Shown here in pieces: positions 1 through 64,000 of a DNA stretch of 64,000 nt. A model generated the notes under the pieces. It did not search any database. It saw only the letters and a program-made list of their open reading frames with translations, and was not told the DNA's origin. This stretch comes from Diplonema papillatum. Lineage: Eukaryota > Euglenozoa > Diplonemea > Diplonemida > Diplonemidae. The position numbers and the translations under genes were made by a program. The stretch is from the NCBI GenBank assembly GCA_030068145.1, contig JAPJBO010000114.1:308165-372164 (forward strand), read 5' to 3'. The number at the start of each line of letters is the position of its first letter. The stretch's first letter is position 1.

Positions 1-871
1 GGTAAGAAATCTTTTTGCGGTGGCCTCCGCTGTCTGGCAGTTTGTTCTACCTCCGTTCTGTTACACTCGTTCTCTTCTCTACTCACTACTGTACGTACTC
101 TTTCACTCTTTTACTCTCTTTGGCTAGGCAAAAAAGACTCCTGCGGCCGACATCACGAACACATTCGCAATGAATGTCCCCCGCGTGCATACATGTTGAG
201 CAGGGGTTGCCCTGTAGCCCGCATCGGCCTAAGTCAACACTGTTACTTTCATCAGATGTTCACCGGGGAAGGGTCCGACCTAACCGTTAGTCAACAGCAA
301 CGTCGAAAAGGGGAGGGGGGAAGAAGTGTGAAAACGGGGTTTTGCCTAGAGGCTTTTCGTGTTATTTTGCAAATGCTTTGAGCTATCTTTGTGTCTGTGC
401 TTTCAGTCGTCTTCTTAACCATGGTTAAGTGCGCAAATGGTGTCAGCCGAAGCTGGTAAAGCTTCGGCGCCGCCCACGAAGATAGAAAATCGGTGGGGTT
501 GACAAGCTCGTAAGTGGTTGTTTGTAGATCAGTACAACCTTAAACTACGCCTAGCACGAGGCCAGGCGGTCTTTAGCGGACCTCCAGTACATTAAGCGCA
601 AGCCGGCAGGCCGTCAACAGACGCAGCACGGAAAGCTAACCTCGCCGGTGCATATAAATGGGGGGAGGGCAGTGGTTGCGCTTCAATACCACCAGCGGCA
701 AAACAGTGGTTGCGGCCACCACTGGGTGGTGGCGAATTTCATAAGAAATGCACCGGTGGTCAACTCGTGTGCATGATGGACGCTAGCGCTTCGATGCTGA
801 TAGCGACAACTTGCAAGTACCACCGTTCATGGAGAACACGAAGCAACAAGAAAGAGACAGTCAAAGCAAAC
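1..871. other. No gene assigned; probable intron or 3' part of the DUF4200 gene
   Basis: The DUF4200 exon to the right ends at a splice donor, so this stretch should begin with its intron on the minus strand. I found no convincing downstream exon on that strand. A stretch at about 327-370 recurs almost exactly at 6125-6168, beside alpha-tubulin copy 1. A TATA-like string lies near 651 on the plus strand, but no credible gene follows it. Confidence 0.4.
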
Positions 872-1375
872 CTGTCGCTGGATCTCCATCTGTTGTTCTA
901 GATACTGCTTGCGGGCCTGGAGCTCCTTGTGGTTGCCATCGAGGGTCTTCCACCTGGAGATAATGTCGTTCGGATCGGAGTACTCCTCGTTTTGCTGCAG
1001 CACGTCGTCCAGGTACTTTTGGTACTTCTGAAACTTTTGTAGCTTCTCCTTGGTCTCCTGCTTCTCACGCTCGAGGCGGCGGCCGTCATCGTTGAGCTGC
1101 ACGATGAGATGGTGCTTCTCCTCCTTCGCTTTCATCTCGGCCAGAGCCTTCTTGTCTGCTCGGTTCTTCTTGATCTCGTTTTCTTGGATGAACTTGTAGA
1201 ACTTAACCAGCTTGTCCTGCAGCTCTGTCCGCCGCTTACCGAGCTGCACCTCGCGCTCCCGCACGCGGTCCATCCTTTCTCTGTGTTCGGCTCTCTTCTG
1301 ATCGAGTTCCGTCTGAACGTCCATTTGCTCGCGCCGCAGCTTCGTGGCTGCGGACACATTGTCGAGAGTAGACAT
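872..1375 (-). CDS. First coding exon of a DUF4200 (CCDC42/CFAP73-like) ciliary coiled-coil protein
   Basis: This exon encodes 168 residues from an ATG at 1375. The sequence is almost wholly charged alpha-helical coiled coil. It has the DUF4200 pattern: a helix rich in KRAEHRERMDR-type repeats, then a KFYKFIQENEIKKNRADKK block, then a KYLDDVLQQNEEYSDPNDI segment and an RWKTLDGN motif. DUF4200 proteins (CCDC42, CFAP73, CFAP100) belong to axonemal or basal-body structures, which implies a flagellated stage. The minus strand reads CAG then GTTTGC at 872/871, a GT donor just before the frame runs to a stop. The protein is therefore incomplete here, and its remaining exons lie leftwards, probably outside the window. 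Family assignment is good; which DUF4200 subfamily is uncertain. Confidence 0.75.
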
Positions 1376-2196
1376 CTTCTTCAGAGTCTCCTCAAGGTCT
1401 CCTGGGTTTCGCGTTTATTCCGTGGTTAAACAGGGTATTTTCCGGGCTATGGGTTTTCCGTACGGGAACACGGGCTTGACCCGCAAGGAACGTGAAACCA
1501 CAACGAAACCACCGAAAAATAACTTCGTTGGAAGCCATCGTCCCCCCCCCCCCGCGCGCTGGGCCTTCAAGCGCCCTGATCGTTGGCCGCATCCGGCATT
1601 TGGTGCAACGAGCGACACCGCAGGCTATGGTCGGATCCGGTGCACGATCTGCGCAGCAAGATGGGCAACGCAGGTGATACCGTCCGTTTTCCTGCCGCAG
1701 GACGGCATTACAATAGAGACCTGTGCGCAATGTTTCCATTGGTGACTCACTCGATCCGCGCAAAGGCCGTCTGGGCAAGGAGAACCTGTGGATCGTAACA
1801 GTGCAGTTTGTTAAATCGTCCGTCTAGAAGATGTTGGGGATATGTCAGCTTCGCCTGCTCGTGTTAGAACAATTCACTTTGAACAGTGGTTTGAATCTTG
1901 TTCATATAAGAGCTGGCAATGAGCGGGAAACATTTTCAGATCTAACATCAACCTCGGAAGAGGAGACAGTCATCATCGCCGAAATTCGCACAACCGGGCT
2001 AGGTGTAACTCAAGCAATGGGTCGTATAGCTGAAGCATCCAAGGATCGATATGGCCTGCCACTATACGTCGGTTGCGGGGACTTTGCAAACTGTAAAGTA
2101 GCATGCTGTTCGACTTGGGTTCAGATTTCCGACTCGGGGCTGAGCGCTAAAGGCAAAGGGCTATGTTGCGCGCCGGTAGGAACGTTTGTGAGCCAG
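1376..2196. other. Intergenic region between TMC and the DUF4200 gene
   Basis: This holds the 3' side of the TMC gene and the promoter side of the DUF4200 gene, both on the minus strand. There is a short poly-C run near 1545. A plus-strand frame at 1831-2271 is open for 146 codons but overlaps the TMC end and resembles nothing I know. I see no repeat or RNA gene. Confidence 0.4.
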
Positions 2197-4407
2197 TCAG
2201 GTGCGGGGAGGAAACTCGCGCTGAAGGACGTCAAGGAATATGTTCGGGCTGCCACATCGTTCGACTGCTGAAATCTCAGGCGGGTTGACTGCATCAGCGC
2301 AGCAACTGCGTGGTTCAATGCTTTCAACGACAAGGTCGGAACGTTGTTCTTTTCCGGCCGTCAGGCTCGAGTGATCAGAGCGTTCAGAGCGTTGAGAAGT
2401 GTGGGGAGATCGGAATGACGGGTCCTTGGGAAGAAAGGCGCGTAAGGGATTGCCAAGAACGATGTTGTCACGCGTGTCTTCGACCGTACTCCGAGATGAC
2501 CCGCGACCCTCAGGCTCGTCTAGAACGATATGTATCGACACTGATCGTCCCCTCACTCCACCTCGGCTGGTAACGACCGCGGAAGAGGTGCGGCGCAGGG
2601 TTTGGTTCAGCTGCGAGCGTACATGGAGCTCGAGAATCCTGCGAAAGGCGCGAGCCTCCTGCTCCTTGTGCTCAAACTTCATGCGGTGAAGAGAGTCTGA
2701 GCGGGCTTTCTTCCGGTGCGCCAGGTACACCCAAATCAATAGTAGTCCGATTACAATCAATAAAACTGGAGGCCTCAGCAAGAAATTCAGATGCGATGCA
2801 GGGGTGGCATCGTCCAGCACGAAGTCGAGCGAGTCCACGGGTGTGCTGTTCGTGTGCGGGCCGCAGGGAGACGCGTCCCTCTGCAAGAAATACCCGATGG
2901 GTGTGAGGCACAGGAAGAGGGTCAGGACGAAGAGGAGAGAGAAGAAATACTGATCCTGGCCGGCTGCCATTCCCTTAGGTCCACGCTGCCATTGAGTGAG
3001 GATCGCTTTTTTTGCGAAGAACCTCAAGACAAAGGCGCACGAAGCGAGCAGCGGGAGCATAGGACACACCGGAGTTCCCAACCACACAAGAGTCTGTGCG
3101 TATACCAACTCAAGCATACTATCTGACAAGTTGAAAGTGGGTCTTGCCAATCCCTTCCTTGCCTTCCACCAGCTATGCACAGCAGAAACTCCCGCATTCA
3201 CCAGGGTGGTGACTAACAAGTCGATTATCAACAACTGAAGAAGCAAAGACCCGGTTTCCGCCTCTACGCAGAGCACCTTATGACTATGCGCCTTGTCCCG
3301 AGTGTAGATCCTGTACAGAAGGAAGGCAATGTTGCTCATTTTGGCGAAGTATGTCCGCCCAACGGTATGGTAAACGGCGAGGATCGGGTTCTGCCACTTT
3401 TCAAAAGCAACAATCCTCTTGAGGATGAACGGCCCGATCAGGCCTGTGAAGGAGACAGAGACGGTCACAAGGTACGGGCTGTATGCAGAGAGGCTCGATT
3501 CGTTTTCAACAAGGAAAAAAACGACTGTGTTAGTTCCAGCTAGGAGGGCTATGGAAGCCGAGATGCCGAGGCAGCGGCGAATGCGAAGCGACGGTGTAAT
3601 CTTTCTACTGGTGACGGCACCCTTCTTTGCTCTTTTGTCGGCTCGGTCTTGAGGAAACAACTGGGGATCGCCTTCATCAGACTGAACATGAAGCGAAAAG
3701 GCATCCAACAGGTGCTGTCGAATGTTGTTCAACAGGAGATCCACACCAGAGGCGTTCGACACGCGCATGTCAAGCCCGTACACCATGCGCACCAAGTACA
3801 GATTTGGATCATGCGCAGCCAACGAAACTCTGCCGATAGTTGCTCCAATTTTGCGTACGAGCAGCACAATCTGCCAGCCGATGGACGCGAATATGGCTAC
3901 CGTGTACATTGCGCCCATAGGGTACTCTGCCATTGTGGACTTGTACCCCGAGTAGTAAAACCAAGAACGATCCTCGGACACAATGCCGTTCGCCCCGACA
4001 AAGTTTTTAAGGGTTTCCCACGTGTCAAGCTCGAGCTGCTCTTCTTGATAGGTCAAGTACCAGGGCAAGAGGACAAGCACAAACCAGAAGAAGAACACGC
4101 TGACGTTCAGCCAAAAAAGGTACTTAATGAAAACAAAGAACGTTGCAACCCCGTGGCCGTACTTGCGGCTGATGAACGTGATGCCCCTCTCCATGGGAAA
4201 CAACTCATCCGCCGCGCGAATAATGCGCCCCATGTTGTCAGACCAAGCACGCCAGCAACCATGGCCCACTTTACCCAGGTCTTCCTCTCGCAGCACCTTG
4301 CTCGTGTCCTGCAGCCGGGACAGAAAGCTCTCATTCTGGCAGTCGCCTTGCTTCACTTGTCGCGCGAAACGACCGACGTCAATGCTAGTCTTCTTTTCGC
4401 GAGGCAT
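2197..4407 (-). CDS. TMC-family (transmembrane channel-like) membrane protein
   Basis: A single uninterrupted frame of 736 residues starts at an ATG at 4407. TMC proteins are multi-pass membrane proteins related to TMEM16/OSCA; animal members form mechanosensory channels. Residues about 83-116 match the first TMC segment (KYGHGVATFFVFIKYLFWLN). Residues about 380-515 hold the TMC signature: a CVEAETGSLLLQLLIIDLL block (usually CWET.VGQELYRL), then LVYAQTLVWLGTPVCPMLP, RFFAKK, and a PIGYFLQ..ASPCGP block. I count 9-10 hydrophobic segments. The C-terminal 170 residues are hydrophilic, Arg- and Ser-rich and probably cytosolic. The usual Trp of the CWET motif is replaced (CVEAET). No intron is needed. 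Family membership is firm; ion selectivity and the process served cannot be read from sequence. Confidence 0.88.
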   Translation of the reverse strand: MPREKKTSIDVGRFARQVKQGDCQNESFLSRLQDTSKVLREEDLGKVGHGCWRAWSDNMGRIIRAADELFPMERGITFISRKYGHGVATFFVFIKYLFWLNVSVFFFWFVLVLLPWYLTYQEEQLELDTWETLKNFVGANGIVSEDRSWFYYSGYKSTMAEYPMGAMYTVAIFASIGWQIVLLVRKIGATIGRVSLAAHDPNLYLVRMVYGLDMRVSNASGVDLLLNNIRQHLLDAFSLHVQSDEGDPQLFPQDRADKRAKKGAVTSRKITPSLRIRRCLGISASIALLAGTNTVVFFLVENESSLSAYSPYLVTVSVSFTGLIGPFILKRIVAFEKWQNPILAVYHTVGRTYFAKMSNIAFLLYRIYTRDKAHSHKVLCVEAETGSLLLQLLIIDLLVTTLVNAGVSAVHSWWKARKGLARPTFNLSDSMLELVYAQTLVWLGTPVCPMLPLLASCAFVLRFFAKKAILTQWQRGPKGMAAGQDQYFFSLLFVLTLFLCLTPIGYFLQRDASPCGPHTNSTPVDSLDFVLDDATPASHLNFLLRPPVLLIVIGLLLIWVYLAHRKKARSDSLHRMKFEHKEQEARAFRRILELHVRSQLNQTLRRTSSAVVTSRGGVRGRSVSIHIVLDEPEGRGSSRSTVEDTRDNIVLGNPLRAFLPKDPSFRSPHTSQRSERSDHSSLTAGKEQRSDLVVESIEPRSCCADAVNPPEISAVERCGSPNIFLDVLQREFPPRT

Positions 4408-5739
4408 GGAACATCTAGTATCTGTCTTGCCCTCTCTTCTCAGACTTCAACTTGCTTCGGTGGATGATATTCGGTCTTTCTTTACCAACGCCCGCTTGTC
4501 CCAGTTTCTTCCACCTGGTCCAGACAAAAATATCGGGGAGTTTCGGGGAGTTTCGGGGAATTCGGGGAGTTTCGGGTAATTTCCTTTGTGGCGACCACTT
4601 TCCCTGCGGCCGGCCCTGGCGAAGGCTGGGACTATTATGGCCCCACCTTGCACAGAGCGGCCCTGTGTTTGGCTATATGCCCCACAGCAACAACCCGAGC
4701 GGAAGCGCGGGGCTTCGCCCCCGGGGACGCCCGAAGCGACACCGAAGTCGAGACGCAAGCTGCGAGCGCCGGGGAAGAAGCAGCTGACGCCACCACAGAA
4801 CGCCGCAGGCGACACCAGGACGGCCGTTGGCAACGAAGCGGCGGCGGAAGGAATCGCCATGAAGACAGATGACGTGCACTCCGCGGCGGGCAGAGGTGCA
4901 AGATAAGGTACAAGCGACGAAGAGAGGTGGCACGAAACAACCGCCCGAGACCGACGAGCCAGAAGGTGACACGGCAGGTTCTTTGCAATCTAAGCCAACC
5001 ACCTTCGACTGGTCTTCGATCCAGATGAAGTGACGCCTCCGGGAATCATCCAAGCTGAGAAAGACGAGGCCTGCATCTTCCCGATGTGCTCGGAGAGCCG
5101 TTCCGGGATGGGTTGACCCACTGTTTCCGATGCGGCCTTCCTATCATCGCTTATTGTCTGAAGGCTAACCTCGGGTGCAAGAGCGGTGCTCGGGGGCCAG
5201 ATGGGGGAAGACAACTGGGTCTGCCCGGCTTGCACGTGGTTGCTACAGCGTGGTCAGAAGTGGGAAGGTGGTCGGGAGATGGCGGGTGTGGATACAGTAA
5301 GGTCAGGGCTCCTGGTAGGTTCCCCGAAACTCCCCGACACTTCCCCGAAACCCCCCGATACTCAGCCCGATATATTTGTGGGAAAAAGTGGGGCTGCCGG
5401 TGCGTGGGCAGGTGGGTAGTTGGGTAGACCGGGTGGGTGGATGGGTGCACTCTACCACTTTCTGCCTGACACTCTGGATACCCGAAAGACCTATCCCCCG
5501 CTCAAGCTTGTTGGTATCCGCAATCGGTTCTACTATGCGAAGACAGGGGGCTTTGGACGTCACGTTTCGAGCGACAGATTCCCTCAGTCTCTGGGCGACT
5601 GATTAGGCGACACTTGATTGTTGTCAAGCTGGTCTTTGTCCGCACACGCTGCTCTCTTGATAACGGTGCGTCGCATCGCCTGCGTGGTTGTACGTTCTCG
5701 AGAAGAAAGCGAAATAACGGTGGTGCGGTGTTTCATGTC
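4408..5739. other. Intergenic; holds a small inverted-repeat element
   Basis: This is the TMC upstream region. Short CGGGGAGTTT repeats at 4530-4578 reappear inverted at 5320-5365. They delimit an approximately 870-bp block, described separately. From 5400 to 5740 I see no gene. Confidence 0.4.
4525..5395. repeat. Degenerate element bounded by inverted CGGGGAGTTT repeats
   Basis: The left arm (about 4526-4578) reads AAATATCGGGGAGTTTCGGG followed by more copies. The right arm (5318-5395) is its reverse complement with small changes, including ATATATTTGTGG as the outer edge. Between the arms, plus-strand frames contain Cys pairs (CIFPMC, WVCPACTW) like a broken PHD-type zinc finger. Stops interrupt them. 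This looks like a decayed non-autonomous DNA transposon, possibly with a captured gene fragment. The family is not identified. Confidence 0.35.
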
Positions 5740-6124
5740 CTCCGACGGAAACCTTGTCTGGAATGAAAAGGGGGCGACGTGGGGGAGGTGCGAGAAATGG
5801 CTTTTTGGCTTCATATCTTTGGGATACTTGGAACGCGGCCTGACGTTCGAGCAGCGTCGTGATGAACACCGGAACAACAGGTATTCGCGTTCTGAAACTC
5901 AGCCCCTCCGCAATCGGCATTGCACTGCCGATGCAGAGCGGCTGCTTCGGTAGGGAAAAAGGTATGGTGAAAGCATGCACAACACGGAAGTGAAAGAAAA
6001 ACAGCGTATGAGGTGAGTTGGAGGGAGACGCTTGTGGCAGTCAGCCTCCCGTGAAACAGGATGCGGCGACCACAAAGGGAACTGTGAAGTCGCTCTGGTT
6101 TTGAACCAAAGCAAAGCAAAAAGA

Positions 6125-6168
6125 AATGTGAAAACGGGTTTTTGCCTAGAGGCTTTTCGTGTTATTCT
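6125..6168. repeat. About 44-bp insertion shared with 327-370
   Basis: Block 1 contains a segment reading TGTGAAAACGGG, then GCCTAGAGGCTTTTCGTGTT. It is absent at the same place in blocks 2 and 3, where AAAAAGAAAGAACAA is continuous. Nearly the same segment lies at about 327-370. It is either a tiny dispersed repeat or a templated filler at a repair junction. Confidence 0.5.
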
Positions 6169-6273
6169 GCAGAAAGAACAAGATCCTTGAAACTCAGGGC
6201 AAGAAAGAAATGCGGTGGTTTTCTCGAAAACCCCCGAAAAAGAGAAAGCGAGAGAGAAAGGACGCTGGAGTGA

Positions 6274-7641
<1,368 letters not shown>

Positions 7642-7805
7642 TTAGATTTTTCTTTAGATTCTCTGAGGGGTTGTGGCAATTCTCGTCACTTTTCGATCGT
7701 TCTTAGTTTTTCTCGGGGGTGCAAACTTTGAACAGACGGGCGTTTTGCCCGGTGAATGCGCTGTTCATGCACGGAGGACGCTTGCTGTCCTCTGTCCTTG
7801 TTGGC

Positions 7806-7970
7806 AGTATTGGGCTCCCGTCTCCAAGAAGAACGTGTTGTACGCGTCGTCCTCGATCCCGATCGTCTTGTCCGATGGCATCGCACCATCCGGACAGCTC
7901 CCAGCACGCGTTACCAGCTTGGCAGCCTGCCTGACCGATGTGGATCGAGATGCATTCCCTCATTGTGGAA
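7806..7970 (-). pseudogene. Alpha-tubulin 5' fragment (relic 1)
   Basis: This matches tubulin codons 1 to about 57, read on the minus strand from CCACAATGAGGGAATGCATC. An internal deletion of about 23 bp has removed codons near 24-31 and shifted the frame. The homology stops abruptly after the FFSETGA region. It lies immediately upstream of an intact copy in the same orientation, as left by unequal exchange or an incomplete tandem duplication. A shorter relative is at 21749-21820. Confidence 0.8.
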
Positions 7971-8313
7971 GCTAGATTTTGCTTTAGGTTTTCTAGGTGG
8001 CAGAGGGGTTGGCTCGATTGTTCAGGATAAGATAGGGCTGCAGGCCCGGCATCGCCGGGGAAATAGACGACTGTTGCTCCGGTGTGGCAGGCACCGTTTG
8101 TGCTCTCAACTGTCGAAAACATGAACGGGATGTCATCTACTGACAATGTACAGGGCAGTCTGTAAGCACCCGTCCAGAAGAACCAGCGGTGGTCGAGGTC
8201 ACTTTACGCCGCCACAGATGACCCGCATCTGGCTTCGATGCTCGGCTTTCTTGAGAAGCATTGCGAATACGATGGGCCGCTTTTCACAGCGGCTCACATC
8301 TTGACCGGCGTAA

Positions 8314-8525
8314 CATGCAGGGTCGAAACCTTGTGTCTTTTTAAAACGCTCCCGCGGGGCCGATGGAGCCCTAAAAAATTTTTCGGAAAAAAAAAAATTT
8401 GCTCAACTTCCTCAAAAATTACTGTAGAGTTTGTTCCAAACTTTTAAAATTCAAAAAACCCATTTTTTTTCTGAAATTTTTTTTTTTGCCATTTTCAAAA
8501 AGACACAAGGTTTTGACCCTGCATG
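8314..8525. mobile_element. KTAW-targeting MITE, copy 1
   Basis: A 212-bp palindromic element starts CATGCAGGGTC and ends GACCCTGCATG, with inverted ends of about 28 bp. Its interior is AT-rich (AAAATTCAAAAAACCC, GGGCCGATGGAGCCC). GTAA flanks both sides (8310-8313 and 8526-8529). The paralogous stretch in block 3 (21901-21910, opposite strand) has one GTAA and no element, so it works as an empty site. There is no coding capacity. Confidence 0.88.
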
Positions 8526-9370
8526 GTAAAACGATCGGTGCTGTGATATTGTTCACGACCAGCACACTGAGGTCACCGAGTGCTCGTGGAAGGGTCTTAC
8601 GGGAGGGGCTTTGATGCTCACCGATACCTTCTCCACTCAGCCTCAATGTTCACTGGTGAACGTTCGCCACAACGATGAGACTTTTGCATCTTGAGGAAAA
8701 GAAGAAGACCAGCAAATAACGTGCCTCTGGGTAACACCCCATGGTGGCCTCTCGGTCGCACACATGTAAGCGGTACACACAAGATGGAGCAAAGCTAGAG
8801 CATCCGTTGGAGTGCGTGCGGATGTAAACGGTGCTAGAGATAGGGTTGCGATGTGCTGGTGTCTGCTCGGTATTGTGGCCTTTCTGCTCCGTATAGCGCG
8901 GCTGGCTTGATTCCCACGACTCGTCCGATAGCTGATACTCCGAAGACAGAAGTTCATAAGTGGTTTCGCACCCAGCAGAAGGAAGGGTGTGTTGCGTATG
9001 CGCCAACGTAATGTGACCACATGCACTGGGCGGTGAAAGAGTGTGCTTGTCTCGATACACCAAAATTGGACGACTGCGGCTGTGTCTTGGAGCACTGCTG
9101 GCACATGCCTCAGAGCAGACTACATACTGTGGATGTCACAGCAACGGAGCACTGGTTACCAACAGTGGCCATACTCCCGGTACATTTGTCTGAGAAGGAC
9201 ATGGCAAAGGGAACACGAGGGGCCGACGCTGATCGAGACAGGTCGTCGCCGAAGCTGCGTACGAGTCAGACCGACACTGCACCATGAGCATCGTTTGTAG
9301 AGGTGTGCGGCTGCTCATCGCGAGTTTTGAGCAGCGTGTGCTTCGATTGACATCGATGGGGACACAGCGC

Positions 9371-9551
9371 TTGTCCTTGAAAGGATCCGTTGGCGGCACA
9401 CACGCGTGGGCACGGCACATCATCGCTTCAGTAGCAGGGCAGTGCCAGCGTGAGAGGCAGGCCGCCAATACGGCATCGATGTGTGCGTCACTTTTTGGAG
9501 GTCTCGGCTGTGCGCTGCCTACTACGAGCAGTACGCAGCGAGTACTCCGGC
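9371..9551. other. Short intergenic gap downstream of the J-domain gene
   Basis: This is the 3' flank of the J-domain gene. I see no coding or repeat signal. Confidence 0.35.
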
Positions 9552-9923
9552 TCACTTCTCCGTGAGGTAGGCAGGGCGCTTGTCCCTCCAAGTTGGGTAT
9601 GCCAAAGGGTACACGAGGGTGTAGACGCCTAATGAGAACACAATGAGTCCGACCGTCGCCACCAGACGCGACCGCTCCTCGAGTTGCGCCTCAGTGAGGG
9701 GCGGGCGGCCGTTTTCCCCGACGCCGTAATGCTGCTGCGTGCGTCGCTTCTCGAAATGCTCAGCGATGCGCTGCCGATTGCGCTGCCACGTATAGTTCTT
9801 CTGCATGACGGGGTCGTGCTCGTACTTCCATGGGTTGTCTGCATCAGCGTCACGTGTACTCGTCGCGTCTCCGCTCTCTAAAGCAGCACTGCGTTCTTGG
9901 AGGGCCTTGTATGCTGCCGATAT
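9552..9923 (-). CDS. J-domain membrane protein, exon 2 (end of J domain, tail and TM helix)
   Basis: This exon supplies the last 123 residues of the J-protein that begins at 12790. It follows an AG acceptor (GGGCAG) and opens with ISAAYKALQERSAALE, which completes helix IV of the J domain. Next comes an acidic linker, a basic QRNRQRIAEHFEKRRTQQHY stretch and one predicted membrane helix (LVATVGLIVFSLGVYTLVYP) about 20 residues before the stop. A J-protein anchored near its C-terminus would recruit an Hsp70 to a membrane; the basic N-terminus would allow mitochondrial or plastid targeting, but that is inference. The two exons join in phase 0 with no gap in the J-domain pattern. Confidence 0.72.
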   Translation of the reverse strand: MSAAYKALQERSAALESGDATSTRDADADNPWKYEHDPVMQKNYTWQRNRQRIAEHFEKRRTQQHYGVGENGRPPLTEAQLEERSRLVATVGLIVFSLGVYTLVYPLAYPTWRDKRPAYLTEK

Positions 9924-10059
9924 CTGCCCGTTTCAGAAAGTTAAAATCAGCTTGAAATGCTGGCATGTTTCCGGGCAAAAACTTTAGTTTAATGCCCAGG
10001 GGGATATTCTAGGATTCTGGATTTTCGGTTTGAGGGTCCGGCGCTATTCACTGACCATT

Positions 10060-10190
10060 TCTTTTTGTATAAGCACCTGCTTTGTAGAAAATGCTTGAGG
10101 AGGCTGCCAGCTGCAAAAGATCAAAGGAGGTAAATGTGCTGTAGCCCACACGAAACACAGGTGAATCTGGGTTTAGTGGCGGGCGTTGAA
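10060..10190. repeat. Short dispersed repeat shared with 25990-26105
   Basis: Both places carry AGCACCTGCT, later CCACACGAAA and CACAGGTGAATCTGGGTT, then a GCGGG core, in the same order and orientation. One copy lies in the J-domain intron and the other just upstream of the cyclophilin start. The element type is unknown. Confidence 0.55.
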
Positions 10191-10230
10191 CAAAAAAGAC
10201 GCACTTTGTAGTTGTATCGTTTCTCCCCCT

Positions 10231-10510
10231 CTAGCCTCCTTCGAAGTAAGCACAAGGCAGCCCCTCGAGTATTTTCCGTACAACGGACCAAGGTTCGTGC
10301 AAAATACCGTCGATAGCTATTCGATTATCCTTCGACTGGCTGAGGTATTTGTGCTGTGTCTGCTGTGGCTGGGTTGCTTCTGACTGCATGCAGGATCCTT
10401 CCCCGAACAAAAGGCTTTGCTCCAGTCGTTCCTCGATCTGTGATAGCTGCTGCCTGTCCTTCTGGACATCACCACGCTTCTGGATAACTTCACCCGCCGC
10501 TGTGCCGCGC
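10231..10510 (-). other. Open frame inside the J-domain intron, possible exon
   Basis: About 93 codons are open on the same strand as the host gene, reading through DVQKDRQQLSQIEERLEQS to a stop at 10231. There is no ATG near the start. The codon use and heptad-like Leu/Ile spacing look coding, but exons 1 and 2 already join perfectly without it. It could be an alternative terminal exon, a nested gene exon or chance. Confidence 0.22.
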
Positions 10511-10892
10511 TCATAAATGACCGGTCAATTTTCAGCGATGAATTTTTTTTGTCATAAATGACCGCCTTTTTCTTAGCGCGAGCACTGTACAGGGGTGGGA
10601 CTCACTTACTCACACATCCCCCTGCGGTTTAAGGCGAGTCCAGCTCTTCCTTTTTCAGTGGTACAATCATCCAGTACATGACAGGATCCATCTACAGAAC
10701 AGACACGTGAGCTTGATTGGAAACTAGGCCGTACAAAGCGCAAAGGGTGGAACTGCGCAGTGGAAAAGGGTGCGGTAGCTACTGCTACCGCAGCCTTCTC
10801 TGCTCTGCGCTGCTCTTGCTTGCAGCAGCTTCGTTTCTCGGATTCGTTTGACGACACTGACCTTGGGTTTTGTGCATACCGTAAGCAGAAAA

Positions 10893-11030
10893 AAGTTGGA
10901 CCGGAAATATGTGTTTGGACCGGAAATATGTTGGACCGGAAATATGTTGGGCCGGGAAAATGTTGGACAACACGACGACCAAAACAGTTGGACCATTTTG
11001 TCCGGTCCAACATATTTCCGCCCAGGCACG
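10893..11030. repeat. Inverted/tandem GGACCGGAAATATG repeat
   Basis: Three to four direct copies of TTGGACCGGAAATATG (10893-10965) are followed about 40 bp later by a reverse-complement copy (GTCCAACATATTTCCG, near 11005). The arrangement can fold into a hairpin and matches the inverted-repeat style of the right half of the window. There is no coding sense. Confidence 0.6.
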
Positions 11031-11380
11031 TTTTCACTTGGCGGGCCGAGGGGCATGCATGAGTTTAATTCTCCTTCGGTGCGAACCGTGCGGTTGAGCC
11101 GTAGGCGCCGCTCCAGTGTGCGAATTAATCTCATGTTTAATGTGCCTACCAAACGGACTTCGGCTACGTTCCTTGGCCGTACCGCTGACGCTACGGGATC
11201 CTCGGTTGTGTGCTCCTTAGCTGGATTGATTGCTCGATGGGATGAGCTGGTCGGCGTGTGGGCACGGGCGAATGTGGCCGCCATATGGCGCTGCGGTTGC
11301 GGGCCGGGCCCGCGAGCAGACAGGCTGCGTGCGCGACCACCGTTAGCTGGCTTGCGCTGCCGTGGGCCCGATCGCGCCAT

Positions 11381-11707
11381 TCACGCGTACCATGGGATTG
11401 TCCCTTCGCCGGGCAGCCCTAGCAATCCAGGGAACACAGACCTACATCCTCGGCATCTGAACGCGCAGCCATGAGCGGCTCGGATGTATGATGCCCATTC
11501 ATCGGGCGGGATGGGCAAACGGGGGCACAACACGATGTCTGCGTACCTAACCCATCCTCGCAAGGCGGCCAAGTACTGGTCCCAGGAACCAGTCGATATG
11601 GAGGCGATTCTCGCACGCTCCACTTGCCGCGATACGACGGTCAATCCAAAGCAGGGGTCGGTGATTCGTTGCAACGGGTCGTACATCCCCTGTGCATGAG
11701 ACCACAT
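11381..11707 (-). pseudogene. Possible tyrosine-recombinase N-terminal domain fragment (fossil)
   Basis: About 109 codons are open. Part of the translation (RARIASISTGSWDQYLAALRG, followed by a P..PDEWASYI pattern) resembles the SAM-like core-binding domain of tyrosine recombinases carried by mobile elements. No catalytic region can be recognised next to it. If real, it is a broken relic of a mobile element inserted in the J-gene intron. The family is not determined. Confidence 0.25.
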
Positions 11708-12502
11708 ATGAAAGCAGGGAAAGCTTTACTACACTCCTGGTTTCAAACCCAGAACTTGCTGGTTTGCTGGTTTGAGAAATTAAAAAAGGTGAGATGCAGG
11801 ATGTTCAGGAAAAAGAAATTGCGCGCTTCGCGCGACCAAACACCCCCTCCCTACCTTTCTTATCGTCAACCCCACACGTTTATTTAAGCCGAACTTATTC
11901 TAAATGCACCTCACGGTGGTTCTGAAGTAAGGTCAGGATACCACCACACCCTTCGCTGACACAGCTGTACGGACTTTCGTAATGGATTGAGAGGTGCTTT
12001 CAGAAGATCAAGTCACGCAAGTGCACCTAGTGCCTTCATGCGCGCGTTTTATAAAGCACGGACAACAACAGAGGACAGCACGTGCAAGAGGATGGCGTGC
12101 AGGTTGTCTCACAGCCAACGGATGCAGTTTCGTCGTCGATTTCTTGAGGAGGGTTGTGTAGGCCTGCGAGGGTCGAAGAGCGAGAAGGAAGCCAATTTAG
12201 GCTTCGTTCCCCATGTTACTCTTGATGCAGGAAATATGCTTGAGTACGTTGTCCTTGCCACCTTTCGTGAAGCTGATGACATTGCCGTGGTTCATCCACT
12301 CAAACTACACATCCCACTGCGTTGATGGTGGTAAAAGGAGAAGGCTGGCATTTGTTTAGAGTTCCAGATTTGCCCGCAATTTGCAGAACCCAGGGAACCA
12401 GAAAAATTCCAAAGTGCCTCTTTCAAGCTACTTCCCTGAACTGAATGCAGGTGCCTTTTCAGAATTTAGAAACGACCGTATCAGGGAACCCGCGGAGCAC
12501 AC

Positions 12503-12790
12503 CTTTTTGAACGCAGCGTCGCTGCCGGTGCCGATGGCGTCCGGGTGGCTGGTCTTCACGGCTTGCTTGTAGCCCTTCTTGATCTCGCTCCAAGGGGCGT
12601 CGGGGCTGACGCCGAGGACGGCCCAAGGGTCGTCGACCTGCCATTTTTCGCGCCACTTCGCGCCGTGCTCGCGGTCCCACGCCGCCCCCCGCTGCCCCTC
12701 GATCATCACGCGGTGCTGCTCCTCTTCGAACGCGAGCCGCTCCTTGAACGTGGCTTGCCGCTGCGCGGCACGGAGCCCAACCCGGCGCAT
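12503..12790 (-). CDS. J-domain (DnaJ-like) membrane protein, exon 1
   Basis: From an ATG at 12790 this exon encodes 96 residues, giving a 219-residue protein with exon 2. J proteins stimulate the ATPase of Hsp70 through a His-Pro-Asp loop. Here the domain starts at DDPWAVLGVSPDAPWSEIKK (helices I-II) and carries the intact HPD in KTSHPDAIG. Helix III/IV is cut by the intron after DAAFKK. The first 50 residues are basic and helical (RRVGLRAAQRQATFKERLAF). They may act as an organelle presequence, although a run of Glu follows early. With no Gly/Phe region or zinc finger it is a type III J-protein. The gene could start further upstream if a 5' exon exists. Confidence 0.75.
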
Positions 12791-12961
12791 GGGCACACGG
12801 CCTCTCGATACCCCAGCTTCCTCCCCCCTTTTCCCCCACCTTCCAGCGGCGCGCGGTGTGCTTGCTAAGCTGAACTGTGTTCCGGGCGAAAGTGCGGCTG
12901 AAAAACTGACCGGCCGAAAATTGGCCGGCTGATTTTTAGAAGGTCTGCCGATCAGACCAAT

Positions 12962-13285
12962 TCATGCCTCCGGGGCCACTGTTGTCATGCTAGGGCAGCC
13001 AGGTAGGGCTAATTTTGCGGAAAGGTCCAGGTAGCAGGCCAAGGTGGTCCTAACAATCGAGCTGACCAGTGTCCTGAAGTGGCTTTTGTCATCGTAGTTT
13101 AACTGAGGGAACTCCGACATTGCAAGCATACATCCACAGATTTCTCCTCCGTTTACACAACACTTCCCGTTCTTTGGTTCAAGAAGTTGGTGCAGGGAAG
13201 ATTCCTCCAGCACCGAATGCAGTCCTGGGCTGCAGCTCTTCGAAAAGACCTGCAGCAGGAATGGGCTCAACACTGTGCGACGCAT
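12962..13285 (-). pseudogene. Cyclic-nucleotide phosphodiesterase-like fragment, probably dead
   Basis: The C-terminal half of this frame (EFPQLNYDDKSHFRTLVSS, then IVRTTLACYLDLSAKL) lines up with the PDE catalytic-domain block usually written L.Y.D...FR.LV...VLATDM..HF.LL.KL. In active enzymes the Asp of ATDM binds metal; here that position is Thr (RTTL), and the His of the H-F pair is Tyr. The upstream 45 residues keep no recognisable PDE pattern, and the frame stops soon after. It is most likely a decayed gene fragment or an isolated exon of a non-catalytic PDE-like protein. The next gene on this strand (J-domain) is unrelated. Confidence 0.42.
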
Positions 13286-13299
13286 GCATCTTCACGTCA

Positions 13300-14059
13300 A
13301 GACCGGTGCCAGAGCAACAACCTCCAGGTTGTGATGACAGTGCACCACCCCAGCCTCCTTGTCACCTCTTAAACTCGTTATACGAGGACGAGCTCGGACA
13401 TCAGACATTTCGGCCCCCTGGTAGTACAGTAGACTTCCTCGCGGCGCAGGCGCATACAAGTGGTTTCGTATAGCCCTGAGACCGAAAGGACACGCAAACC
13501 CGCCGGGCTTCGTTTCGCCGCGCTAGTAAAACTACACTGGACCCCGGAGGGGGGAAAGAAGGCCGCTTCAAACTTAAGCGGCCAACAAAAAGAGAGAGAG
13601 AGAGAGACGAGTTAGAGTGCAGGGACCATCTCTCCGGGGAGTTTCCGGTCTCCTCACTTCTCTTCGCACTGCTACGGCGGGCGTAAGTCGCTCCGGAGGC
13701 GCGCTGCAGGTTGCGGCTCTGCTACAGTGAGTGGCGGCACCGGAGTTGGTGCTGCAGCGGGCGCTCTGGCCGGCGGGCGAGCTCGTCTCGCGGGGGATCG
13801 CCGCCTTGTAACGCTGCGGGCCCTCTTCTTCCTCGCGACTGCGTGGCCTACGGCGGCGGCTAACACCTTGATGGGAAACTTCAGATAAAGATAGCGCGCA
13901 AAAAAGAGTCAGCTTGCCGTGATGCTATCTGGCAGCAGGCCCATACCCAAGTCCTACGGACCTTCAGCTTTTGGTGAAGTGCAACACTCGTTTACCCAAC
14001 AGCACGTGGACTAGTTGTGGATGTGTCTTCTCCTGCATAGAACACGCACCGGTAGCGTG
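13300..14059. other. Gap with a GA microsatellite and one basic open frame
   Basis: A short GA repeat lies near 13591-13609. A minus-strand frame at 13672-13866 (64 codons) encodes an Arg/Ala/Pro-rich peptide (RKKRARSVTRRRSPARRARP) that could be a chromatin-type basic exon. It has no recognisable domain. I see nothing else. Confidence 0.3.
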
Positions 14060-16037
<1,978 letters not shown>

Positions 16038-17921
16038 TGCTGCTGCAAGTTTCGACGGTGGTCCTGCACAACCGCAGGCTTCACATCAAGTGGCTATTAA
16101 CTCTTCCAAAAGAGCGGGGCGAGGTGAACGGCAGGCTCCGCGTTATACGCGCAAGCTGGATGATGCAAAGCCTCTTCTCGAGAGCTGCGAGTGTTGCTCA
16201 TCGGCAGTCAGAAACGTCTCTAATTCACTCTTGTAGCGCGCGCGGCTGGCACCTGGGAGAAGGTCAGTGGCAGTCTCGTCAGTTTGGGGTTAGAAAACGT
16301 TACGTTTCTTTGCTTTTCTGTTGTCTTGGTGTGGACAGCAAGTTTGAGGGTAGAAGTCGAGGAAAAAACATTTCCAGGGGAGAAATAGCCATATTTCTCT
16401 GGCTGGCGGACTTTTCTTTCTGCCTGAAACTCTAAGAGAAACAAAATCCTTTCTTCCCCTCCAGGTAGAATGAGGGACTTTTTCTCCCTGCACTTCAAAA
16501 TTCTGGTCTTGAGTACAAAAACTGGAGCCCTACGAAGGAGGATCCCCAGGTTGAACCCTACCAGAATACGTGTTCAGAGAAGGAACAGAAGAAGGCAAAA
16601 CAATGCCGAAGCGAGTCCCCAGATCCCTCCACCGAGGGCTCGCCCGTTCGCGTTCCCGGGTGGAGTTTTCTGCTCGTTCGTGTGTTCTCCTCGAGGTGTG
16701 GTTGGCCTCCGCACTGTGGTCGCTGCCGGTCTCGCCGTGGCGCTGTCCCCCCTGACCCTTCGATTCAGCCCCGGATGCGGCAGGCGCTGGCGAATCCTCG
16801 CTGTTGCTCGCGTCGTTGCAATGCATAGCCCACCACGAGGACGGGTTAGCCGTCAAATAGTGCGAAGCACCGGATGACTATCCGCGCGACGTGCATGACG
16901 GTCGCAGAGTGCTGCGGGGGTTCGCACCACGGATGTCTGGACCACGACATGCCGACATGTGAAAACACGGGGATCAGCGCAACCGGCGGCCTGGCCAGTG
17001 CTTCGTAGCACCACACCACCATTTTCCTGCCCCGTTTGCAGGGCGTGCACTTCACCTTCTGGTGAACTTTGCACGTCCCTGGCTGTGAGCCGAGGCTACA
17101 CGCCACGGGTCCCCCCCACGGAGGTCGGCTTCCCTTGCTCCCTCCCGCTGGCGGTATCGCTGTTGAAGGTGTTCCACCTTGCGGCTCGCTTCCTTCTCAC
17201 ATCCGTTGTATCTGGGAAATTCGTCCCCACGTCCATCCCCCATACTGAACTCGTGTCAGGCCCCCAGCTGGTCTCGAGCACCCGCATGGTCTCCTCGCCC
17301 CCGCATGGTTTGCATGGTCTCCTTGCCATGGTTTGCATGGTCTCCTCGCCCCCGCATGGTCTGCATGGTCTCCTCGCCCGCCAGAAAGACCGGGCGGAAC
17401 TCGTAACCGGTGAGGTGCCTTCTGAGCGACCACCCCAGAGATCTGCATCGCTGTTGCTTTCTTTTCCTGCGCTGAGTGATATGCTTAAGTCTAGCGCGTA
17501 GATCTTCAACAGCTGAGGTCGGTGAGAGTTTCATCCGAACGACCTGTTTGTCCAAAACCCAGTCCATGCCTTTGAAGTGTGAACCTCACGAGACTAGACG
17601 ACTTTTGGAACGTCAGTCGCTCTCATTCAAGATCCATTGACCAACCACCATCCAATTTCATCAAACCTTGCGATTCAACTCCAGATGACGGTGTCGCTTC
17701 TCCGAGCGTTTTCAACATCTTCGCTGAAGCCTTTGCTCTTGTGCATGATGGATTACCCCAACTTCTGGGCCGGCACGCCCTATTGCGGGTGTGGCGCACC
17801 TGGTTTTTGAGAAGTCCCGATTTGCACTCGAGCAAAAGTCGCTGAAGTATAGAGCATCCTTGTACGCAGGCTGCTCTGTGACAGGCACGGGAAAAAGGGT
17901 CGCGCAGGAAGGGCGGCTTCT
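16038..17921. other. Gap with no assignable gene; contains a short tandem repeat
   Basis: Several 100-180-codon frames are open on both strands (for example 16470-16877 plus, 16530-16856 minus, 17256-17567 minus), but none resembles a known protein or has splice-supported continuity. At 17284-17385 a GCATGGTCTCCTCGCCCCC-type motif repeats about five times. The segment 17623-17928 minus is weakly protein-like but featureless. Confidence 0.35.
17284..17385. repeat. Tandem GCATGGTCTCCTCGCCC repeat
   Basis: About five imperfect copies of an approximately 20-bp unit alternate with TTGCATGGTCTCCTTGCCAT variants. It gives Met-Gln-Thr-Met-type repeats in one frame, probably without meaning. Confidence 0.6.
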
Positions 17922-19001
17922 CTACCACAGCAACGACGACGCAACAACGGCGAAGGCAATGAAGGTCGTGGCCAAGGCGGGCCTGCTCCCGCTGCTCTTG
18001 CCGCCGTGGTAGCCGAGGACGCCTACGTCGATGGTTGCAAACCGATAGCCATCCACGGATACTAAAAAGTCGCCTGCAACCGCAGTATCCGATGAGGGAC
18101 CACCGGCCCAGTACCCGGCCATGTACTCATCAGGATTTGAGGCATTCACGTGCTCGATGTACAGTGCCTGAATGCCCGTCTCCCAGCACGAAAGGAAGAC
18201 AGTCTTGTTCATGTTGATCTCGGCAACGGTGATTCTCTTGAGCAGGCCGCAGCTCGCGGGCGGCAGCACGAACGTGTTGCGGAGAGGGGGGTCTTCCGAC
18301 GGAGAGAAAACGGCCACCTCTGTCTGTGTCCCGACTGCTGATGCCACCACAAAGAGGCCATCCATGGCTGCACCGGCGACGTTTGTTTGCGCGCCCGAAT
18401 TCCGCCGGTAGATCTCTTCCGGGTGCGTCTGGTTCGCTTTGATGTCGAAGATAATGACGTCATTCACGCACACGACGCCGAGGATGCCGTCTTCAGCAAC
18501 GGCGATGTCTATTGCTGTGCATCCGACATCCACTTGCCACCTAGTGTATGGTAATTGTTTCTCAGACACCCAGACGCTAGCCGACGCGACGTAAACGTAC
18601 GCACCCCAAAGTGCAATGCCAGCGTAGTCCCCAGGGCCAGCCGCAAATATGTTGTGACTAGTGGCGGTAGCTACACTCACAAACGTTGGCGACGAGTGGT
18701 TGTGTTTGAATGTGAAGCTGGTAGTGTCGGTGTCAACTGCCAGCGAGGATATAAAATAACCACGGACGCTGTATCCGACCGTGGTAACAGTCATCGGATT
18801 GAACTGTTCGACACGTTGGGTTAGCACAGCAGTATACCCGGAAATGGGCAAGCTAATGCCGATGTACGGCACTTGACTTTTATCTGGAACATCGACGGCG
18901 AAAATCGGGATACCGGTGTTGGTGAGTGTCACCGTCGGAAGCTCAATCGTTGCCGCGGCAGCCGCATGTGCGAACACGGCTATGCGCAGCATTGTTTCCA
19001 T
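17922..19001 (-). CDS. Secreted, probably GPI-anchored, propeller-like surface protein (LVIVD-repeat type)
   Basis: A 359-residue intronless frame starts at an ATG at 19001. The N-terminus has a short signal peptide (MLRIAVFAHAAAAA) and the C-terminus ends in a hydrophobic stretch (ALATTFIAFAVVASSLLW) after a small-residue segment GGKSSGSRP, the layout of a GPI-anchor signal. Between them are repeated beta-strand-rich segments of about 45 residues built on A-hydrophobic-G..YVYVAS / D-G-I-L-G-V-V-C-V-N-D / D-G-L-F-V-V-A-S patterns, like LVIVD or related propeller blades. Sequons include NHSS, NQT, NKT and NAS. This suggests a glycosylated cell-surface protein of unknown ligand. Fold assignment is inference; secretion is well supported. 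Confidence 0.65.
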   Translation of the reverse strand: METMLRIAVFAHAAAAATIELPTVTLTNTGIPIFAVDVPDKSQVPYIGISLPISGYTAVLTQRVEQFNPMTVTTVGYSVRGYFISSLAVDTDTTSFTFKHNHSSPTFVSVATATSHNIFAAGPGDYAGIALWGAYVYVASASVWVSEKQLPYTRWQVDVGCTAIDIAVAEDGILGVVCVNDVIIFDIKANQTHPEEIYRRNSGAQTNVAGAAMDGLFVVASAVGTQTEVAVFSPSEDPPLRNTFVLPPASCGLLKRITVAEINMNKTVFLSCWETGIQALYIEHVNASNPDEYMAGYWAGGPSSDTAVAGDFLVSVDGYRFATIDVGVLGYHGGKSSGSRPALATTFIAFAVVASSLLW

Positions 19002-19749
19002 ATCCTGCAGCTTAGTTTGAGAGTGTTCGCTTGGTAATTATGTGGATTTTCGAAAGTCTCCGGGTGACCGTGGTCGAAGGGAATGTTCATTTCACTTCTT
19101 GCGGTACCGTCGATCCCGAAGGATCAGTTAAGAATTAGAAGTAGGAGGATCACCCCAGCATCTAACAACTTCGATGAAAGATGCCACCGGACGCTACCTT
19201 CTCCGAGCCTCCGATTCCCCAACGGCAATCCTTGCCGTGTCGCTGCCTTCACGAAACCCTGGACGGAGCTTCTGCAACTCTGCGCAGAGATTTTGGAAAC
19301 AATTCGCACGAATTAAGAGCTGGTCTCCAGTGGAATCCTTGGACCCTAAGGGAGGGGCCTTGGAATCGTCGGGCCACTCTATGAGAGAGAGACTTCTCAC
19401 CTCGTCACGTGATACCAGCCCGTCACATATTTGTTGCACCTGGAAGTAGAGCACATCGGGCATTGTATAGAGTTGGGTGTTGGTCCAGCATTTCGACAGC
19501 ATCTGACAACCACCAGGTTCGTTGCAATACGGCGGCATGCTTTGGGACAAGCGAATGGCTAGTTTGTCCTCGTATGCCCAACAACACACTCACTTGGACA
19601 TTGGTGCGCCCTCTTCTGTTTAGAACACGCACTGCGCCCAGGGGGTAAGTGCAAACGTTGCGTAGCGAGCATACGTATAGATTACGACTGAGCAGAGTGT
19701 GCGACTGACTGAGCAGAGAGTAGAAGGTCGGAAGTAGGCTCCACGTGCT
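19002..19749. other. Intergenic gap between the propeller gene and block 3
   Basis: This contains the likely promoter of the surface-protein gene. A minus-strand frame at 19194-19589 (131 codons, including QVQQICDGLVSRDEVRSLSL) is open but unrecognised. I see no repeat. Confidence 0.3.
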
Positions 19750-20204
19750 CGGACGGAAACCTCGTCTAAAATAAAAGGAAAAGGGGGAGCAGACTTTTGG
19801 GAAACTTGGAACGCGGCCTGACTTTCGAGCGGCGTCGTGACGAACACCGGAACAACAGGTATTCGCGTTCTGAAACTCAGTCGCTTCGCGATCGGCATTG
19901 CACTGCCGATGCGGAGCGGCGGCTTCGTATCGGGAAATGGTGTGGGAAGAGCATGTACAACACGGAATTGAAAGAAGGAAAGAAAAAAAGCACATGGAGT
20001 GAGTGGAAGGAGACGCTTGTGGCAGTCGGCCTCCCGTGAAACAGGATGCTGCGACCACAAAGGGAACTGTGAAGTCGCTCTGCTTTTGAACCAAAGCAAA
20101 AAGAAAGAACAAGATCCTTGAAACTCAGGGCAAGAAAGAAATGCGGTGGTTTTCTCGAAAACCCCCGAAAAAGAGAAAGCGAGAGAGAAAGGACGCTGGA
20201 GTGA

Positions 20205-21569
<1,365 letters not shown>

Positions 21570-21748
21570 TTAGATTTTGCTTTAGAATATCTGAGAGGTT
21601 GTGGCAATTTTCGGCTCTTTTCGATCGTTCTTAGTTTTGATTTTGGCTTTCTCGGGGGTGCAGACGTTGAACGGACGGGCTTTTTGCCCGGTGAATGCGT
21701 TGTTCATGCACGGAGGACGCTTGTTGTCCCCTGTCCTTGTTGGCAGTA

Positions 21749-21820
21749 ATGGGCTCCCGTCTCCGACCAACTTGGCAGCCTGCCTGACCGATGTGGATCG
21801 ATGCATTTCCTCACTGTAGA
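21749..21820 (-). pseudogene. Alpha-tubulin 5' fragment (relic 2)
   Basis: About 70 bp of tubulin start-codon region are joined directly to the FFSETGA region, with everything between lost. The same left boundary (GGCTCCCGTCTCC, preceded by TGTTGGCAGTA) occurs at relic 1. Both descend from one ancestral truncated copy that later decayed further here. Confidence 0.75.
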
Positions 21821-21865
21821 AGTTTCTTAGATTTTGCTTTGGGTTTTCTAGGAGGCAGGGAGATG

Positions 21866-22200
21866 TGCTTGTCGTGAACAATATCACGATTCCATCAGTC
21901 TTTTTACGCCGGTCAAGACGTAAGCCGCTGTGAAAAGCCACCCACTGTTCCTCCAATGCTTCTCAAGAAAGCAGAGCATCGAATCCAAGACGCGGAGCCA
22001 TCCGTGGTAAAGTGACCTTCACCTCCGCCCTGGTTCTTCTGTACTTGCCTGTACATTGTCAGTAGATGACATCTCTACCATGTTTTCACCGATGTGGACA
22101 CAAACGGTCCTGCCACGCCGGAGCAACGGTCGTCTATTTCCATGGCGATGCTGCGGGTACCTGCTCAACCCTCTCCTATCCTGAACAACCGAGCAAATTT
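21866..22200. other. Segment inverted relative to block 1 (matches about 8005-8560)
   Basis: The reverse complement of this stretch runs parallel to block 1. Shared phrases include GGCTTTTCACAGCGGCT, TCTTGACCGGCGTAA, GATGTCATCTACTGACAATG and GACGACTGTTGCTCCGG-like text. Flanking sequence on both sides is in direct orientation. It also contains the empty insertion site of the MITE found in block 1. Confidence 0.7.
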
Positions 22201-23103
22201 GAGACGGCATCCTTCCGATTGTGAGTAACTATGAAATGCAACTGTTGTCGAGCATCAGACAGCAGTTCTTTGAACTGTCCTGTCGGCTGCTCGCTTAGTT
22301 GAAGGCCAGTGTAATCCTTGCCTTTCTGCTTCCTCGCGTGGGGTTGGGCTTCTTATTTGTGATGCTCGAACTTGTTTGCAAGGAATCCTAGCAGAGTGCT
22401 CGTGGAAGCGTCTTGCGGCGAGCAGCTTTGATCGCACAGACGCCTTCTTCACTCAGCCTCAATGCCACACACGACTTTGTATCTCGAGGAACAGAGGAAG
22501 ACCAAACAATGTGCACCTCGCGATGCCATGAGTTGGCCTCTCGGTCGCACACACGTGAGCGGTACACACAAGATGGGGCAAGCTAGGATTCCGTTGGCAG
22601 GTGTGCGGATGTAAAAGGTGTTAGAGACAGAGTTGCATTGTGCTGGTATCTGCTCAGTGTTGTGGCCTTTCTGCCCTAGCGCAGGCCGGCGTACGACCCG
22701 TCCGATAGATGTTACCCCGATAGAGAGGTTCATGAGTGGTGTCGTACCCCTTCCCAGCAAAACGAAGGGTGTGCTTGTATTCGCCAACATTGGAACTGTG
22801 CAGTTGCACCGGCGGTGAAGAGTGCGTTGTCGGTGTGGCTGTGCCTTGAGCACTTACACGCACATGGATACGCACGCCCCAGAGCAGACTACACATTGTG
22901 TATTTATGCGAGGTTCCAACAGTGGCCATATTCCCGCGCATAAGAAGCGTATGGCAAGGGGAACACGAGGGGTGGCGCCGATCGCGACGCGACAACGAAT
23001 AAGGTGCAAACTGAAGCTGCGTGCACTGTCACCGTGCAGTTGCTGTGTGCCCATCGCGTAGATTGAGCAGTGTGTGGGTCGGCTGAAGTCGATGGGATTG
23101 ACA

Positions 23104-23616
23104 TCACGATTCAACTGGTAGAAACGGGTGCGTAAGCCAGACAGCTTCGTATACAGCAAGTTCATGAAGGGTCTCGTCGTTGGCCATGGGAAGCCCGACG
23201 CGCAGCTTTTCCACCAGAAGCTGCGCTCCATCCGCAACCTTGCTCGCGATGGCAGTTTCCTTCACGAGAGCCTTTCCAACGTCCCCTTCGCACCGGGTGC
23301 TGCATTCGCGCATCACAGCCAAAGCAGATGCCAGCAAGTGGCTGCCTTCGTCGAGCTGCGGAAGGCCGCTGTCGAGGCACCCGCCCTGCCACGAACTGTC
23401 GCTGGCAACGCGGCTTGCTGCCACTCGAAGCAGCGCTGCCTGCTTTGAAGCATGCCTGCCTCCGTCGCCGGCTCGTTCTTCATCTGACCCGGGCTGGTTG
23501 GAGCTGCGTTCTTCTGCCTGCACTGCCCGATGCAGTTTTCCCCAGCCCGACTTCACGGTATGCAGCCCGGCGGTGAAGTCGCGGCTGGCTGCTAGCCACT
23601 CTACGTGCGCCGGCAT
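23104..23616 (-). CDS. Hypothetical helical protein
   Basis: A 170-residue frame starts at an ATG at 23616 and stops at the right edge of duplicated block 3. It is Ala/Leu/Glu-rich with long predicted helices (SHLLASALAVMRECSTR, KALVKETAIASKVADGAQLL), with no signal peptide or membrane segment. I do not recognise a family. It could be one exon of a longer gene, since the N-terminal third is weakly helical and charged. It is on the same strand as the neighbouring host genes. The stop codon falls at the duplication boundary, so the C-terminus may have been altered by the rearrangement. Confidence 0.4.
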   Translation of the reverse strand: MPAHVEWLAASRDFTAGLHTVKSGWGKLHRAVQAEERSSNQPGSDEERAGDGGRHASKQAALLRVAASRVASDSSWQGGCLDSGLPQLDEGSHLLASALAVMRECSTRCEGDVGKALVKETAIASKVADGAQLLVEKLRVGLPMANDETLHELAVYEAVWLTHPFLPVES

Positions 23617-24690
23617 TGAGGGGTCGTTATGGCATGCAGTCGCTTCTTTGTTTCTTCTCTTTTTACTGACTGACTTGGTGTTGGTGTCATCGGATGTCTG
23701 TACGGCCGTCTATCTGGTTCGACTGACCTACCACTCCTTGCTCGGCCCTGCCTTCGGGTCTGCGTGGAGTTCCCGCCGTTAGCCGTGGCGGAGCCTTCTT
23801 GCAGCCAAATAGACTGACGCCCAACCTCCTACTCAGACGGAGCGAGAAGCTCAAGCGATGTTTCTCAGCTGGATTTCGAATCGCGTCAGAAAGGGGAAAA
23901 GGCAGCAAGAATAAAAAAGGTTGAGATAGTATTCATAACGCGGTTCCGTTGTGGACGAAGGGGCAAAGAGAAATACAGGATGGCAGAACTCCGGCCTGCT
24001 CAACACAAAAGAAAATGCAAAGACAATGTTTGACTGCGACGGATGAGTGTCAGGCCTACCGGAAGTCGAAGGGTGTGTAGGAGTAACGAGGCGAGGCGGC
24101 CTCAACGCCACCAATTAAGCGAACCGGCCTGGCTCATGAGGCAGCAGCGGTCATCAGCAGATTGCATCGTGTCCTGCAGGCTCTGGTGGCCGGGACGACT
24201 CCATGGAAGAGCTTGCGGTCGGTTCCCTGCGACTCAGGGAAAGATAGGAGTATGCGTACACACCTGTCACGACACTACGGGACATACACCGGAGGATCAG
24301 GATTGTCAGCAGAATGTTTCGCCACGACCTTTTGCGGTCTCGAGTGCACCCCCTCGCCCTGGAACAGCGTTCGCAGTTGGTTGATCAACGACCACAGCCT
24401 TCACAATCCAGTGAAGGGCTACTGCAAGATTGTTGGGACCAAATGATCCTTTCCGTTCCGTCAACACCCGCAGATTTCCCTTGTTGGATCCCAGAAACAT
24501 GACCCTGTTTTCGAGGTGGTTACTTGCAGGGTTCGTTTGCCGTGTCTTCTCAGCGTCTTAGTAGAAACAAAAGGGTGGTAAACAGCCGCAGACCTTCAAC
24601 CCACGTGAAAAGACGCTTCACAGCGGCTACCCCTGGCAAAATCTACAGGTCGATTCCCACGTTCATAATTGTGTGCCCATTCTCGAACAC
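23617..24690. other. Gap with no assignable gene
   Basis: Short open frames occur on both strands but none shows domain features, and I see no repeat structure. Confidence 0.35.
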
Positions 24691-24891
24691 TTATGAGCCC
24701 ATTCTCTTTCTTTTTAGATTAAATGGTGTGATCCGTCCTCCAGTTTTCCGTAGTTCTTCCTCGTCCAGTACATTCAACGCAATCAGTTCGTCTGTCAACT
24801 TCGCGAAGTACTGAATCATCTTCTGGATGATATCATTGGCGGCATCGCCGTGCGTTAAGGCTTCGAGTGGTGCCACGGGATTCTCCCTCAT
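24691..24891 (-). CDS. Small hypothetical protein or first exon
   Basis: A 66-codon frame from an ATG at 24891 reads NDIIQKMIQYFAKLTDELIA, then LNVLDEEELRKTGGRI. It is a compact amphipathic helical segment with plausible coding composition. No known family is apparent. I see no clear GT donor before the stop, so either the product is a small protein or the gene is broken. It lies about 180 bp downstream of the cyclophilin stop, on the same strand. Confidence 0.4.
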   Translation of the reverse strand: MRENPVAPLEALTHGDAANDIIQKMIQYFAKLTDELIALNVLDEEELRKTGGRITPFNLKRKRMGS

Positions 24892-25068
24892 CGTTTTCTC
24901 ATGTCACTGTAAAGTGGCCACCGGCCCATTGCGAAACCTGGTCTAGTGGCCCAGTATCGAACTGCAGGCGACAATGCAGCTTTGGGCGTCTTTTCAGCCT
25001 TCATAATACATGGTAGAGCAACCCGCAAAATTGTTAACACTGAAAAGATCCCCACAAGGCTACAGAAC

Positions 25069-25971
25069 TCAGAGTTCCTCGTCGCTCCGAACGCCGTGCT
25101 TGGCGCGCAAGGAAGCTAGCAACTCCGCCTCTTTTCCCTGCCAGTGCTCGAGCAGCCTATCAAGCTTTTTCAACATCTTCGGCGCCTTCTCCTCCAAGAG
25201 CTTGCCGACCGCCGCCTTCGTCGCGTCCAGCTCGTCCGCCGCTCTTTTCACTTCTGCTGCCGCTCTTGCTTCCTCATCCAACAGTCCCTGCACCCGCTCC
25301 TTCTCTGCTTTGTTGAGCTCGTGTGCGAAGGCCGAGGCCTCGGCCCGCGTGATGAAGGAGCAGTCGTAGATTTTGTCGAGCAACGGGTACTTCTCCGCGA
25401 ACGCTTCGTTTCCCTTCTCGATGAGGTCGTGCTGCTCCGAGGCCAAGTCACCATATTCAGAGTAACAGGATCGGAGGAAGACGAGCTCCATAGGGTGGAA
25501 GATACGGCCCAACGGTCTTTCATGTGCTTCGCTGCCCAAATGTTTGCCCCGGGGCTCGTCGGCGATGAACATGTGCGAAGTGCGGCTGCCAGGGCCATGG
25601 CCGGCAAAGGATAGCACCCCTGCTTCAAATGGGATGCCTAAGCTCGGATCGTCTCCAATCGGGTCGTCTTGATACTTTTTCTGGACAGCTGGATCAGAGG
25701 CAGAACCGAACTGGACGACAAATCGGCTGATGACTCGGTAGAGGAGCTGGTCCTTGAAGAACTTCTTGTCGTTGACGAGTTCGGTAAAGCGAGCGTACCC
25801 GTTTGGTGCCCATGTTTTGTGGACTTCGAGGGTGAAATTCCCAGCAGTGGTACTGCAACGCACGAAAGCATCCGCGTGGCCAGACGGGTGTCCTATCCTG
25901 GGCTGTTTTGGGTCTACCTCTGGCGCTGCCCCTAAAGCAAAGTAGCTCACAACGAGGTATGCCAATGTCAT
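25069..25971 (-). CDS. Secreted cyclophilin-type peptidyl-prolyl isomerase with C-terminal coiled coil
   Basis: I take the ATG at 25971, giving 300 residues, because it begins a signal-peptide-like segment (MTLAYLVVSYFALGAAPEVD). The open frame continues 61 codons upstream without such features. Residues about 38-190 match cyclophilin: TTAGNFTLEVHKTWAPNGYA, FFKDQLLYRVISRFVVQFGS (the Arg in LYRV corresponds to the catalytic Arg55 of cyclophilin A) and LSFAGHGPGSRTSHMFI. The Gln and Phe positions around the active site are divergent, so activity may be reduced. After the domain come about 100 Ala/Glu/Lys-rich residues forming a coiled coil, an unusual extension. Role: prolyl isomerisation in the secretory pathway, inferred from the signal peptide. 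Confidence 0.82.
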   Translation of the reverse strand: MTLAYLVVSYFALGAAPEVDPKQPRIGHPSGHADAFVRCSTTAGNFTLEVHKTWAPNGYARFTELVNDKKFFKDQLLYRVISRFVVQFGSASDPAVQKKYQDDPIGDDPSLGIPFEAGVLSFAGHGPGSRTSHMFIADEPRGKHLGSEAHERPLGRIFHPMELVFLRSCYSEYGDLASEQHDLIEKGNEAFAEKYPLLDKIYDCSFITRAEASAFAHELNKAEKERVQGLLDEEARAAAEVKRAADELDATKAAVGKLLEEKAPKMLKKLDRLLEHWQGKEAELLASLRAKHGVRSDEEL

Positions 25972-26335
25972 GCTTAGGGAATGTTGTTCTTTATTCTTCT
26001 TGAATGAGCACCTGCTCCATAAGGAATCGGTTACAAAGGGAAACGTGGTGTAACCACACGAAAACACAGGTGAATCTGGGTTGTTTGCGGGTGTGGGTGC
26101 GTTCAATGATAACCACATTAGCTGTTGCAAAGTTTCCGCCTCCGGCAGAAGCACCTGCCGTCCAAATTGGAAAATGGACCGGATACCAAGCTACCGTCTA
26201 GCTTCTAATTTATAGGCCAACGATTAGTTTATAATTTCGCTAATTCATAAATCATACATGTACGCCTATATATACAGGTTAGACGGTAATTCTGGCGTTT
26301 TTAATTCTGGCGGATTTGGCTGTCCGCCATAAATA
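25972..26335. promoter_or_regulatory. Upstream region of the cyclophilin gene, with a dispersed repeat
   Basis: The stretch 25990-26105 repeats 10060-10190 (CACAGGTGAATCTGGGTT core). No clear TATA box or other site can be named. Confidence 0.3.
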
Positions 26336-26720
26336 AAAGGACAACATGGCTTATATGGCCAGCCCACTTATCATAAACTGCTTATATGGCCACTAAAGTT
26401 TCATAAATTGCTTATATGGCCAGCAATGTTTCAGAAAACTGCTTATATGGCCAGCAATGTTTCAAAATACTGCTTACATGGCCAGCGACGTTTCAGAATA
26501 CTGCTTATATGGCCAGCAATGTTTCACAATACTGCTTATATGGCCAGCAATGTTTCAGAATACTGCTTATATGGCCAGCAATGTTTCAGAAGCTGCTTAT
26601 ATGGCCAGCAATGTTTCGAAAGTTGCTTATAATGTTTCAAAAGTTGCTTATATGGCCAGCAATGTTTCAAAAGGTTGCTTATATGGCCAGCAACGTTTCA
26701 AAAGTTGCTTGGGTACTTTT
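26336..26720. repeat. 30-bp tandem repeat (TTATATGGCCAGCAATGTTTC)
   Basis: About 13 copies of an approximately 30-bp unit (GCTTATATGGCCAGCAATGT and about ten more bases) run head to tail with point changes; a few units are shortened. It gives long open frames in several phases that are not genes. It marks the switch from gene-bearing to repeat-dominated DNA. Confidence 0.9.
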
Positions 26721-26880
26721 TGGGTCCAATTCTGGATATCTCTTTACGAGGGTGCAATTTTGGTCCGGGGGTGCCATCTTGGTCAAAATTTTGGGTCAGA
26801 ATTTTTTGGGTGGTCGAAATTTTGGGTGATTTTGAGTCAATTTTTGGGTAGTATTTGCGGTCAATTATTTGTCACGGTTT
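26721..26880. repeat. Degenerate TTTTGGGTC-type repeat
   Basis: AATTTTGGGTC and similar short units recur about ten times. The same sequence class (or its complement) builds the arrays at 34655-35100 and 51590-51830. Confidence 0.6.
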
Positions 26881-27066
26881 TGGCTTGCAGTGGAGTGAGC
26901 AACGTCAGTCGGTAGGTGCAAGCTCAGATGCACACCTTCTGCGCAGTGAAAAACGGTCGTGCCACAAGGTTTCAACATTAGAGTTCAAAATCACACAAAA
27001 AACGTCACGCCAACAAACACCAGAAGATAGGTTTCAAAATTAGGGGCATAAGAAAGCGAGGATGGG

Positions 27067-27360
27067 GTGTTCACCATCAGTGCGAGTCTAGCACACACGT
27101 GCTCGGCCGCAAGCGGCTCCGTGGGCCTCGGGGGGCGCTTGCAAACTGACTGGCTGGCTACCACCATCCAGCCGTGGCTCGTCCAGGAGCCAAAGTTATC
27201 TTCTGCTGCCATTGTGGCGCGTGCAAAGTCAGACTTCTCCGTCGACATTAGCACGTACGTGGCACTTCAGGCCCGCAGGCGAGCTGTTGATCAGAACAGC
27301 ATTGCTGGAGAGGATACATACGGCCTAGATAAACGTAGAGTTGTCAACAATGAAAGCAAA
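27067..27360 (+). pseudogene. MULE (Mutator-like) transposase N-terminal fragment
   Basis: The plus frame reads SLAHTCSAASG, LQTDWLATTIQPWLVQEPK, AIVARAKSDFSVDISTYVAL and QARRRAVDQ. It aligns with the transposase at 37098-37769 (AHTC, KTSWIAREVEDLVCAEPK, VVWQAKERALQ), the zinc-finger/helix region preceding the DDE domain in MULE proteins. No DDE domain follows, and stops lie on both sides. It is a diverged, isolated piece of a DNA transposon. Confidence 0.55.
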
Positions 27361-28046
27361 AAGGCAGCCTTCGTCATCGGCCTTCGTCATTCTCTCAGCT
27401 ACGTCGTGTCCACTGGCTCAGAGGACGAAAAACAAGCCGCCAACCCAAGAAGAACGAAAGTCGTAGTTCGTGTCTGTAACTGTTGACCCACCCAGGACCC
27501 AAGAAGAACGAAAGACGTAGTTTATGTCTGTAAAAGAAGTCACTGTCAACCCACCAGCCTGGTCCAGGAGGTGGTTGATTCCTTCTGGTGGGCTTTTTCT
27601 CTACCGGCGACCGGCGGGTGTTGCTTGAATTCGCTTTTTTTTTTTTTTTTTTTTGGTACTGAGGGCAGGGATTTATAAGGGGATTTCGGCCTAGAGCAAT
27701 AGTCCATGTAGATGGACGGGTACCCGTCTTTTGCACCGGGGTGCCGAGCACGTGTTTGTCGACCCCCCAGACCCCCCCCCCCAGTGGTGGTCCAGAGGAC
27801 GAAACCCAAGCCCCCAACCCAGGACCCAATGTCTGTAAAACAAGTCTCCATGTTTACCCCAGCCTCACAGGAAGCAATCCAGAGAGGCAGGATTCTGTTC
27901 CAACACTAAACTAAGATTCCTCCCACCCTTCCTCGTCTTGACATCACATCTTTTCTCCCCAGTTGAACAGCTTCGTAAAAGCAACTCCTTCTTCGCTACT
28001 CGCCATGCTACACTACATTCATTATTTCTGCCGCACGCTCGATAGC
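27361..28046. other. Gap with short duplications and homopolymers
   Basis: Related CCAAGAAGAACGAAAG phrases recur near 27446 and 27500. A T run of about 21 lies near 27632-27652 and a C run near 27770. No gene is supported. Confidence 0.4.
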
Positions 28047-30338
28047 ACAAACAAAGAAATACATAGTTACTCACTTTTCCACACTTTTGTTCTTGTTGCG
28101 CAGCCAGCTACGATGAAGCAGGACAAGCCGGATTGTAGGCTACAAGTGCTCCATTCGCTTGGAGGATGGTAAACCAACCCCAACTCCACCACACAGGAAT
28201 GTTAACAGAGAAATAAACGCTAGACAACACCTCCACATCGCAAACAGCGCCGGCGATGGAGTCTTGTGGCAGCTACAGGTACTATTTTGACTTCTTCTGG
28301 GTTTCCACGCTCTTTTTCGCTCGCTTTTTCGCTGATTCATAAGATCTCTGTTTCGTGTGTACAAAGTCGGATTGGGTGGTTGCGCCTTCGGCGCTTGAAT
28401 CTTTTATTAAGAGAGATCGCTCAGGTTGTTCACAGTCGATTTCAGTGTGTGGGGTCCCAATTTCAGTGTGTTTGCGATTCGTTCGCAACACTAACAGTTC
28501 GTCTGCCTAGGAGCACTTGATTTCAGTGTGTGGGAGTCCCAACTTCAGCGTGTTTGTGATTCGTTTGCAACATTAAACTGTCGTCTGGCCTTGAAGCACT
28601 TGAAGGTCGTTTGAGTGTCGGGGCAGCACAACCCTGATTCGTGGGCTACAAGCGGTGTTCGCATCCACTCGCTTGGAGGATGAAACCCAACCCATCACCA
28701 CACAGGAATGTTGGAAGCAGAGAAGCCGCACCAGAAGCGGTATGGGAGTCATTGCCGATCTGTGGAAGGTTCAGGTACTTTTTGAAGTGCACTTTTCGCT
28801 GATACAATATGCAAGAACCATACAGGACATTGAAACAGCCTCGGAAACGAGCCGGCCTTAGTTCTTGTTGGCTGATCAGTGGTATGCCGTAGCATCTTTT
28901 CGTGCACTTTCCCGCTGATTCCCTGTTGTCGTGTACAAAGTCGGATTGGGTGGTTGCGCCTTCGGCGCTTCAATCTTTTATTAAGAGAGATCGCTCAGGT
29001 TGTTCCCAGTCGCTTTCAGTGTGTGGGGTCCCAATCTCAGCGTGTTTGCGATTCGTTCGCAACACTAACAGTTCGTCTGCCTAGGAGCACTTGATTTCAG
29101 TGTGTGGGAGTCCCAACTTCAGCGTGTTTGCGATTCGTTTGCAACACTATACAGTCGTCTGGCCTTCGAGCACCTGCATCTCGTGCTTTCCCCCGACGGG
29201 GTTTCCGACTTGTTCCGGTTTTACAAGCTACTTTTTGCTCGCTTTTCGTTGATTCATAAGATCTCTGTTTCGTGTGTACAAAGTTGGATTGGGTGGTTGC
29301 GCCTTCGGCGCTTAAATATTTTATTAAGAGAGATCGCTCAGGTTGTTCTCAGTCGATTTCAGTGTGTGGGGTCCCAATCTCAGCGTGTTTGCGATTCGTT
29401 TGCAACACTAACAGTTCGTCTGCCTAGGAGCACTTGATTTCAGTGTGTGGGAGTCCCAACTTCAGCGTGTTTGCGATTCGTTTGCAACACTAAACAGTCG
29501 TCTGGCCTTGAAGCCCTTGAAGGTCGTTTGAGTGTCGGGGCAGCACAACCCTGATTCGTGGGCTACAAGCGGTCCCCTACATCACCACACAGGAATGTTG
29601 GAAGCAGAGAAGCCACCCCCAGAAGCGGTATGGGAGTCATTGCCGATCTGTGGAAGGTACAGGTACTTTTTGAAGTGCACTTTGCGCTACAATATGCAAA
29701 AACCATACAGGACATTGAAACGGCCTCGGAAACGTGCCGGCCTTAGTTCTTGTTGGCTAAACAGTGGTATGCTGTATACTTGAGCTCAGCGTGTTTGTGA
29801 TCTGTTTGCAAGTGCTCAAGTGCAAACTGCTAGTATTACGGCCGTGAAGCGCACACCGGACACAAAGCAAGACGACCGCATGACACGACACGTGCAAAGA
29901 GTTCTAAGGTCGATAGCGGCTTTGTGCAGTATCATCACAAGCACCTGGTCTTTTTTTAGAGTTGTCGTTTTCAGAGTTCTTTTTTTCCGACGTTTTTTCT
30001 CGACATTTTTTCGCCTTCCCCCCCCCCAATTATTTTTCCGGAACTTTCTCCGCAAAAGGTACCGATAAGGTCGCAACCCCAAAAAGGTACCGATAAGGTC
30101 GCAACCTCCAAAAAAGGTACCGATAAGGTCGCAACCTCCAAAAGAGGTACCGATAAGGTCGCAACCTCCAAAAGAGGTACCGATAAGGTCGCAACTCCAA
30201 AAAGGTACCGATAAGGTCGCACCTCAAAAAGGTACCGATAAGGTCGCAACCCCAAAAAGGTACCGATAAGGTCGCAACCCAGAAATGGGCAAAAAAGGTA
30301 TCGATAAGGTCTCATGCGACGTTATCGGGACCGCCGCC
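28047..30338. mobile_element. Partial copy (right half) of the satellite fold-back element
   Basis: This aligns along its length with about 42045-45934: the same leading unique sequence (TACATAGTTACT, CAGCCAGCTACGATGAAGCA), three satellite units marked by GCGCCTTCGGCGC (near 28381, 28960 and 29300), the CCGGCCTTAGTTCTTGTTGG stretch, a GGTACCGATAAGGTCGCAAC array (30057-30300) and the same terminus ending GGGACCGCCGCC at 30338. No opposite arm is present, so it is either truncated at its left or a one-armed derivative. It has no protein-coding capacity. Confidence 0.75.
30057..30300. repeat. GGTACCGATAAGGTCGCAAC array, copy 1
   Basis: About nine units of 26-30 bp, each GGTACCGATAAGGTCGCAAC plus a short CCCCAAAAA-type spacer, run up to the element terminus. 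The same array abuts the termini at 38614 and 45934. Confidence 0.9.
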
Positions 30339-31103
30339 CTGGACAACTTGGTTTGGAGAGGTGCCCACACAAGCCGGAAACTTACCTGGCCTGTCTTCTT
30401 CTGCAGAGACTGCCGGTTGACGTACTCGACTGCAGGAATTTTAAGCACATCTATTGCGAAGTCTAGCAAAGGTGGATCTCTCAAAATCAGCCCCTGATGT
30501 TTATTGTTTTTCTCTCACTCTGAGAAGTTTTTTTCACTGGCAGTGGGCAAAAAACCAATTTTACCCACTGTGTTTTTTTCACTAGTGAAAAAAAAAAAAA
30601 ATTCACTAGTGAAAAAAAAACTTTTTTTACCGGCTGGATTTTTTTTGTCCCTGCCGCTGAACAGCTACAATGAGGCCCAGGGACAATAAGGGAGCTTTTT
30701 GTCCCTCCAGGGACAAAAAGTTTTTTTTTGTCCCTGGAGACATTTTCATGGGTTATCATGCAGGGTCAAAACCTTGTGTCTTTTTGAAAATGGCAAAAAA
30801 AAAAAATTCCGGAAAAAAATTGGGTTTTTTGAATTTTAAAAGTTTGGAACAAACTCTGCAGTATTTTTTGTTTTCCAAACTTTTTTTTAGGGCTCCATCG
30901 GCCCCGCGGGAGCATTTTAAAAAGGGTAAATTTCCCTTATATCCTGCCCCTAACAAATATGTGCCCTTATATCCTGGTTCAAAACAAATTTGGTGCCCTT
31001 ATATCCAGGGGATTATACGGGCTTAGTTTAGCGGTCTGAGAGACCGGAACTCAAATTCTTCCGGTCTGGGGAAAAAAAAAAAAAAACGCGCCCACCGCGG
31101 AGG
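30339..31103. other. Gap: low-complexity inverted repeats, MITE fragment and 35-bp repeats
   Basis: At 30500-30745 are TTCACTAGTGAAAAAA palindromes and GTCCCTCCAGGGAC hairpins. A block from about 30630 to 30730 recurs at 35545-35645. A MITE fragment follows (30757-30924), then TTATATCC...CAAAACAAATTTGGTG units (30925-31018). No gene is supported. Confidence 0.55.
30757..30924. mobile_element. KTAW MITE, copy 2 (right end missing)
   Basis: This begins CATGCAGGGTCAAAACCTTG after TTAT and is colinear with the full copies to about GGGAGCATTTTAAAAA, then breaks into unrelated repeats. It also carries an internal deletion in the middle. Confidence 0.8.
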
Positions 31104-32108
31104 GTGCGAAAGCCCTATGTCATAACATGGACCAGAGAAGCTGAAGCAAGCGGCGATGTCGTCAGAGTAGCAACCGACGGGAGCTACCTGGAAAAAGAAG
31201 GCAGAGGCGCTGTCGGAATTTGCGTCAACGGCAGGGCCTACGGTGCGAAGATCCATGGGAGGATCAGCTCGAGCACACAAGCAGAATTGTGTGCGATGAT
31301 GGTTCTAGCGACTGCACTGAAGGAAGTCAAGCCCCACGCGATGGCCAAGCCGCGAAGCGACAGCATGAGCGCCATCGCCCGGTTAAGGAACCCCCGCAAA
31401 GGGGACCCGGTCGCCATGGTGCTGTGTACTTTCCCAGATGTGCAGTGGGCCAGGGGACACAGCGACAATGCCGACATCAACGCGGCAGACGTCGCAGCAA
31501 ACGCCGCTTACCAAAAAAGCAGCACATTCAATGTCGAATGGTGCTACCGCAAGGCCAACGTTGCCAGGCTGTGCCAACGGTGGCAAGAAGACGATACCGA
31601 AGACAACAATGGTGACCTGGTGCAACTCGAAGAAAACGGACTCTTCGCGAGGAGAAACCGTACCGACAGTCGCGACACCGCGGTCCGTAATCGACTATCT
31701 ACCGACGTACCACCTCGCTGCCTCAGCGCACAAGCCCTGCGGGCGCTGCGGAACCTGCATGGAGCTACGGATCTCCTCCAAGCACTCACCCGTAGAGCCA
31801 TCATGCCGTTCAAAACCCGCAACGAGTGCGCCGTAGAAGGCTGCTACCACCGAGGAAGTGCAGATCATGTCCTGACGGCTGGCGATGAACGACATATTCT
31901 ATGCTACGGACCCGAAGCCAACCTCACGCGCATCTTTGGACAGAGTGAGGTAACGTACAGACAAGTATTGGATGAATTTGCAGCCCGCAACACAGCAGTC
32001 ATACTGTCTGTTTGCGCGCGAGTCCGCTATCAGGAGCCCAGCGGGAAAGCAACAGAATGGGCCACTTGGCTAATGCACGAGATCAAGTCTAGCTCGAAGA
32101 TACGATAA
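31104..32108 (+). CDS. RNase H domain protein, 3' part of a LINE-type retroelement
   Basis: The open frame encodes 334 residues with a canonical RNase H fold pattern: VATDGSYL (first Asp), SSTQAELCAMMVL (Glu), RSDSMSAIARL (second Asp) and WARGHSDNADINAADVAANA (His/Asp). RNase H degrades RNA in RNA-DNA hybrids and sits downstream of reverse transcriptase in several LINE clades. The C-terminal 140 residues include a CAVEGCYHRGSADHVL...C pattern like a post-RNase H zinc finger. The frame has no ATG before the domain (its first codon here is GTG after an A-rich tract), so this is a 5'-truncated element, the usual fate of LINE insertions. All four catalytic residues remain. Confidence 0.7.
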   Translation: MRKPYVITWTREAEASGDVVRVATDGSYLEKEGRGAVGICVNGRAYGAKIHGRISSSTQAELCAMMVLATALKEVKPHAMAKPRSDSMSAIARLRNPRKGDPVAMVLCTFPDVQWARGHSDNADINAADVAANAAYQKSSTFNVEWCYRKANVARLCQRWQEDDTEDNNGDLVQLEENGLFARRNRTDSRDTAVRNRLSTDVPPRCLSAQALRALRNLHGATDLLQALTRRAIMPFKTRNECAVEGCYHRGSADHVLTAGDERHILCYGPEANLTRIFGQSEVTYRQVLDEFAARNTAVILSVCARVRYQEPSGKATEWATWLMHEIKSSSKIR

Positions 32109-32294
32109 CACGGAACATTTTCTTTTGGGAACCCCACCGATCACCACAAGCACGCACAAAGCTGAACTTCACAAGCATCCAAAAGGTCGAAAGACACCAA
32201 TCTGTACGTCCATTCGGATCGTCGGAAACACAAAAAAACCACATAGCGTTCGGGTTGGGGCTTACCGGGTGGGAGCGGTAACGGGAGGGCCAGT

Positions 32295-32955
32295 ATGCCA
32301 CCAAAGAAGCTACAGCGTGTGGATCCAAAGAAGGAGGGGATTCCCCGGGACATCGCAAGCATGTTCGGGCTCGCATCTCGGCAAACAGGACGGCAGACCA
32401 ACGTCCCGAAAGAGGGGACAAACACGGAGTACGAGCGGTGGACAAAGGAGTCGTACTCAGAAGTTGAGAAGGCCAACTCCCTGCACGACTTTCTACCCGA
32501 CCTACTTCCTTTGCGATGTCGCGATAAACCGCGCAACTGAAGGTTTGGCAGGCTTTACCCGCGTGACACCCCAGACAGTCCAGGCCTATCATGCCGAAGT
32601 GGCCACGCCCTACGTTAACGGGCTAATCTCTGACCTTCGTTCGGGTTTGAAGAGCAACCTGGGTGTCATGGAGGGATTCAGCCTTTTTGACCTGAGTGGG
32701 CCTGTGGCTGGAAACCAACCTGAGGCGGTCAGACTTGTTGATATTCTTGTCGCCCATTACGGCGAGGAAAAGGTCCGACCAACCCAGGAAGGCAGATTCG
32801 CACGTTCTCCTCCCTTTCTCAATGCCCGCTTCATTGCAGATTTCAGGAATGAGGTTTTTCCCCGAGCCGACGACGAGCACAGATCTGTTCTCGAGGAGCT
32901 CAAAACCTTTCGACACCTCTCGGAACGGCATCGGTTGAAAGACTGTTCAGTTTGA
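32295..32955 (+). pseudogene. hAT-like (ZNF862/ZMYM-type) transposase fragment
   Basis: Two overlapping frames together carry a recognisable layout. The first (32295-32540) starts MPPKKLQRVDPKKEG and contains a basic N-terminal segment. The second (to 32955) contains TPYVNGLISDLRSGLKSNLG and VMEGFSLFDLSGP, then a LVDILVAHYGEEKV stretch, as in the C-terminal half of hAT-related proteins. A frame change separates them near 32520, and no dimerisation domain is recognisable. It is a degraded DNA transposon copy, lying just downstream of the RNase H fragment in the same orientation. Confidence 0.4.
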
Positions 32956-33059
32956 TGAAGCTGATCAAAACGAGGCAAAGGTGGCATACAGCATGCAGTT
33001 GCAGCAAAAAAAAAAAACACGCCCAGACCGGAACTCAGGATTTTTTCGAAGCCCCGTAT

Positions 33060-33185
33060 AAACCCCTGCTTATATCCCGGTTCAAAACAAATATGTGCCC
33101 TTATATCCCGAACCGGGATATAAGGGCACCAAATTTGTTTTGAACCGGGATATAAGGGCACCAAATTTGTTTTGGACCCAAGATA
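33060..33185. repeat. Palindromic TATAAGGGCACCAAATTTG repeat
   Basis: CCCTTATATCCCGG units meet their reverse complements (CCGGGATATAAGGGCACC) near 33113, forming a hairpin of about 30-bp arms, then repeat directly. The same sequence recurs at 30925-31018 and 35105-35200. Confidence 0.75.
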
Positions 33186-33189
33186 CTGG

Positions 33190-33472
33190 GGCCAAAAAAT
33201 TCGAAAAAAATCGAAAAAAATTCGAAAAAAGTTCGAAAAAAGTTCGAAAAAAGTTCGAAAAAAGTTCGAAAAAAGTTCGAAAAAAGTTCGAAAAAAGTTC
33301 GAAAAAAGTTCGAAAAAAGTTCGAAAAAAGTTCGAAAAAAGTTCGAAAAAAGTTCGAAAAAAGTTCGAAAAAAGTTCGAAAAAAGTTCGAAAAAAGTTCG
33401 AAAAAAGTTCGAAAAAAGTTCGAAAAAAGTTCGAAAAAAGTTCGAAAAAAGTTCGAAAAAAGTTCGAATTTG
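33190..33472. repeat. 12-bp tandem repeat TTCGAAAAAAGT
   Basis: About 22 near-perfect head-to-tail copies are present. TTCGAA at each unit makes the array locally self-complementary. Translations such as KKVRKKFEKSS in all plus frames are artefacts of the repeat. Confidence 0.95.
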
Positions 33473-33756
33473 GTCAATTCTTTGTCAGAAGTCAGAATTT
33501 TGGTCCAGTTCAAAAATTGGGTCAAAATTTGGTCGGGTTTTTGGACAGTCTTGGGCGGTCCACCGAACCCACACAGAAGTATGTCGAAAGCCAACACTGA
33601 TGCAGCCGAACTTAAGCCGGGGTACCTGGCTTTAGAAAACCCCCCAGGTGACAGCAAACCTGCCCCCAGAGCAAACTGGAACTGGTCTTAGTTTGTACTT
33701 TCTAGCTTTCATTCGATACGTTTGCAGTAGTCCCGCAAATACACCCAGCAGATCAA
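33473..33756. other. Gap after the 12-bp array; TTTGGTC-type degenerate repeat then unique sequence
   Basis: GGTCAAAATTTGGTC-type motifs extend to about 33550. The remainder is unique and noncoding as far as I can see. Confidence 0.4.
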
Positions 33757-33990
33757 AGAAAGGGGGAAAGGTGGAAAATGCAGATCAAACGGGAGTAGAA
33801 TGTGCGCACGCTTATCCGTCTCTTGACTTACTATGCCGTGTTCTGAAAGCTGTCGAGGGGCCCCTCCATAGGTTCTCGCATGATTCGTTCGCCTTTGTAA
33901 CACTATCCGTTTGTAGTAAGCTTCGCAATTGTGTTCTTGCAATATCTAACCGAATGGTGGGTGGCGGATTTCTGCGCTCGTGCGCAAGAC
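33757..33990. repeat. Left arm of a 230-bp inverted repeat (partner 36895-37145)
   Basis: The reverse complement of 36895-37145 follows this stretch closely, including CTTATCCG, CTATGCCGTGTT, CTGTCGAGGGGCCCC, TTCTCGCATGATTCGTTCGC and GTAACACTATCCG. The partner abuts the 3' end of the MULE transposase frame, so this is MULE-associated sequence in inverted orientation, separated by 2.9 kb of tandem repeats. Confidence 0.75.
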
Positions 33991-34654
33991 ACAATTATGC
34001 TGCTTTTGCAGTGCAAGCTGAACCCGGTTCGCGACTTCGGTCGCGGTAAAGTGTTACAAAGTCTTCAGCTTTCAGATCCGGATACGCGTATGCAACAGAT
34101 AGTTAGAGGTCACTTGAAGGATACCCGTGTGCAGCGTTCGAAAGAGTTTGCGTATCTGGAGTCCTTTTTTTGGGGGGGGGGAAGGCCCTTTTGACCCTGT
34201 ATTTTCGAGAAGAATTTTGAAACAGCCCGAAGATATTCGTCGATTCCTGATATTCGTCCAGCGTAATGGTTGTCCAGATTACTGACCGTGAGAAAGGGTT
34301 AGTTCGGGCAATGCTAAGTTCTGGTGAAGCTAAGTTCGGGCGTTGCCAAGTTCTGGTGCTAAGCGCTCAGGGCAGTCAGGCTGCGCTGGTACTAAAAAAA
34401 GTTCGGGCACGAAGCGAAGTTCGGCCAGGGTGGTAAAGTCCGGGTGAAGTCAAGGTCGGTGCTCGTGCCCGGGAGGGCTGTCAATTCTGTCTGAGTGCGC
34501 GACGCAGTTTCCCGATAGCCACCGCGTGCCTTCTGTGCCCTGTGGGCACAAAGACAGTTCAAAGACACTTCAGGAATAAGCCATTCTTGCGTGATGTACT
34601 GAGGAGAGCTGCCACCTTGTTGTTAGCCTACTGTCCTGGGTTCGGTTCCGAGTT
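33991..34654. other. Gap with no assignable gene
   Basis: There is a G run near 34173 and short AAGTTCGGGC and AAGTTCTGGTG repeats at 34310-34440. No gene is supported. Confidence 0.4.
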
Positions 34655-35100
34655 TGGAAGGTTCGGTTCTGGGTTCGGTTTCGGGTTCGGTTTCAAAACT
34701 GACCCCAAAACCGAACCCTTCCAGAATTTGGGACCCAAATTCTGGACCCAAATTTGGGACCCACATTTTGACCCAAATTTTAGACCCAAATTTTGGGTCC
34801 AAAATTTGGACCCTATATTTTTTGGACCCAATATTTGGACCCAAATTTTGGACCCAAATTCTGGACCCAGATTCTGGACACAAATTTTGGACCCAAATTT
34901 TGGACCCAAATTTTGAACCCAAATTTTGGACCCAAAATCTGGACCAAATTTTGGACCCAAATTTTGGACCCAAATTCTGGACCCAAATTCTGGACCCAAA
35001 TTTTGGACCCAAATTTTGGACCCAAATTTTGGACCCAAATTTTGGACCCAAATTTTGGACCCAAATTTTGGACCCAAAATTTCAGACCCAAATTTTGAAC
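34655..35100. repeat. 12-bp tandem repeat AATTTTGGACCC
   Basis: About 30 copies of AATTTTGGACCCA (12-bp period) with variants are present. AAATTT in each unit makes the array partly self-complementary, which is why both strands give long repetitive open frames. A GGTTCGG-type repeat at 34635-34720 introduces it. Confidence 0.92.
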
Positions 35101-35104
35101 CTGC

Positions 35105-35200
35105 CCTAAAAACTCGGTTCAAAACAAATTTGGTGCCCTTATATCCCGAACCGGGATATATGGGCACAAATTTGTTTTGACCGGGATATAAGGGCATTAC
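35105..35200. repeat. Palindromic TATAAGGGCACC repeat, second site
   Basis: TTATATCCCG meets CGGGATATATGGGC near 35150, as at 33060-33185. Confidence 0.7.
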
Positions 35201-35246
35201 ACCACTGGACACAAATTTTTTTTTTTCACTGGTGCCCAGGGGTTAT

Positions 35247-35455
35247 CATGCAGGGTCAAAACCTTGTGTCTTTTTGAAAATGGCAAAAAAAAAAATTCCG
35301 GAAAAAAATTGGGTTTTTTGAATTTTAAAAGTTTGGAACAAACTCTGCAGTAATTTTTGAGGAAGTTGAGCAATTTTTTTTTTCCAAATTTTTTTTAGGG
35401 CTCCATCGGCCCCGCGGGAGCGTTTTAGAAAGACACAAGGTTTTGACCCTGCATG
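35247..35455. mobile_element. KTAW MITE, copy 3 (full length)
   Basis: This 209-bp element runs CATGCAGGGTC to GACCCTGCATG, flanked by TTAT on both sides (35243-35246 and 35456-35459). Confidence 0.9.
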
Positions 35456-35539
35456 TTATTCTAATCCCCGAAATTCTGAAAAATCCCGGTTTAAAAATCT
35501 TTGATATGGCCAGGGATTATCCTGTATGGTTAAAAAAAA

Positions 35540-35648
35540 TTTTTTTTACCGGCTGGATTTTTTTTGTCCCTGCCGCTGAACAGCTACAATGAGGCCCAGG
35601 GACAATAAGGGAGCTTTTTGTCCCTCCAGGGACAAAAAGTTTTTTGGA
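35540..35648. repeat. Dispersed repeat shared with 30630-30730
   Basis: An approximately 105-bp stretch (ACCGGCTGGATTTTTTTTGT, CAGCTACAATGAGGCCCAGG, GTCCCTCCAGGGAC) is nearly identical at both places. Confidence 0.8.
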
Positions 35649-35649
35649 G

Positions 35650-36030
35650 TTATTCCCTTATAGCCACCACGATTTTTTTTTATTCCCTTATAGCCACGAA
35701 AAAAGAATTTTATTCCCTTATAGCCACGTCAATGTTTTTTATTCCCTTACAGCCACCACATGTTTTTTAATTCCCTTATAGCCACGGAAAAAGAATTTTA
35801 TTCCCTTCTAGCCACAAAAAAAGAATTTTATTCCCTTATAGCCACGAAAAAAGAATTGTATTCCCTTATAGCCACGGAAAAAGAATTTTATTCCCTTATA
35901 GCCACAAAAAAGATTTTTATTCCCTTATAGCCACGAAAAAAGAATTTTATTCCCTTATAGCCACGAAAAAAGAATTGTATTCCCTTATAGCCACGGAAAA
36001 AGAATTTTATTCCCTTATAGCCATGAAAAG
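35650..36030. repeat. 31-bp tandem repeat TTCCCTTATAGCCACG
   Basis: About 13 copies of TTTTATTCCCTTATAGCCAC plus GAAAAAAGAA are present. Two to three further copies are at 36806-36872, after the hairpins below. Confidence 0.92.
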
Positions 36031-36091
36031 AGATATACGTTCTCTCACTGGTCAAAATGAGAGAAAAACGGAAAAACTCACTGGTAGTGAG

Positions 36092-36287
36092 TTTTTTTTT
36101 ATCGGGTTGAGGGGGCCTTGTGTGAGCCCCGAGGGGCTGGGAAATGCCTCTCGACAGAAAAAAACGCCCCGAGGGACGTCGAGCCGGAGCGAAGCGGAGG
36201 CGAGACGTCCCGAGGGGCGTTTTTTTCTGTCGAGAGGCATTTCCCAGCCCCGAGGGGCTCACACAAGGCCCCCGAAACCCGATAAAA
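36092..36287. repeat. Near-perfect hairpin with about 80-bp arms
   Basis: The left arm (36100-36170) includes GGGGGCCTTGTGTGAGCCCC and GAGGGACGTC; the right arm (36205-36278) is its reverse complement with very few mismatches. The loop of about 30 bp is GAGCCGGAGCGAAGCGGAGG-like. TATCGGGT/ACCCGATA bounds the arms. Arms are GC-rich within AT-rich surroundings. Confidence 0.9.
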
Positions 36288-36628
36288 AAAAAACGAACGA
36301 ACAGTGAGGTTTTTTTCTGAGTTTCGAGCATTTTTACCAGTGAGTGACTATTTTTCTCACACAAGCAGCAGTTTTTCCGAACTACCAGGTTTCCACACCA
36401 CCATAGAGGTACTGGTAATGGCGCGTTTTTTTTAGAGTGGTGGAGAAACCAACTTTGTTGTTCTGGCAAGGCTAGGTAGTTACAGGAAAGGGTGGAAGGA
36501 AGTGTGGGGGCTGGGGGGCAAAAAATCAAAACTCACAGGAAGCGTTCTCGGGCCAAACCGTTGCTTTTTTTGGCTTTTTTGGCCGCCACTGTACCAGTAC
36601 AGTACCATTGAGAAAAAAAGTGGGACCA

Positions 36629-36718
36629 GTGAGTTGTTAAAAGTTTCTCTCACTGGTAGCAGTGAGAGAAAAAAGTTTCTCTCACTGCTACCAGTGAGAG
36701 AAACTTTTAACAACTCAC
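36629..36718. repeat. Perfect-looking palindrome of CTCACTGGTAGCAGTGAG units
   Basis: GTGAGTTGTTAAAAGTTTCT and CTCACTGGTAGCAGTGAGAG on the left are mirrored on the right, ending ACTTTTAACAACTCAC. Arms are about 43 bp with almost no loop. Confidence 0.88.
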
Positions 36719-36894
36719 TGGTTTACCAGTGCTACAAAGGAGTGAGATAAAAAGGGAAAAACTCACTGGTAGTGAGAAAAACTGCTGGGAGTGAGAGAAA
36801 TTTTATTCCCTTATAGCCACGAAAAAAGAATTTTATTCCCTTATAGCCACGAAAACAGAATTGTATTCCCTGACCAGCCTGGACCACCGAACCA

Positions 36895-37145
36895 GACCAG
36901 TCAATTATGCGGTACTCCGCCACCCACCACCATTCAGCCATGATCTAGCAAGAGCAAAATTGCAAAGCCTACTACCGGATAGTGTTACGGAGGCGAACGA
37001 ATCATGCGAGACATGCGAGAACCTGTGGGGGGCCCCTCGACAGTTTTTATAACACGGCATAGTAGGTCAAGAACCGGATAAGTGTGTTCCTTCTATTTCA
37101 GTCTGATCTGTATTTTGCATCCCCTCCCTCTCCCTCCCTCCAGTC
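36895..37145. repeat. Right arm of the 230-bp inverted repeat (partner 33757-33990)
   Basis: This runs into the C-terminal codons of the MULE transposase. See the partner entry for shared phrases. Confidence 0.75.
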
Positions 37146-38240
37146 TGTATCGGCAATAATACCCTTGTCCCTGTCGCTGACGACTGATTCAAATGTAAGG
37201 CTGTTTTTAATATTTTCAAAGAAATACCCCCCGGATTCCTCGTTTTCGCTGGAGCAGAAAGCAAACGCTACAGGCAGCAAACGTGCCTCAGCGTCTTTTC
37301 CAACTGCAGTCAGCAGAGTTCCTTTCAGGGCGCCTTTCAAAAACGTCCCATCGACCGCAATGATTGGCAAGGCAGCTGCCTGTGCGGCCCGGCATCCGCC
37401 AAGGACCATTGACGCGAACTTGAAGCGCTCGTGCCCTTGCACGACATGGCTCCTCACAACACAAACGCTTTGGGCATCGTGCTCGTGAAGAAAAGAAAAG
37501 TAGCCACGCAGCTTGGTGAAGCCTTCCCCTGCAAATGCCACTGTGTTCTGAAGTGCCCTCTCCTTCGCCTGCCACACGACCTTGTACGAAACCTCCTCTT
37601 TTTTGATGTGGGCTTGCAGCTGCTTCGGTGTTGTTTTGGGTTCCGCGCAAACAAGGTCTTCCACCTCACGAGCTATCCAAGAAGTTTTGAGCCTCCCAGT
37701 GGCAGCCTTTTGCAAGAGGTTGCACGTATGCGCAGTGCAGGAAGAGACTCGCACCTCTGCTCCCCGCACATGCGCGCCCGTTATCGGCCTTTGCAGTGCA
37801 CTTAAAAAGTGTCCTATGTGCGTCGCTGCGCTTTCGAACGCACGTCCGAGAAGCTGAAAACGTTGTTCTCAGCACTGCGTCGCAAAACGCCTCCATGTCT
37901 TCGAAGACAGCCCCAACTGACAGGAGTGCGTCATCATCACCGTTATCTGACGAAACTAGTGAGGCAGTGTCAACGTCACCGTCATCGACATCTGACGAAA
38001 CTAGTGGAGCAGCTTCTGACTCGGAGGCTGGCATAGCGGGCGAGTCTGGTGGCGGTACTTCTTCCGAAGATTGCGCTGCACGTATAAGAGCGGACAAAAG
38101 TACGGCTGGTGAATGGGAAAGTGCCTCTACCGCTGAGTGGACGTCGCGGATCAGGGCAAATCCCAGGATCTTTGCCCTGATGTTGTCGGATTCAAAGGGT
38201 AAATCCTTTATGACTCGTAAGCAGTCTGCACATGGACAAA
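37098..38240 (-). pseudogene. MULE (Mutator-like element) transposase, degraded
   Basis: MULE transposases cut and join DNA with a DDE catalytic triad. The upstream part (37740-38240) has acidic repeats (LVSSDVDDGDVDTASLVSSD) and the FAR1/MuDR-type entry segment GAVFEDMEAFCDAVLRTTFS, then C...C residues. After a frame change near 37750 the second part (to 37098) reads SSCTAHTCNLL, KTSWIAREVEDLVCAEPK, then the DDE core: PIIAVDGTFLKGALKGTLL (first Asp) and SVVSDRDKGI (second Asp). The frame stops about 20 residues later, so the region with the catalytic Glu is missing. This copy cannot be autonomous as it stands. Its 5' side abuts the terminal array at 38251-38614. Confidence 0.85.
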
Positions 38241-38250
38241 CCGCCGCCTT

Positions 38251-38614
38251 GGTACCGATAAGGTCGCACCTCGTCTTTTTTTCAGACTGCTTTTTTCTCG
38301 AAAAAAAATTTTCCGTTTTTTCTTCTTCAAAAAGGTACCGATAAGGTCGCAACCCCAAAAAGGTACCGATAAGGTCGCAACCTCCAAAAAAGGTACCGAT
38401 AAGGTCGCAACCTCCAAAAGAGGTACCGATAACGTCGCAACCTCCAAAAGAGGTACCGATAACGTCGCAACCCCAAAAAGGTACCGATAAGGTCGCACCT
38501 CAAAAAGGTACCGATAAGGTCGCAACCCACAAAAGGTACCGATAAGGTCGCAAACCAGAAATGGGCAAAAGAGGTACCGATAAGGTCTCATGCGACGTTA
38601 TCGGGACCGCCGCC
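38251..38614. repeat. GGTACCGATAAGGTCGCAAC array and MULE terminus, copy 2
   Basis: About twelve units lead to a terminal segment ending GGGACCGCCGCC at 38614. The whole stretch, including an internal TTTTCAGACTGCTTTTTTCT interruption, is nearly identical to 45572-45934. Confidence 0.9.
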
Positions 38615-38700
38615 TCATGAATTTGGCGGCGGTCCCGATACCGTCTCATGAGACCTTATCGATACCTTTTTTGCCCATTTCTGGGTTGCGCCCTTATCTC
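38530..38700. repeat. Head-to-head MULE termini forming a large palindrome
   Basis: The right end of one element (to 38614) and the left end of the next (from 38625) are separated by only TCATGAATTT, giving an inverted repeat with arms of about 65 bp (GGGACCGCCGCC / GGCGGCGGTCCC at the core). Confidence 0.88.
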
Positions 38701-39130
38701 GACCTTTTTGGCCCGTTTTTGGGTTGCGCCCTTATCTCGACCTTTTTGAGATGCGCCCTTATCTCTACCTTTTTGAGCTGCGCCCTTATCTCTACCTTTT
38801 TGGCCCGTTTTTGGCTTGTTCCCTTATCTCGACCTTTTTTGGGGGTTGTTCCCTTATCTCAACCTTTTTTGAGGTTTGCGCCCTTATCTCGACCTTTTTT
38901 GGGGGTTGCGCCCTTATCTCGACCTTTTTTGGGAATGTGACCAAATTTTCCCGAAAATATTTTCAGGCCAAAAAAAAAATCCGAAAAATTTCCAAAAAAA
39001 AAAAATTCCGAAAAAAATTCCGAAAAATTTTTGGGCCAAAAAAAAAATCCGAAAATTTCCCGAAAATTTTTTGGGCCAAAAAAAAAAATCCGAAAAAAAT
39101 TTTAAATTTTTGGGCCAAAAAAAAAAAAAA
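38691..39130. repeat. Left subterminal array (CCCTTATCTCGACC) and A-rich TTTTTGGGCC repeat
   Basis: About nine units of TTGCGCCCTTATCTCGACCT spaced like the right-hand array, of which they are a diverged reverse complement. They are followed by GGGCCAAAAAAAAAATCCGA units to 39130. Confidence 0.8.
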
Positions 39131-41690
39131 GCGAAACCACCCAATCCAACTATGTACACACGAAACAGAGATCTTACGAATCAGCGAAAAGCGAGCAAAA
39201 AAGAGTGTTTACAAACCCTGGAGGAAGTCTGAAAAAACAGTCGGCGAAAAACTTGGAAAAAAGACGGGAAAAAGACCTTCAAGTGCTCCAAGGCCAGACG
39301 ATTGTAGTGTTGCAAACGAATCACAGACTTTGTACACATGAAACAGAGATCTTATGAATCAACGAAAAGCGAGCGAAAAAGAGCGTGGAAAAGTCGGAGA
39401 CAGTCGGCGAAAAACTTGGAAAAAAGACGGGAAAATACGACCTTGAAGTGCTCCAAGATCAGACGACTGCATAGTGTTGCAAACGAATCGCAAACACGCT
39501 GAAGTTGGGACCCCCACACACTGAAATCAAGTGCTCCTAGGCAGACGAACTGTTAGTGTTGCGAACGAATCGCAAACACGCTGAGATCGGGACCCCACAC
39601 ACTGAAATCGACTGAGAACAACCTGAGCGATCTCTCTTGATAAAAGATTCAAGCGCCGAAGGCGCAACCACCCAATCCAACTATGTACACACGAAACAGA
39701 GATCTTATGAATCAACGAAAAGCGAGCGAAAAAGAGCGTGTAAAACCCGGTAAAAGACGGAAAGACAGTCGGCGAAAAACTAGGAAAAAGACGGGAAAAT
39801 ACGACCTTCAAGTGCTCCAAGGCCAGACGACTGTATAGTGTTGCAAACGAATCGCAAACACGCTGAAGTTGGGACTCCCACACACTGAAATCAAGTGCTC
39901 CTAGGCAGACGAACTGTTAGTGTTGCGAACGAATCGCAAACACGCTGAGATCGGGACCCTACACACTGAAATCGACTGAGAACAACCTGAGCGATCTCTC
40001 TTGATAAAAGATTCAAGCGCCGAAGGCGCAACCACCGAAGCAGACTTTGTACACACGAAACAGAGATCTTATGAATCAACGAAAAGCGAGCGAAAAAGAG
40101 CGTGGAAAAGTCGGAGACAATCGGCGGAAAACGTGGGAGAAAGACGGGGAAATACGACCTTGAAGTGCTCCAAGATCAGACGACTGTATAGTGTTGCAAA
40201 CGAATCGCAAACACACTGAAGTGGGACTCCCACACACTGAAATCAAGTGCTCCTAGGCAGACGAACTGTTAGTGTTGCGAACGAATCGCAAACACACTGA
40301 GATTGGGACCCCACACACTGAAAGCGACTGGGAACAACCTGAGCGATCTCTCTTAATAAAAGATTGAAGCGCCGAAGGCGCAACCACCGAAACCGACTTG
40401 GTACACATGAAACCGAGATCTTATGAATCAACGAAAAGCGAGCGAAAAAGAGCGTGTAAAACCCGGGAATAGTCGGAAAGACAGTCGGCGAAAAACTTGG
40501 AAAAAAGACGGGAAAATACGACCTTCAAGTACTCCAAGGCCAGACGACTGTTTAGTGTTGCAAACGAATCACGAACACGCTGGGACCCCACACACTGAAA
40601 TAACGCTTGAAATCGACTGAGAACAACCTGAGCGATCTCTCTCAATAAAAGATTCAAGCGCCGAAGGCGCAACCACCGAAACCGACTTGGTACACATGAA
40701 ACCGAGATCTTATGAATCAACGAAAAGCGAGCGAAAAAGAGCGTGTAAACCCCGGGAAAAGTCGGAAAGACAGTCGGCGAAAAACTTGGAAAAAAGACGG
40801 GAAAATACGACCTTCAAGTGCTCCAAGACCAGACGACTGTATAGTGTTGCAAACGAATCGCAAACACGCTGAGGTTGGGTCTCCCACACACTGAAGTCCA
40901 GTGCTCCTAGGCAGACGAACTGTTAGTGTTGCGAACGAATCGCAAACACGCTGAGATCGGGACCCCACACACTGAAATCGACTGAGAACAACCTGAGCGA
41001 TCTCTCTTGATAAAAGATTCAAGCGCCGAAGGTGCAACCACCCAATCCGACTTTGTACACACGAAACAGAGATCTTATGAATCAACGAAAAGCGAGCGAA
41101 AAAGAGCGTGTAAACCCCGGGAAAGGTCGGAAAGACAGTCGGCGAAAAACTTGGAAAAAAGACGGGAAAATACGACCTTCAAGTGCTCCAAGACCAGACG
41201 ACTGTACAGTGTTGCAAACGAATCGCAAGCACACTGAAGTTGGGACCCCACACACTGAAATCGACTGAGAACAACCTGAGCGATCTCTCTTGATAAAAGA
41301 TTCAAGCGCCGAAGGCGCAACCACCCAATCCAACTTGTACACACGAAACAGAGATCTTATGAATCAACGAAAAGCGAGCGAAAAAGAGCGTGTAAAACCC
41401 GGGAAAAGTCGGAAAGACAGTCGGCGAAAAACTTGGAAAAAAGACGGGAAAATACGACCTTCAAGTGCTCCAAGACCAGACGACTGTATAGTGTTGCAAA
41501 CGAATCGCAAACACGCTGAAGTTGGGTCTCCCACACACTGAAGTCCAGTGCTCCTAGGCAGACGAACTGTTAGTGTTGCGAACGAATCGCAAACACGCTG
41601 AGATCGGGACCCCACACACTGAAATCGACTGAGAGCAACCTGAGCGATCTCTCTTGATAAAAGATTCAAGCGCCGAAGGCGCAACCACCC
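39131..41690. repeat. Satellite, left arm (inverted orientation)
   Basis: Seven units carry GCGCCGAAGGCGC (near 39653, 40018, 40372, 40662, 41026 variant, 41307 and 41677), each with GAGCGATCTCTCTTGATAAA, CACACACTGAAATC and AACAGAGATCTTATGAATCA, at a 280-370-bp spacing. Open frames within are repeat artefacts. Confidence 0.9.
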
Positions 41691-41699
41691 AATCCGACC

Positions 41700-42300
41700 T
41701 CCACACTGAACAGCGATCTCACAAGTGCTTTGCTACTGGAGACCGAATGGATGTTGGGCAAGCAATGATGCGGTGCCCGAGTATCCGCAAGACGTATTGT
41801 TCAGCGGGAGTTGAGAGTCTCTGCCAAGGTGCTAGCTGCCGCCGTGGGCCAAGCGATCAAAAGAACCAGCGACACAACCTGTTAACACTCGCAGGCGGTC
41901 GCACCCACCAGCCAGAACGCCCCCGGCTGCGCCATCATCGACGCAATCATCATCGTTTACGACAAGGCCGCGTCGTTGTAGGCGCACGGCACCAACAACG
42001 TAATTATTCTCTCTCTGATGACAGCCACACATATAGGTGGATGGGGAGACAAATAAATACATAGTTACTTACTTTCCACACTTTTGTTCTTGTTGCGCAG
42101 CCAGCTACGATGAAGCAGGACAAACCGGATTTGTACGCTACAAGTGCTGTTCCAATCCATTCGCTTGGAGGATGGTAAACCAACCCCAACTCCACCACAC
42201 AGGAATGTTAACAGAGAAAACACCTCCACATCGCAAACAGCGCTGGCGAAGGAGTCTTGTGGCAGCTACAGGTACTATTTTGACTTCTTCCGGGTTTTCA
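41700..42300. other. Unique centre of the fold-back element
   Basis: About 350 bp (41700-42050) are found nowhere else in the window and show no recognisable protein. From 42050 the sequence matches the start of the partial element at 28047. Confidence 0.5.
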
Positions 42301-42309
42301 CACTCTTTT

Positions 42310-44850
42310 TCGCTCGCTTTTCGTTGATTCATAAAATCTCTGTTTCGTGTGTACAAAGTCGGATTGGGTGGTTGCGCCTTCGGCGCTTCAATGTTTTATT
42401 AAGAGAGATCGCTCAGGTTGCTCCCAGTCGATTTCAGTGTGTGGGGTCTCAATTTCAGTGAGTTTGCGATTCGTTCGCAACACTATACAGTCGTCTGGCC
42501 TTGGAGCACTTGAAGGTCGTACTTTCCCCCGACGGGGTTTCCGACTTGTTCCGGTTTTACAGGCTACTTTTTGCTCGCTTTTCGTTGATTCATAAGATCT
42601 CTGTTTCGATCCGACTTTGTACACAAAGTCGGATTGGGTGCTTGCGCCTTCGGCGCTAGAATCTTTTATTAAGAGAGATCGGTCAGGTTGTTCTCAGTCG
42701 ATTTCAGTGTGTGGGGTCCCAATCTCAGCGTGTTTGTGATTCGTTCGCAACACTAACAGTTCGTCTGCCTAGGAGCACTTGATTTCAGTGTGTGGGAGTC
42801 CCAACTTCAGCGTGTTCGTGATTCGTTTGCAACACTATACAGTCGTCTGGCCTTGGAGCACCTGCATCTCGTACTTTCCCTCGATGGGGTTTCCGACTTG
42901 TTCCGGGTTTACAGGCTCCTTTTTGCTCGCTTTTCGCTGATTCATAAGATGTCTGTTTCGTGTGTACAAATCGGTTTCGGTGGTTGCGCCTTCGGCGCTT
43001 GAATCTTTTATTAAGAGAGATCGCTCAGGTTGTTCTCAGTCGATTTCAGTGTGTGGGGTCCCAATATCAGTTAGTTTGCGATTCGTTTGCAACACTAACA
43101 ATTCGTCTGCCTAGGAGCACTTGATTTCAGTGTGTGGGGTGCCAACTTCAGCGTGTTTGTGATTCGTTTGCAACATTAAACTGTCGTCTGGCCTTGAAGC
43201 ACTTGAAGGTCGTTTGAGTGTCGGGGCAGCACAACCCTGATTCGTGGGCTACAAGCGGTGTTCGCATCCACTCGCTTGGAGGATGAAACCCAACCCCCCT
43301 ACATCACCACACAGGAATGTTGGAAGCAGAGAAGCCGCACCAGAAGCGGTATGGGAGTCATTGCCGATCTGTGGAAGGTTCAGGTACTTTTTGAAGTGCA
43401 CTTTTCGCTGATACAATATGCAAGCACCATACAGGACATTGAAACAGCCTCGGAACCGTGCCGGCCTTAGTTCTTGTTGGCTGATCAGTGGTATGCCGTA
43501 GCATCTTTTCGTGCACTTTCCCGCTGATTCCCTGTTGTCGTGTACAAAGTCGGATTGGGTGGTTGCGCCTTCGGCGCTTCAATCTTTTATTAAGAGAGAT
43601 CGCTCAGGTTGTTCCCAGTCGCTTTCAGTGTGTGGGGTCCCAATCTCAGTGTGTTTGCGATTCGTTCGCAACACTAACAGTTCGTCTGCCTAGGAGCACT
43701 TGATTTCAGTGTGTGGGAGTCCCAACTTCAGCGCGTTTGCGATTCGTTTGCAACACTATACAGTCGTCTGGCCTTGGAGCACTTGAAGGTCGTACTTTCC
43801 CCCGACGGGGTTTCCGACTTGTTCCGGTTTTACAGGCTACTTTTTGCTCACTTTTCGTTGATTCATAAGATCTCTGTTTCGTGTGTACAAAGTTGGATTG
43901 GGTGGTTGCGCCTTCGGCGCTTAAATATTTTATTAAGAGAGATCGCTCAGGTTGTTCTCAGTCGATTTCAGTGTGTGGGGTCCCAATCTCAGTGTGTTTG
44001 CGATTCGTTCGCAACACTAACAGTTCGTCTGCCTAGGAGCACTTGATTTCAGTGTGTGGGAGTCCCAACTTCAGCGTGTTTGCGATTCGTTTGCAACACT
44101 ATACAGTCGTCTGGCCTTGGAGCACCTGCATCTCGTGCTTTCCCCCGACGGGGTTTCCGACTTGTTCCGGTTTTGCTACTTTTTGCTCGCTTTTCGTTGA
44201 TTCATAAGATCTCTGTTTCGTGTGTACAAAGTTGGATTGGGTGGTTGCGCCTTCGGCGCTTGAATCTTTTATTAAGAGAGATCGCTCAGGTTGTTCTCAG
44301 TCGATTTCAGTGTGTGGGGTCCCAATCTCAGCGTGTTTGCGATTCGTTCGCAACACTAACAGTTCGTCTGCCTAGGAGCACTTGATTTCAGTGTGTGGGA
44401 GTCCCAACTTCAGCGTGCTTGCGATTCGTTTGCAACACTATACAGTCGTCTGGCCTTGGAGCACCTGCATCTCGTGCTTTCCCCCGATGGGGTTTCCGAC
44501 TTGTTCCGGTTTTACAAGCTACTTTTTGCTCGCTTTTCGTTGATTCATAAGATCTCTGTTTCGTGTGTACAAAGTTGGATTGGGTGGTTGCGCCTTCGGC
44601 GCTTAAATATTTTATTAAGAGAGATCGCTCAGGTTGTTCTCAGTCGATTTCAGTGTGTGGGGTCCCAATCTCAGCGTGTTTGCGATTCGTTCGCAACACT
44701 AACAGTTCGTCTGCCTAGGAGCACTTGATTTCAGTGTGTGGGAGTCCCAACTTCAGCGTGTTTGCGATTCGTTTGCAACACTAAACAGTCGTCTGGCCTT
44801 GAAGCCCTTGAAGGTCGTTTAAGTGTCGGGGCAGCACAACCCTGATTCGT
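42310..44850. repeat. Satellite, right arm (direct orientation)
   Basis: Seven units are marked by GCGCCTTCGGCGC (near 42377, 42646, 42987, 43566, 43909, 44248 and 44591). Units near 43700-44730 repeat every 335-350 bp with high similarity. Confidence 0.9.
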
Positions 44851-45484
44851 GGGCTACAAGCGGTCCCCTACATCACCACACAGGAAAGTTGGAAGCAGAG
44901 AAGCCACCCCCAGAAGCGGTATGGGAGTCATTGCCGATCTGTGGAAGGTACAGGTACTTTTTGAAGTGCACTTTTCGCTGATACAATATGCAAAAACCAT
45001 ACAGGACATTGAAACGGCCTCGGAAACGTGCCGGCCTTAGTTCTTGTTGGCTAAACAGTGGTATGCTGTAGCATCTTTTCGTGCACTATCCCGCTGATTC
45101 GTTCGCAACACGAGCAGTTTAGGAGCACTTGATTGCAGTGTATACTTGAGCTCAGCGTGTTTGTGATCTGTTTGCAACACTTTAAAGTCGTCTGCCTCGG
45201 ATCACTTCATTTCAGACTACGACTAGAGTATTGCTGCAAGTGCTCAAGTGCAAACTGCTACTATTACGGCCGTGAAGCGCACACCGGACACAAAGCAAGA
45301 CGACCGCATGACACGACACGTGCAAAGAGTTCTAAGGTCGATAGCGGCTTTGTGCAGTATCATCACAAGCACCTGGTCTTTTTTTAGAGTTGTCGTTTTC
45401 AGAGTTCTTTTTTTCCGACGTTTTTTCTCGACATTTTTTCACCTTTCCCCCCCCAATTATTTTTCCGGAACTTTCTCCGAAAAA
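44851..45484. other. Right arm unique stretch shared with 29560-30055
   Basis: Contains CCGGCCTTAGTTCTTGTTGG, GCACACCGGACACAAAGCAA and a T-rich GTTGTCGTTTTCAGAGTTC stretch. All are also present in the partial element on the left; about 110 bp (45065-45180) are missing there. Confidence 0.7.
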
Positions 45485-45905
45485 GGTACCGATAAGGTCG
45501 CAACCTCAAAAATAGGTACCGATAAGGTCGCAACCTCCAAAAGAGGTACCGATACCGTCGCACTCTCAAAAGGTACCGATAAGGTCGCACCTCGTCTTTT
45601 TTTCAGACTGCTTTTTTCTCGAAAAAAAATTTTCCGTTTTTTTCTTCTTCAAAAAGGTACCGATAAGGTCGCAACCCCAAAAAGGTACCGATAAGGTCGC
45701 AACCTCCAAAAGGTACCGATAAGGTCGCAACCTCCAAAAGAGGTACCGATAACGTCGCAACCTCCAAAAGAGGTACCGATAAGGTCGCAACCCCAAAAAG
45801 GTACCGATAAGGTCGCACCTCAAAAAGGTACCGATAAGGTCGCAACCCCCAAAAGGTACCGATAAGGTCGCAACCCAGAAATGGGCAAAAGAGGTACCGA
45901 TAAGG
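45485..45905. repeat. GGTACCGATAAGGTCGCAAC array, copy 3
   Basis: About fourteen units adjoin the right terminus. Confidence 0.92.
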
Positions 45906-46093
45906 TCTCATGCGACGTTCTCGGGACCGTCGCCATGACATTTTTACTATATTCTCACTTCTTGTCTAAACCTGGAGCTGGATTTTGTTACAAACACGGA
46001 AATTTGAGTCGCGAACTTGTTGTGCACCCATATGTATGAAAACCAACAGGAGAAGGTGGCTCCTCTCCGGGATCAAAATCTTTTTTCGTGGCT

Positions 46094-46560
46094 GTAATGG
46101 GGCAGCTCTTCGGTTAGAGTCGCGTAGAGCATTTCCATTACAAAAAACTTCGGTTAGAGTCGCAAGCCATTTTCATTGAGAAAAACTTCGGTTAGAGTTG
46201 CGTAGAGCATTTCCATTACAAAAAACTTCGGTTAGAGTTGCAAGCCATTTCCATTGAGAAAAACTTCGGTTAGAGTCGCAAGCCATTTTCATTGAGAAAA
46301 AACTTCGGTTAGAGTCGCGTAGAGCATTTTCATTACAAAAAACTTCGGTTAGAGTCGCAAGCCATTTTCATTACAAAAAACTTCGGTTAGAGTCGCAAGC
46401 CATTTCCATTGAGAAAAACTTCGGTTAGAGTCGCAAGCCATTTTCATTACAAAAAACTTCGGTTAGAGTCGCAAGACATTTTCATTACAAAAAACTTCGG
46501 TTAGAGTCGCAAGCCATTTTCATTGAGAAAAAACTTCGGTTAGGGTTGCGTAAGGGTCGC
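46094..46560. repeat. 38-bp satellite CTTCGGTTAGAGTCGCAAGC (direct orientation)
   Basis: About 13 copies of CTTCGGTTAGAGTCGC plus AAGCCATTTTCATTACAAAA or a GTAGAGCATTTCC variant are present. The same unit occurs inverted at 52931-53592 and 54780-54915, so it brackets the Penelope-like element. Confidence 0.93.
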
Positions 46561-46829
46561 AAAAGAAAGAAATGCGTAGTTTTGTTTTATTCTTTTACTT
46601 GTTAGTTGTCGACAACTTGTTTTTGTGTTGAGGTGTCATTCAGATGTAAATCTAAAGCCGCCCACGTCAAATTTTGTTAAGCAGCGGCTGCCAAAACTTG
46701 CCGTGACACCTATGAACAAAGTAAAGTGGAGAAGAGAATAGAAGGTTGTCTAAAAAAGAAAGGGGGGGGTAGTGAATATTTTTTGACCCTCGTAGCTCGC
46801 TGGGTCAGGCGCGCCAGGCAGGTGCTGGG
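46561..46829. other. 3' flank of the Penelope-like ORF
   Basis: About 270 bp without coding capacity, with a G run near 46765. I searched for a hammerhead core (CTGATGA) and did not see one. Confidence 0.4.
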
Positions 46830-49800
46830 CTAATTTCGGTCTGGGCTTGGACTTTGCAGTCCTCCCATATTCCTTTCGCAAGTCCTTTCGTGTACACCCA
46901 CTCCAAACACGTTTGCGAACGGGTTGCCGGACCTTGTTGTTGTAACACCACAGTGGCGGCATTTAAGTAGTACGTTCTGCTCTTGTGTTTGTGGGATGTT
47001 CGCGGGTGGACTGGCCTGCGAGTCTTGTGTTTGTGTTGGCGTCGACGGTCCTAGCGGGAGATCCGGTGTCGGCGTTCGCAGTTGCGCATTTGGCTGTTCC
47101 GGTGTTGCTGGACTAGCGGTTGGCTGTTCCGGTGATTCCGGTTGAGCGGGTGGCTGTGCTGCTGATTCCGGTTGTGCTTGCGGCTGCTGTTCTCGCGGGC
47201 GGACGGATTCCTCTGGGAGTGTCGAAGAGGCGGAAGAACTTTCCGGAGATTCTGCTCGAGGGTCGAGGAACCTTTTTACCTGCATATTGGTGATCGTGCC
47301 TAACACTGGGATGTAGTGTACTTGGGCAATATAGCCGAGCAATATGAGAGGGCCTGTTTCGCCTACCGTTTGGGTGTGGAACTTATTCCTCTCATCGATT
47401 GTAAAAAGGCGGATTTGCACTTTTTTGAGTTGTGTGAAAGCTACGAGGGACAGGTAGTCACCCCAGCTGTAGTTCTCACGCAGCTTTTCGATGTATTGGG
47501 AAGTATCCAAATCAGGCAGGAAGGCTCGTAGGTCGTCTCTGTGTGCATCCCAGTAGTCTGCCAGTTCGTTGCGGAGGACCATTTGGTCTCCTTGTTCATA
47601 AGTCAAGCTCAAAAACAGGCAGTTTCCGTTACCGGCTACAGTTCGCGGCTGCAGTCCTATCTGTCTAAGTCTAGCTGTAAGCTTCAACTCGCGTTTGAGA
47701 AGTCTATCACGTGGGCCTTCTTGCTGGATGTTTGGGGGTCTGGCGGATGGGGAAAGAATTGGAGGTCTGGCGGATGGGGAAAGATTTGGAATGCAATTAT
47801 CTCTCGAAAGCGAGGATACTACTTCACTTACTTTCTTTGTTCTTCTTCGGCCTACTCGTTTTTGTTCTTCAATCAGCGGAAACCCCGCGTAGTATGAAAC
47901 GATGCACTTTTGGAACCATTGTTTCAGAGACCGTTGCGACGCGCCGAGGTTAGGCAGACGTTCCTGCACTCCGTGGTGGAAGACTGTTTTCAGCTTCTGA
48001 ATGCGGTGACCTCTATTCAGCAGCAGGTAGAGTACTAGCTGAATTTCCCTCAGTGCGTCGTGCCAGTTGTTGCACAGGTTGAGGCAGCGAATGAGCAAGT
48101 TTTTCAGTATGGCAGACCCCTGGTGGTCAGGGATTGTCGACCATTGGTGAACGAACCTTACTGGTTTGAAGTGCCAGTTCCTTGTTTTGTCATTGACTGA
48201 AAGTCTGACAAAGCTAAGGTGGTCGCTTGTGCTTTGCTCTAGCCGTATTCGAATACCTAGGTATTCCACGTCACCTTCTGCCAGGGTTGTTTCTTTGTAT
48301 ATCATTTTGTAAAGTGCCGCTGGGGGTGGTTCGACGAACCATGTAAGGAAGTCGTCCATATACCTTTTTGAGTCCCTGTGTGCTTTTGCCTTCGCCTCGT
48401 CTTCCTTCATGAGCTCGTCCACGTATCTGGACTCAACGTCATAGCAATATAAGTTTGCTAGATCGGGTGACGCGTTGGCTCCAAGAGGAAGTCCAAATAC
48501 CTGTCGCATGCAGATACCGCCCTGCTCTACGTAGCAGTTGTCAACGCATAAAGCTATGAGAGCCTCGATATCTTGCTGGGTATAGGACTTTTCCTTTTTG
48601 GTGCCTCCAAAAAGTGTAAACTCGCTTGTCTTAGCGAACTCGAAGGCTTCTTTCACTGCATTTGCGACACCTTTTTTGAGGTCTTCTTGCGGAAGTTCGT
48701 TGAACATGGTTTTGAAGTCAAATGTTCGGGGAAGTTTTTTCCGAAGGTACCTATATCGTTGTTTGATTTCAGCAGCGACTTCATCGGCACTCTCGATAAT
48801 CCAGTACCTGGATATCCCTTTTTCCGCTTTCAGAATGTCATCTTTAGCTTTCAGGAACTGCATCGTTAGTTTTAAGAGTTGTGAGAGTAGTGTATTTGCT
48901 TCTGTTGTCGCTGCTTTTGGTTTTCCTTTCGTAGGCTTCGTTTGGGGGGGCGGGGGTGCGGGAGGGGGCTCGTCGTCAAAGTCGAGGCCACTAGGTTCTT
49001 TCACACAGACAGGGGGGCTGCGAGAGGATACTCCTGCTATCCAGCGCATCCCTTTCTTTTCCTTGTGTAGTTTTGGGAGGCCGTAGAGGTAGGGTAGCTT
49101 ACCTGTAGGGTTGAAACCCAGTGAGACGTTTATTGCTGCCAGAGTAGTGCGCAACTCGTCGGTGGCATGCACTTCTGCATAACAGTTCGAACGAAGTTGG
49201 TTTTGCAGCATGCGGTGGTAGTGTTTTTTACACACAAATCCTACATCGTGCCTGCTCTTGTCAACTTTTGTCAGGATGAAGTGTGACTTTAACACTTTAA
49301 GAGAGTCGAGAACTTTCTTTGGAATGGTGTCTGGTGTGAGGTGTGGGTGTTGGGCGAACCTTGTTTTCATTTCTGAGACAATGGCGTCCGTTAGTTTCTC
49401 TTGTACCGAGTGAGAGCTTGCTTTAAAAGTGGACGTCACATATGCTGAAATGTCTTTTTCCATGTTCTCGAACACATGGTCAATGTGGGAGGGTAGTCTG
49501 TATTTGAGGCCCATGTCGAAGAGGTGAAGCAGCTCTTCGTCCATTTTGATGTCGTGGGCCGTGCACATGACATGCCCTTCGTGAGTAACGTCGGCCGTGT
49601 TTTCTTTGAGGAATTGTGTACAAGGGCATGATTTTGTCAGGTCTTGGAAGTCTACTTGTTGTGTGTTGAGACTTTCTTCAGTCACATTTAGCAGGAAGCT
49701 AGATGTGGGGGGACCCAATTTATTGCAAATACGCGTTTTGCTAAGAAGCTCGGGCGTAGGGCAAGCTTCAACAACCTTCTGGCTGCGTAGGACTTGACCG

Positions 49801-50723
49801 AGCTGGATAGCATCTATCGTTTTATGCGAAAAGTTCAGTTTGAGCCATTTTATTGAAAAATCTTTTTTCCTTTGTAGTTTGTTTAGAGAGAAGGGCGTCA
49901 AACGTGAGATAAGTTTCCTTTCGAGTACTTCTACTTTCGATGTGAAGTACTCGCCAACCAGGAAGCGACGCATGAACGATAAGACTCGTGTAACTCGGCG
50001 CAGCTGCCAGTTATCGAGATCGTATTCTGCTAACACTGCTTCATCCAGTTGAAAAAGGGCATTGAGGTGGCGTTTTATGCCTTTCCATCTGCCTTCCTCG
50101 ATGAGGACGGGGGTAGTGCCTTGCAGTTCTCGAATCTGATCTGCGTTCTCACGGCGGTTGGCACGCTTCTGAGACGATGTGGCGGTCCTCTCTTTTTTAG
50201 GGGGGCGTTTTTTGTTTTTCCTGCTCCGTTTTCCTACAGCTGTTGAATACAGGCCTTTCTGGTTAAGAGGGGGGCTCAACTTGTTGATGTAGTGGTATTC
50301 GCGGGGGAGGGCTTGCCGGTGGAAAAGAAACTTGTTTCTTTTATTGGAGTTGGCTGACTCCGGGGTGAAAGCAACTTTTTCTAAGACAACTGCCAAGAGA
50401 GGTGATTGTCGTCGGATAAGGTGTTCTTCTATTTTGGTAGGTTGTTGTTGTCTCCGTTGTTTGCTGCGCGCGCTGGAAAAATGAGCCGATACCCTAGTGA
50501 ACGCCTTCCCACTTGTTTGACCAACGTAGAGCAGGTTACCTGCTTCGTTGGAAAGGCCATAGATGACCCCTTTCTGCTCTAGGTCACCGGTGGCATGGGG
50601 AACATCCCACTTGTATTTCTCCTTGATCAACGTAAGAGCCTTGCTGCACGCGTTCAAGAAGAAAGAAAGAAAGGGCCTCAAGACAGAAACCTGGTTTAGC
50701 TTGTGTCTCTTCCCAAGGGAAGA
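46830..50723 (-). CDS. Penelope-like retroelement protein: GIY-YIG nuclease, reverse transcriptase, OTU protease
   Basis: The frame is uninterrupted for almost 1,300 codons. Numbering from 50681: residues 38-140 form a GIY-YIG nuclease (GVIYGLSN..GNLLYVGQTS, closing with REYHYINKLSPPLN). Residues about 520-870 form a reverse transcriptase with LPYLYGLPKLHK, GLPLGANASPDLANLYCYD, RYMDDFLTW (catalytic DD) and VEYLGIRI, as in Penelope-like elements. Residues about 1010-1130 resemble an OTU cysteine protease (TVAGNGNCLFLSLTYEQGD with the Cys, WGDYLSLVAF, and AQVHYIPV with the His; the usual Asp of DGNC is replaced). A CRHCG..H..C finger closes the protein. N-terminal GIY-YIG is known in permuted Penelope-like clades; the OTU addition is unusual. 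No ATG precedes the nuclease: the frame opens after a stop at 50724-50726. Confidence 0.8.
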   Translation of the reverse strand, partial: SSLGKRHKLNQVSVLRPFLSFFLNACSKALTLIKEKYKWDVPHATGDLEQKGVIYGLSNEAGNLLYVGQTSGKAFTRVSAHFSSARSKQRRQQQPTKIEEHLIRRQSPLLAVVLEKVAFTPESANSNKRNKFLFHRQALPREYHYINKLSPPLNQKGLYSTAVGKRSRKNKKRPPKKERTATSSQKRANRRENADQIRELQGTTPVLIEEGRWKGIKRHLNALFQLDEAVLAEYDLDNWQLRRVTRVLSFMRRFLVGEYFTSKVEVLERKLISRLTPFSLNKLQRKKDFSIKWLKLNFSHKTIDAIQLGQVLRSQKVVEACPTPELLSKTRICNKLGPPTSSFLLNVTEESLNTQQVDFQDLTKSCPCTQFLKENTADVTHEGHVMCTAHDIKMDEELLHLFDMGLKYRLPSHIDHVFENMEKDISAYVTSTFKASSHSVQEKLTDAIVSEMKTRFAQHPHLTPDTIPKKVLDSLKVLKSHFILTKVDKSRHDVGFVCKKHYHRMLQNQLRSNCYAEVHATDELRTTLAAINVSLGFNPTGKLPYLYGLPKLHKEKKGMRWIAGVSSRSPPVCVKEPSGLDFDDEPPPAPPPPQTKPTKGKPKAATTEANTLLSQLLKLTMQFLKAKDDILKAEKGISRYWIIESADEVAAEIKQRYRYLRKKLPRTFDFKTMFNELPQEDLKKGVANAVKEAFEFAKTSEFTLFGGTKKEKSYTQQDIEALIALCVDNCYVEQGGICMRQVFGLPLGANASPDLANLYCYDVESRYVDELMKEDEAKAKAHRDSKRYMDDFLTWFVEPPPAALYKMIYKETTLAEGDVEYLGIRIRLEQSTSDHLSFVRLSVNDKTRNWHFKPVRFVHQWSTIPDHQGSAILKNLLIRCLNLCNNWHDALREIQLVLYLLLNRGHRIQKLKTVFHHGVQERLPNLGASQRSLKQWFQKCIVSYYAGFPLIEEQKRVGRRRTKKVSEVVSSLSRDNCIPNLSPSARPPILSPSARPPNIQQEGPRDRLLKRELKLTARLRQIGLQPRTVAGNGNCLFLSLTYEQGDQMVLRNELADYWDAHRDDLRAFLPDLDTSQYIEKLRENYSWGDYLSLVAFTQLKKVQIRLFTIDERNKFHTQTVGETGPLILLGYIAQVHYIPVLGTITNMQVKRFLDPRAESPESSSASSTLPEESVRPREQQPQAQPESAAQPPAQPESPEQPTASPATPEQPNAQLRTPTPDLPLGPSTPTQTQDSQASPPANIPQTQEQNVLLKCRHCGVTTTRSGNPFANVFGVGVHERTCERNMGGLQSPSPDRN

Positions 50724-50935
50724 TCAAGACAGAAATCCAGTTTGACCTGTGTTGGCAAGTGTGGCCTCAAGACAGAAACCTGGTTTAGCCTGTGTCTCTT
50801 CCCAAGGGAAGATCAAGACAGAAATCCAGTTTGACCTGTGTTGGCAAGTGCCTCAAGACAGAAACCTGGTTTAGCCTGTGTCTCTTTCAAAGGGAAGATC
50901 AAGACAGAAATCCAGTTTGACCTGTGTTGGCACCA
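50675..50935. repeat. Three copies of an 87-bp repeat at the 5' edge of the Penelope-like ORF
   Basis: CCTCAAGACAGAAACCTGGT, TGTGTCTCTTCCCAAGGGAA and AATCCAGTTTGACCTGTGTT recur three times in order. The first copy overlaps the start of the open frame, so the repeat may be the element's own 5' region. Confidence 0.9.
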
Positions 50936-51080
50936 CACTCAACCCACCCACACCCCACCAACCTCTCACCCACCCCACTCACACCCACACCTCACTCACC
51001 AACCCACCCCCCAACCCACCCACCCCACACCCACTCCCACATCACCCACCTCACTCACCAACCCACCACCCCACAGGCAT
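50936..51080. repeat. C-rich CACCCACC low-complexity tract
   Basis: Irregular CCCACC/CACTCAC repeats with strong strand asymmetry. Confidence 0.9.
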
Positions 51081-52930
51081 GTCTCTACTTAGCAAAATCT
51101 CTACTTTGTGACAAAGTAGAGATTGGGTTCAGAACTAAGTAGAGATTGGGTCCCAGGACAAAGTAGAGATGGGGGGTGGCTATTTTGGGTTAGTCCATCT
51201 CTACTTTGTCCTGAACCCAATCTCTACTTTGTCCAATCTCTACTTTGTCCCGAGTCAAAATCTCTACTTAGTTCTGAACCCAATCTCTCCTTTGTCACAA
51301 AGTAGAGATTGGGTTCAGAACTAAGTAGAGATTGGGTCCCAGGACAAAGTAGAGATGGGGGGTGGCTATTTTGGGTTAGTCCATCTCTACTTTGGGTTGA
51401 AAAATTGGGTGAAATTTTTTGGGTGTCAAGTTTTTTGGGTCAAAAATTTGGCATGTGCTCAGAAAGAAGACCAGCTCCATGTGTCCCACCACACCCATCC
51501 ACATCCTGATAGGCTGCCGCTTTTTTTTGCAACATGAAGACATGCCCAGTGCAAAAAACTCAGAAATTTCCGAAAAATATTTAGGAAATTTTCAACCCAA
51601 TTTTTGACCCAAAAATTTTCACCCAAATTTTCAACCCAAAATTTAACTCAAAAATTTCCAGCCAAAATTTGAACCCAAAATTTTGGACCCAAAATTTTCA
51701 ACCCAAAAAATTTCACCCAAACCCAAAATTTTTGACCCAAAATTTTCAGCTCAAAAATTTTCACCCAAATTTTGAACCCAAAATTTTTGACCCAAAATTT
51801 TGACCCAATTTTTCAACCCAAAGTAGAGATGGACTAACCCAAAATGGCCACCCCCCATCTCTACTTTGTCCTGGGACCCAATCGGCGGGTGTCAGATTTT
51901 GCAAACGCGAAATCTCAGATTTTGCAAAATCTGAGATTGGCGAACCCAGGAATTTTTTTTTGCTGGGCCAAATCTCAGATTTTGAACCTGAAAATCTCAG
52001 ATTTTGCAAACCTGAAATCTCAGATTTTGCAAATCTCAGATTTTGCAAATCTCAGATTTTGCAAAATGGGCCAATCTCAGATTTTGCGTATTTCACCAAA
52101 ATCTCAGATTTTGCAAAATCTGAGATTTTGGTGTGAGTGCAAAATCTGAGATTTTCAGAACTACAACAACAAAAATTTTGGGTCAAATTTTTTTGGGCTC
52201 AGCTTTAGGACAGTTCCAGGCAGTGTGTTCTGTCGGATTGGGGGGGTTGCGCCTTCGGCGCTTAAAATTTTTATTATAAGAGATGGCAGGAGGTTGCCAC
52301 CAGTTGATTTCAGTGTGTGGGGTCCCTATTTCAGGTGTTAAAATTTCGTTTGCAACACTCAAATTTCGTCTGCTTAGGAGCACTTGATTTCAGTGTGTGG
52401 GGTCCCAATTTCAGTTGGTGAAAATTTCGTTTGCAACACTCAAGTTTTGTCTGCACAGGAGCACTGCATTGTGTGAGGAAATCGAAAACCTCAGATTTTG
52501 CAGACCTGAAATCTCAGATTTTGCAAAATCGAAAATCTCAGATTTTGCAAATCTCAGATTTTGCAAAATGGGCCAATCTCAGATTTTGCGTATTTCGCCA
52601 AAATCTCAGATTTTGCAAATCTCAGATTTTGCAAAATCTGAGATTTTCGATTTTGCAAAATCTGAGATTTCGCATTTGCAAAATCTGACACCCGCCACCC
52701 AATCTCTACTTTGTGACAAAGTAGAGATTGGGTTCAGAACTAAGTAGAGATTTTGACTCGGGACAAAGTAGAGATTGGACAAAGTAGAGATTGGGTTCAG
52801 GACAAAGTAGAGATGGACTAACCCAAAATAGCCACCCCCCATCTCTACTTTGTCCCAAGCCAAAATCTCTACTTAGTTCTGAACCCAATCTCTACTTTGT
52901 CACAAAGTAGAGATTTTGCTAAGTAGAGAC
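51081..52930. mobile_element. Nested fold-back element of 1.85 kb
   Basis: It starts GTCTCTACTTAGCAAAATCT and ends with the reverse complement (GCTAAGTAGAGAC). Arms of about 230 bp of TCTCTACTTTGTC palindromes (51081-51400; 52700-52930) enclose second-order arms of AATCTCAGATTTTGC repeats (51890-52160; 52485-52690). The centre (52190-52480) holds one diverged unit of the satellite from the 7.3-kb element, with CGCCTTCGGCGC and TTCAGTGTGTGGGGTCCC. No ORF is credible. The right part recurs at 54576-54915 together with its satellite flank. Confidence 0.75.
51590..51830. repeat. Degenerate AAAATTTTNACCCAAAATT repeat
   Basis: Short AATTTTGACCCAAA-type units, about fifteen, inside the left arm of the 1.85-kb element. 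Confidence 0.75.
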
Positions 52931-53592
52931 CTGCCCTGCGACTCTAACCGAAGTTTTTTGTAATGGAAATGTCGTGCGACTCTAACCAAGTTTTTTGTAA
53001 TGGAAATGCTCTACGCGACTCTAACCGAAGTTTTTCTCAATGAAAATGGCTTGCGACTCTAACCAAAGTTTTTTGTAATGAAAATGGCTTGCAACTCTAA
53101 CCGAAGTTTTTTGTAACATGCAGGGTCAAACCCTTGTGTCTTTTTAAAACGCTCCCGCGGGGCCGATGGAGCCCTGAAAAATTTTTCGGGAAAAAAAAAA
53201 ATTGCTCAACTTCCTCAAAAATTACTGCAGAGTTTGTTCCAAACTTTTAAAATTCAAAAAACCCAATTTTTTTCTGGAATTTTTTTTTTTGCCGTTTTCA
53301 AAAAGACACAAGGTTTTGACCCTGCATGGTAATGGAAATGCTCTACGCGACTCTAACCGAAGTTTTTTGTAATGGAAATGCTCTACGCGGACTCTAACCG
53401 AAGTTTTTCTCAATGAAAATGGCTTGTAACTCTAACCGAAGTTTTTTGTAATGAAAATGTCTTGCGACTCTAACCGAAGTTTTTCTCAATGAAAATGGCT
53501 TGCGACTCTAACCGAAGTTTTTTGTAATGAAAATGTCTTGCGACTCTAACCGAAGTTTTTTGTAATGAAAATGGCTTGCGACTCTAACTAAT
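52931..53592. repeat. 38-bp satellite in inverted orientation, split by a MITE
   Basis: GCGACTCTAACCGAAGTTTT units run from 52935. They are interrupted by the MITE at 53117-53328 and end at the MITE at 53593. Confidence 0.92.
53117..53328. mobile_element. KTAW MITE, copy 4 (full length, inside satellite)
   Basis: CATGCAGGGTC to GACCCTGCATG, flanked by GTAA on both sides (53113-53116, 53329-53332). Removing it with one GTAA restores a TTTTTTGTAATGGAAATG satellite unit exactly. Confidence 0.93.
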
Positions 53593-53805
53593 CATGCAGG
53601 GTCAAAACCTTGTGTCTTTTTAAAACGCTCCCGCAGGGCCGATAGACCCCCAAAAAAAAAGTTGGAAAAAAAAAAATTTTGCTCAACTTCTGCAAAAATT
53701 ACTGCAGAGTTTGTTCCAAACTTTCAAAATTCAAAAAACCCAATATTTTTCCGGAATTTTTTTTTTTGCCATTTTCAAAAAGACACAAGGTTTTGACCCT
53801 GCATG
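53593..53805. mobile_element. KTAW MITE, copy 5 (full length, no matching flanks)
   Basis: Both ends are present, but the left flank is TAAT and the right GTAG. One flank is satellite and the other a different repeat, which suggests recombination between two MITE copies after insertion. Confidence 0.88.
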
Positions 53806-54135
53806 GTAGTTGGCTGCCGGACAAGGTGTAGTTGGACCAATAGCCAGGGGCCAACTACACCTTGTCCGGCAGCCCTAACTACACCTTGTCGGACAAGGTG
53901 TAGTTGGCTGCCGGACAAGGTGTAGTTGGGGCTGCCGGACAAGGTGTAGTTGGACCAATCCAAAATAGCCAGGGGCCAACTACACCTTGTCCGGGAGCCC
54001 TAACTACACCTTGTCCGGCAGCCAACTACACCTTGTCCGGCAGCCCTAACTACACCTTGTCCGGCACCCAACTACACCTTGTCCGGGAGCCCCAACTACA
54101 CCTTGTCCGACAAGGTGTAGCTCGGACAAGGTGTA
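53806..54135. repeat. Palindromic GGACAAGGTGTAGTTGG repeat
   Basis: GCCGGACAAGGTGTAGTTGG and its reverse complement CCAACTACACCTTGTCCGGC alternate about twelve times, able to form several hairpins. Confidence 0.9.
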
Positions 54136-54296
54136 GACCCGCCAGCACAGTGTCGACCACAGTGCTACCACTAAAACCAAATGCGGTGAGCGACATCTCT
54201 TTTAGTTTCAAAATCCTGTCAGCCTGTGAGCTTCAGGATAGCAAACGATCCTCCAGTGACTGATTACGTTAGTGACTGAACACAAACTCGACTTAA

Positions 54297-54465
54297 CATG
54301 CAGGGTCAAAAACTTGTGTCTGTCTTTTTGAAAATGGCAGAAAAAAAAATTCCGGAAAAAAATTGGGTTTTTTGAATTTTAAAAGTTTGGAACAAACTCT
54401 GCAGTAATTTTTGAGGAAGTTGAGCAAAAAAAAAATTCCCAAAAAAAATTGTAGGGCTCCATCGG
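54297..54465. mobile_element. KTAW MITE, copy 6 (right end missing)
   Basis: It begins CATGCAGGGTCAAAAACTTG after TTAA and stops after GGGCTCCATCGG. Confidence 0.8.
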
Positions 54466-54486
54466 GGCACCGTTCCCGATGGCGTC

Positions 54487-54562
54487 CTACTCGGACGCCA
54501 ACTCGACCTTTTTTGATTCATTCCACCTATAGGACGCCAACTCGACCTTTTTTGATTCATTC
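54487..54562. repeat. Two copies of a 43-bp repeat
   Basis: GGACGCCAACTCGACCTTTT plus TTGATTCATTC occurs twice, followed by a third GGACGCC. Confidence 0.8.
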
Positions 54563-54575
54563 ACCCCTCGGACGC

Positions 54576-54915
54576 CGGGTTCAGAACTAAGTAGAGATTG
54601 GGTCCCAGGACAAAGTAGAGATGGGGGGTGGCTATTTTGGGTTAGTCCATCTCTACTTTGTCCTGAACCCAATCTCTACTTTGTCCAATCTCTACTTTGT
54701 CCCGAGTCAAAATCTCTACTTAGTTCTGAACCCAATCTCTACTTTGTCACAAAGTAGAGATTTTGCTAAGTAGAGACCTGCCTTGCGACTCTAACCGAAG
54801 TTTTTTGTAATGGAAATGTCTTGCGACTCTAACCAAGTTTTTTGTAATGGAAATGCTCTACGCGACTCTAACCGAAGTTTTTCTCAATGAAAATGGCTTG
54901 CGACTCTAACCAAAG
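54576..54915. repeat. Copy of 52700-53060 (fold-back arm plus satellite)
   Basis: It is near-identical across the junction from TCTCTACTTTGTC palindromes through AAGTAGAGACCTGCC into the 38-bp satellite. It was duplicated as one piece after the fold-back element had inserted. Confidence 0.8.
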
Positions 54916-55474
54916 TTACAGACAACAAGGTGCGTTTTTTTTTTTTTAGGTGGAGTGTCGAGGACTTGTGGCATTGCCTGCCCCCCTAATCTCCACCCCT
55001 CCCATTACTGTTGGGGGGAGGACCCCTTTTTTCAAAGTTGGTGTTCAGCTGAACAAGTTTCAGCAACACCTCCCTTCTGGAATTCATCTCGCTGTTGTAC
55101 AGAAAACGTGAGTGGAGAACACAAGGAATAAACTGGAGCCGATGCCAGGAACACAAGAGGAAACAAAGAAATGTGGGAGCTAAACTAACGCGGTGCATGT
55201 TGTGCAGCTTCACCAGGGGAAGGGCACGCAAAAAGAAGTTGCCCAACCCTACCGCCAACACCACCCAACCTGGGCTCGTGGTGAGTTAGGGATCCGGGGG
55301 CAGAATTCCCCGCAGCAAACTTAGAGACTTCAGAATGACAGAGAAAGTAGTGAAAGGAAGTGGAAGAGAGGGAGAGAGAGAGAGATGTATACTTTGAAAC
55401 TTGGTGTTCAGCAACACCTCCCATTCTGGACTTCAGAATGACATCCAACAGAGAATGTAGTGAAAGCAAAGTGG

Positions 55475-55510
<36 letters not shown>

Positions 55511-55635
55511 GAAACTTGGTGTTCAGCAACACCTCCCATTCTGGACTTCAGAATGACACCTAACAGGGGGGAAGGAAACAATGAAAGAGGAGTTTTAGTT
55601 TCGTAGTCTGAGCCTGCGTCTTTTGGATGGTGTAT
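54916..55635. repeat. GA-rich repeats with a 110-bp tandem unit
   Basis: TTGGTGTTCAGCAACACCTC, CTGGACTTCAGAATGACA and AGAGAGAGAGA tracts recur two to three times (about 55320-55580, with a diverged copy near 55030-55090). No gene is supported. Confidence 0.75.
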
Positions 55636-55847
55636 CATGCAGGGTCAAAACCTTGTGTCTTTTTGGAAATGGCCAAAAAAAAAATTCCGGAAAAAAAATG
55701 GGTTTTTTGAATTTTAAAAGTTTGGAACAAACTCTGCAGTAATTTTTGAGGAAGTTGAGCAAATTTTTTTTTTTCCAAAAAAATTTTTAGGGCTCCATCG
55801 GCCCCGCGGGAGCGTTTTAAAAAGACACAAGGTTTTGACCCTGCATG
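55636..55847. mobile_element. KTAW MITE, copy 7 (full length)
   Basis: Ends as in other copies; GTAT flanks both sides (55632-55635 and 55848-55851). Its right end supplies the last codons and stop of the neighbouring ORF. Confidence 0.92.
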
Positions 55848-56935
55848 GTATCCTGCTCTTCTAGGTCAAACACAGGGGGGGTTAGTTCTGGGGTCTCTTC
55901 TCGAGCTCTCTTCCCAAAAGTCAGGGTGAGTGGAGACTTTGGTGAGTCAGGGGCAACAACTTTGGTGTCCACTTTGGCATTTGCCTTGAGTTTCCGGTCT
56001 AGCTCTGGCTTCTTTGCATCAAAGGTGTGGCAAGCCACCTTTTCAGCAGCCTGAGATGCTGAGGCTGGTGCTGGAAGCCTTGTGAGGATCAAGCTCTCCA
56101 ACAATTTCATGTGGTCAGAAAGCTCTGTCACAGCTGACTTCCAGGGTTCTACAGGTGGGGCTTCCTTTTCTTTGGCAGCAGCAACTTCTTCCTTCTCTTC
56201 AACTTCCTCAAAAGCTTCTTCCTCAACCTCAGGAACCTCAGGAAGAGGCTGGTATTCCCACAGGGGCTCAATTTCAACTTCTTCTTGTTTCACAACTGCC
56301 TCAGCTTCAACAAGGGTGTCACCAGCAGCATCTGCAGCTTCCTGTGCTTCAGCAACAGCCTTGATGCAGGCAGCTGCAGCCCTTGCACTCCTTTTTTTAG
56401 ATGGTTGGGCAAGAGGGATTTCTTCTTCTTCATCTTCTTCTTGCTTAATATCAAACTCTAGAACCTGCAGTGGTGATGGCATGAAACGGTAGAAGGGACG
56501 CAGCCCATCTCCAACAGCCATCATGGCGCAATGAAAAAGGTCACCATCTCCTCCTGTTATGGAAAGCCTCCATGCCTGGACCAACACACCACCAACCTTG
56601 TCTCTGGTGTTGAAGCCTCCAGTCTTGATGGAAGCTTTGAGGCGTGCCCATGTTCCATCTGCAAGCTGTGTTCCTGCAAACCAGTTAACCAGATTGTACT
56701 TGTGGTGCAGCTCCAAGCCTGCATCTCCCTGCAAGTTTCCTTTTTTGATGGCTTCCAAGACACTTGTTTCTTGGGCGAATGTGGCACCAACACCAAACTT
56801 CTTTTCTAACTTGGTGGATTTTTGCACCCATGAAGTCACCAATTTGGTGAACTCATCCTTCCCATGGTTCACCCATGCGTACTTCACCTTTCCTCTTGAC
56901 TCTTTTTCTTCACGCCAAAAGAACTGGTCAGACAT
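55817..56935 (-). CDS. Hypothetical acidic protein whose 3' end lies in a MITE
   Basis: A 372-residue frame starts at an ATG at 56935. Residues 1-165 look globular (FFWREEKESRGKVKYAWVNH, GLELHHKYNLVNWFAGTQLA, GDGLRPFYRF). Residues 165-260 are strongly acidic with Ala-rich helices (KQEEDEEEEIPLAQPSKKRS). The remainder is Pro/Lys-rich. I do not recognise a family. The final ten residues (TMQGQNLVSF) and the stop are read from the inverted end of a MITE, so the original C-terminus was replaced. A second, partial MITE starts 48 bp upstream of the ATG. It may be a host gene remnant, a gene captured between MITEs, or an element-encoded protein. Confidence 0.5.
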   Translation of the reverse strand: MSDQFFWREEKESRGKVKYAWVNHGKDEFTKLVTSWVQKSTKLEKKFGVGATFAQETSVLEAIKKGNLQGDAGLELHHKYNLVNWFAGTQLADGTWARLKASIKTGGFNTRDKVGGVLVQAWRLSITGGDGDLFHCAMMAVGDGLRPFYRFMPSPLQVLEFDIKQEEDEEEEIPLAQPSKKRSARAAAACIKAVAEAQEAADAAGDTLVEAEAVVKQEEVEIEPLWEYQPLPEVPEVEEEAFEEVEEKEEVAAAKEKEAPPVEPWKSAVTELSDHMKLLESLILTRLPAPASASQAAEKVACHTFDAKKPELDRKLKANAKVDTKVVAPDSPKSPLTLTFGKRAREETPELTPPVFDLEEQDTMQGQNLVSF

Positions 56936-56982
56936 GGGGTTGAGGAGTGAGCGGTAGGTGGCTGCTCCGTCGGATGTGATAA

Positions 56983-57152
56983 CATGCAGGGTCAGAACCT
57001 TGTGTCTTTTTAAAACGCTCCCGCGGGGCCGATGGACCCCAAAAAAAAAATTTGGAAAAAAAAAAATTTGCTCAACTTCCTCAAAAATTACTGCAGAGTT
57101 TGTTCCAAACTTTTAAAATTCAAAAAACCCATTTTTTTTCCGGAAATTTTTT
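56983..57152. mobile_element. KTAW MITE, copy 8 (cut where the LINE begins)
   Basis: It begins CATGCAGGGTCAGAACCTTG after ATAA and is normal to TTTTTTTCCGGAAATTTTTT, where unrelated GC-rich LINE sequence starts. The missing end would be expected beyond the LINE's other side, outside the window. Confidence 0.8.
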
Positions 57153-57268
57153 TGGTAACCCGGAAAAAATGCTTTACGCACGACCCCCGTGGACTAAGCG
57201 GAGAGTGTGGGACTACGTTCGTGGAGCTATGGTGGCCGAACGCTACCCACTAAAACAACCGGGGGCCC

Positions 57269-60200
57269 TTAGAGACTGCTGCTGAGGAGGCCATCCCCCG
57301 TGACTCCCCCGGAGGGGGGCTTGTCAGGCCGAGTCACGACAGCATCAGGGAGAGTGAGGTCAACCATCTCTCCCTGCTCCGCTCCTGCTCCTGGGTTTGT
57401 TTGTTTGTTTTTGCTACCGCTGACTGATGATGATGCTGCGCTCCGAGCTACCCCTGTCAAGGGCTGACTTGCTCCCTGGCTCTTTTGCGCGCTTTGTTCC
57501 TGTGACTTGGGGTTGCCTGACCTCCCGCTCGCTCCTGGTTTCCCTCCCCCGGCAAGGGGGGGTCCTTGTTGGCATCTTGTGCCGCTGACTCCTTGGCCGT
57601 TCCGTCCGTCCTGGCCCTCTTTCACTTTCTTGGGGTCTACCACCCTCTGCACCGCCGCACTCCTTTTCCTGGCTGGCGCTGTCGCCGCCCTCTGCTGTCC
57701 CTCCCGCCCTGCCCTGGCTGACTGGCTGCCAGGATCCGCTGCTTGACGCCCTCGGGTGGGCTCAGGACTCACAGTCACCTTCACAGGTCGGGGGCCCCTC
57801 AAGCTCACAGTGGGGGTGGCGGCTCCTCCTGCACCCCCAGTCCCCCTCAAACCGGACGCGTTGCCCAGACGCGACCGGCATGAGTTGCTCGCTTGAGTGG
57901 CCCCTTCCCCGCTCGGGATCGTGATCACCCCTCGCTTCCCCTCCTGCGCTTCGGCCGCCGATCCAGCGCAGTGCTGCCCATTATCTCCGCCCTGGCCAGC
58001 TAGCTGCGCCTGTCCCCCCGCTGCTTTTGGTGTTAATTTTAGTGCGGCACAACCGGGGGCCCCACCTGAGCTCCGGCCCCCGGGTGCCGCTGGGGGGGCG
58101 TACGGACCATACCTTTGAAGCGGCGGCAGTGCCGCCTCCTGCCGCCCTCCTGCTGGCCTTGCCGAGGCTGCTCGGGAAGGGTTGGAGCAACCTCGCCCCG
58201 TCGCGGCTTGGGGCACCAGGATCGCTGGGGAGACGGGGCTGCTCACCCCGCCTGCCCCCCCCTTGCTGGGTGAGTCGACCAAGATCACGCAGTCAGGGGA
58301 GCTCACCGTGGTGGATCCCTCGCCGCTTCGGTTGGAGGCTGCTCCTTGCCTCCCCGACCCCGCCGGCTTCTTCACCACCAGCTTGACGCCGGGCTTCCCA
58401 GCCCTGGCCTCCGGCGCCCTGGCGGCCGGCTTGACGCTCGGAGTCGCGGTACCTGTGCTGGTTTTGGTGGGGGGAGGAGCTGAAGAGTGAGAAGGGGGGG
58501 CTTGGCGTGCCTTCCGCAACGCCTCCCTCCTCAGCAGGGCTCGCGCTTCCATCGCGTCGGCCTCCTGCATCGTCCTCTGCCTCCTCTGCTCCGCGTCCTT
58601 CCTACATACCTCCGCCCGCTCTGCCTCGGCCGCCTTCCGCTTCTCGTCGTTCTTGCGGATGAGCTCCGCGGCCACCGCTTGCGTGACGATTTGCTGGGCC
58701 CGCACCTCAGCAACGCGGGCTGCCTCCTTCTGCTCCGCCTCGGCCCGAAGGAGCGCAGCGGCCTCCGCCGCCTGCGCTGCCTTCCGCCTGGCCCCCCTCT
58801 CCTGCTCGTCTGCGGAGGGGGCCGCACCCGGCTTCGGTGCGGGCTTCGCCGCCGGCTTTGCTGCCGGCTTGGGCGCCGGCTGCGCTCCTGCTTGTTCCTG
58901 TGCTGGGGGTGGATTAGGGCGTACCTGTCTGTTTCCTCCCTCTGGCGGGGGCGGGCCGGAAGAGTCCGAGTCAGCACCCGCCGAGCCCGAGTCGGACGGG
59001 TCTGACCCGCTGCTCTCCTCATCCTCGTCTACGGGAGCCTCATCTCGCTCCTCTCCGCCGTCTGCTTCCGGCATCCCCGGCTCCAGCGACACCAAGGTGT
59101 TCGCCATGGCGATCCTGGAAACCGCCTTCATCACGGCGAAGCTGAGCCGGTGGTAAACCAGCTGGGCGAGGGAGGGGTACGACTCCCAGTCATACCTCCG
59201 GTGCAACGCTGATATCAGCGCCCTCAGCTCCGGCCCTGCCGAGTCCCCCCACGCCCCAAGGGTGTCCACCACGATCGGCACCAGCTCCATCGCCAGCAGG
59301 GGGGCCTCCTGCTCCACCGCTCTCGTGTACTTGCCGCGTTTGACAGCCTCGTACGCGGTAGCCGCCCCCCCTGGTCCTTCGGCCGCTTTCCTGCGCGACC
59401 CCCCGGTCGGCTTCAAGGGGAACGTGATTGCAACGTCAATCAGCCGCAGCTTCCCCCCTCGCTGGTAGGCCACATCGAGGCGGAGCCCCGTGTGCGCCGG
59501 CTGCGTGAACGGCTGCACCTCCAGGGCCGGTGTCAGGAGCGCTTCTCGGGCCACAGCCGCCACCTCGTTACGAAGGGCTGTGTGTGCCCTCGTCCTGAGC
59601 CCCCCGGACATGCAGCACAGGGAGTGGTCCCCCATCACGTCCGCGTCCGCATCCCCGCACAAGCGGCACTTCCCGACCTGCGCCGTCAGGGGAAGCCCTA
59701 GCCTCATGCGCACTGCCACATTGAACTCCGCCGGAGAGAGCCACATCCACTCCGGGGCGTCGTAGCTGCCGTACAGCCAAGCCGCAGAGTGCCTCGCCGC
59801 ACAGCTCTGCATCCTGGCCTGCTTCCTTTCGTCCGCCACCTCCATGATGGCCTCCCTCCTCAGCTGCGCTACTTCGGCGCTCCAGATCTTCTGCTGCCGC
59901 GGTTTCTGTTCCGCTCCCACTCGCTGTGCGTCCTGGACTTTCGTCAGGACGGTAGGGTACTGTGCGAGATGGGGGCAGTTCACTGCCGCTTGGCAAAGGG
60001 GATCTGCGGCCTGGCTGACCCTTGCCCTTGTTTCTGTGCTCATCAGATCCTGCCCTGCCTCCCATCCGCTCAGTGCCGCTGCGACTCCCGCTATCGCAGC
60101 CGTGCTGCCGCAAGAGTGCAGCCCTAGTCCCCCCAACCTTGTCGGGAGGGAAGCCTGTGCCCACGTCTCCTCATCCAGCTCGGCCCCGAGGATGTTCCCC

Positions 60201-62362
60201 AGGGCTGCCCTCGTGGACCGGTCGACCTTCGCATAGTCGCCCACCGACCCGGTCGAGCGCATAAGCGAGACCACTGTCGCAAAACCGGCACAAGTCCGGA
60301 GGAGCGCCAGCGCCACGTGCGGGTCCGGCAGGGTCGAGATCGCCCTCGACTTCTTGTCCGCCTTCTCCAGTGCCCTCTCCACCGCTGCCGCCACGACCTC
60401 CGGCCCGCCGAGCGGGGCGCCGAGGAGCTCCCAGTTGTCAAGCAGCTTGTGTTTCATCCCCTGAAACTGCCCTGGGACCGCCTCGACCGGGTGCACCACG
60501 ACCTCGCTTTTCTCCCGGTTCAGGAACATACCCGCCTGGGCGCCCTCCCTCTCAAACAGGGCAACCCAGTTCGCCAAGGCCTGCCAGGTTCCCGCCAGCG
60601 CCCCGTCATCGAGGTAGAAGGACCTGGCCTCCAAGAAGTCCCCCTCCAGTTCCCCCATCCCTCGTTCCACCCGTTCGAGCACCTTCTTCAACACGAGGCT
60701 GAAGAACAGCGGCCCCAGGGGGTCTCCCTGCTGCACCCCGCTCTCCGACCACACCACTTCGTGCCCGAAGGTCAGCTGCGACCTGGCCCCATAAGCCGCC
60801 TCCGCGTACCGAGCAAGAGCCGGGACTTCCTCCGCCACCGCCAGGAGGATAGACTGCCGGTCCACAAGGTTGAACGCGTTCTTTAGGTCCAGCTTCACCA
60901 CGCCCTTTCCCGGCCCCTCGGACATGTAGAGCGCCCCTATTCTTCTCATAGAGGTCAGCATTGCGTCCGCCCCCGCCTTTCTCCCCACCCCTGTCTGTGT
61001 TGCCCCTAACAGGGCCTTCTCGATGGCCTTCTTGACCTCCTTGTCCGCCATCAGGACCTTCGCCGCTAGCCGTCGCAGGATTTCCCCGCAGGCGATCGGA
61101 CGGAGGCCGCCATCCTTCTTCTCCAGCGCTACCAGCTTTGCACCGTACCAAAACGGCCTGGCGCTCTCTGCCATCTTCCCGACGGCCAGGCAACCGACCG
61201 CCGCGGCCAGGGGCTCCGCCAGGGGACATGCCGGGCCCAGCAAGTCGAGCAGGTGCTGCGCAGTCAGGCCCGACGGTCCCGCCGCCGTTCCCCTTGGCAT
61301 GGACCGCAACGCCTTCTTCACCGCCTCCTTCGTGACATGGGGGCTGTCCACCTCCTGCCTCTGAACTCCCCGTAGCCCCGGCGGGGGTGCCGCCTCCGGG
61401 TGCTTCTCCCTCATGGTGCGTAGCGAGTCCTCCGTCACTGACGCAACCTTGGCCGCCGAGAGGGCTGCGATCGCTCGACCGAACCACCGCGTTTTCCCGT
61501 GCTTCAGCACCTCCTTCACCGTGGCATCGTCCAGCTGCTCCACGCTCTCCACGTCCGTTCCCAGGCCCAGGTGCGCCCCGACCCCCCCGTCCTCCTCTAT
61601 ATCCACCATGAACCTCACCCTCTCCTTTTCCACCCGCCCCGCGGCTATCTCAACCGCCTCTGCCCAGAGAGTCGAGAACTCTCCCCTCATCCACATGTGA
61701 GCCCTCCTCCTCAGTGTGGCCGTGATGTTTTTCCTGCCCCCCCGGGGGCACCGGCACAAGACTAGCGACGGGAAGGCGAACAGGTGGAGCCACCCCGCGG
61801 CGCTCCCCGTGGCCGCCGTCCGCATCACCTTTGCTAGCTGTCCCCCCACCGCCAGCTGCGCTTCCCGCGGAATGCGCTCCAGCTTCGGTACCCGGAGCGT
61901 GGCCAGCTCCGCGAGGGTGAACGGCAGGGCCTCCATTTCCGCATCTGCCGCCGCGTCCCCTCCCGCCCCCTGCCCCTGCTGTACCGGAGGCAAGGGGACG
62001 GGGGGCCCGGCCGCTGCTTGCCCTATCAACAGGGGGGGGTCGGACCCCAGGTGAGTGTACCACCTGGTCGGTGGCACCCTCCCCTCCGCCAGCGCTGCCA
62101 GGTTGGCGGGTTGGTACAGACAGTCGGCCTTGTGCCGCCCCGACTTCGCCTGAACCCCCATCCTGCAGCAGCCGTCTGGCGCCCCCCGGGCTGCCTGCTG
62201 CCTGGCGACCATGTCCGAGTGAAGGGCACGGATCGCCTGCTCGCCTGTTTGTGGTTGTGGTGGAGGTTCCTGCTGTTGTTGTTGTTGTGGTGGCTGTTCC
62301 TGAGGGGGGGGCGGATCCGCTGCGGGGCCCGGGTTTGCTTCTACACACCCGTCCACCGTCAG
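57269..62362 (-). CDS. LINE ORF2: reverse transcriptase with restriction-enzyme-like endonuclease
   Basis: About 1,697 codons. The frame is open further upstream (to 63493), but overlap with ORF1 and loss of protein character there argue for entry near 62362. The reverse transcriptase (about 61320-60300) has MPRGTAAGPSGLTAQHLL, KLVALEKKDGGLRPIACGE, KGVVKLDLKNAFN, GVQQGDPLGPLFFSL and SFYLDDGAL (catalytic DD). About 59672-59610 is the CRLCGDADADVMGDHSLCC finger, followed by an endonuclease with GLRLDVAYQRGGKLRLIDVA, the PD-(D/E)xK-type core of R2-like LINEs. The last 600 residues are Ala/Pro/Lys low-complexity, an unusually long tail. A CCRMG..H..C-like finger lies near 62160. It would reverse transcribe the element RNA at a nicked target. 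Confidence 0.85.
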   Translation of the reverse strand: MTVDGCVEANPGPAADPPPPQEQPPQQQQQQEPPPQPQTGEQAIRALHSDMVARQQAARGAPDGCCRMGVQAKSGRHKADCLYQPANLAALAEGRVPPTRWYTHLGSDPPLLIGQAAAGPPVPLPPVQQGQGAGGDAAADAEMEALPFTLAELATLRVPKLERIPREAQLAVGGQLAKVMRTAATGSAAGWLHLFAFPSLVLCRCPRGGRKNITATLRRRAHMWMRGEFSTLWAEAVEIAAGRVEKERVRFMVDIEEDGGVGAHLGLGTDVESVEQLDDATVKEVLKHGKTRWFGRAIAALSAAKVASVTEDSLRTMREKHPEAAPPPGLRGVQRQEVDSPHVTKEAVKKALRSMPRGTAAGPSGLTAQHLLDLLGPACPLAEPLAAAVGCLAVGKMAESARPFWYGAKLVALEKKDGGLRPIACGEILRRLAAKVLMADKEVKKAIEKALLGATQTGVGRKAGADAMLTSMRRIGALYMSEGPGKGVVKLDLKNAFNLVDRQSILLAVAEEVPALARYAEAAYGARSQLTFGHEVVWSESGVQQGDPLGPLFFSLVLKKVLERVERGMGELEGDFLEARSFYLDDGALAGTWQALANWVALFEREGAQAGMFLNREKSEVVVHPVEAVPGQFQGMKHKLLDNWELLGAPLGGPEVVAAAVERALEKADKKSRAISTLPDPHVALALLRTCAGFATVVSLMRSTGSVGDYAKVDRSTRAALGNILGAELDEETWAQASLPTRLGGLGLHSCGSTAAIAGVAAALSGWEAGQDLMSTETRARVSQAADPLCQAAVNCPHLAQYPTVLTKVQDAQRVGAEQKPRQQKIWSAEVAQLRREAIMEVADERKQARMQSCAARHSAAWLYGSYDAPEWMWLSPAEFNVAVRMRLGLPLTAQVGKCRLCGDADADVMGDHSLCCMSGGLRTRAHTALRNEVAAVAREALLTPALEVQPFTQPAHTGLRLDVAYQRGGKLRLIDVAITFPLKPTGGSRRKAAEGPGGAATAYEAVKRGKYTRAVEQEAPLLAMELVPIVVDTLGAWGDSAGPELRALISALHRRYDWESYPSLAQLVYHRLSFAVMKAVSRIAMANTLVSLEPGMPEADGGEERDEAPVDEDEESSGSDPSDSGSAGADSDSSGPPPPEGGNRQVRPNPPPAQEQAGAQPAPKPAAKPAAKPAPKPGAAPSADEQERGARRKAAQAAEAAALLRAEAEQKEAARVAEVRAQQIVTQAVAAELIRKNDEKRKAAEAERAEVCRKDAEQRRQRTMQEADAMEARALLRREALRKARQAPPSHSSAPPPTKTSTGTATPSVKPAARAPEARAGKPGVKLVVKKPAGSGRQGAASNRSGEGSTTVSSPDCVILVDSPSKGGAGGVSSPVSPAILVPQAATGRGCSNPSRAASARPAGGRQEAALPPLQRYGPYAPPAAPGGRSSGGAPGCAALKLTPKAAGGQAQLAGQGGDNGQHCAGSAAEAQEGKRGVITIPSGEGATQASNSCRSRLGNASGLRGTGGAGGAATPTVSLRGPRPVKVTVSPEPTRGRQAADPGSQSARAGREGQQRAATAPARKRSAAVQRVVDPKKVKEGQDGRNGQGVSGTRCQQGPPLAGGGKPGASGRSGNPKSQEQSAQKSQGASQPLTGVARSAASSSVSGSKNKQTNPGAGAEQGEMVDLTLPDAVVTRPDKPPSGGVTGDGLLSSSL

Positions 62363-62363
62363 G
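62324..62363 (-). promoter_or_regulatory. 2A-like motif at the ORF1/ORF2 junction
   Basis: Just inside the ORF2 frame the translation reads DDLTVDGCVEANPGP. NPGP with a preceding VEA matches the core of 2A ribosome-skipping peptides (consensus D-V/I-E-x-N-P-G-P), found near LINE ORF starts in several lineages. The Asp is replaced by Cys, so activity is uncertain. ORF1 stops (TGA) within the same 40 bp, and the two frames are offset by -1. Confidence 0.45.
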
Positions 62364-63753
62364 TCGTCCCCACCCCTGCCCCCGGTTGTGTGCTGTCGGG
62401 GCGGGCTCCGGGACCGTCCGCCTGGGGCGCCGCGTCCTCGTCCATCGGGACACGAGTGCGTCTCCGCTTCGCCGTCTCGCCCGTGTCCTCGCTCTGGTCC
62501 GGCTCTCCTTGGTCCGGCGCAGGCTCGGGGCCTTTCTCCTCCTCCGCCCGGGGCCCGCCCTCGACCACCTGCTCTCCCTTCGGGGGCGGCTCCGGCTGAG
62601 TGTCCACCCCCTGGGCTCCTTCTGCTGTCGTGGGTGCGTCCTGTGGGTTTCCTGGTTTTTCCTGTGGGTTGATTTCCGCTGCCTGCTCCCTCTCCTGCTC
62701 CGCCGGGCCCGCGAGGGACGGGACGCTCTCCATCTCCGACCCCTCGTCCGAGTCCGTTACCTCGACGATCTCCACGCTCGCCTCCCACTCGGCCCACACG
62801 GCGCCGTACCCCGCGTCGTACTCCTCCTGTAGCCACTTCTTGTGCAGGCTGTACAGGTGGGTGGCCGCCCTCCGTGCTCCCGACACCTGCTGTGCCCGCC
62901 ACGCCGCCTTGTGGTCCCGCGCGTGCCGCTCCAACGCTCCCTGCGACTGGACCACCTCTCCACAGGTGGGGCAGACCCGGAAGTCCGCCACGCCCTGCTC
63001 CGTTGGGGGGAGGGGAAGCTGCTCGTCGCAGGCCGTCCACATTGCCCACAGCTCCTGCAAAAACGCGTGGCGGACCACGCTTCTCGCCGTCCCCTCCTCC
63101 CCGAGCAGGACCTCCATCGCAAGGGCCTGCGCTTCCCCAGCAAACGGGAATGCCGGGTGAAGCCCCCCCTTCCTTTGCACCCGCCCCGACCTCACGATGG
63201 GGGTCCCTGCGTGCTGCCCCTCCCCAAAAAAAAAAACGGAAGCGGCCATACCACTTCCCTTGCCTCCGACTGCGTTCCCAAGCGGCTGGGAAGGCGCGCC
63301 CTTCTGCCGCTGCTCCCGCGGCGAGTGCGCAAGCGCGCAGCTTCCGTCCCGGCAGCCTTCGATGCGGCACAGGGCGACGTGCCGGAACCGACACGTCTCG
63401 CGGCTGCAGCCGCGCGTCGCAAAGTCCCAGCAAGCTGGGGCCGCCGCGTCGTTGCGAGCGTGCCGGAACCGGCACCGCTCCCCAAACCGGCACTCGCCGG
63501 TCTTCGCGAACTCCCAGCAGGGAGGCGCTAAGGGGCCCCCGCCGCCTGCCTGCGCCTCCGCTGGGGGAGCCTTGCCGCCTTTCGCTCCGGCGGGCTGCCC
63601 GCCGCCCTTCGCGCCCTTCACGTCGGCGGGCTGTCCGCCTCCGCCTCCGGCTCCCCTCGAGCCCTTCGCCCCGATGCCCGTCGCCAAGGCTGCCGCGTAC
63701 GATGGGGGCCCGGCACCCCTCGCCTGCTGCGGCGCTCCTGCTCCGTCCGACAT
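62359..63753 (-). CDS. LINE ORF1: CCCH and C2H2 zinc-finger protein
   Basis: A 464-residue frame starts at an ATG at 63753. After a Gly/Ala-rich leader come three CCCH fingers: residues 79-98 (CWEFAKTGECRFGERCRFRH), 108-125 (CWDFATRGCSRETCRFRH) and a shorter one near 129-143 (CRIEGCRDGSCALAH). A C2H2 finger (CPTCGEVV...ALERHARDH) lies near 261-281. CCCH fingers bind RNA; C2H2 fingers in R2-like LINEs contact target DNA. The C-terminal third is acidic and Pro-rich. A run of 11 T (near 63225-63236) lies in the coding strand, a potential slippage point, since the ORF2 frame is also open there. Confidence 0.75.
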   Translation of the reverse strand: MSDGAGAPQQARGAGPPSYAAALATGIGAKGSRGAGGGGGQPADVKGAKGGGQPAGAKGGKAPPAEAQAGGGGPLAPPCWEFAKTGECRFGERCRFRHARNDAAAPACWDFATRGCSRETCRFRHVALCRIEGCRDGSCALAHSPREQRQKGAPSQPLGNAVGGKGSGMAASVFFFGEGQHAGTPIVRSGRVQRKGGLHPAFPFAGEAQALAMEVLLGEEGTARSVVRHAFLQELWAMWTACDEQLPLPPTEQGVADFRVCPTCGEVVQSQGALERHARDHKAAWRAQQVSGARRAATHLYSLHKKWLQEEYDAGYGAVWAEWEASVEIVEVTDSDEGSEMESVPSLAGPAEQEREQAAEINPQEKPGNPQDAPTTAEGAQGVDTQPEPPPKGEQVVEGGPRAEEEKGPEPAPDQGEPDQSEDTGETAKRRRTRVPMDEDAAPQADGPGARPDSTQPGAGVGTT

Positions 63754-64000
63754 CCCCTCCCTCGCGCGTTGTGTACGGGGGGCGTGTGTGCGTGGGTGCG
63801 GTTCAGGTGTGGGTGAGTGCGGGTGGTGTGCGTGTATGTTCTTTTTTGTTTTCGTGTGCGTGTGGGACGGTGGTGTGGGGTAGGTGGTGTGTGGCTTGCG
63901 CGTGTGCGAGCTAGGGGTGGACGCAAAGTGCAGGGCTTGCGTCCTGCACCGTGCGCCTCTCTAGCTCGCTTCCTTTGGGTTACCAACTTCTTTGTGTCTC
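63754..64000. other. 5' UTR side of the LINE, window edge
   Basis: GT-rich on the plus strand (GTGTGCGTGGGTGCGGTT) and without a gene; cut by the window end. Confidence 0.5.

What the first reader, a model, noticed from the sequence alone, without database searches (positions are those of the whole stretch)
46830..50723. Retroelement protein with GIY-YIG, reverse transcriptase and OTU protease in one frame
N-terminal GIY-YIG nucleases are known in permuted Penelope-like elements. Here an OTU-like cysteine protease with recognisable Cys and His blocks follows the RT, plus a terminal C2HC finger. A protease or deubiquitinase on a Penelope-like protein is, to my knowledge, not a standard architecture. 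It could process the polyprotein or counter ubiquitin-mediated removal.
Basis: partly seen in the sequence, partly recalled or inferred. Interest (0 to 1): 0.75.

Follow-up and report, generated by a model that had tools for sequence, protein, structure and literature searches.

The report
Retroelement carrying its own deubiquitinase
A jumping gene of a microbial eukaryote makes one protein that joins a DNA cutter, a telomerase-like reverse transcriptase and a predicted ubiquitin-removing enzyme, and its relatives carry other kinds of ubiquitin-removing enzyme in the same place, which hints that stripping ubiquitin helps such elements spread.

Summary
Minus-strand frame 46830-50723 (1297 aa) has significant GIY-YIG and OTU matches around a divergent RT and ends in a C2HC finger. 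It is a 5'-truncated copy (about 46565-50665) of a multicopy retroelement: 36 places matched in the host genome, and 9 of 20 fetched copies keep 1544-1547-aa frames. N-terminal GIY-YIG, CxC motif, telomerase-like RT model and pseudo-LTRs (7 of 18 copies) fit the N-terminal-endonuclease Penelope-like elements (PLEs). The OTU is under purifying selection (rough dN/dS 0.05-0.06, like the RT); catalytic Cys, His and the aromatic 'gatekeeper' of deubiquitinases are present in 20 of 20 fetched copies and the window. Beyond the window, a second PLE family of this genome and two Diplonema papillatum proteins carry a USP domain in the same slot between RT and finger; two further relatives carry a Josephin domain there. 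This argues for a ubiquitin-directed role over self-processing. OTU/Ulp1 domains are known in DNA transposons (Ginger1, Helentrons); my searches gave no report on a PLE, but the key PLE paper is not held. Enzyme activity, OTU fold and placement among known PLEs remain unshown.

The parts
46565..50665 (-). the element copy in this window (5'-truncated PLE)
   Evidence: blastn homology with L009 ends here; converted from the oriented coordinates
46830..50723 (-). open frame of 1297 aa incl. stop; first about 20 codons are flanking DNA
50226..50585 (-). GIY-YIG endonuclease region (residues 47-166)
   Evidence: Pfam PF01541 E=3.8e-5; boundaries
49620..49628 (-). CxC motif (Cys-Pro-Cys, residues 366-368)
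   Evidence: CxC found in 10 of 11 related proteins, P0004 starting too late
47988..49292 (-). reverse transcriptase (residues 478-912)
   Evidence: alignments; model; fold comparisons
48351..48362 (-). RT catalytic motif YMDD (residues 788-791)
   Evidence: translation; alignment
47268..47711 (-). OTU domain (residues 1005-1152)
   Evidence: Pfam PF02338; OTUD3 and OTUD5 profile matches
47619..47621 (-). predicted catalytic Cys, residue 1035
47316..47318 (-). predicted catalytic His, residue 1136, followed by Tyr (gatekeeper)
46878..46961 (-). C-terminal C2HC finger (residues 1255-1282)
46565..46829 (-). 3' UTR; in 7 of 18 copies the 3' end sequence recurs at the 5' edge as a pseudo-LTR (not in this truncated copy)
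50671..50932 (.). flanking 86-89-bp tandem repeat beside the truncated 5' end

Best explanation
A 5'-truncated copy of an N-terminal-endonuclease Penelope-like retroelement. Shown: one frame holds GIY-YIG, CxC, a telomerase-like RT, OTU and C2HC finger; the OTU is conserved, with Cys, His and gatekeeper present. Inferred: GIY-YIG nicks the target, the RT copies the element RNA from the nick, and the OTU is an active deubiquitinase held inside the ribonucleoprotein, where it removes host-added ubiquitin. My first guess for its target is the element's own protein (escape from proteasomal removal), about 0.4; second is chromatin or repair proteins at the insertion site, about 0.3.
For: Pfam OTU and GIY-YIG above curated cut-offs in P0001, L009, L017 and L027; OTU in 4 of 4 families. 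OTU profile of four families matches OTUD3 at 2.2e-10 and OTUD5 (3pfy) at 1.2e-7, the latter through the His block. An open OTU with Cys, His and aromatic follower in 20 of 20 fetched copies and the window. dN/dS of OTU 0.05 (A/B) and 0.06 (A/C), against RT 0.07 and 0.02 and the Pro/Gln linker 0.49 and 0.25. The same slot holds USP in another family of this genome (PF00443 9.9e-11; GIY-CxC-RT collinear with P0001, 31% identity, 2e-122) and in D. papillatum P0005/P0006 (5.1e-23/1.3e-20), and Josephin in P0002/P0003 (3.7e-8/7.2e-6). Aromatic residue after the His in 10 of 10 domains examined, a mark of most deubiquitinase families in PMC7391069 (passages). Telomerase in Foldseek ranks 1-12 and VIA ranks 1-11. 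Pseudo-LTRs of 186-247 bp at 99-100% identity in 7 of 18 copies tested.
Confidence: 0.7

Rival explanations
1. Polyprotein-processing protease: the OTU cuts the element protein into endonuclease, RT and finger parts.
For: Cysteine proteases of RNA viruses do this (recalled); for Helentron OTUs, cleavage of the Rep/helicase/endonuclease was proposed (PMC4067079, passages). Variable linkers flank the OTU.
Against: USP and Josephin, not known to me as self-processing enzymes (recalled), fill the same slot. The gatekeeper favours Gly at ubiquitin position 75 (PMC7391069, passages). The only LxGG in families A-C lies within the RT and that of D lies in the finger, so no shared candidate site at a domain border.
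Confidence: 0.1
2. Ubiquitin-binding remnant: the domain no longer cuts but tethers the protein to ubiquitinated chromatin or complexes.
For: Asn for Asp in families A-C; P0004 lacks the Josephin Cys, and the own-genome USP has a Cys box less canonical than that of P0005.
Against: Cys, His and gatekeeper kept in 20 of 20 copies and the window; strong purifying selection; the D. papillatum USPs P0005 and P0006 have canonical Cys and His boxes.
Confidence: 0.13
3. Captured host gene fragment or assembly chimera with no role in the element.
For: Retroelements do pick up host sequence (recalled).
Against: Same architecture in families down to 53% identity, 36 places, 9 of 20 fetched copies with 1544-1547-aa frames, under selection.
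Confidence: 0.02
4. The RT belongs to another retroelement class that gained GIY-YIG on its own.
For: Pfam and NCBIfam give no clear RT family; weak sub-cut-off matches are to group II intron and retron RTs. Low TM-scores and overlap of telomerase and group II rows in VIA. No reference PLE sequences were available to me.
Against: Telomerase first in both fold comparisons, CxC motif, pseudo-LTRs.
Confidence: 0.05

Closest known systems
N-terminal-endonuclease Penelope-like elements (Chlamys/Naiad; Craig et al. 2021, recalled; PMC8557442 not held)
   Same: N-terminal GIY-YIG, CxC linker, telomerase-like RT, pseudo-LTRs; no Cys in the GIY-YIG region printed for family A, as recalled for Chlamys
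   Different: a deubiquitinase-type domain plus C2HC finger after the RT; I recall no such domains described for Chlamys or Naiad
Ginger1 DNA transposons (PMC2836005, passages)
   Same: C-terminal OTU or Ulp1, but not both, in one position of the element protein
   Different: cut-and-paste DDE transposase, not a retroelement; Ulp1 rather than USP or Josephin as the alternative
Helentrons (PMC4067079, passages)
   Same: encode OTU-like cysteine protease
   Different: rolling-circle Rep/helicase, OTU in an additional ORF, no RT named in the passages seen
OTUD3 / OTUD5 (OTU deubiquitinases with solved structures)
   Same: best solved sequence relatives of the domain (4bou 2.2e-10, 3pfy 1.2e-7)
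   Different: not part of a mobile element; families A-C here have Asn for Asp

Membership tests
N-terminal EN+ Penelope-like element (defining features recalled) | GIY-YIG endonuclease upstream of the RT | tested here: met
   Pfam PF01541 above cut-off in P0001, L009, L017, L027
N-terminal EN+ Penelope-like element (defining features recalled) | CxC motif between endonuclease and RT | tested here: met
   P0001 residues 366-368; 10 of 11 proteins examined, P0004 starting too late
N-terminal EN+ Penelope-like element (defining features recalled) | RT closest to telomerase | tested here: met
N-terminal EN+ Penelope-like element (defining features recalled) | insertion-in-fingers domain | tested here: inconclusive
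   extra helices at model residues 143-195 after a low-confidence stretch; not compared residue by residue with the telomerase IFD
N-terminal EN+ Penelope-like element (defining features recalled) | pseudo-LTRs | tested here: met
   7 of 18 copies tested, 186-247 bp, 99-100% identity; the other 11, several 5'-truncated, showed none
N-terminal EN+ Penelope-like element (defining features recalled) | insertion bias for microsatellites | tested here: inconclusive
   TRF arrays within 60 bp of an end in 3 of 18 copies; at both ends only in the window copy; no background rate computed
N-terminal EN+ Penelope-like element (defining features recalled) | no canonical hammerhead ribozyme | tested here: inconclusive
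   no Rfam match at gathering score in window 44000-54500; this copy is truncated and full-length copies were not scanned
N-terminal EN+ Penelope-like element (defining features recalled) | RT groups with PLEs in a phylogeny | not tested
   no reference PLE sequences available; the tree holds only relatives of this element
OTU deubiquitinase | significant OTU profile match | tested here: met
   4 of 4 families, best 2.8e-10; sub-cut-off SAM_1 in 3 of 4
OTU deubiquitinase | catalytic Cys and His | tested here: met
   20 of 20 fetched copies and the window; aligned to OTUD5 through the His block
OTU deubiquitinase | Asp of the DGNC motif | tested here: inconclusive
   Asp in family D, Asn in A-C
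OTU deubiquitinase | aromatic gatekeeper after the His | tested here: met
   Tyr in A-C, Phe in D; criterion from PMC7391069 (passages)
OTU deubiquitinase | OTU fold with Cys near His | tested here: inconclusive
   single-sequence model, pLDDT 41
OTU deubiquitinase | cleaves ubiquitin | not testable with these tools
   needs a bench assay
Ginger1 transposon | Gypsy-type DDE integrase | tested here: not met
   no integrase family in the Pfam scan of P0001 at E<=1

The most novel reading that the evidence does not exclude
A lineage of protist Penelope-like elements has a slot between RT and C2HC finger into which deubiquitinases of different families (OTU, USP, Josephin) were recruited repeatedly; removing ubiquitin is a needed step of their retrotransposition, which would reveal ubiquitination as a host defence against, or control on, this retroelement class.
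Probability: 0.4. Interest if true: 0.85.

Novelty: new variant of a known kind. Interest (0 to 1): 0.7.

Why it matters
Ubiquitin-cleaving domains were known on DNA transposons, and wide involvement of the ubiquitin pathway in transposition was suggested in 2010 (PMC2836005, passages). Here a retroelement with a telomerase-like RT carries one, and its relatives carry domains of two other deubiquitinase families in the same position. That makes 'retrotransposition needs deubiquitination' testable with a single-protein element. It also indicates that two D. papillatum database entries named 'putative ubiquitin carboxyl-terminal hydrolase 16' are retroelement proteins.

Tried and rejected
OTU structure: single-sequence AlphaFold gave pLDDT 41, so no fold search was made with it. 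Own-genome copies were not handed to the structure tool, because its stated rule does not list such loci.

Protein search with the OTU domain alone: 40 candidates, none significant. Viral contigs with alignment A1: 28 pattern matches, none a relative. The first protein search scored 7994 candidates and found 3; the profile search scored 7998 and found 4; both lists were capped.

RT profile against PDB sequences: nothing significant, best E=0.6. NCBIfam: weak sub-cut-off group II and retron RT matches to P0001. Pfam finds no GIY-YIG in the own-genome USP element at E<=0.01; its GIY-YIG rests on the alignment with P0001.

Whether USP was gained once or twice: the RT tree needs 2 changes for the USP label, but 28% of 200 bootstrap trees show one group, and long branches meet: undecided. 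The root, and so the direction of change, is undecided too; repeated recruitment is the bold reading, not a result.

Assembly chimera and chance match rejected. An internal TAG listed for the 53-54% copies was not pursued; that family's frame ends a few residues before the end of P0001, so it may be the terminal stop (inference).

P0007 and P0008 lack most or all of the USP; P0008's RT part reads like P0005's, so a gene model that skips the USP is likely (by eye).

Papers: (Josephin + retrotransposon) listed 20 of 30; judged by titles none concerns Josephin domains, and the matches look like the Josephine Bay Paul Center (recalled). Searches (2 papers; 1; 1; 20 of 103 listed; 4; 15 of 3628 listed; 1) showed no report of a deubiquitinase on a PLE; I saw listings, and passages of some papers only. 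Craig 2021 is not held, and Repbase was not searchable. The D. papillatum genome paper PMC10161547 has no 'Penelope' and no 'ubiquitin' in its held main text (term search). The Ectocarpus TE paper PMC12477816 lists Chlamys PLEs and has no 'OTU' or 'ubiquitin' (term search).

Never answered: own-genome searches for RVT_1, OTU, Josephin, P0002 and P0005. So the host could not be compared with D. papillatum, and other deubiquitinase types in this genome were not surveyed.

Full report
What is there. The minus-strand frame 46830-50723 is open over 1297 codons. Pfam finds OTU (3.3e-8) and GIY-YIG (3.8e-5), both above the curated cut-offs, and no RVT_1. Between them lie a CxC motif (residues 366-368) and a divergent RT with YMDD (788-791); after the RT come the OTU (Cys1035, His1136) and a C2HC finger (1255-1282).

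The copy is truncated. Other copies in the same genome align from residue 21 or later, the frame has no Met before residue 251, and residues 1-19 match a unit of the flanking 86-89-bp tandem repeat. Homology with a full copy runs from about 50665 down to 46565. So the window holds a 5'-truncated copy, as expected from target-primed reverse transcription (inference).

The family. In the host genome (271 Mb, 2910 contigs, unnamed) the search gave 37 rows for 36 places, the window's included, from 36 scored of 5432 candidates, in identity bands of 98-100%, 88-93%, 80-81% and 53-54%. Representatives are called families A (100%), B (89%), C (81%) and D (53%). Of 20 fetched copies, 9 keep frames of 1544-1547 aa with the first ATG at codon 14. 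Copies of family C are 99.9% identical over 5.8-5.9 kb with different flanks, so recent activity is likely (inference). Seven of 18 copies tested have direct repeats of 186-247 bp at 99-100% identity between 5' edge and 3' end; the other 11, several of them 5'-truncated, have none. Such pseudo-LTRs are described for PLEs (PMC11167929, passages).

The OTU. A profile of the four families matches OTUD3 at 2.2e-10 and OTUD5 at 1.2e-7, in the latter through the His block. An open OTU with Cys, His and Tyr/Phe after it was found in 20 of 20 fetched copies and the window. Nei-Gojobori dN/dS of the OTU is 0.05 (A/B) and 0.06 (A/C), against RT 0.07 and 0.02, GIY-YIG 0.02 and 0.03, and the Pro/Gln linker 0.49 and 0.25. 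Synonymous sites are near saturation: the OTU in B/C, and all parts against D except the finger in C/D (0.33), gave no ratio. Between A and D the OTU is 45% identical, the RT 63%. Against full function: families A-C have Asn where D has Asp in G(D/N)GNC. The fold prediction of the OTU failed.

The variable slot. Next to copy L014 lies the end of a different element: 621 residues with a USP domain (PF00443, 9.9e-11). Its frame is 2663 aa and its upstream part is collinear with P0001 over GIY-YIG, CxC and RT (31% identity, 2e-122), though Pfam sees no GIY-YIG there at E<=0.01. 72 rows, 71 places, match in the genome (71 scored of 1535 candidates). A profile search found D. papillatum proteins P0005 and P0006, named 'putative ubiquitin carboxyl-terminal hydrolase 16', with GIY-YIG at or just above cut-off, CxC, RT, USP (5.1e-23, 1.3e-20) and finger. 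P0002 (from ENA) and P0003 (from JGI), of unnamed organisms, have GIY-YIG below cut-off, CxC, RT, Josephin (3.7e-8 and 7.2e-6, both above cut-off) and a finger. P0004, a shorter relative, has a Josephin-like His block but Pro for Cys. A C-terminal C2HC pattern is found in 11 of 13 sequences scanned; P0004 and P0007 lack it, and P0008 has it without a USP; in shuffles of four of them the pattern arose in 0, 1, 5 and 11 of 2000. In the RT tree the OTU proteins and the Josephin proteins each form one group (100/100); the USP proteins are unresolved.

What it does. In most deubiquitinase families the residue after the catalytic His is aromatic and contacts Gly-75 of ubiquitin, excluding larger side chains (PMC7391069, passages). 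It is Tyr or Phe in the OTUs and USPs here and Trp in the Josephins, 10 of 10 examined. Three deubiquitinase families in one slot, selection on the OTU, and no shared LxGG at a domain border favour a ubiquitin-directed activity over self-processing. Which ubiquitin it removes is inference: the element's own protein (0.4), or chromatin and repair proteins at the insertion site (0.3). A role towards DNA repair was proposed for Ginger1, which carries OTU or Ulp1 but not both (PMC2836005, passages).

Novelty. OTU domains are known in Ginger1 and Helentrons. My searches showed no report of a deubiquitinase on a PLE, but the library holds open licences only, some listings were partial, Craig 2021 is not held and Repbase was not searchable. 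I call it a new variant of a known kind; the slot with different enzymes is the surprising part.

Noticed in passing
L014:8037-9899 (-) with L029:1-6225 (-): A second PLE family with GIY-YIG-like region, CxC, RT, USP and two C-terminal finger patterns, and a long N-terminal region of degenerate repeats (by eye); 71 places in the genome.
   Followed up: partly
D. papillatum proteins P0005, P0006 (and P0007, P0008): Database entries named putative ubiquitin carboxyl-terminal hydrolase 16 or hypothetical protein look like retroelement proteins; P0007 and P0008 look like gene models that skip the USP.
   Followed up: partly
window 57269-63802 (-): 2177-aa frame with RVT_1 (3e-11), perhaps a LINE-type element, mostly in a 67-70% GC stretch.
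   Followed up: no
window 6274-7641, 14540-15907, 20205-21569 (-): Three very similar frames that I recognise as alpha-tubulin (recalled, no profile run), without introns; with TMC (2197-4446) and cyclophilin (25069-26190) frames all on one strand, as in polycistronic genomes such as those of Euglenozoa (inference).
   Followed up: no
window 46108-46543, 52937-53116, 53347-53588, 54782-54917: 38-bp minisatellite arrays; those beyond the 5' side are inverted relative to the one at 46108-46543.
   Followed up: no
window 37098-37868 (-): MULE transposase match (2.7e-9).
   Followed up: no
L024 and L026: OTU-PLE copies interrupted by about 1.1-1.35 kb related to the 3' part of the USP-type element: nested insertions.
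   Followed up: no
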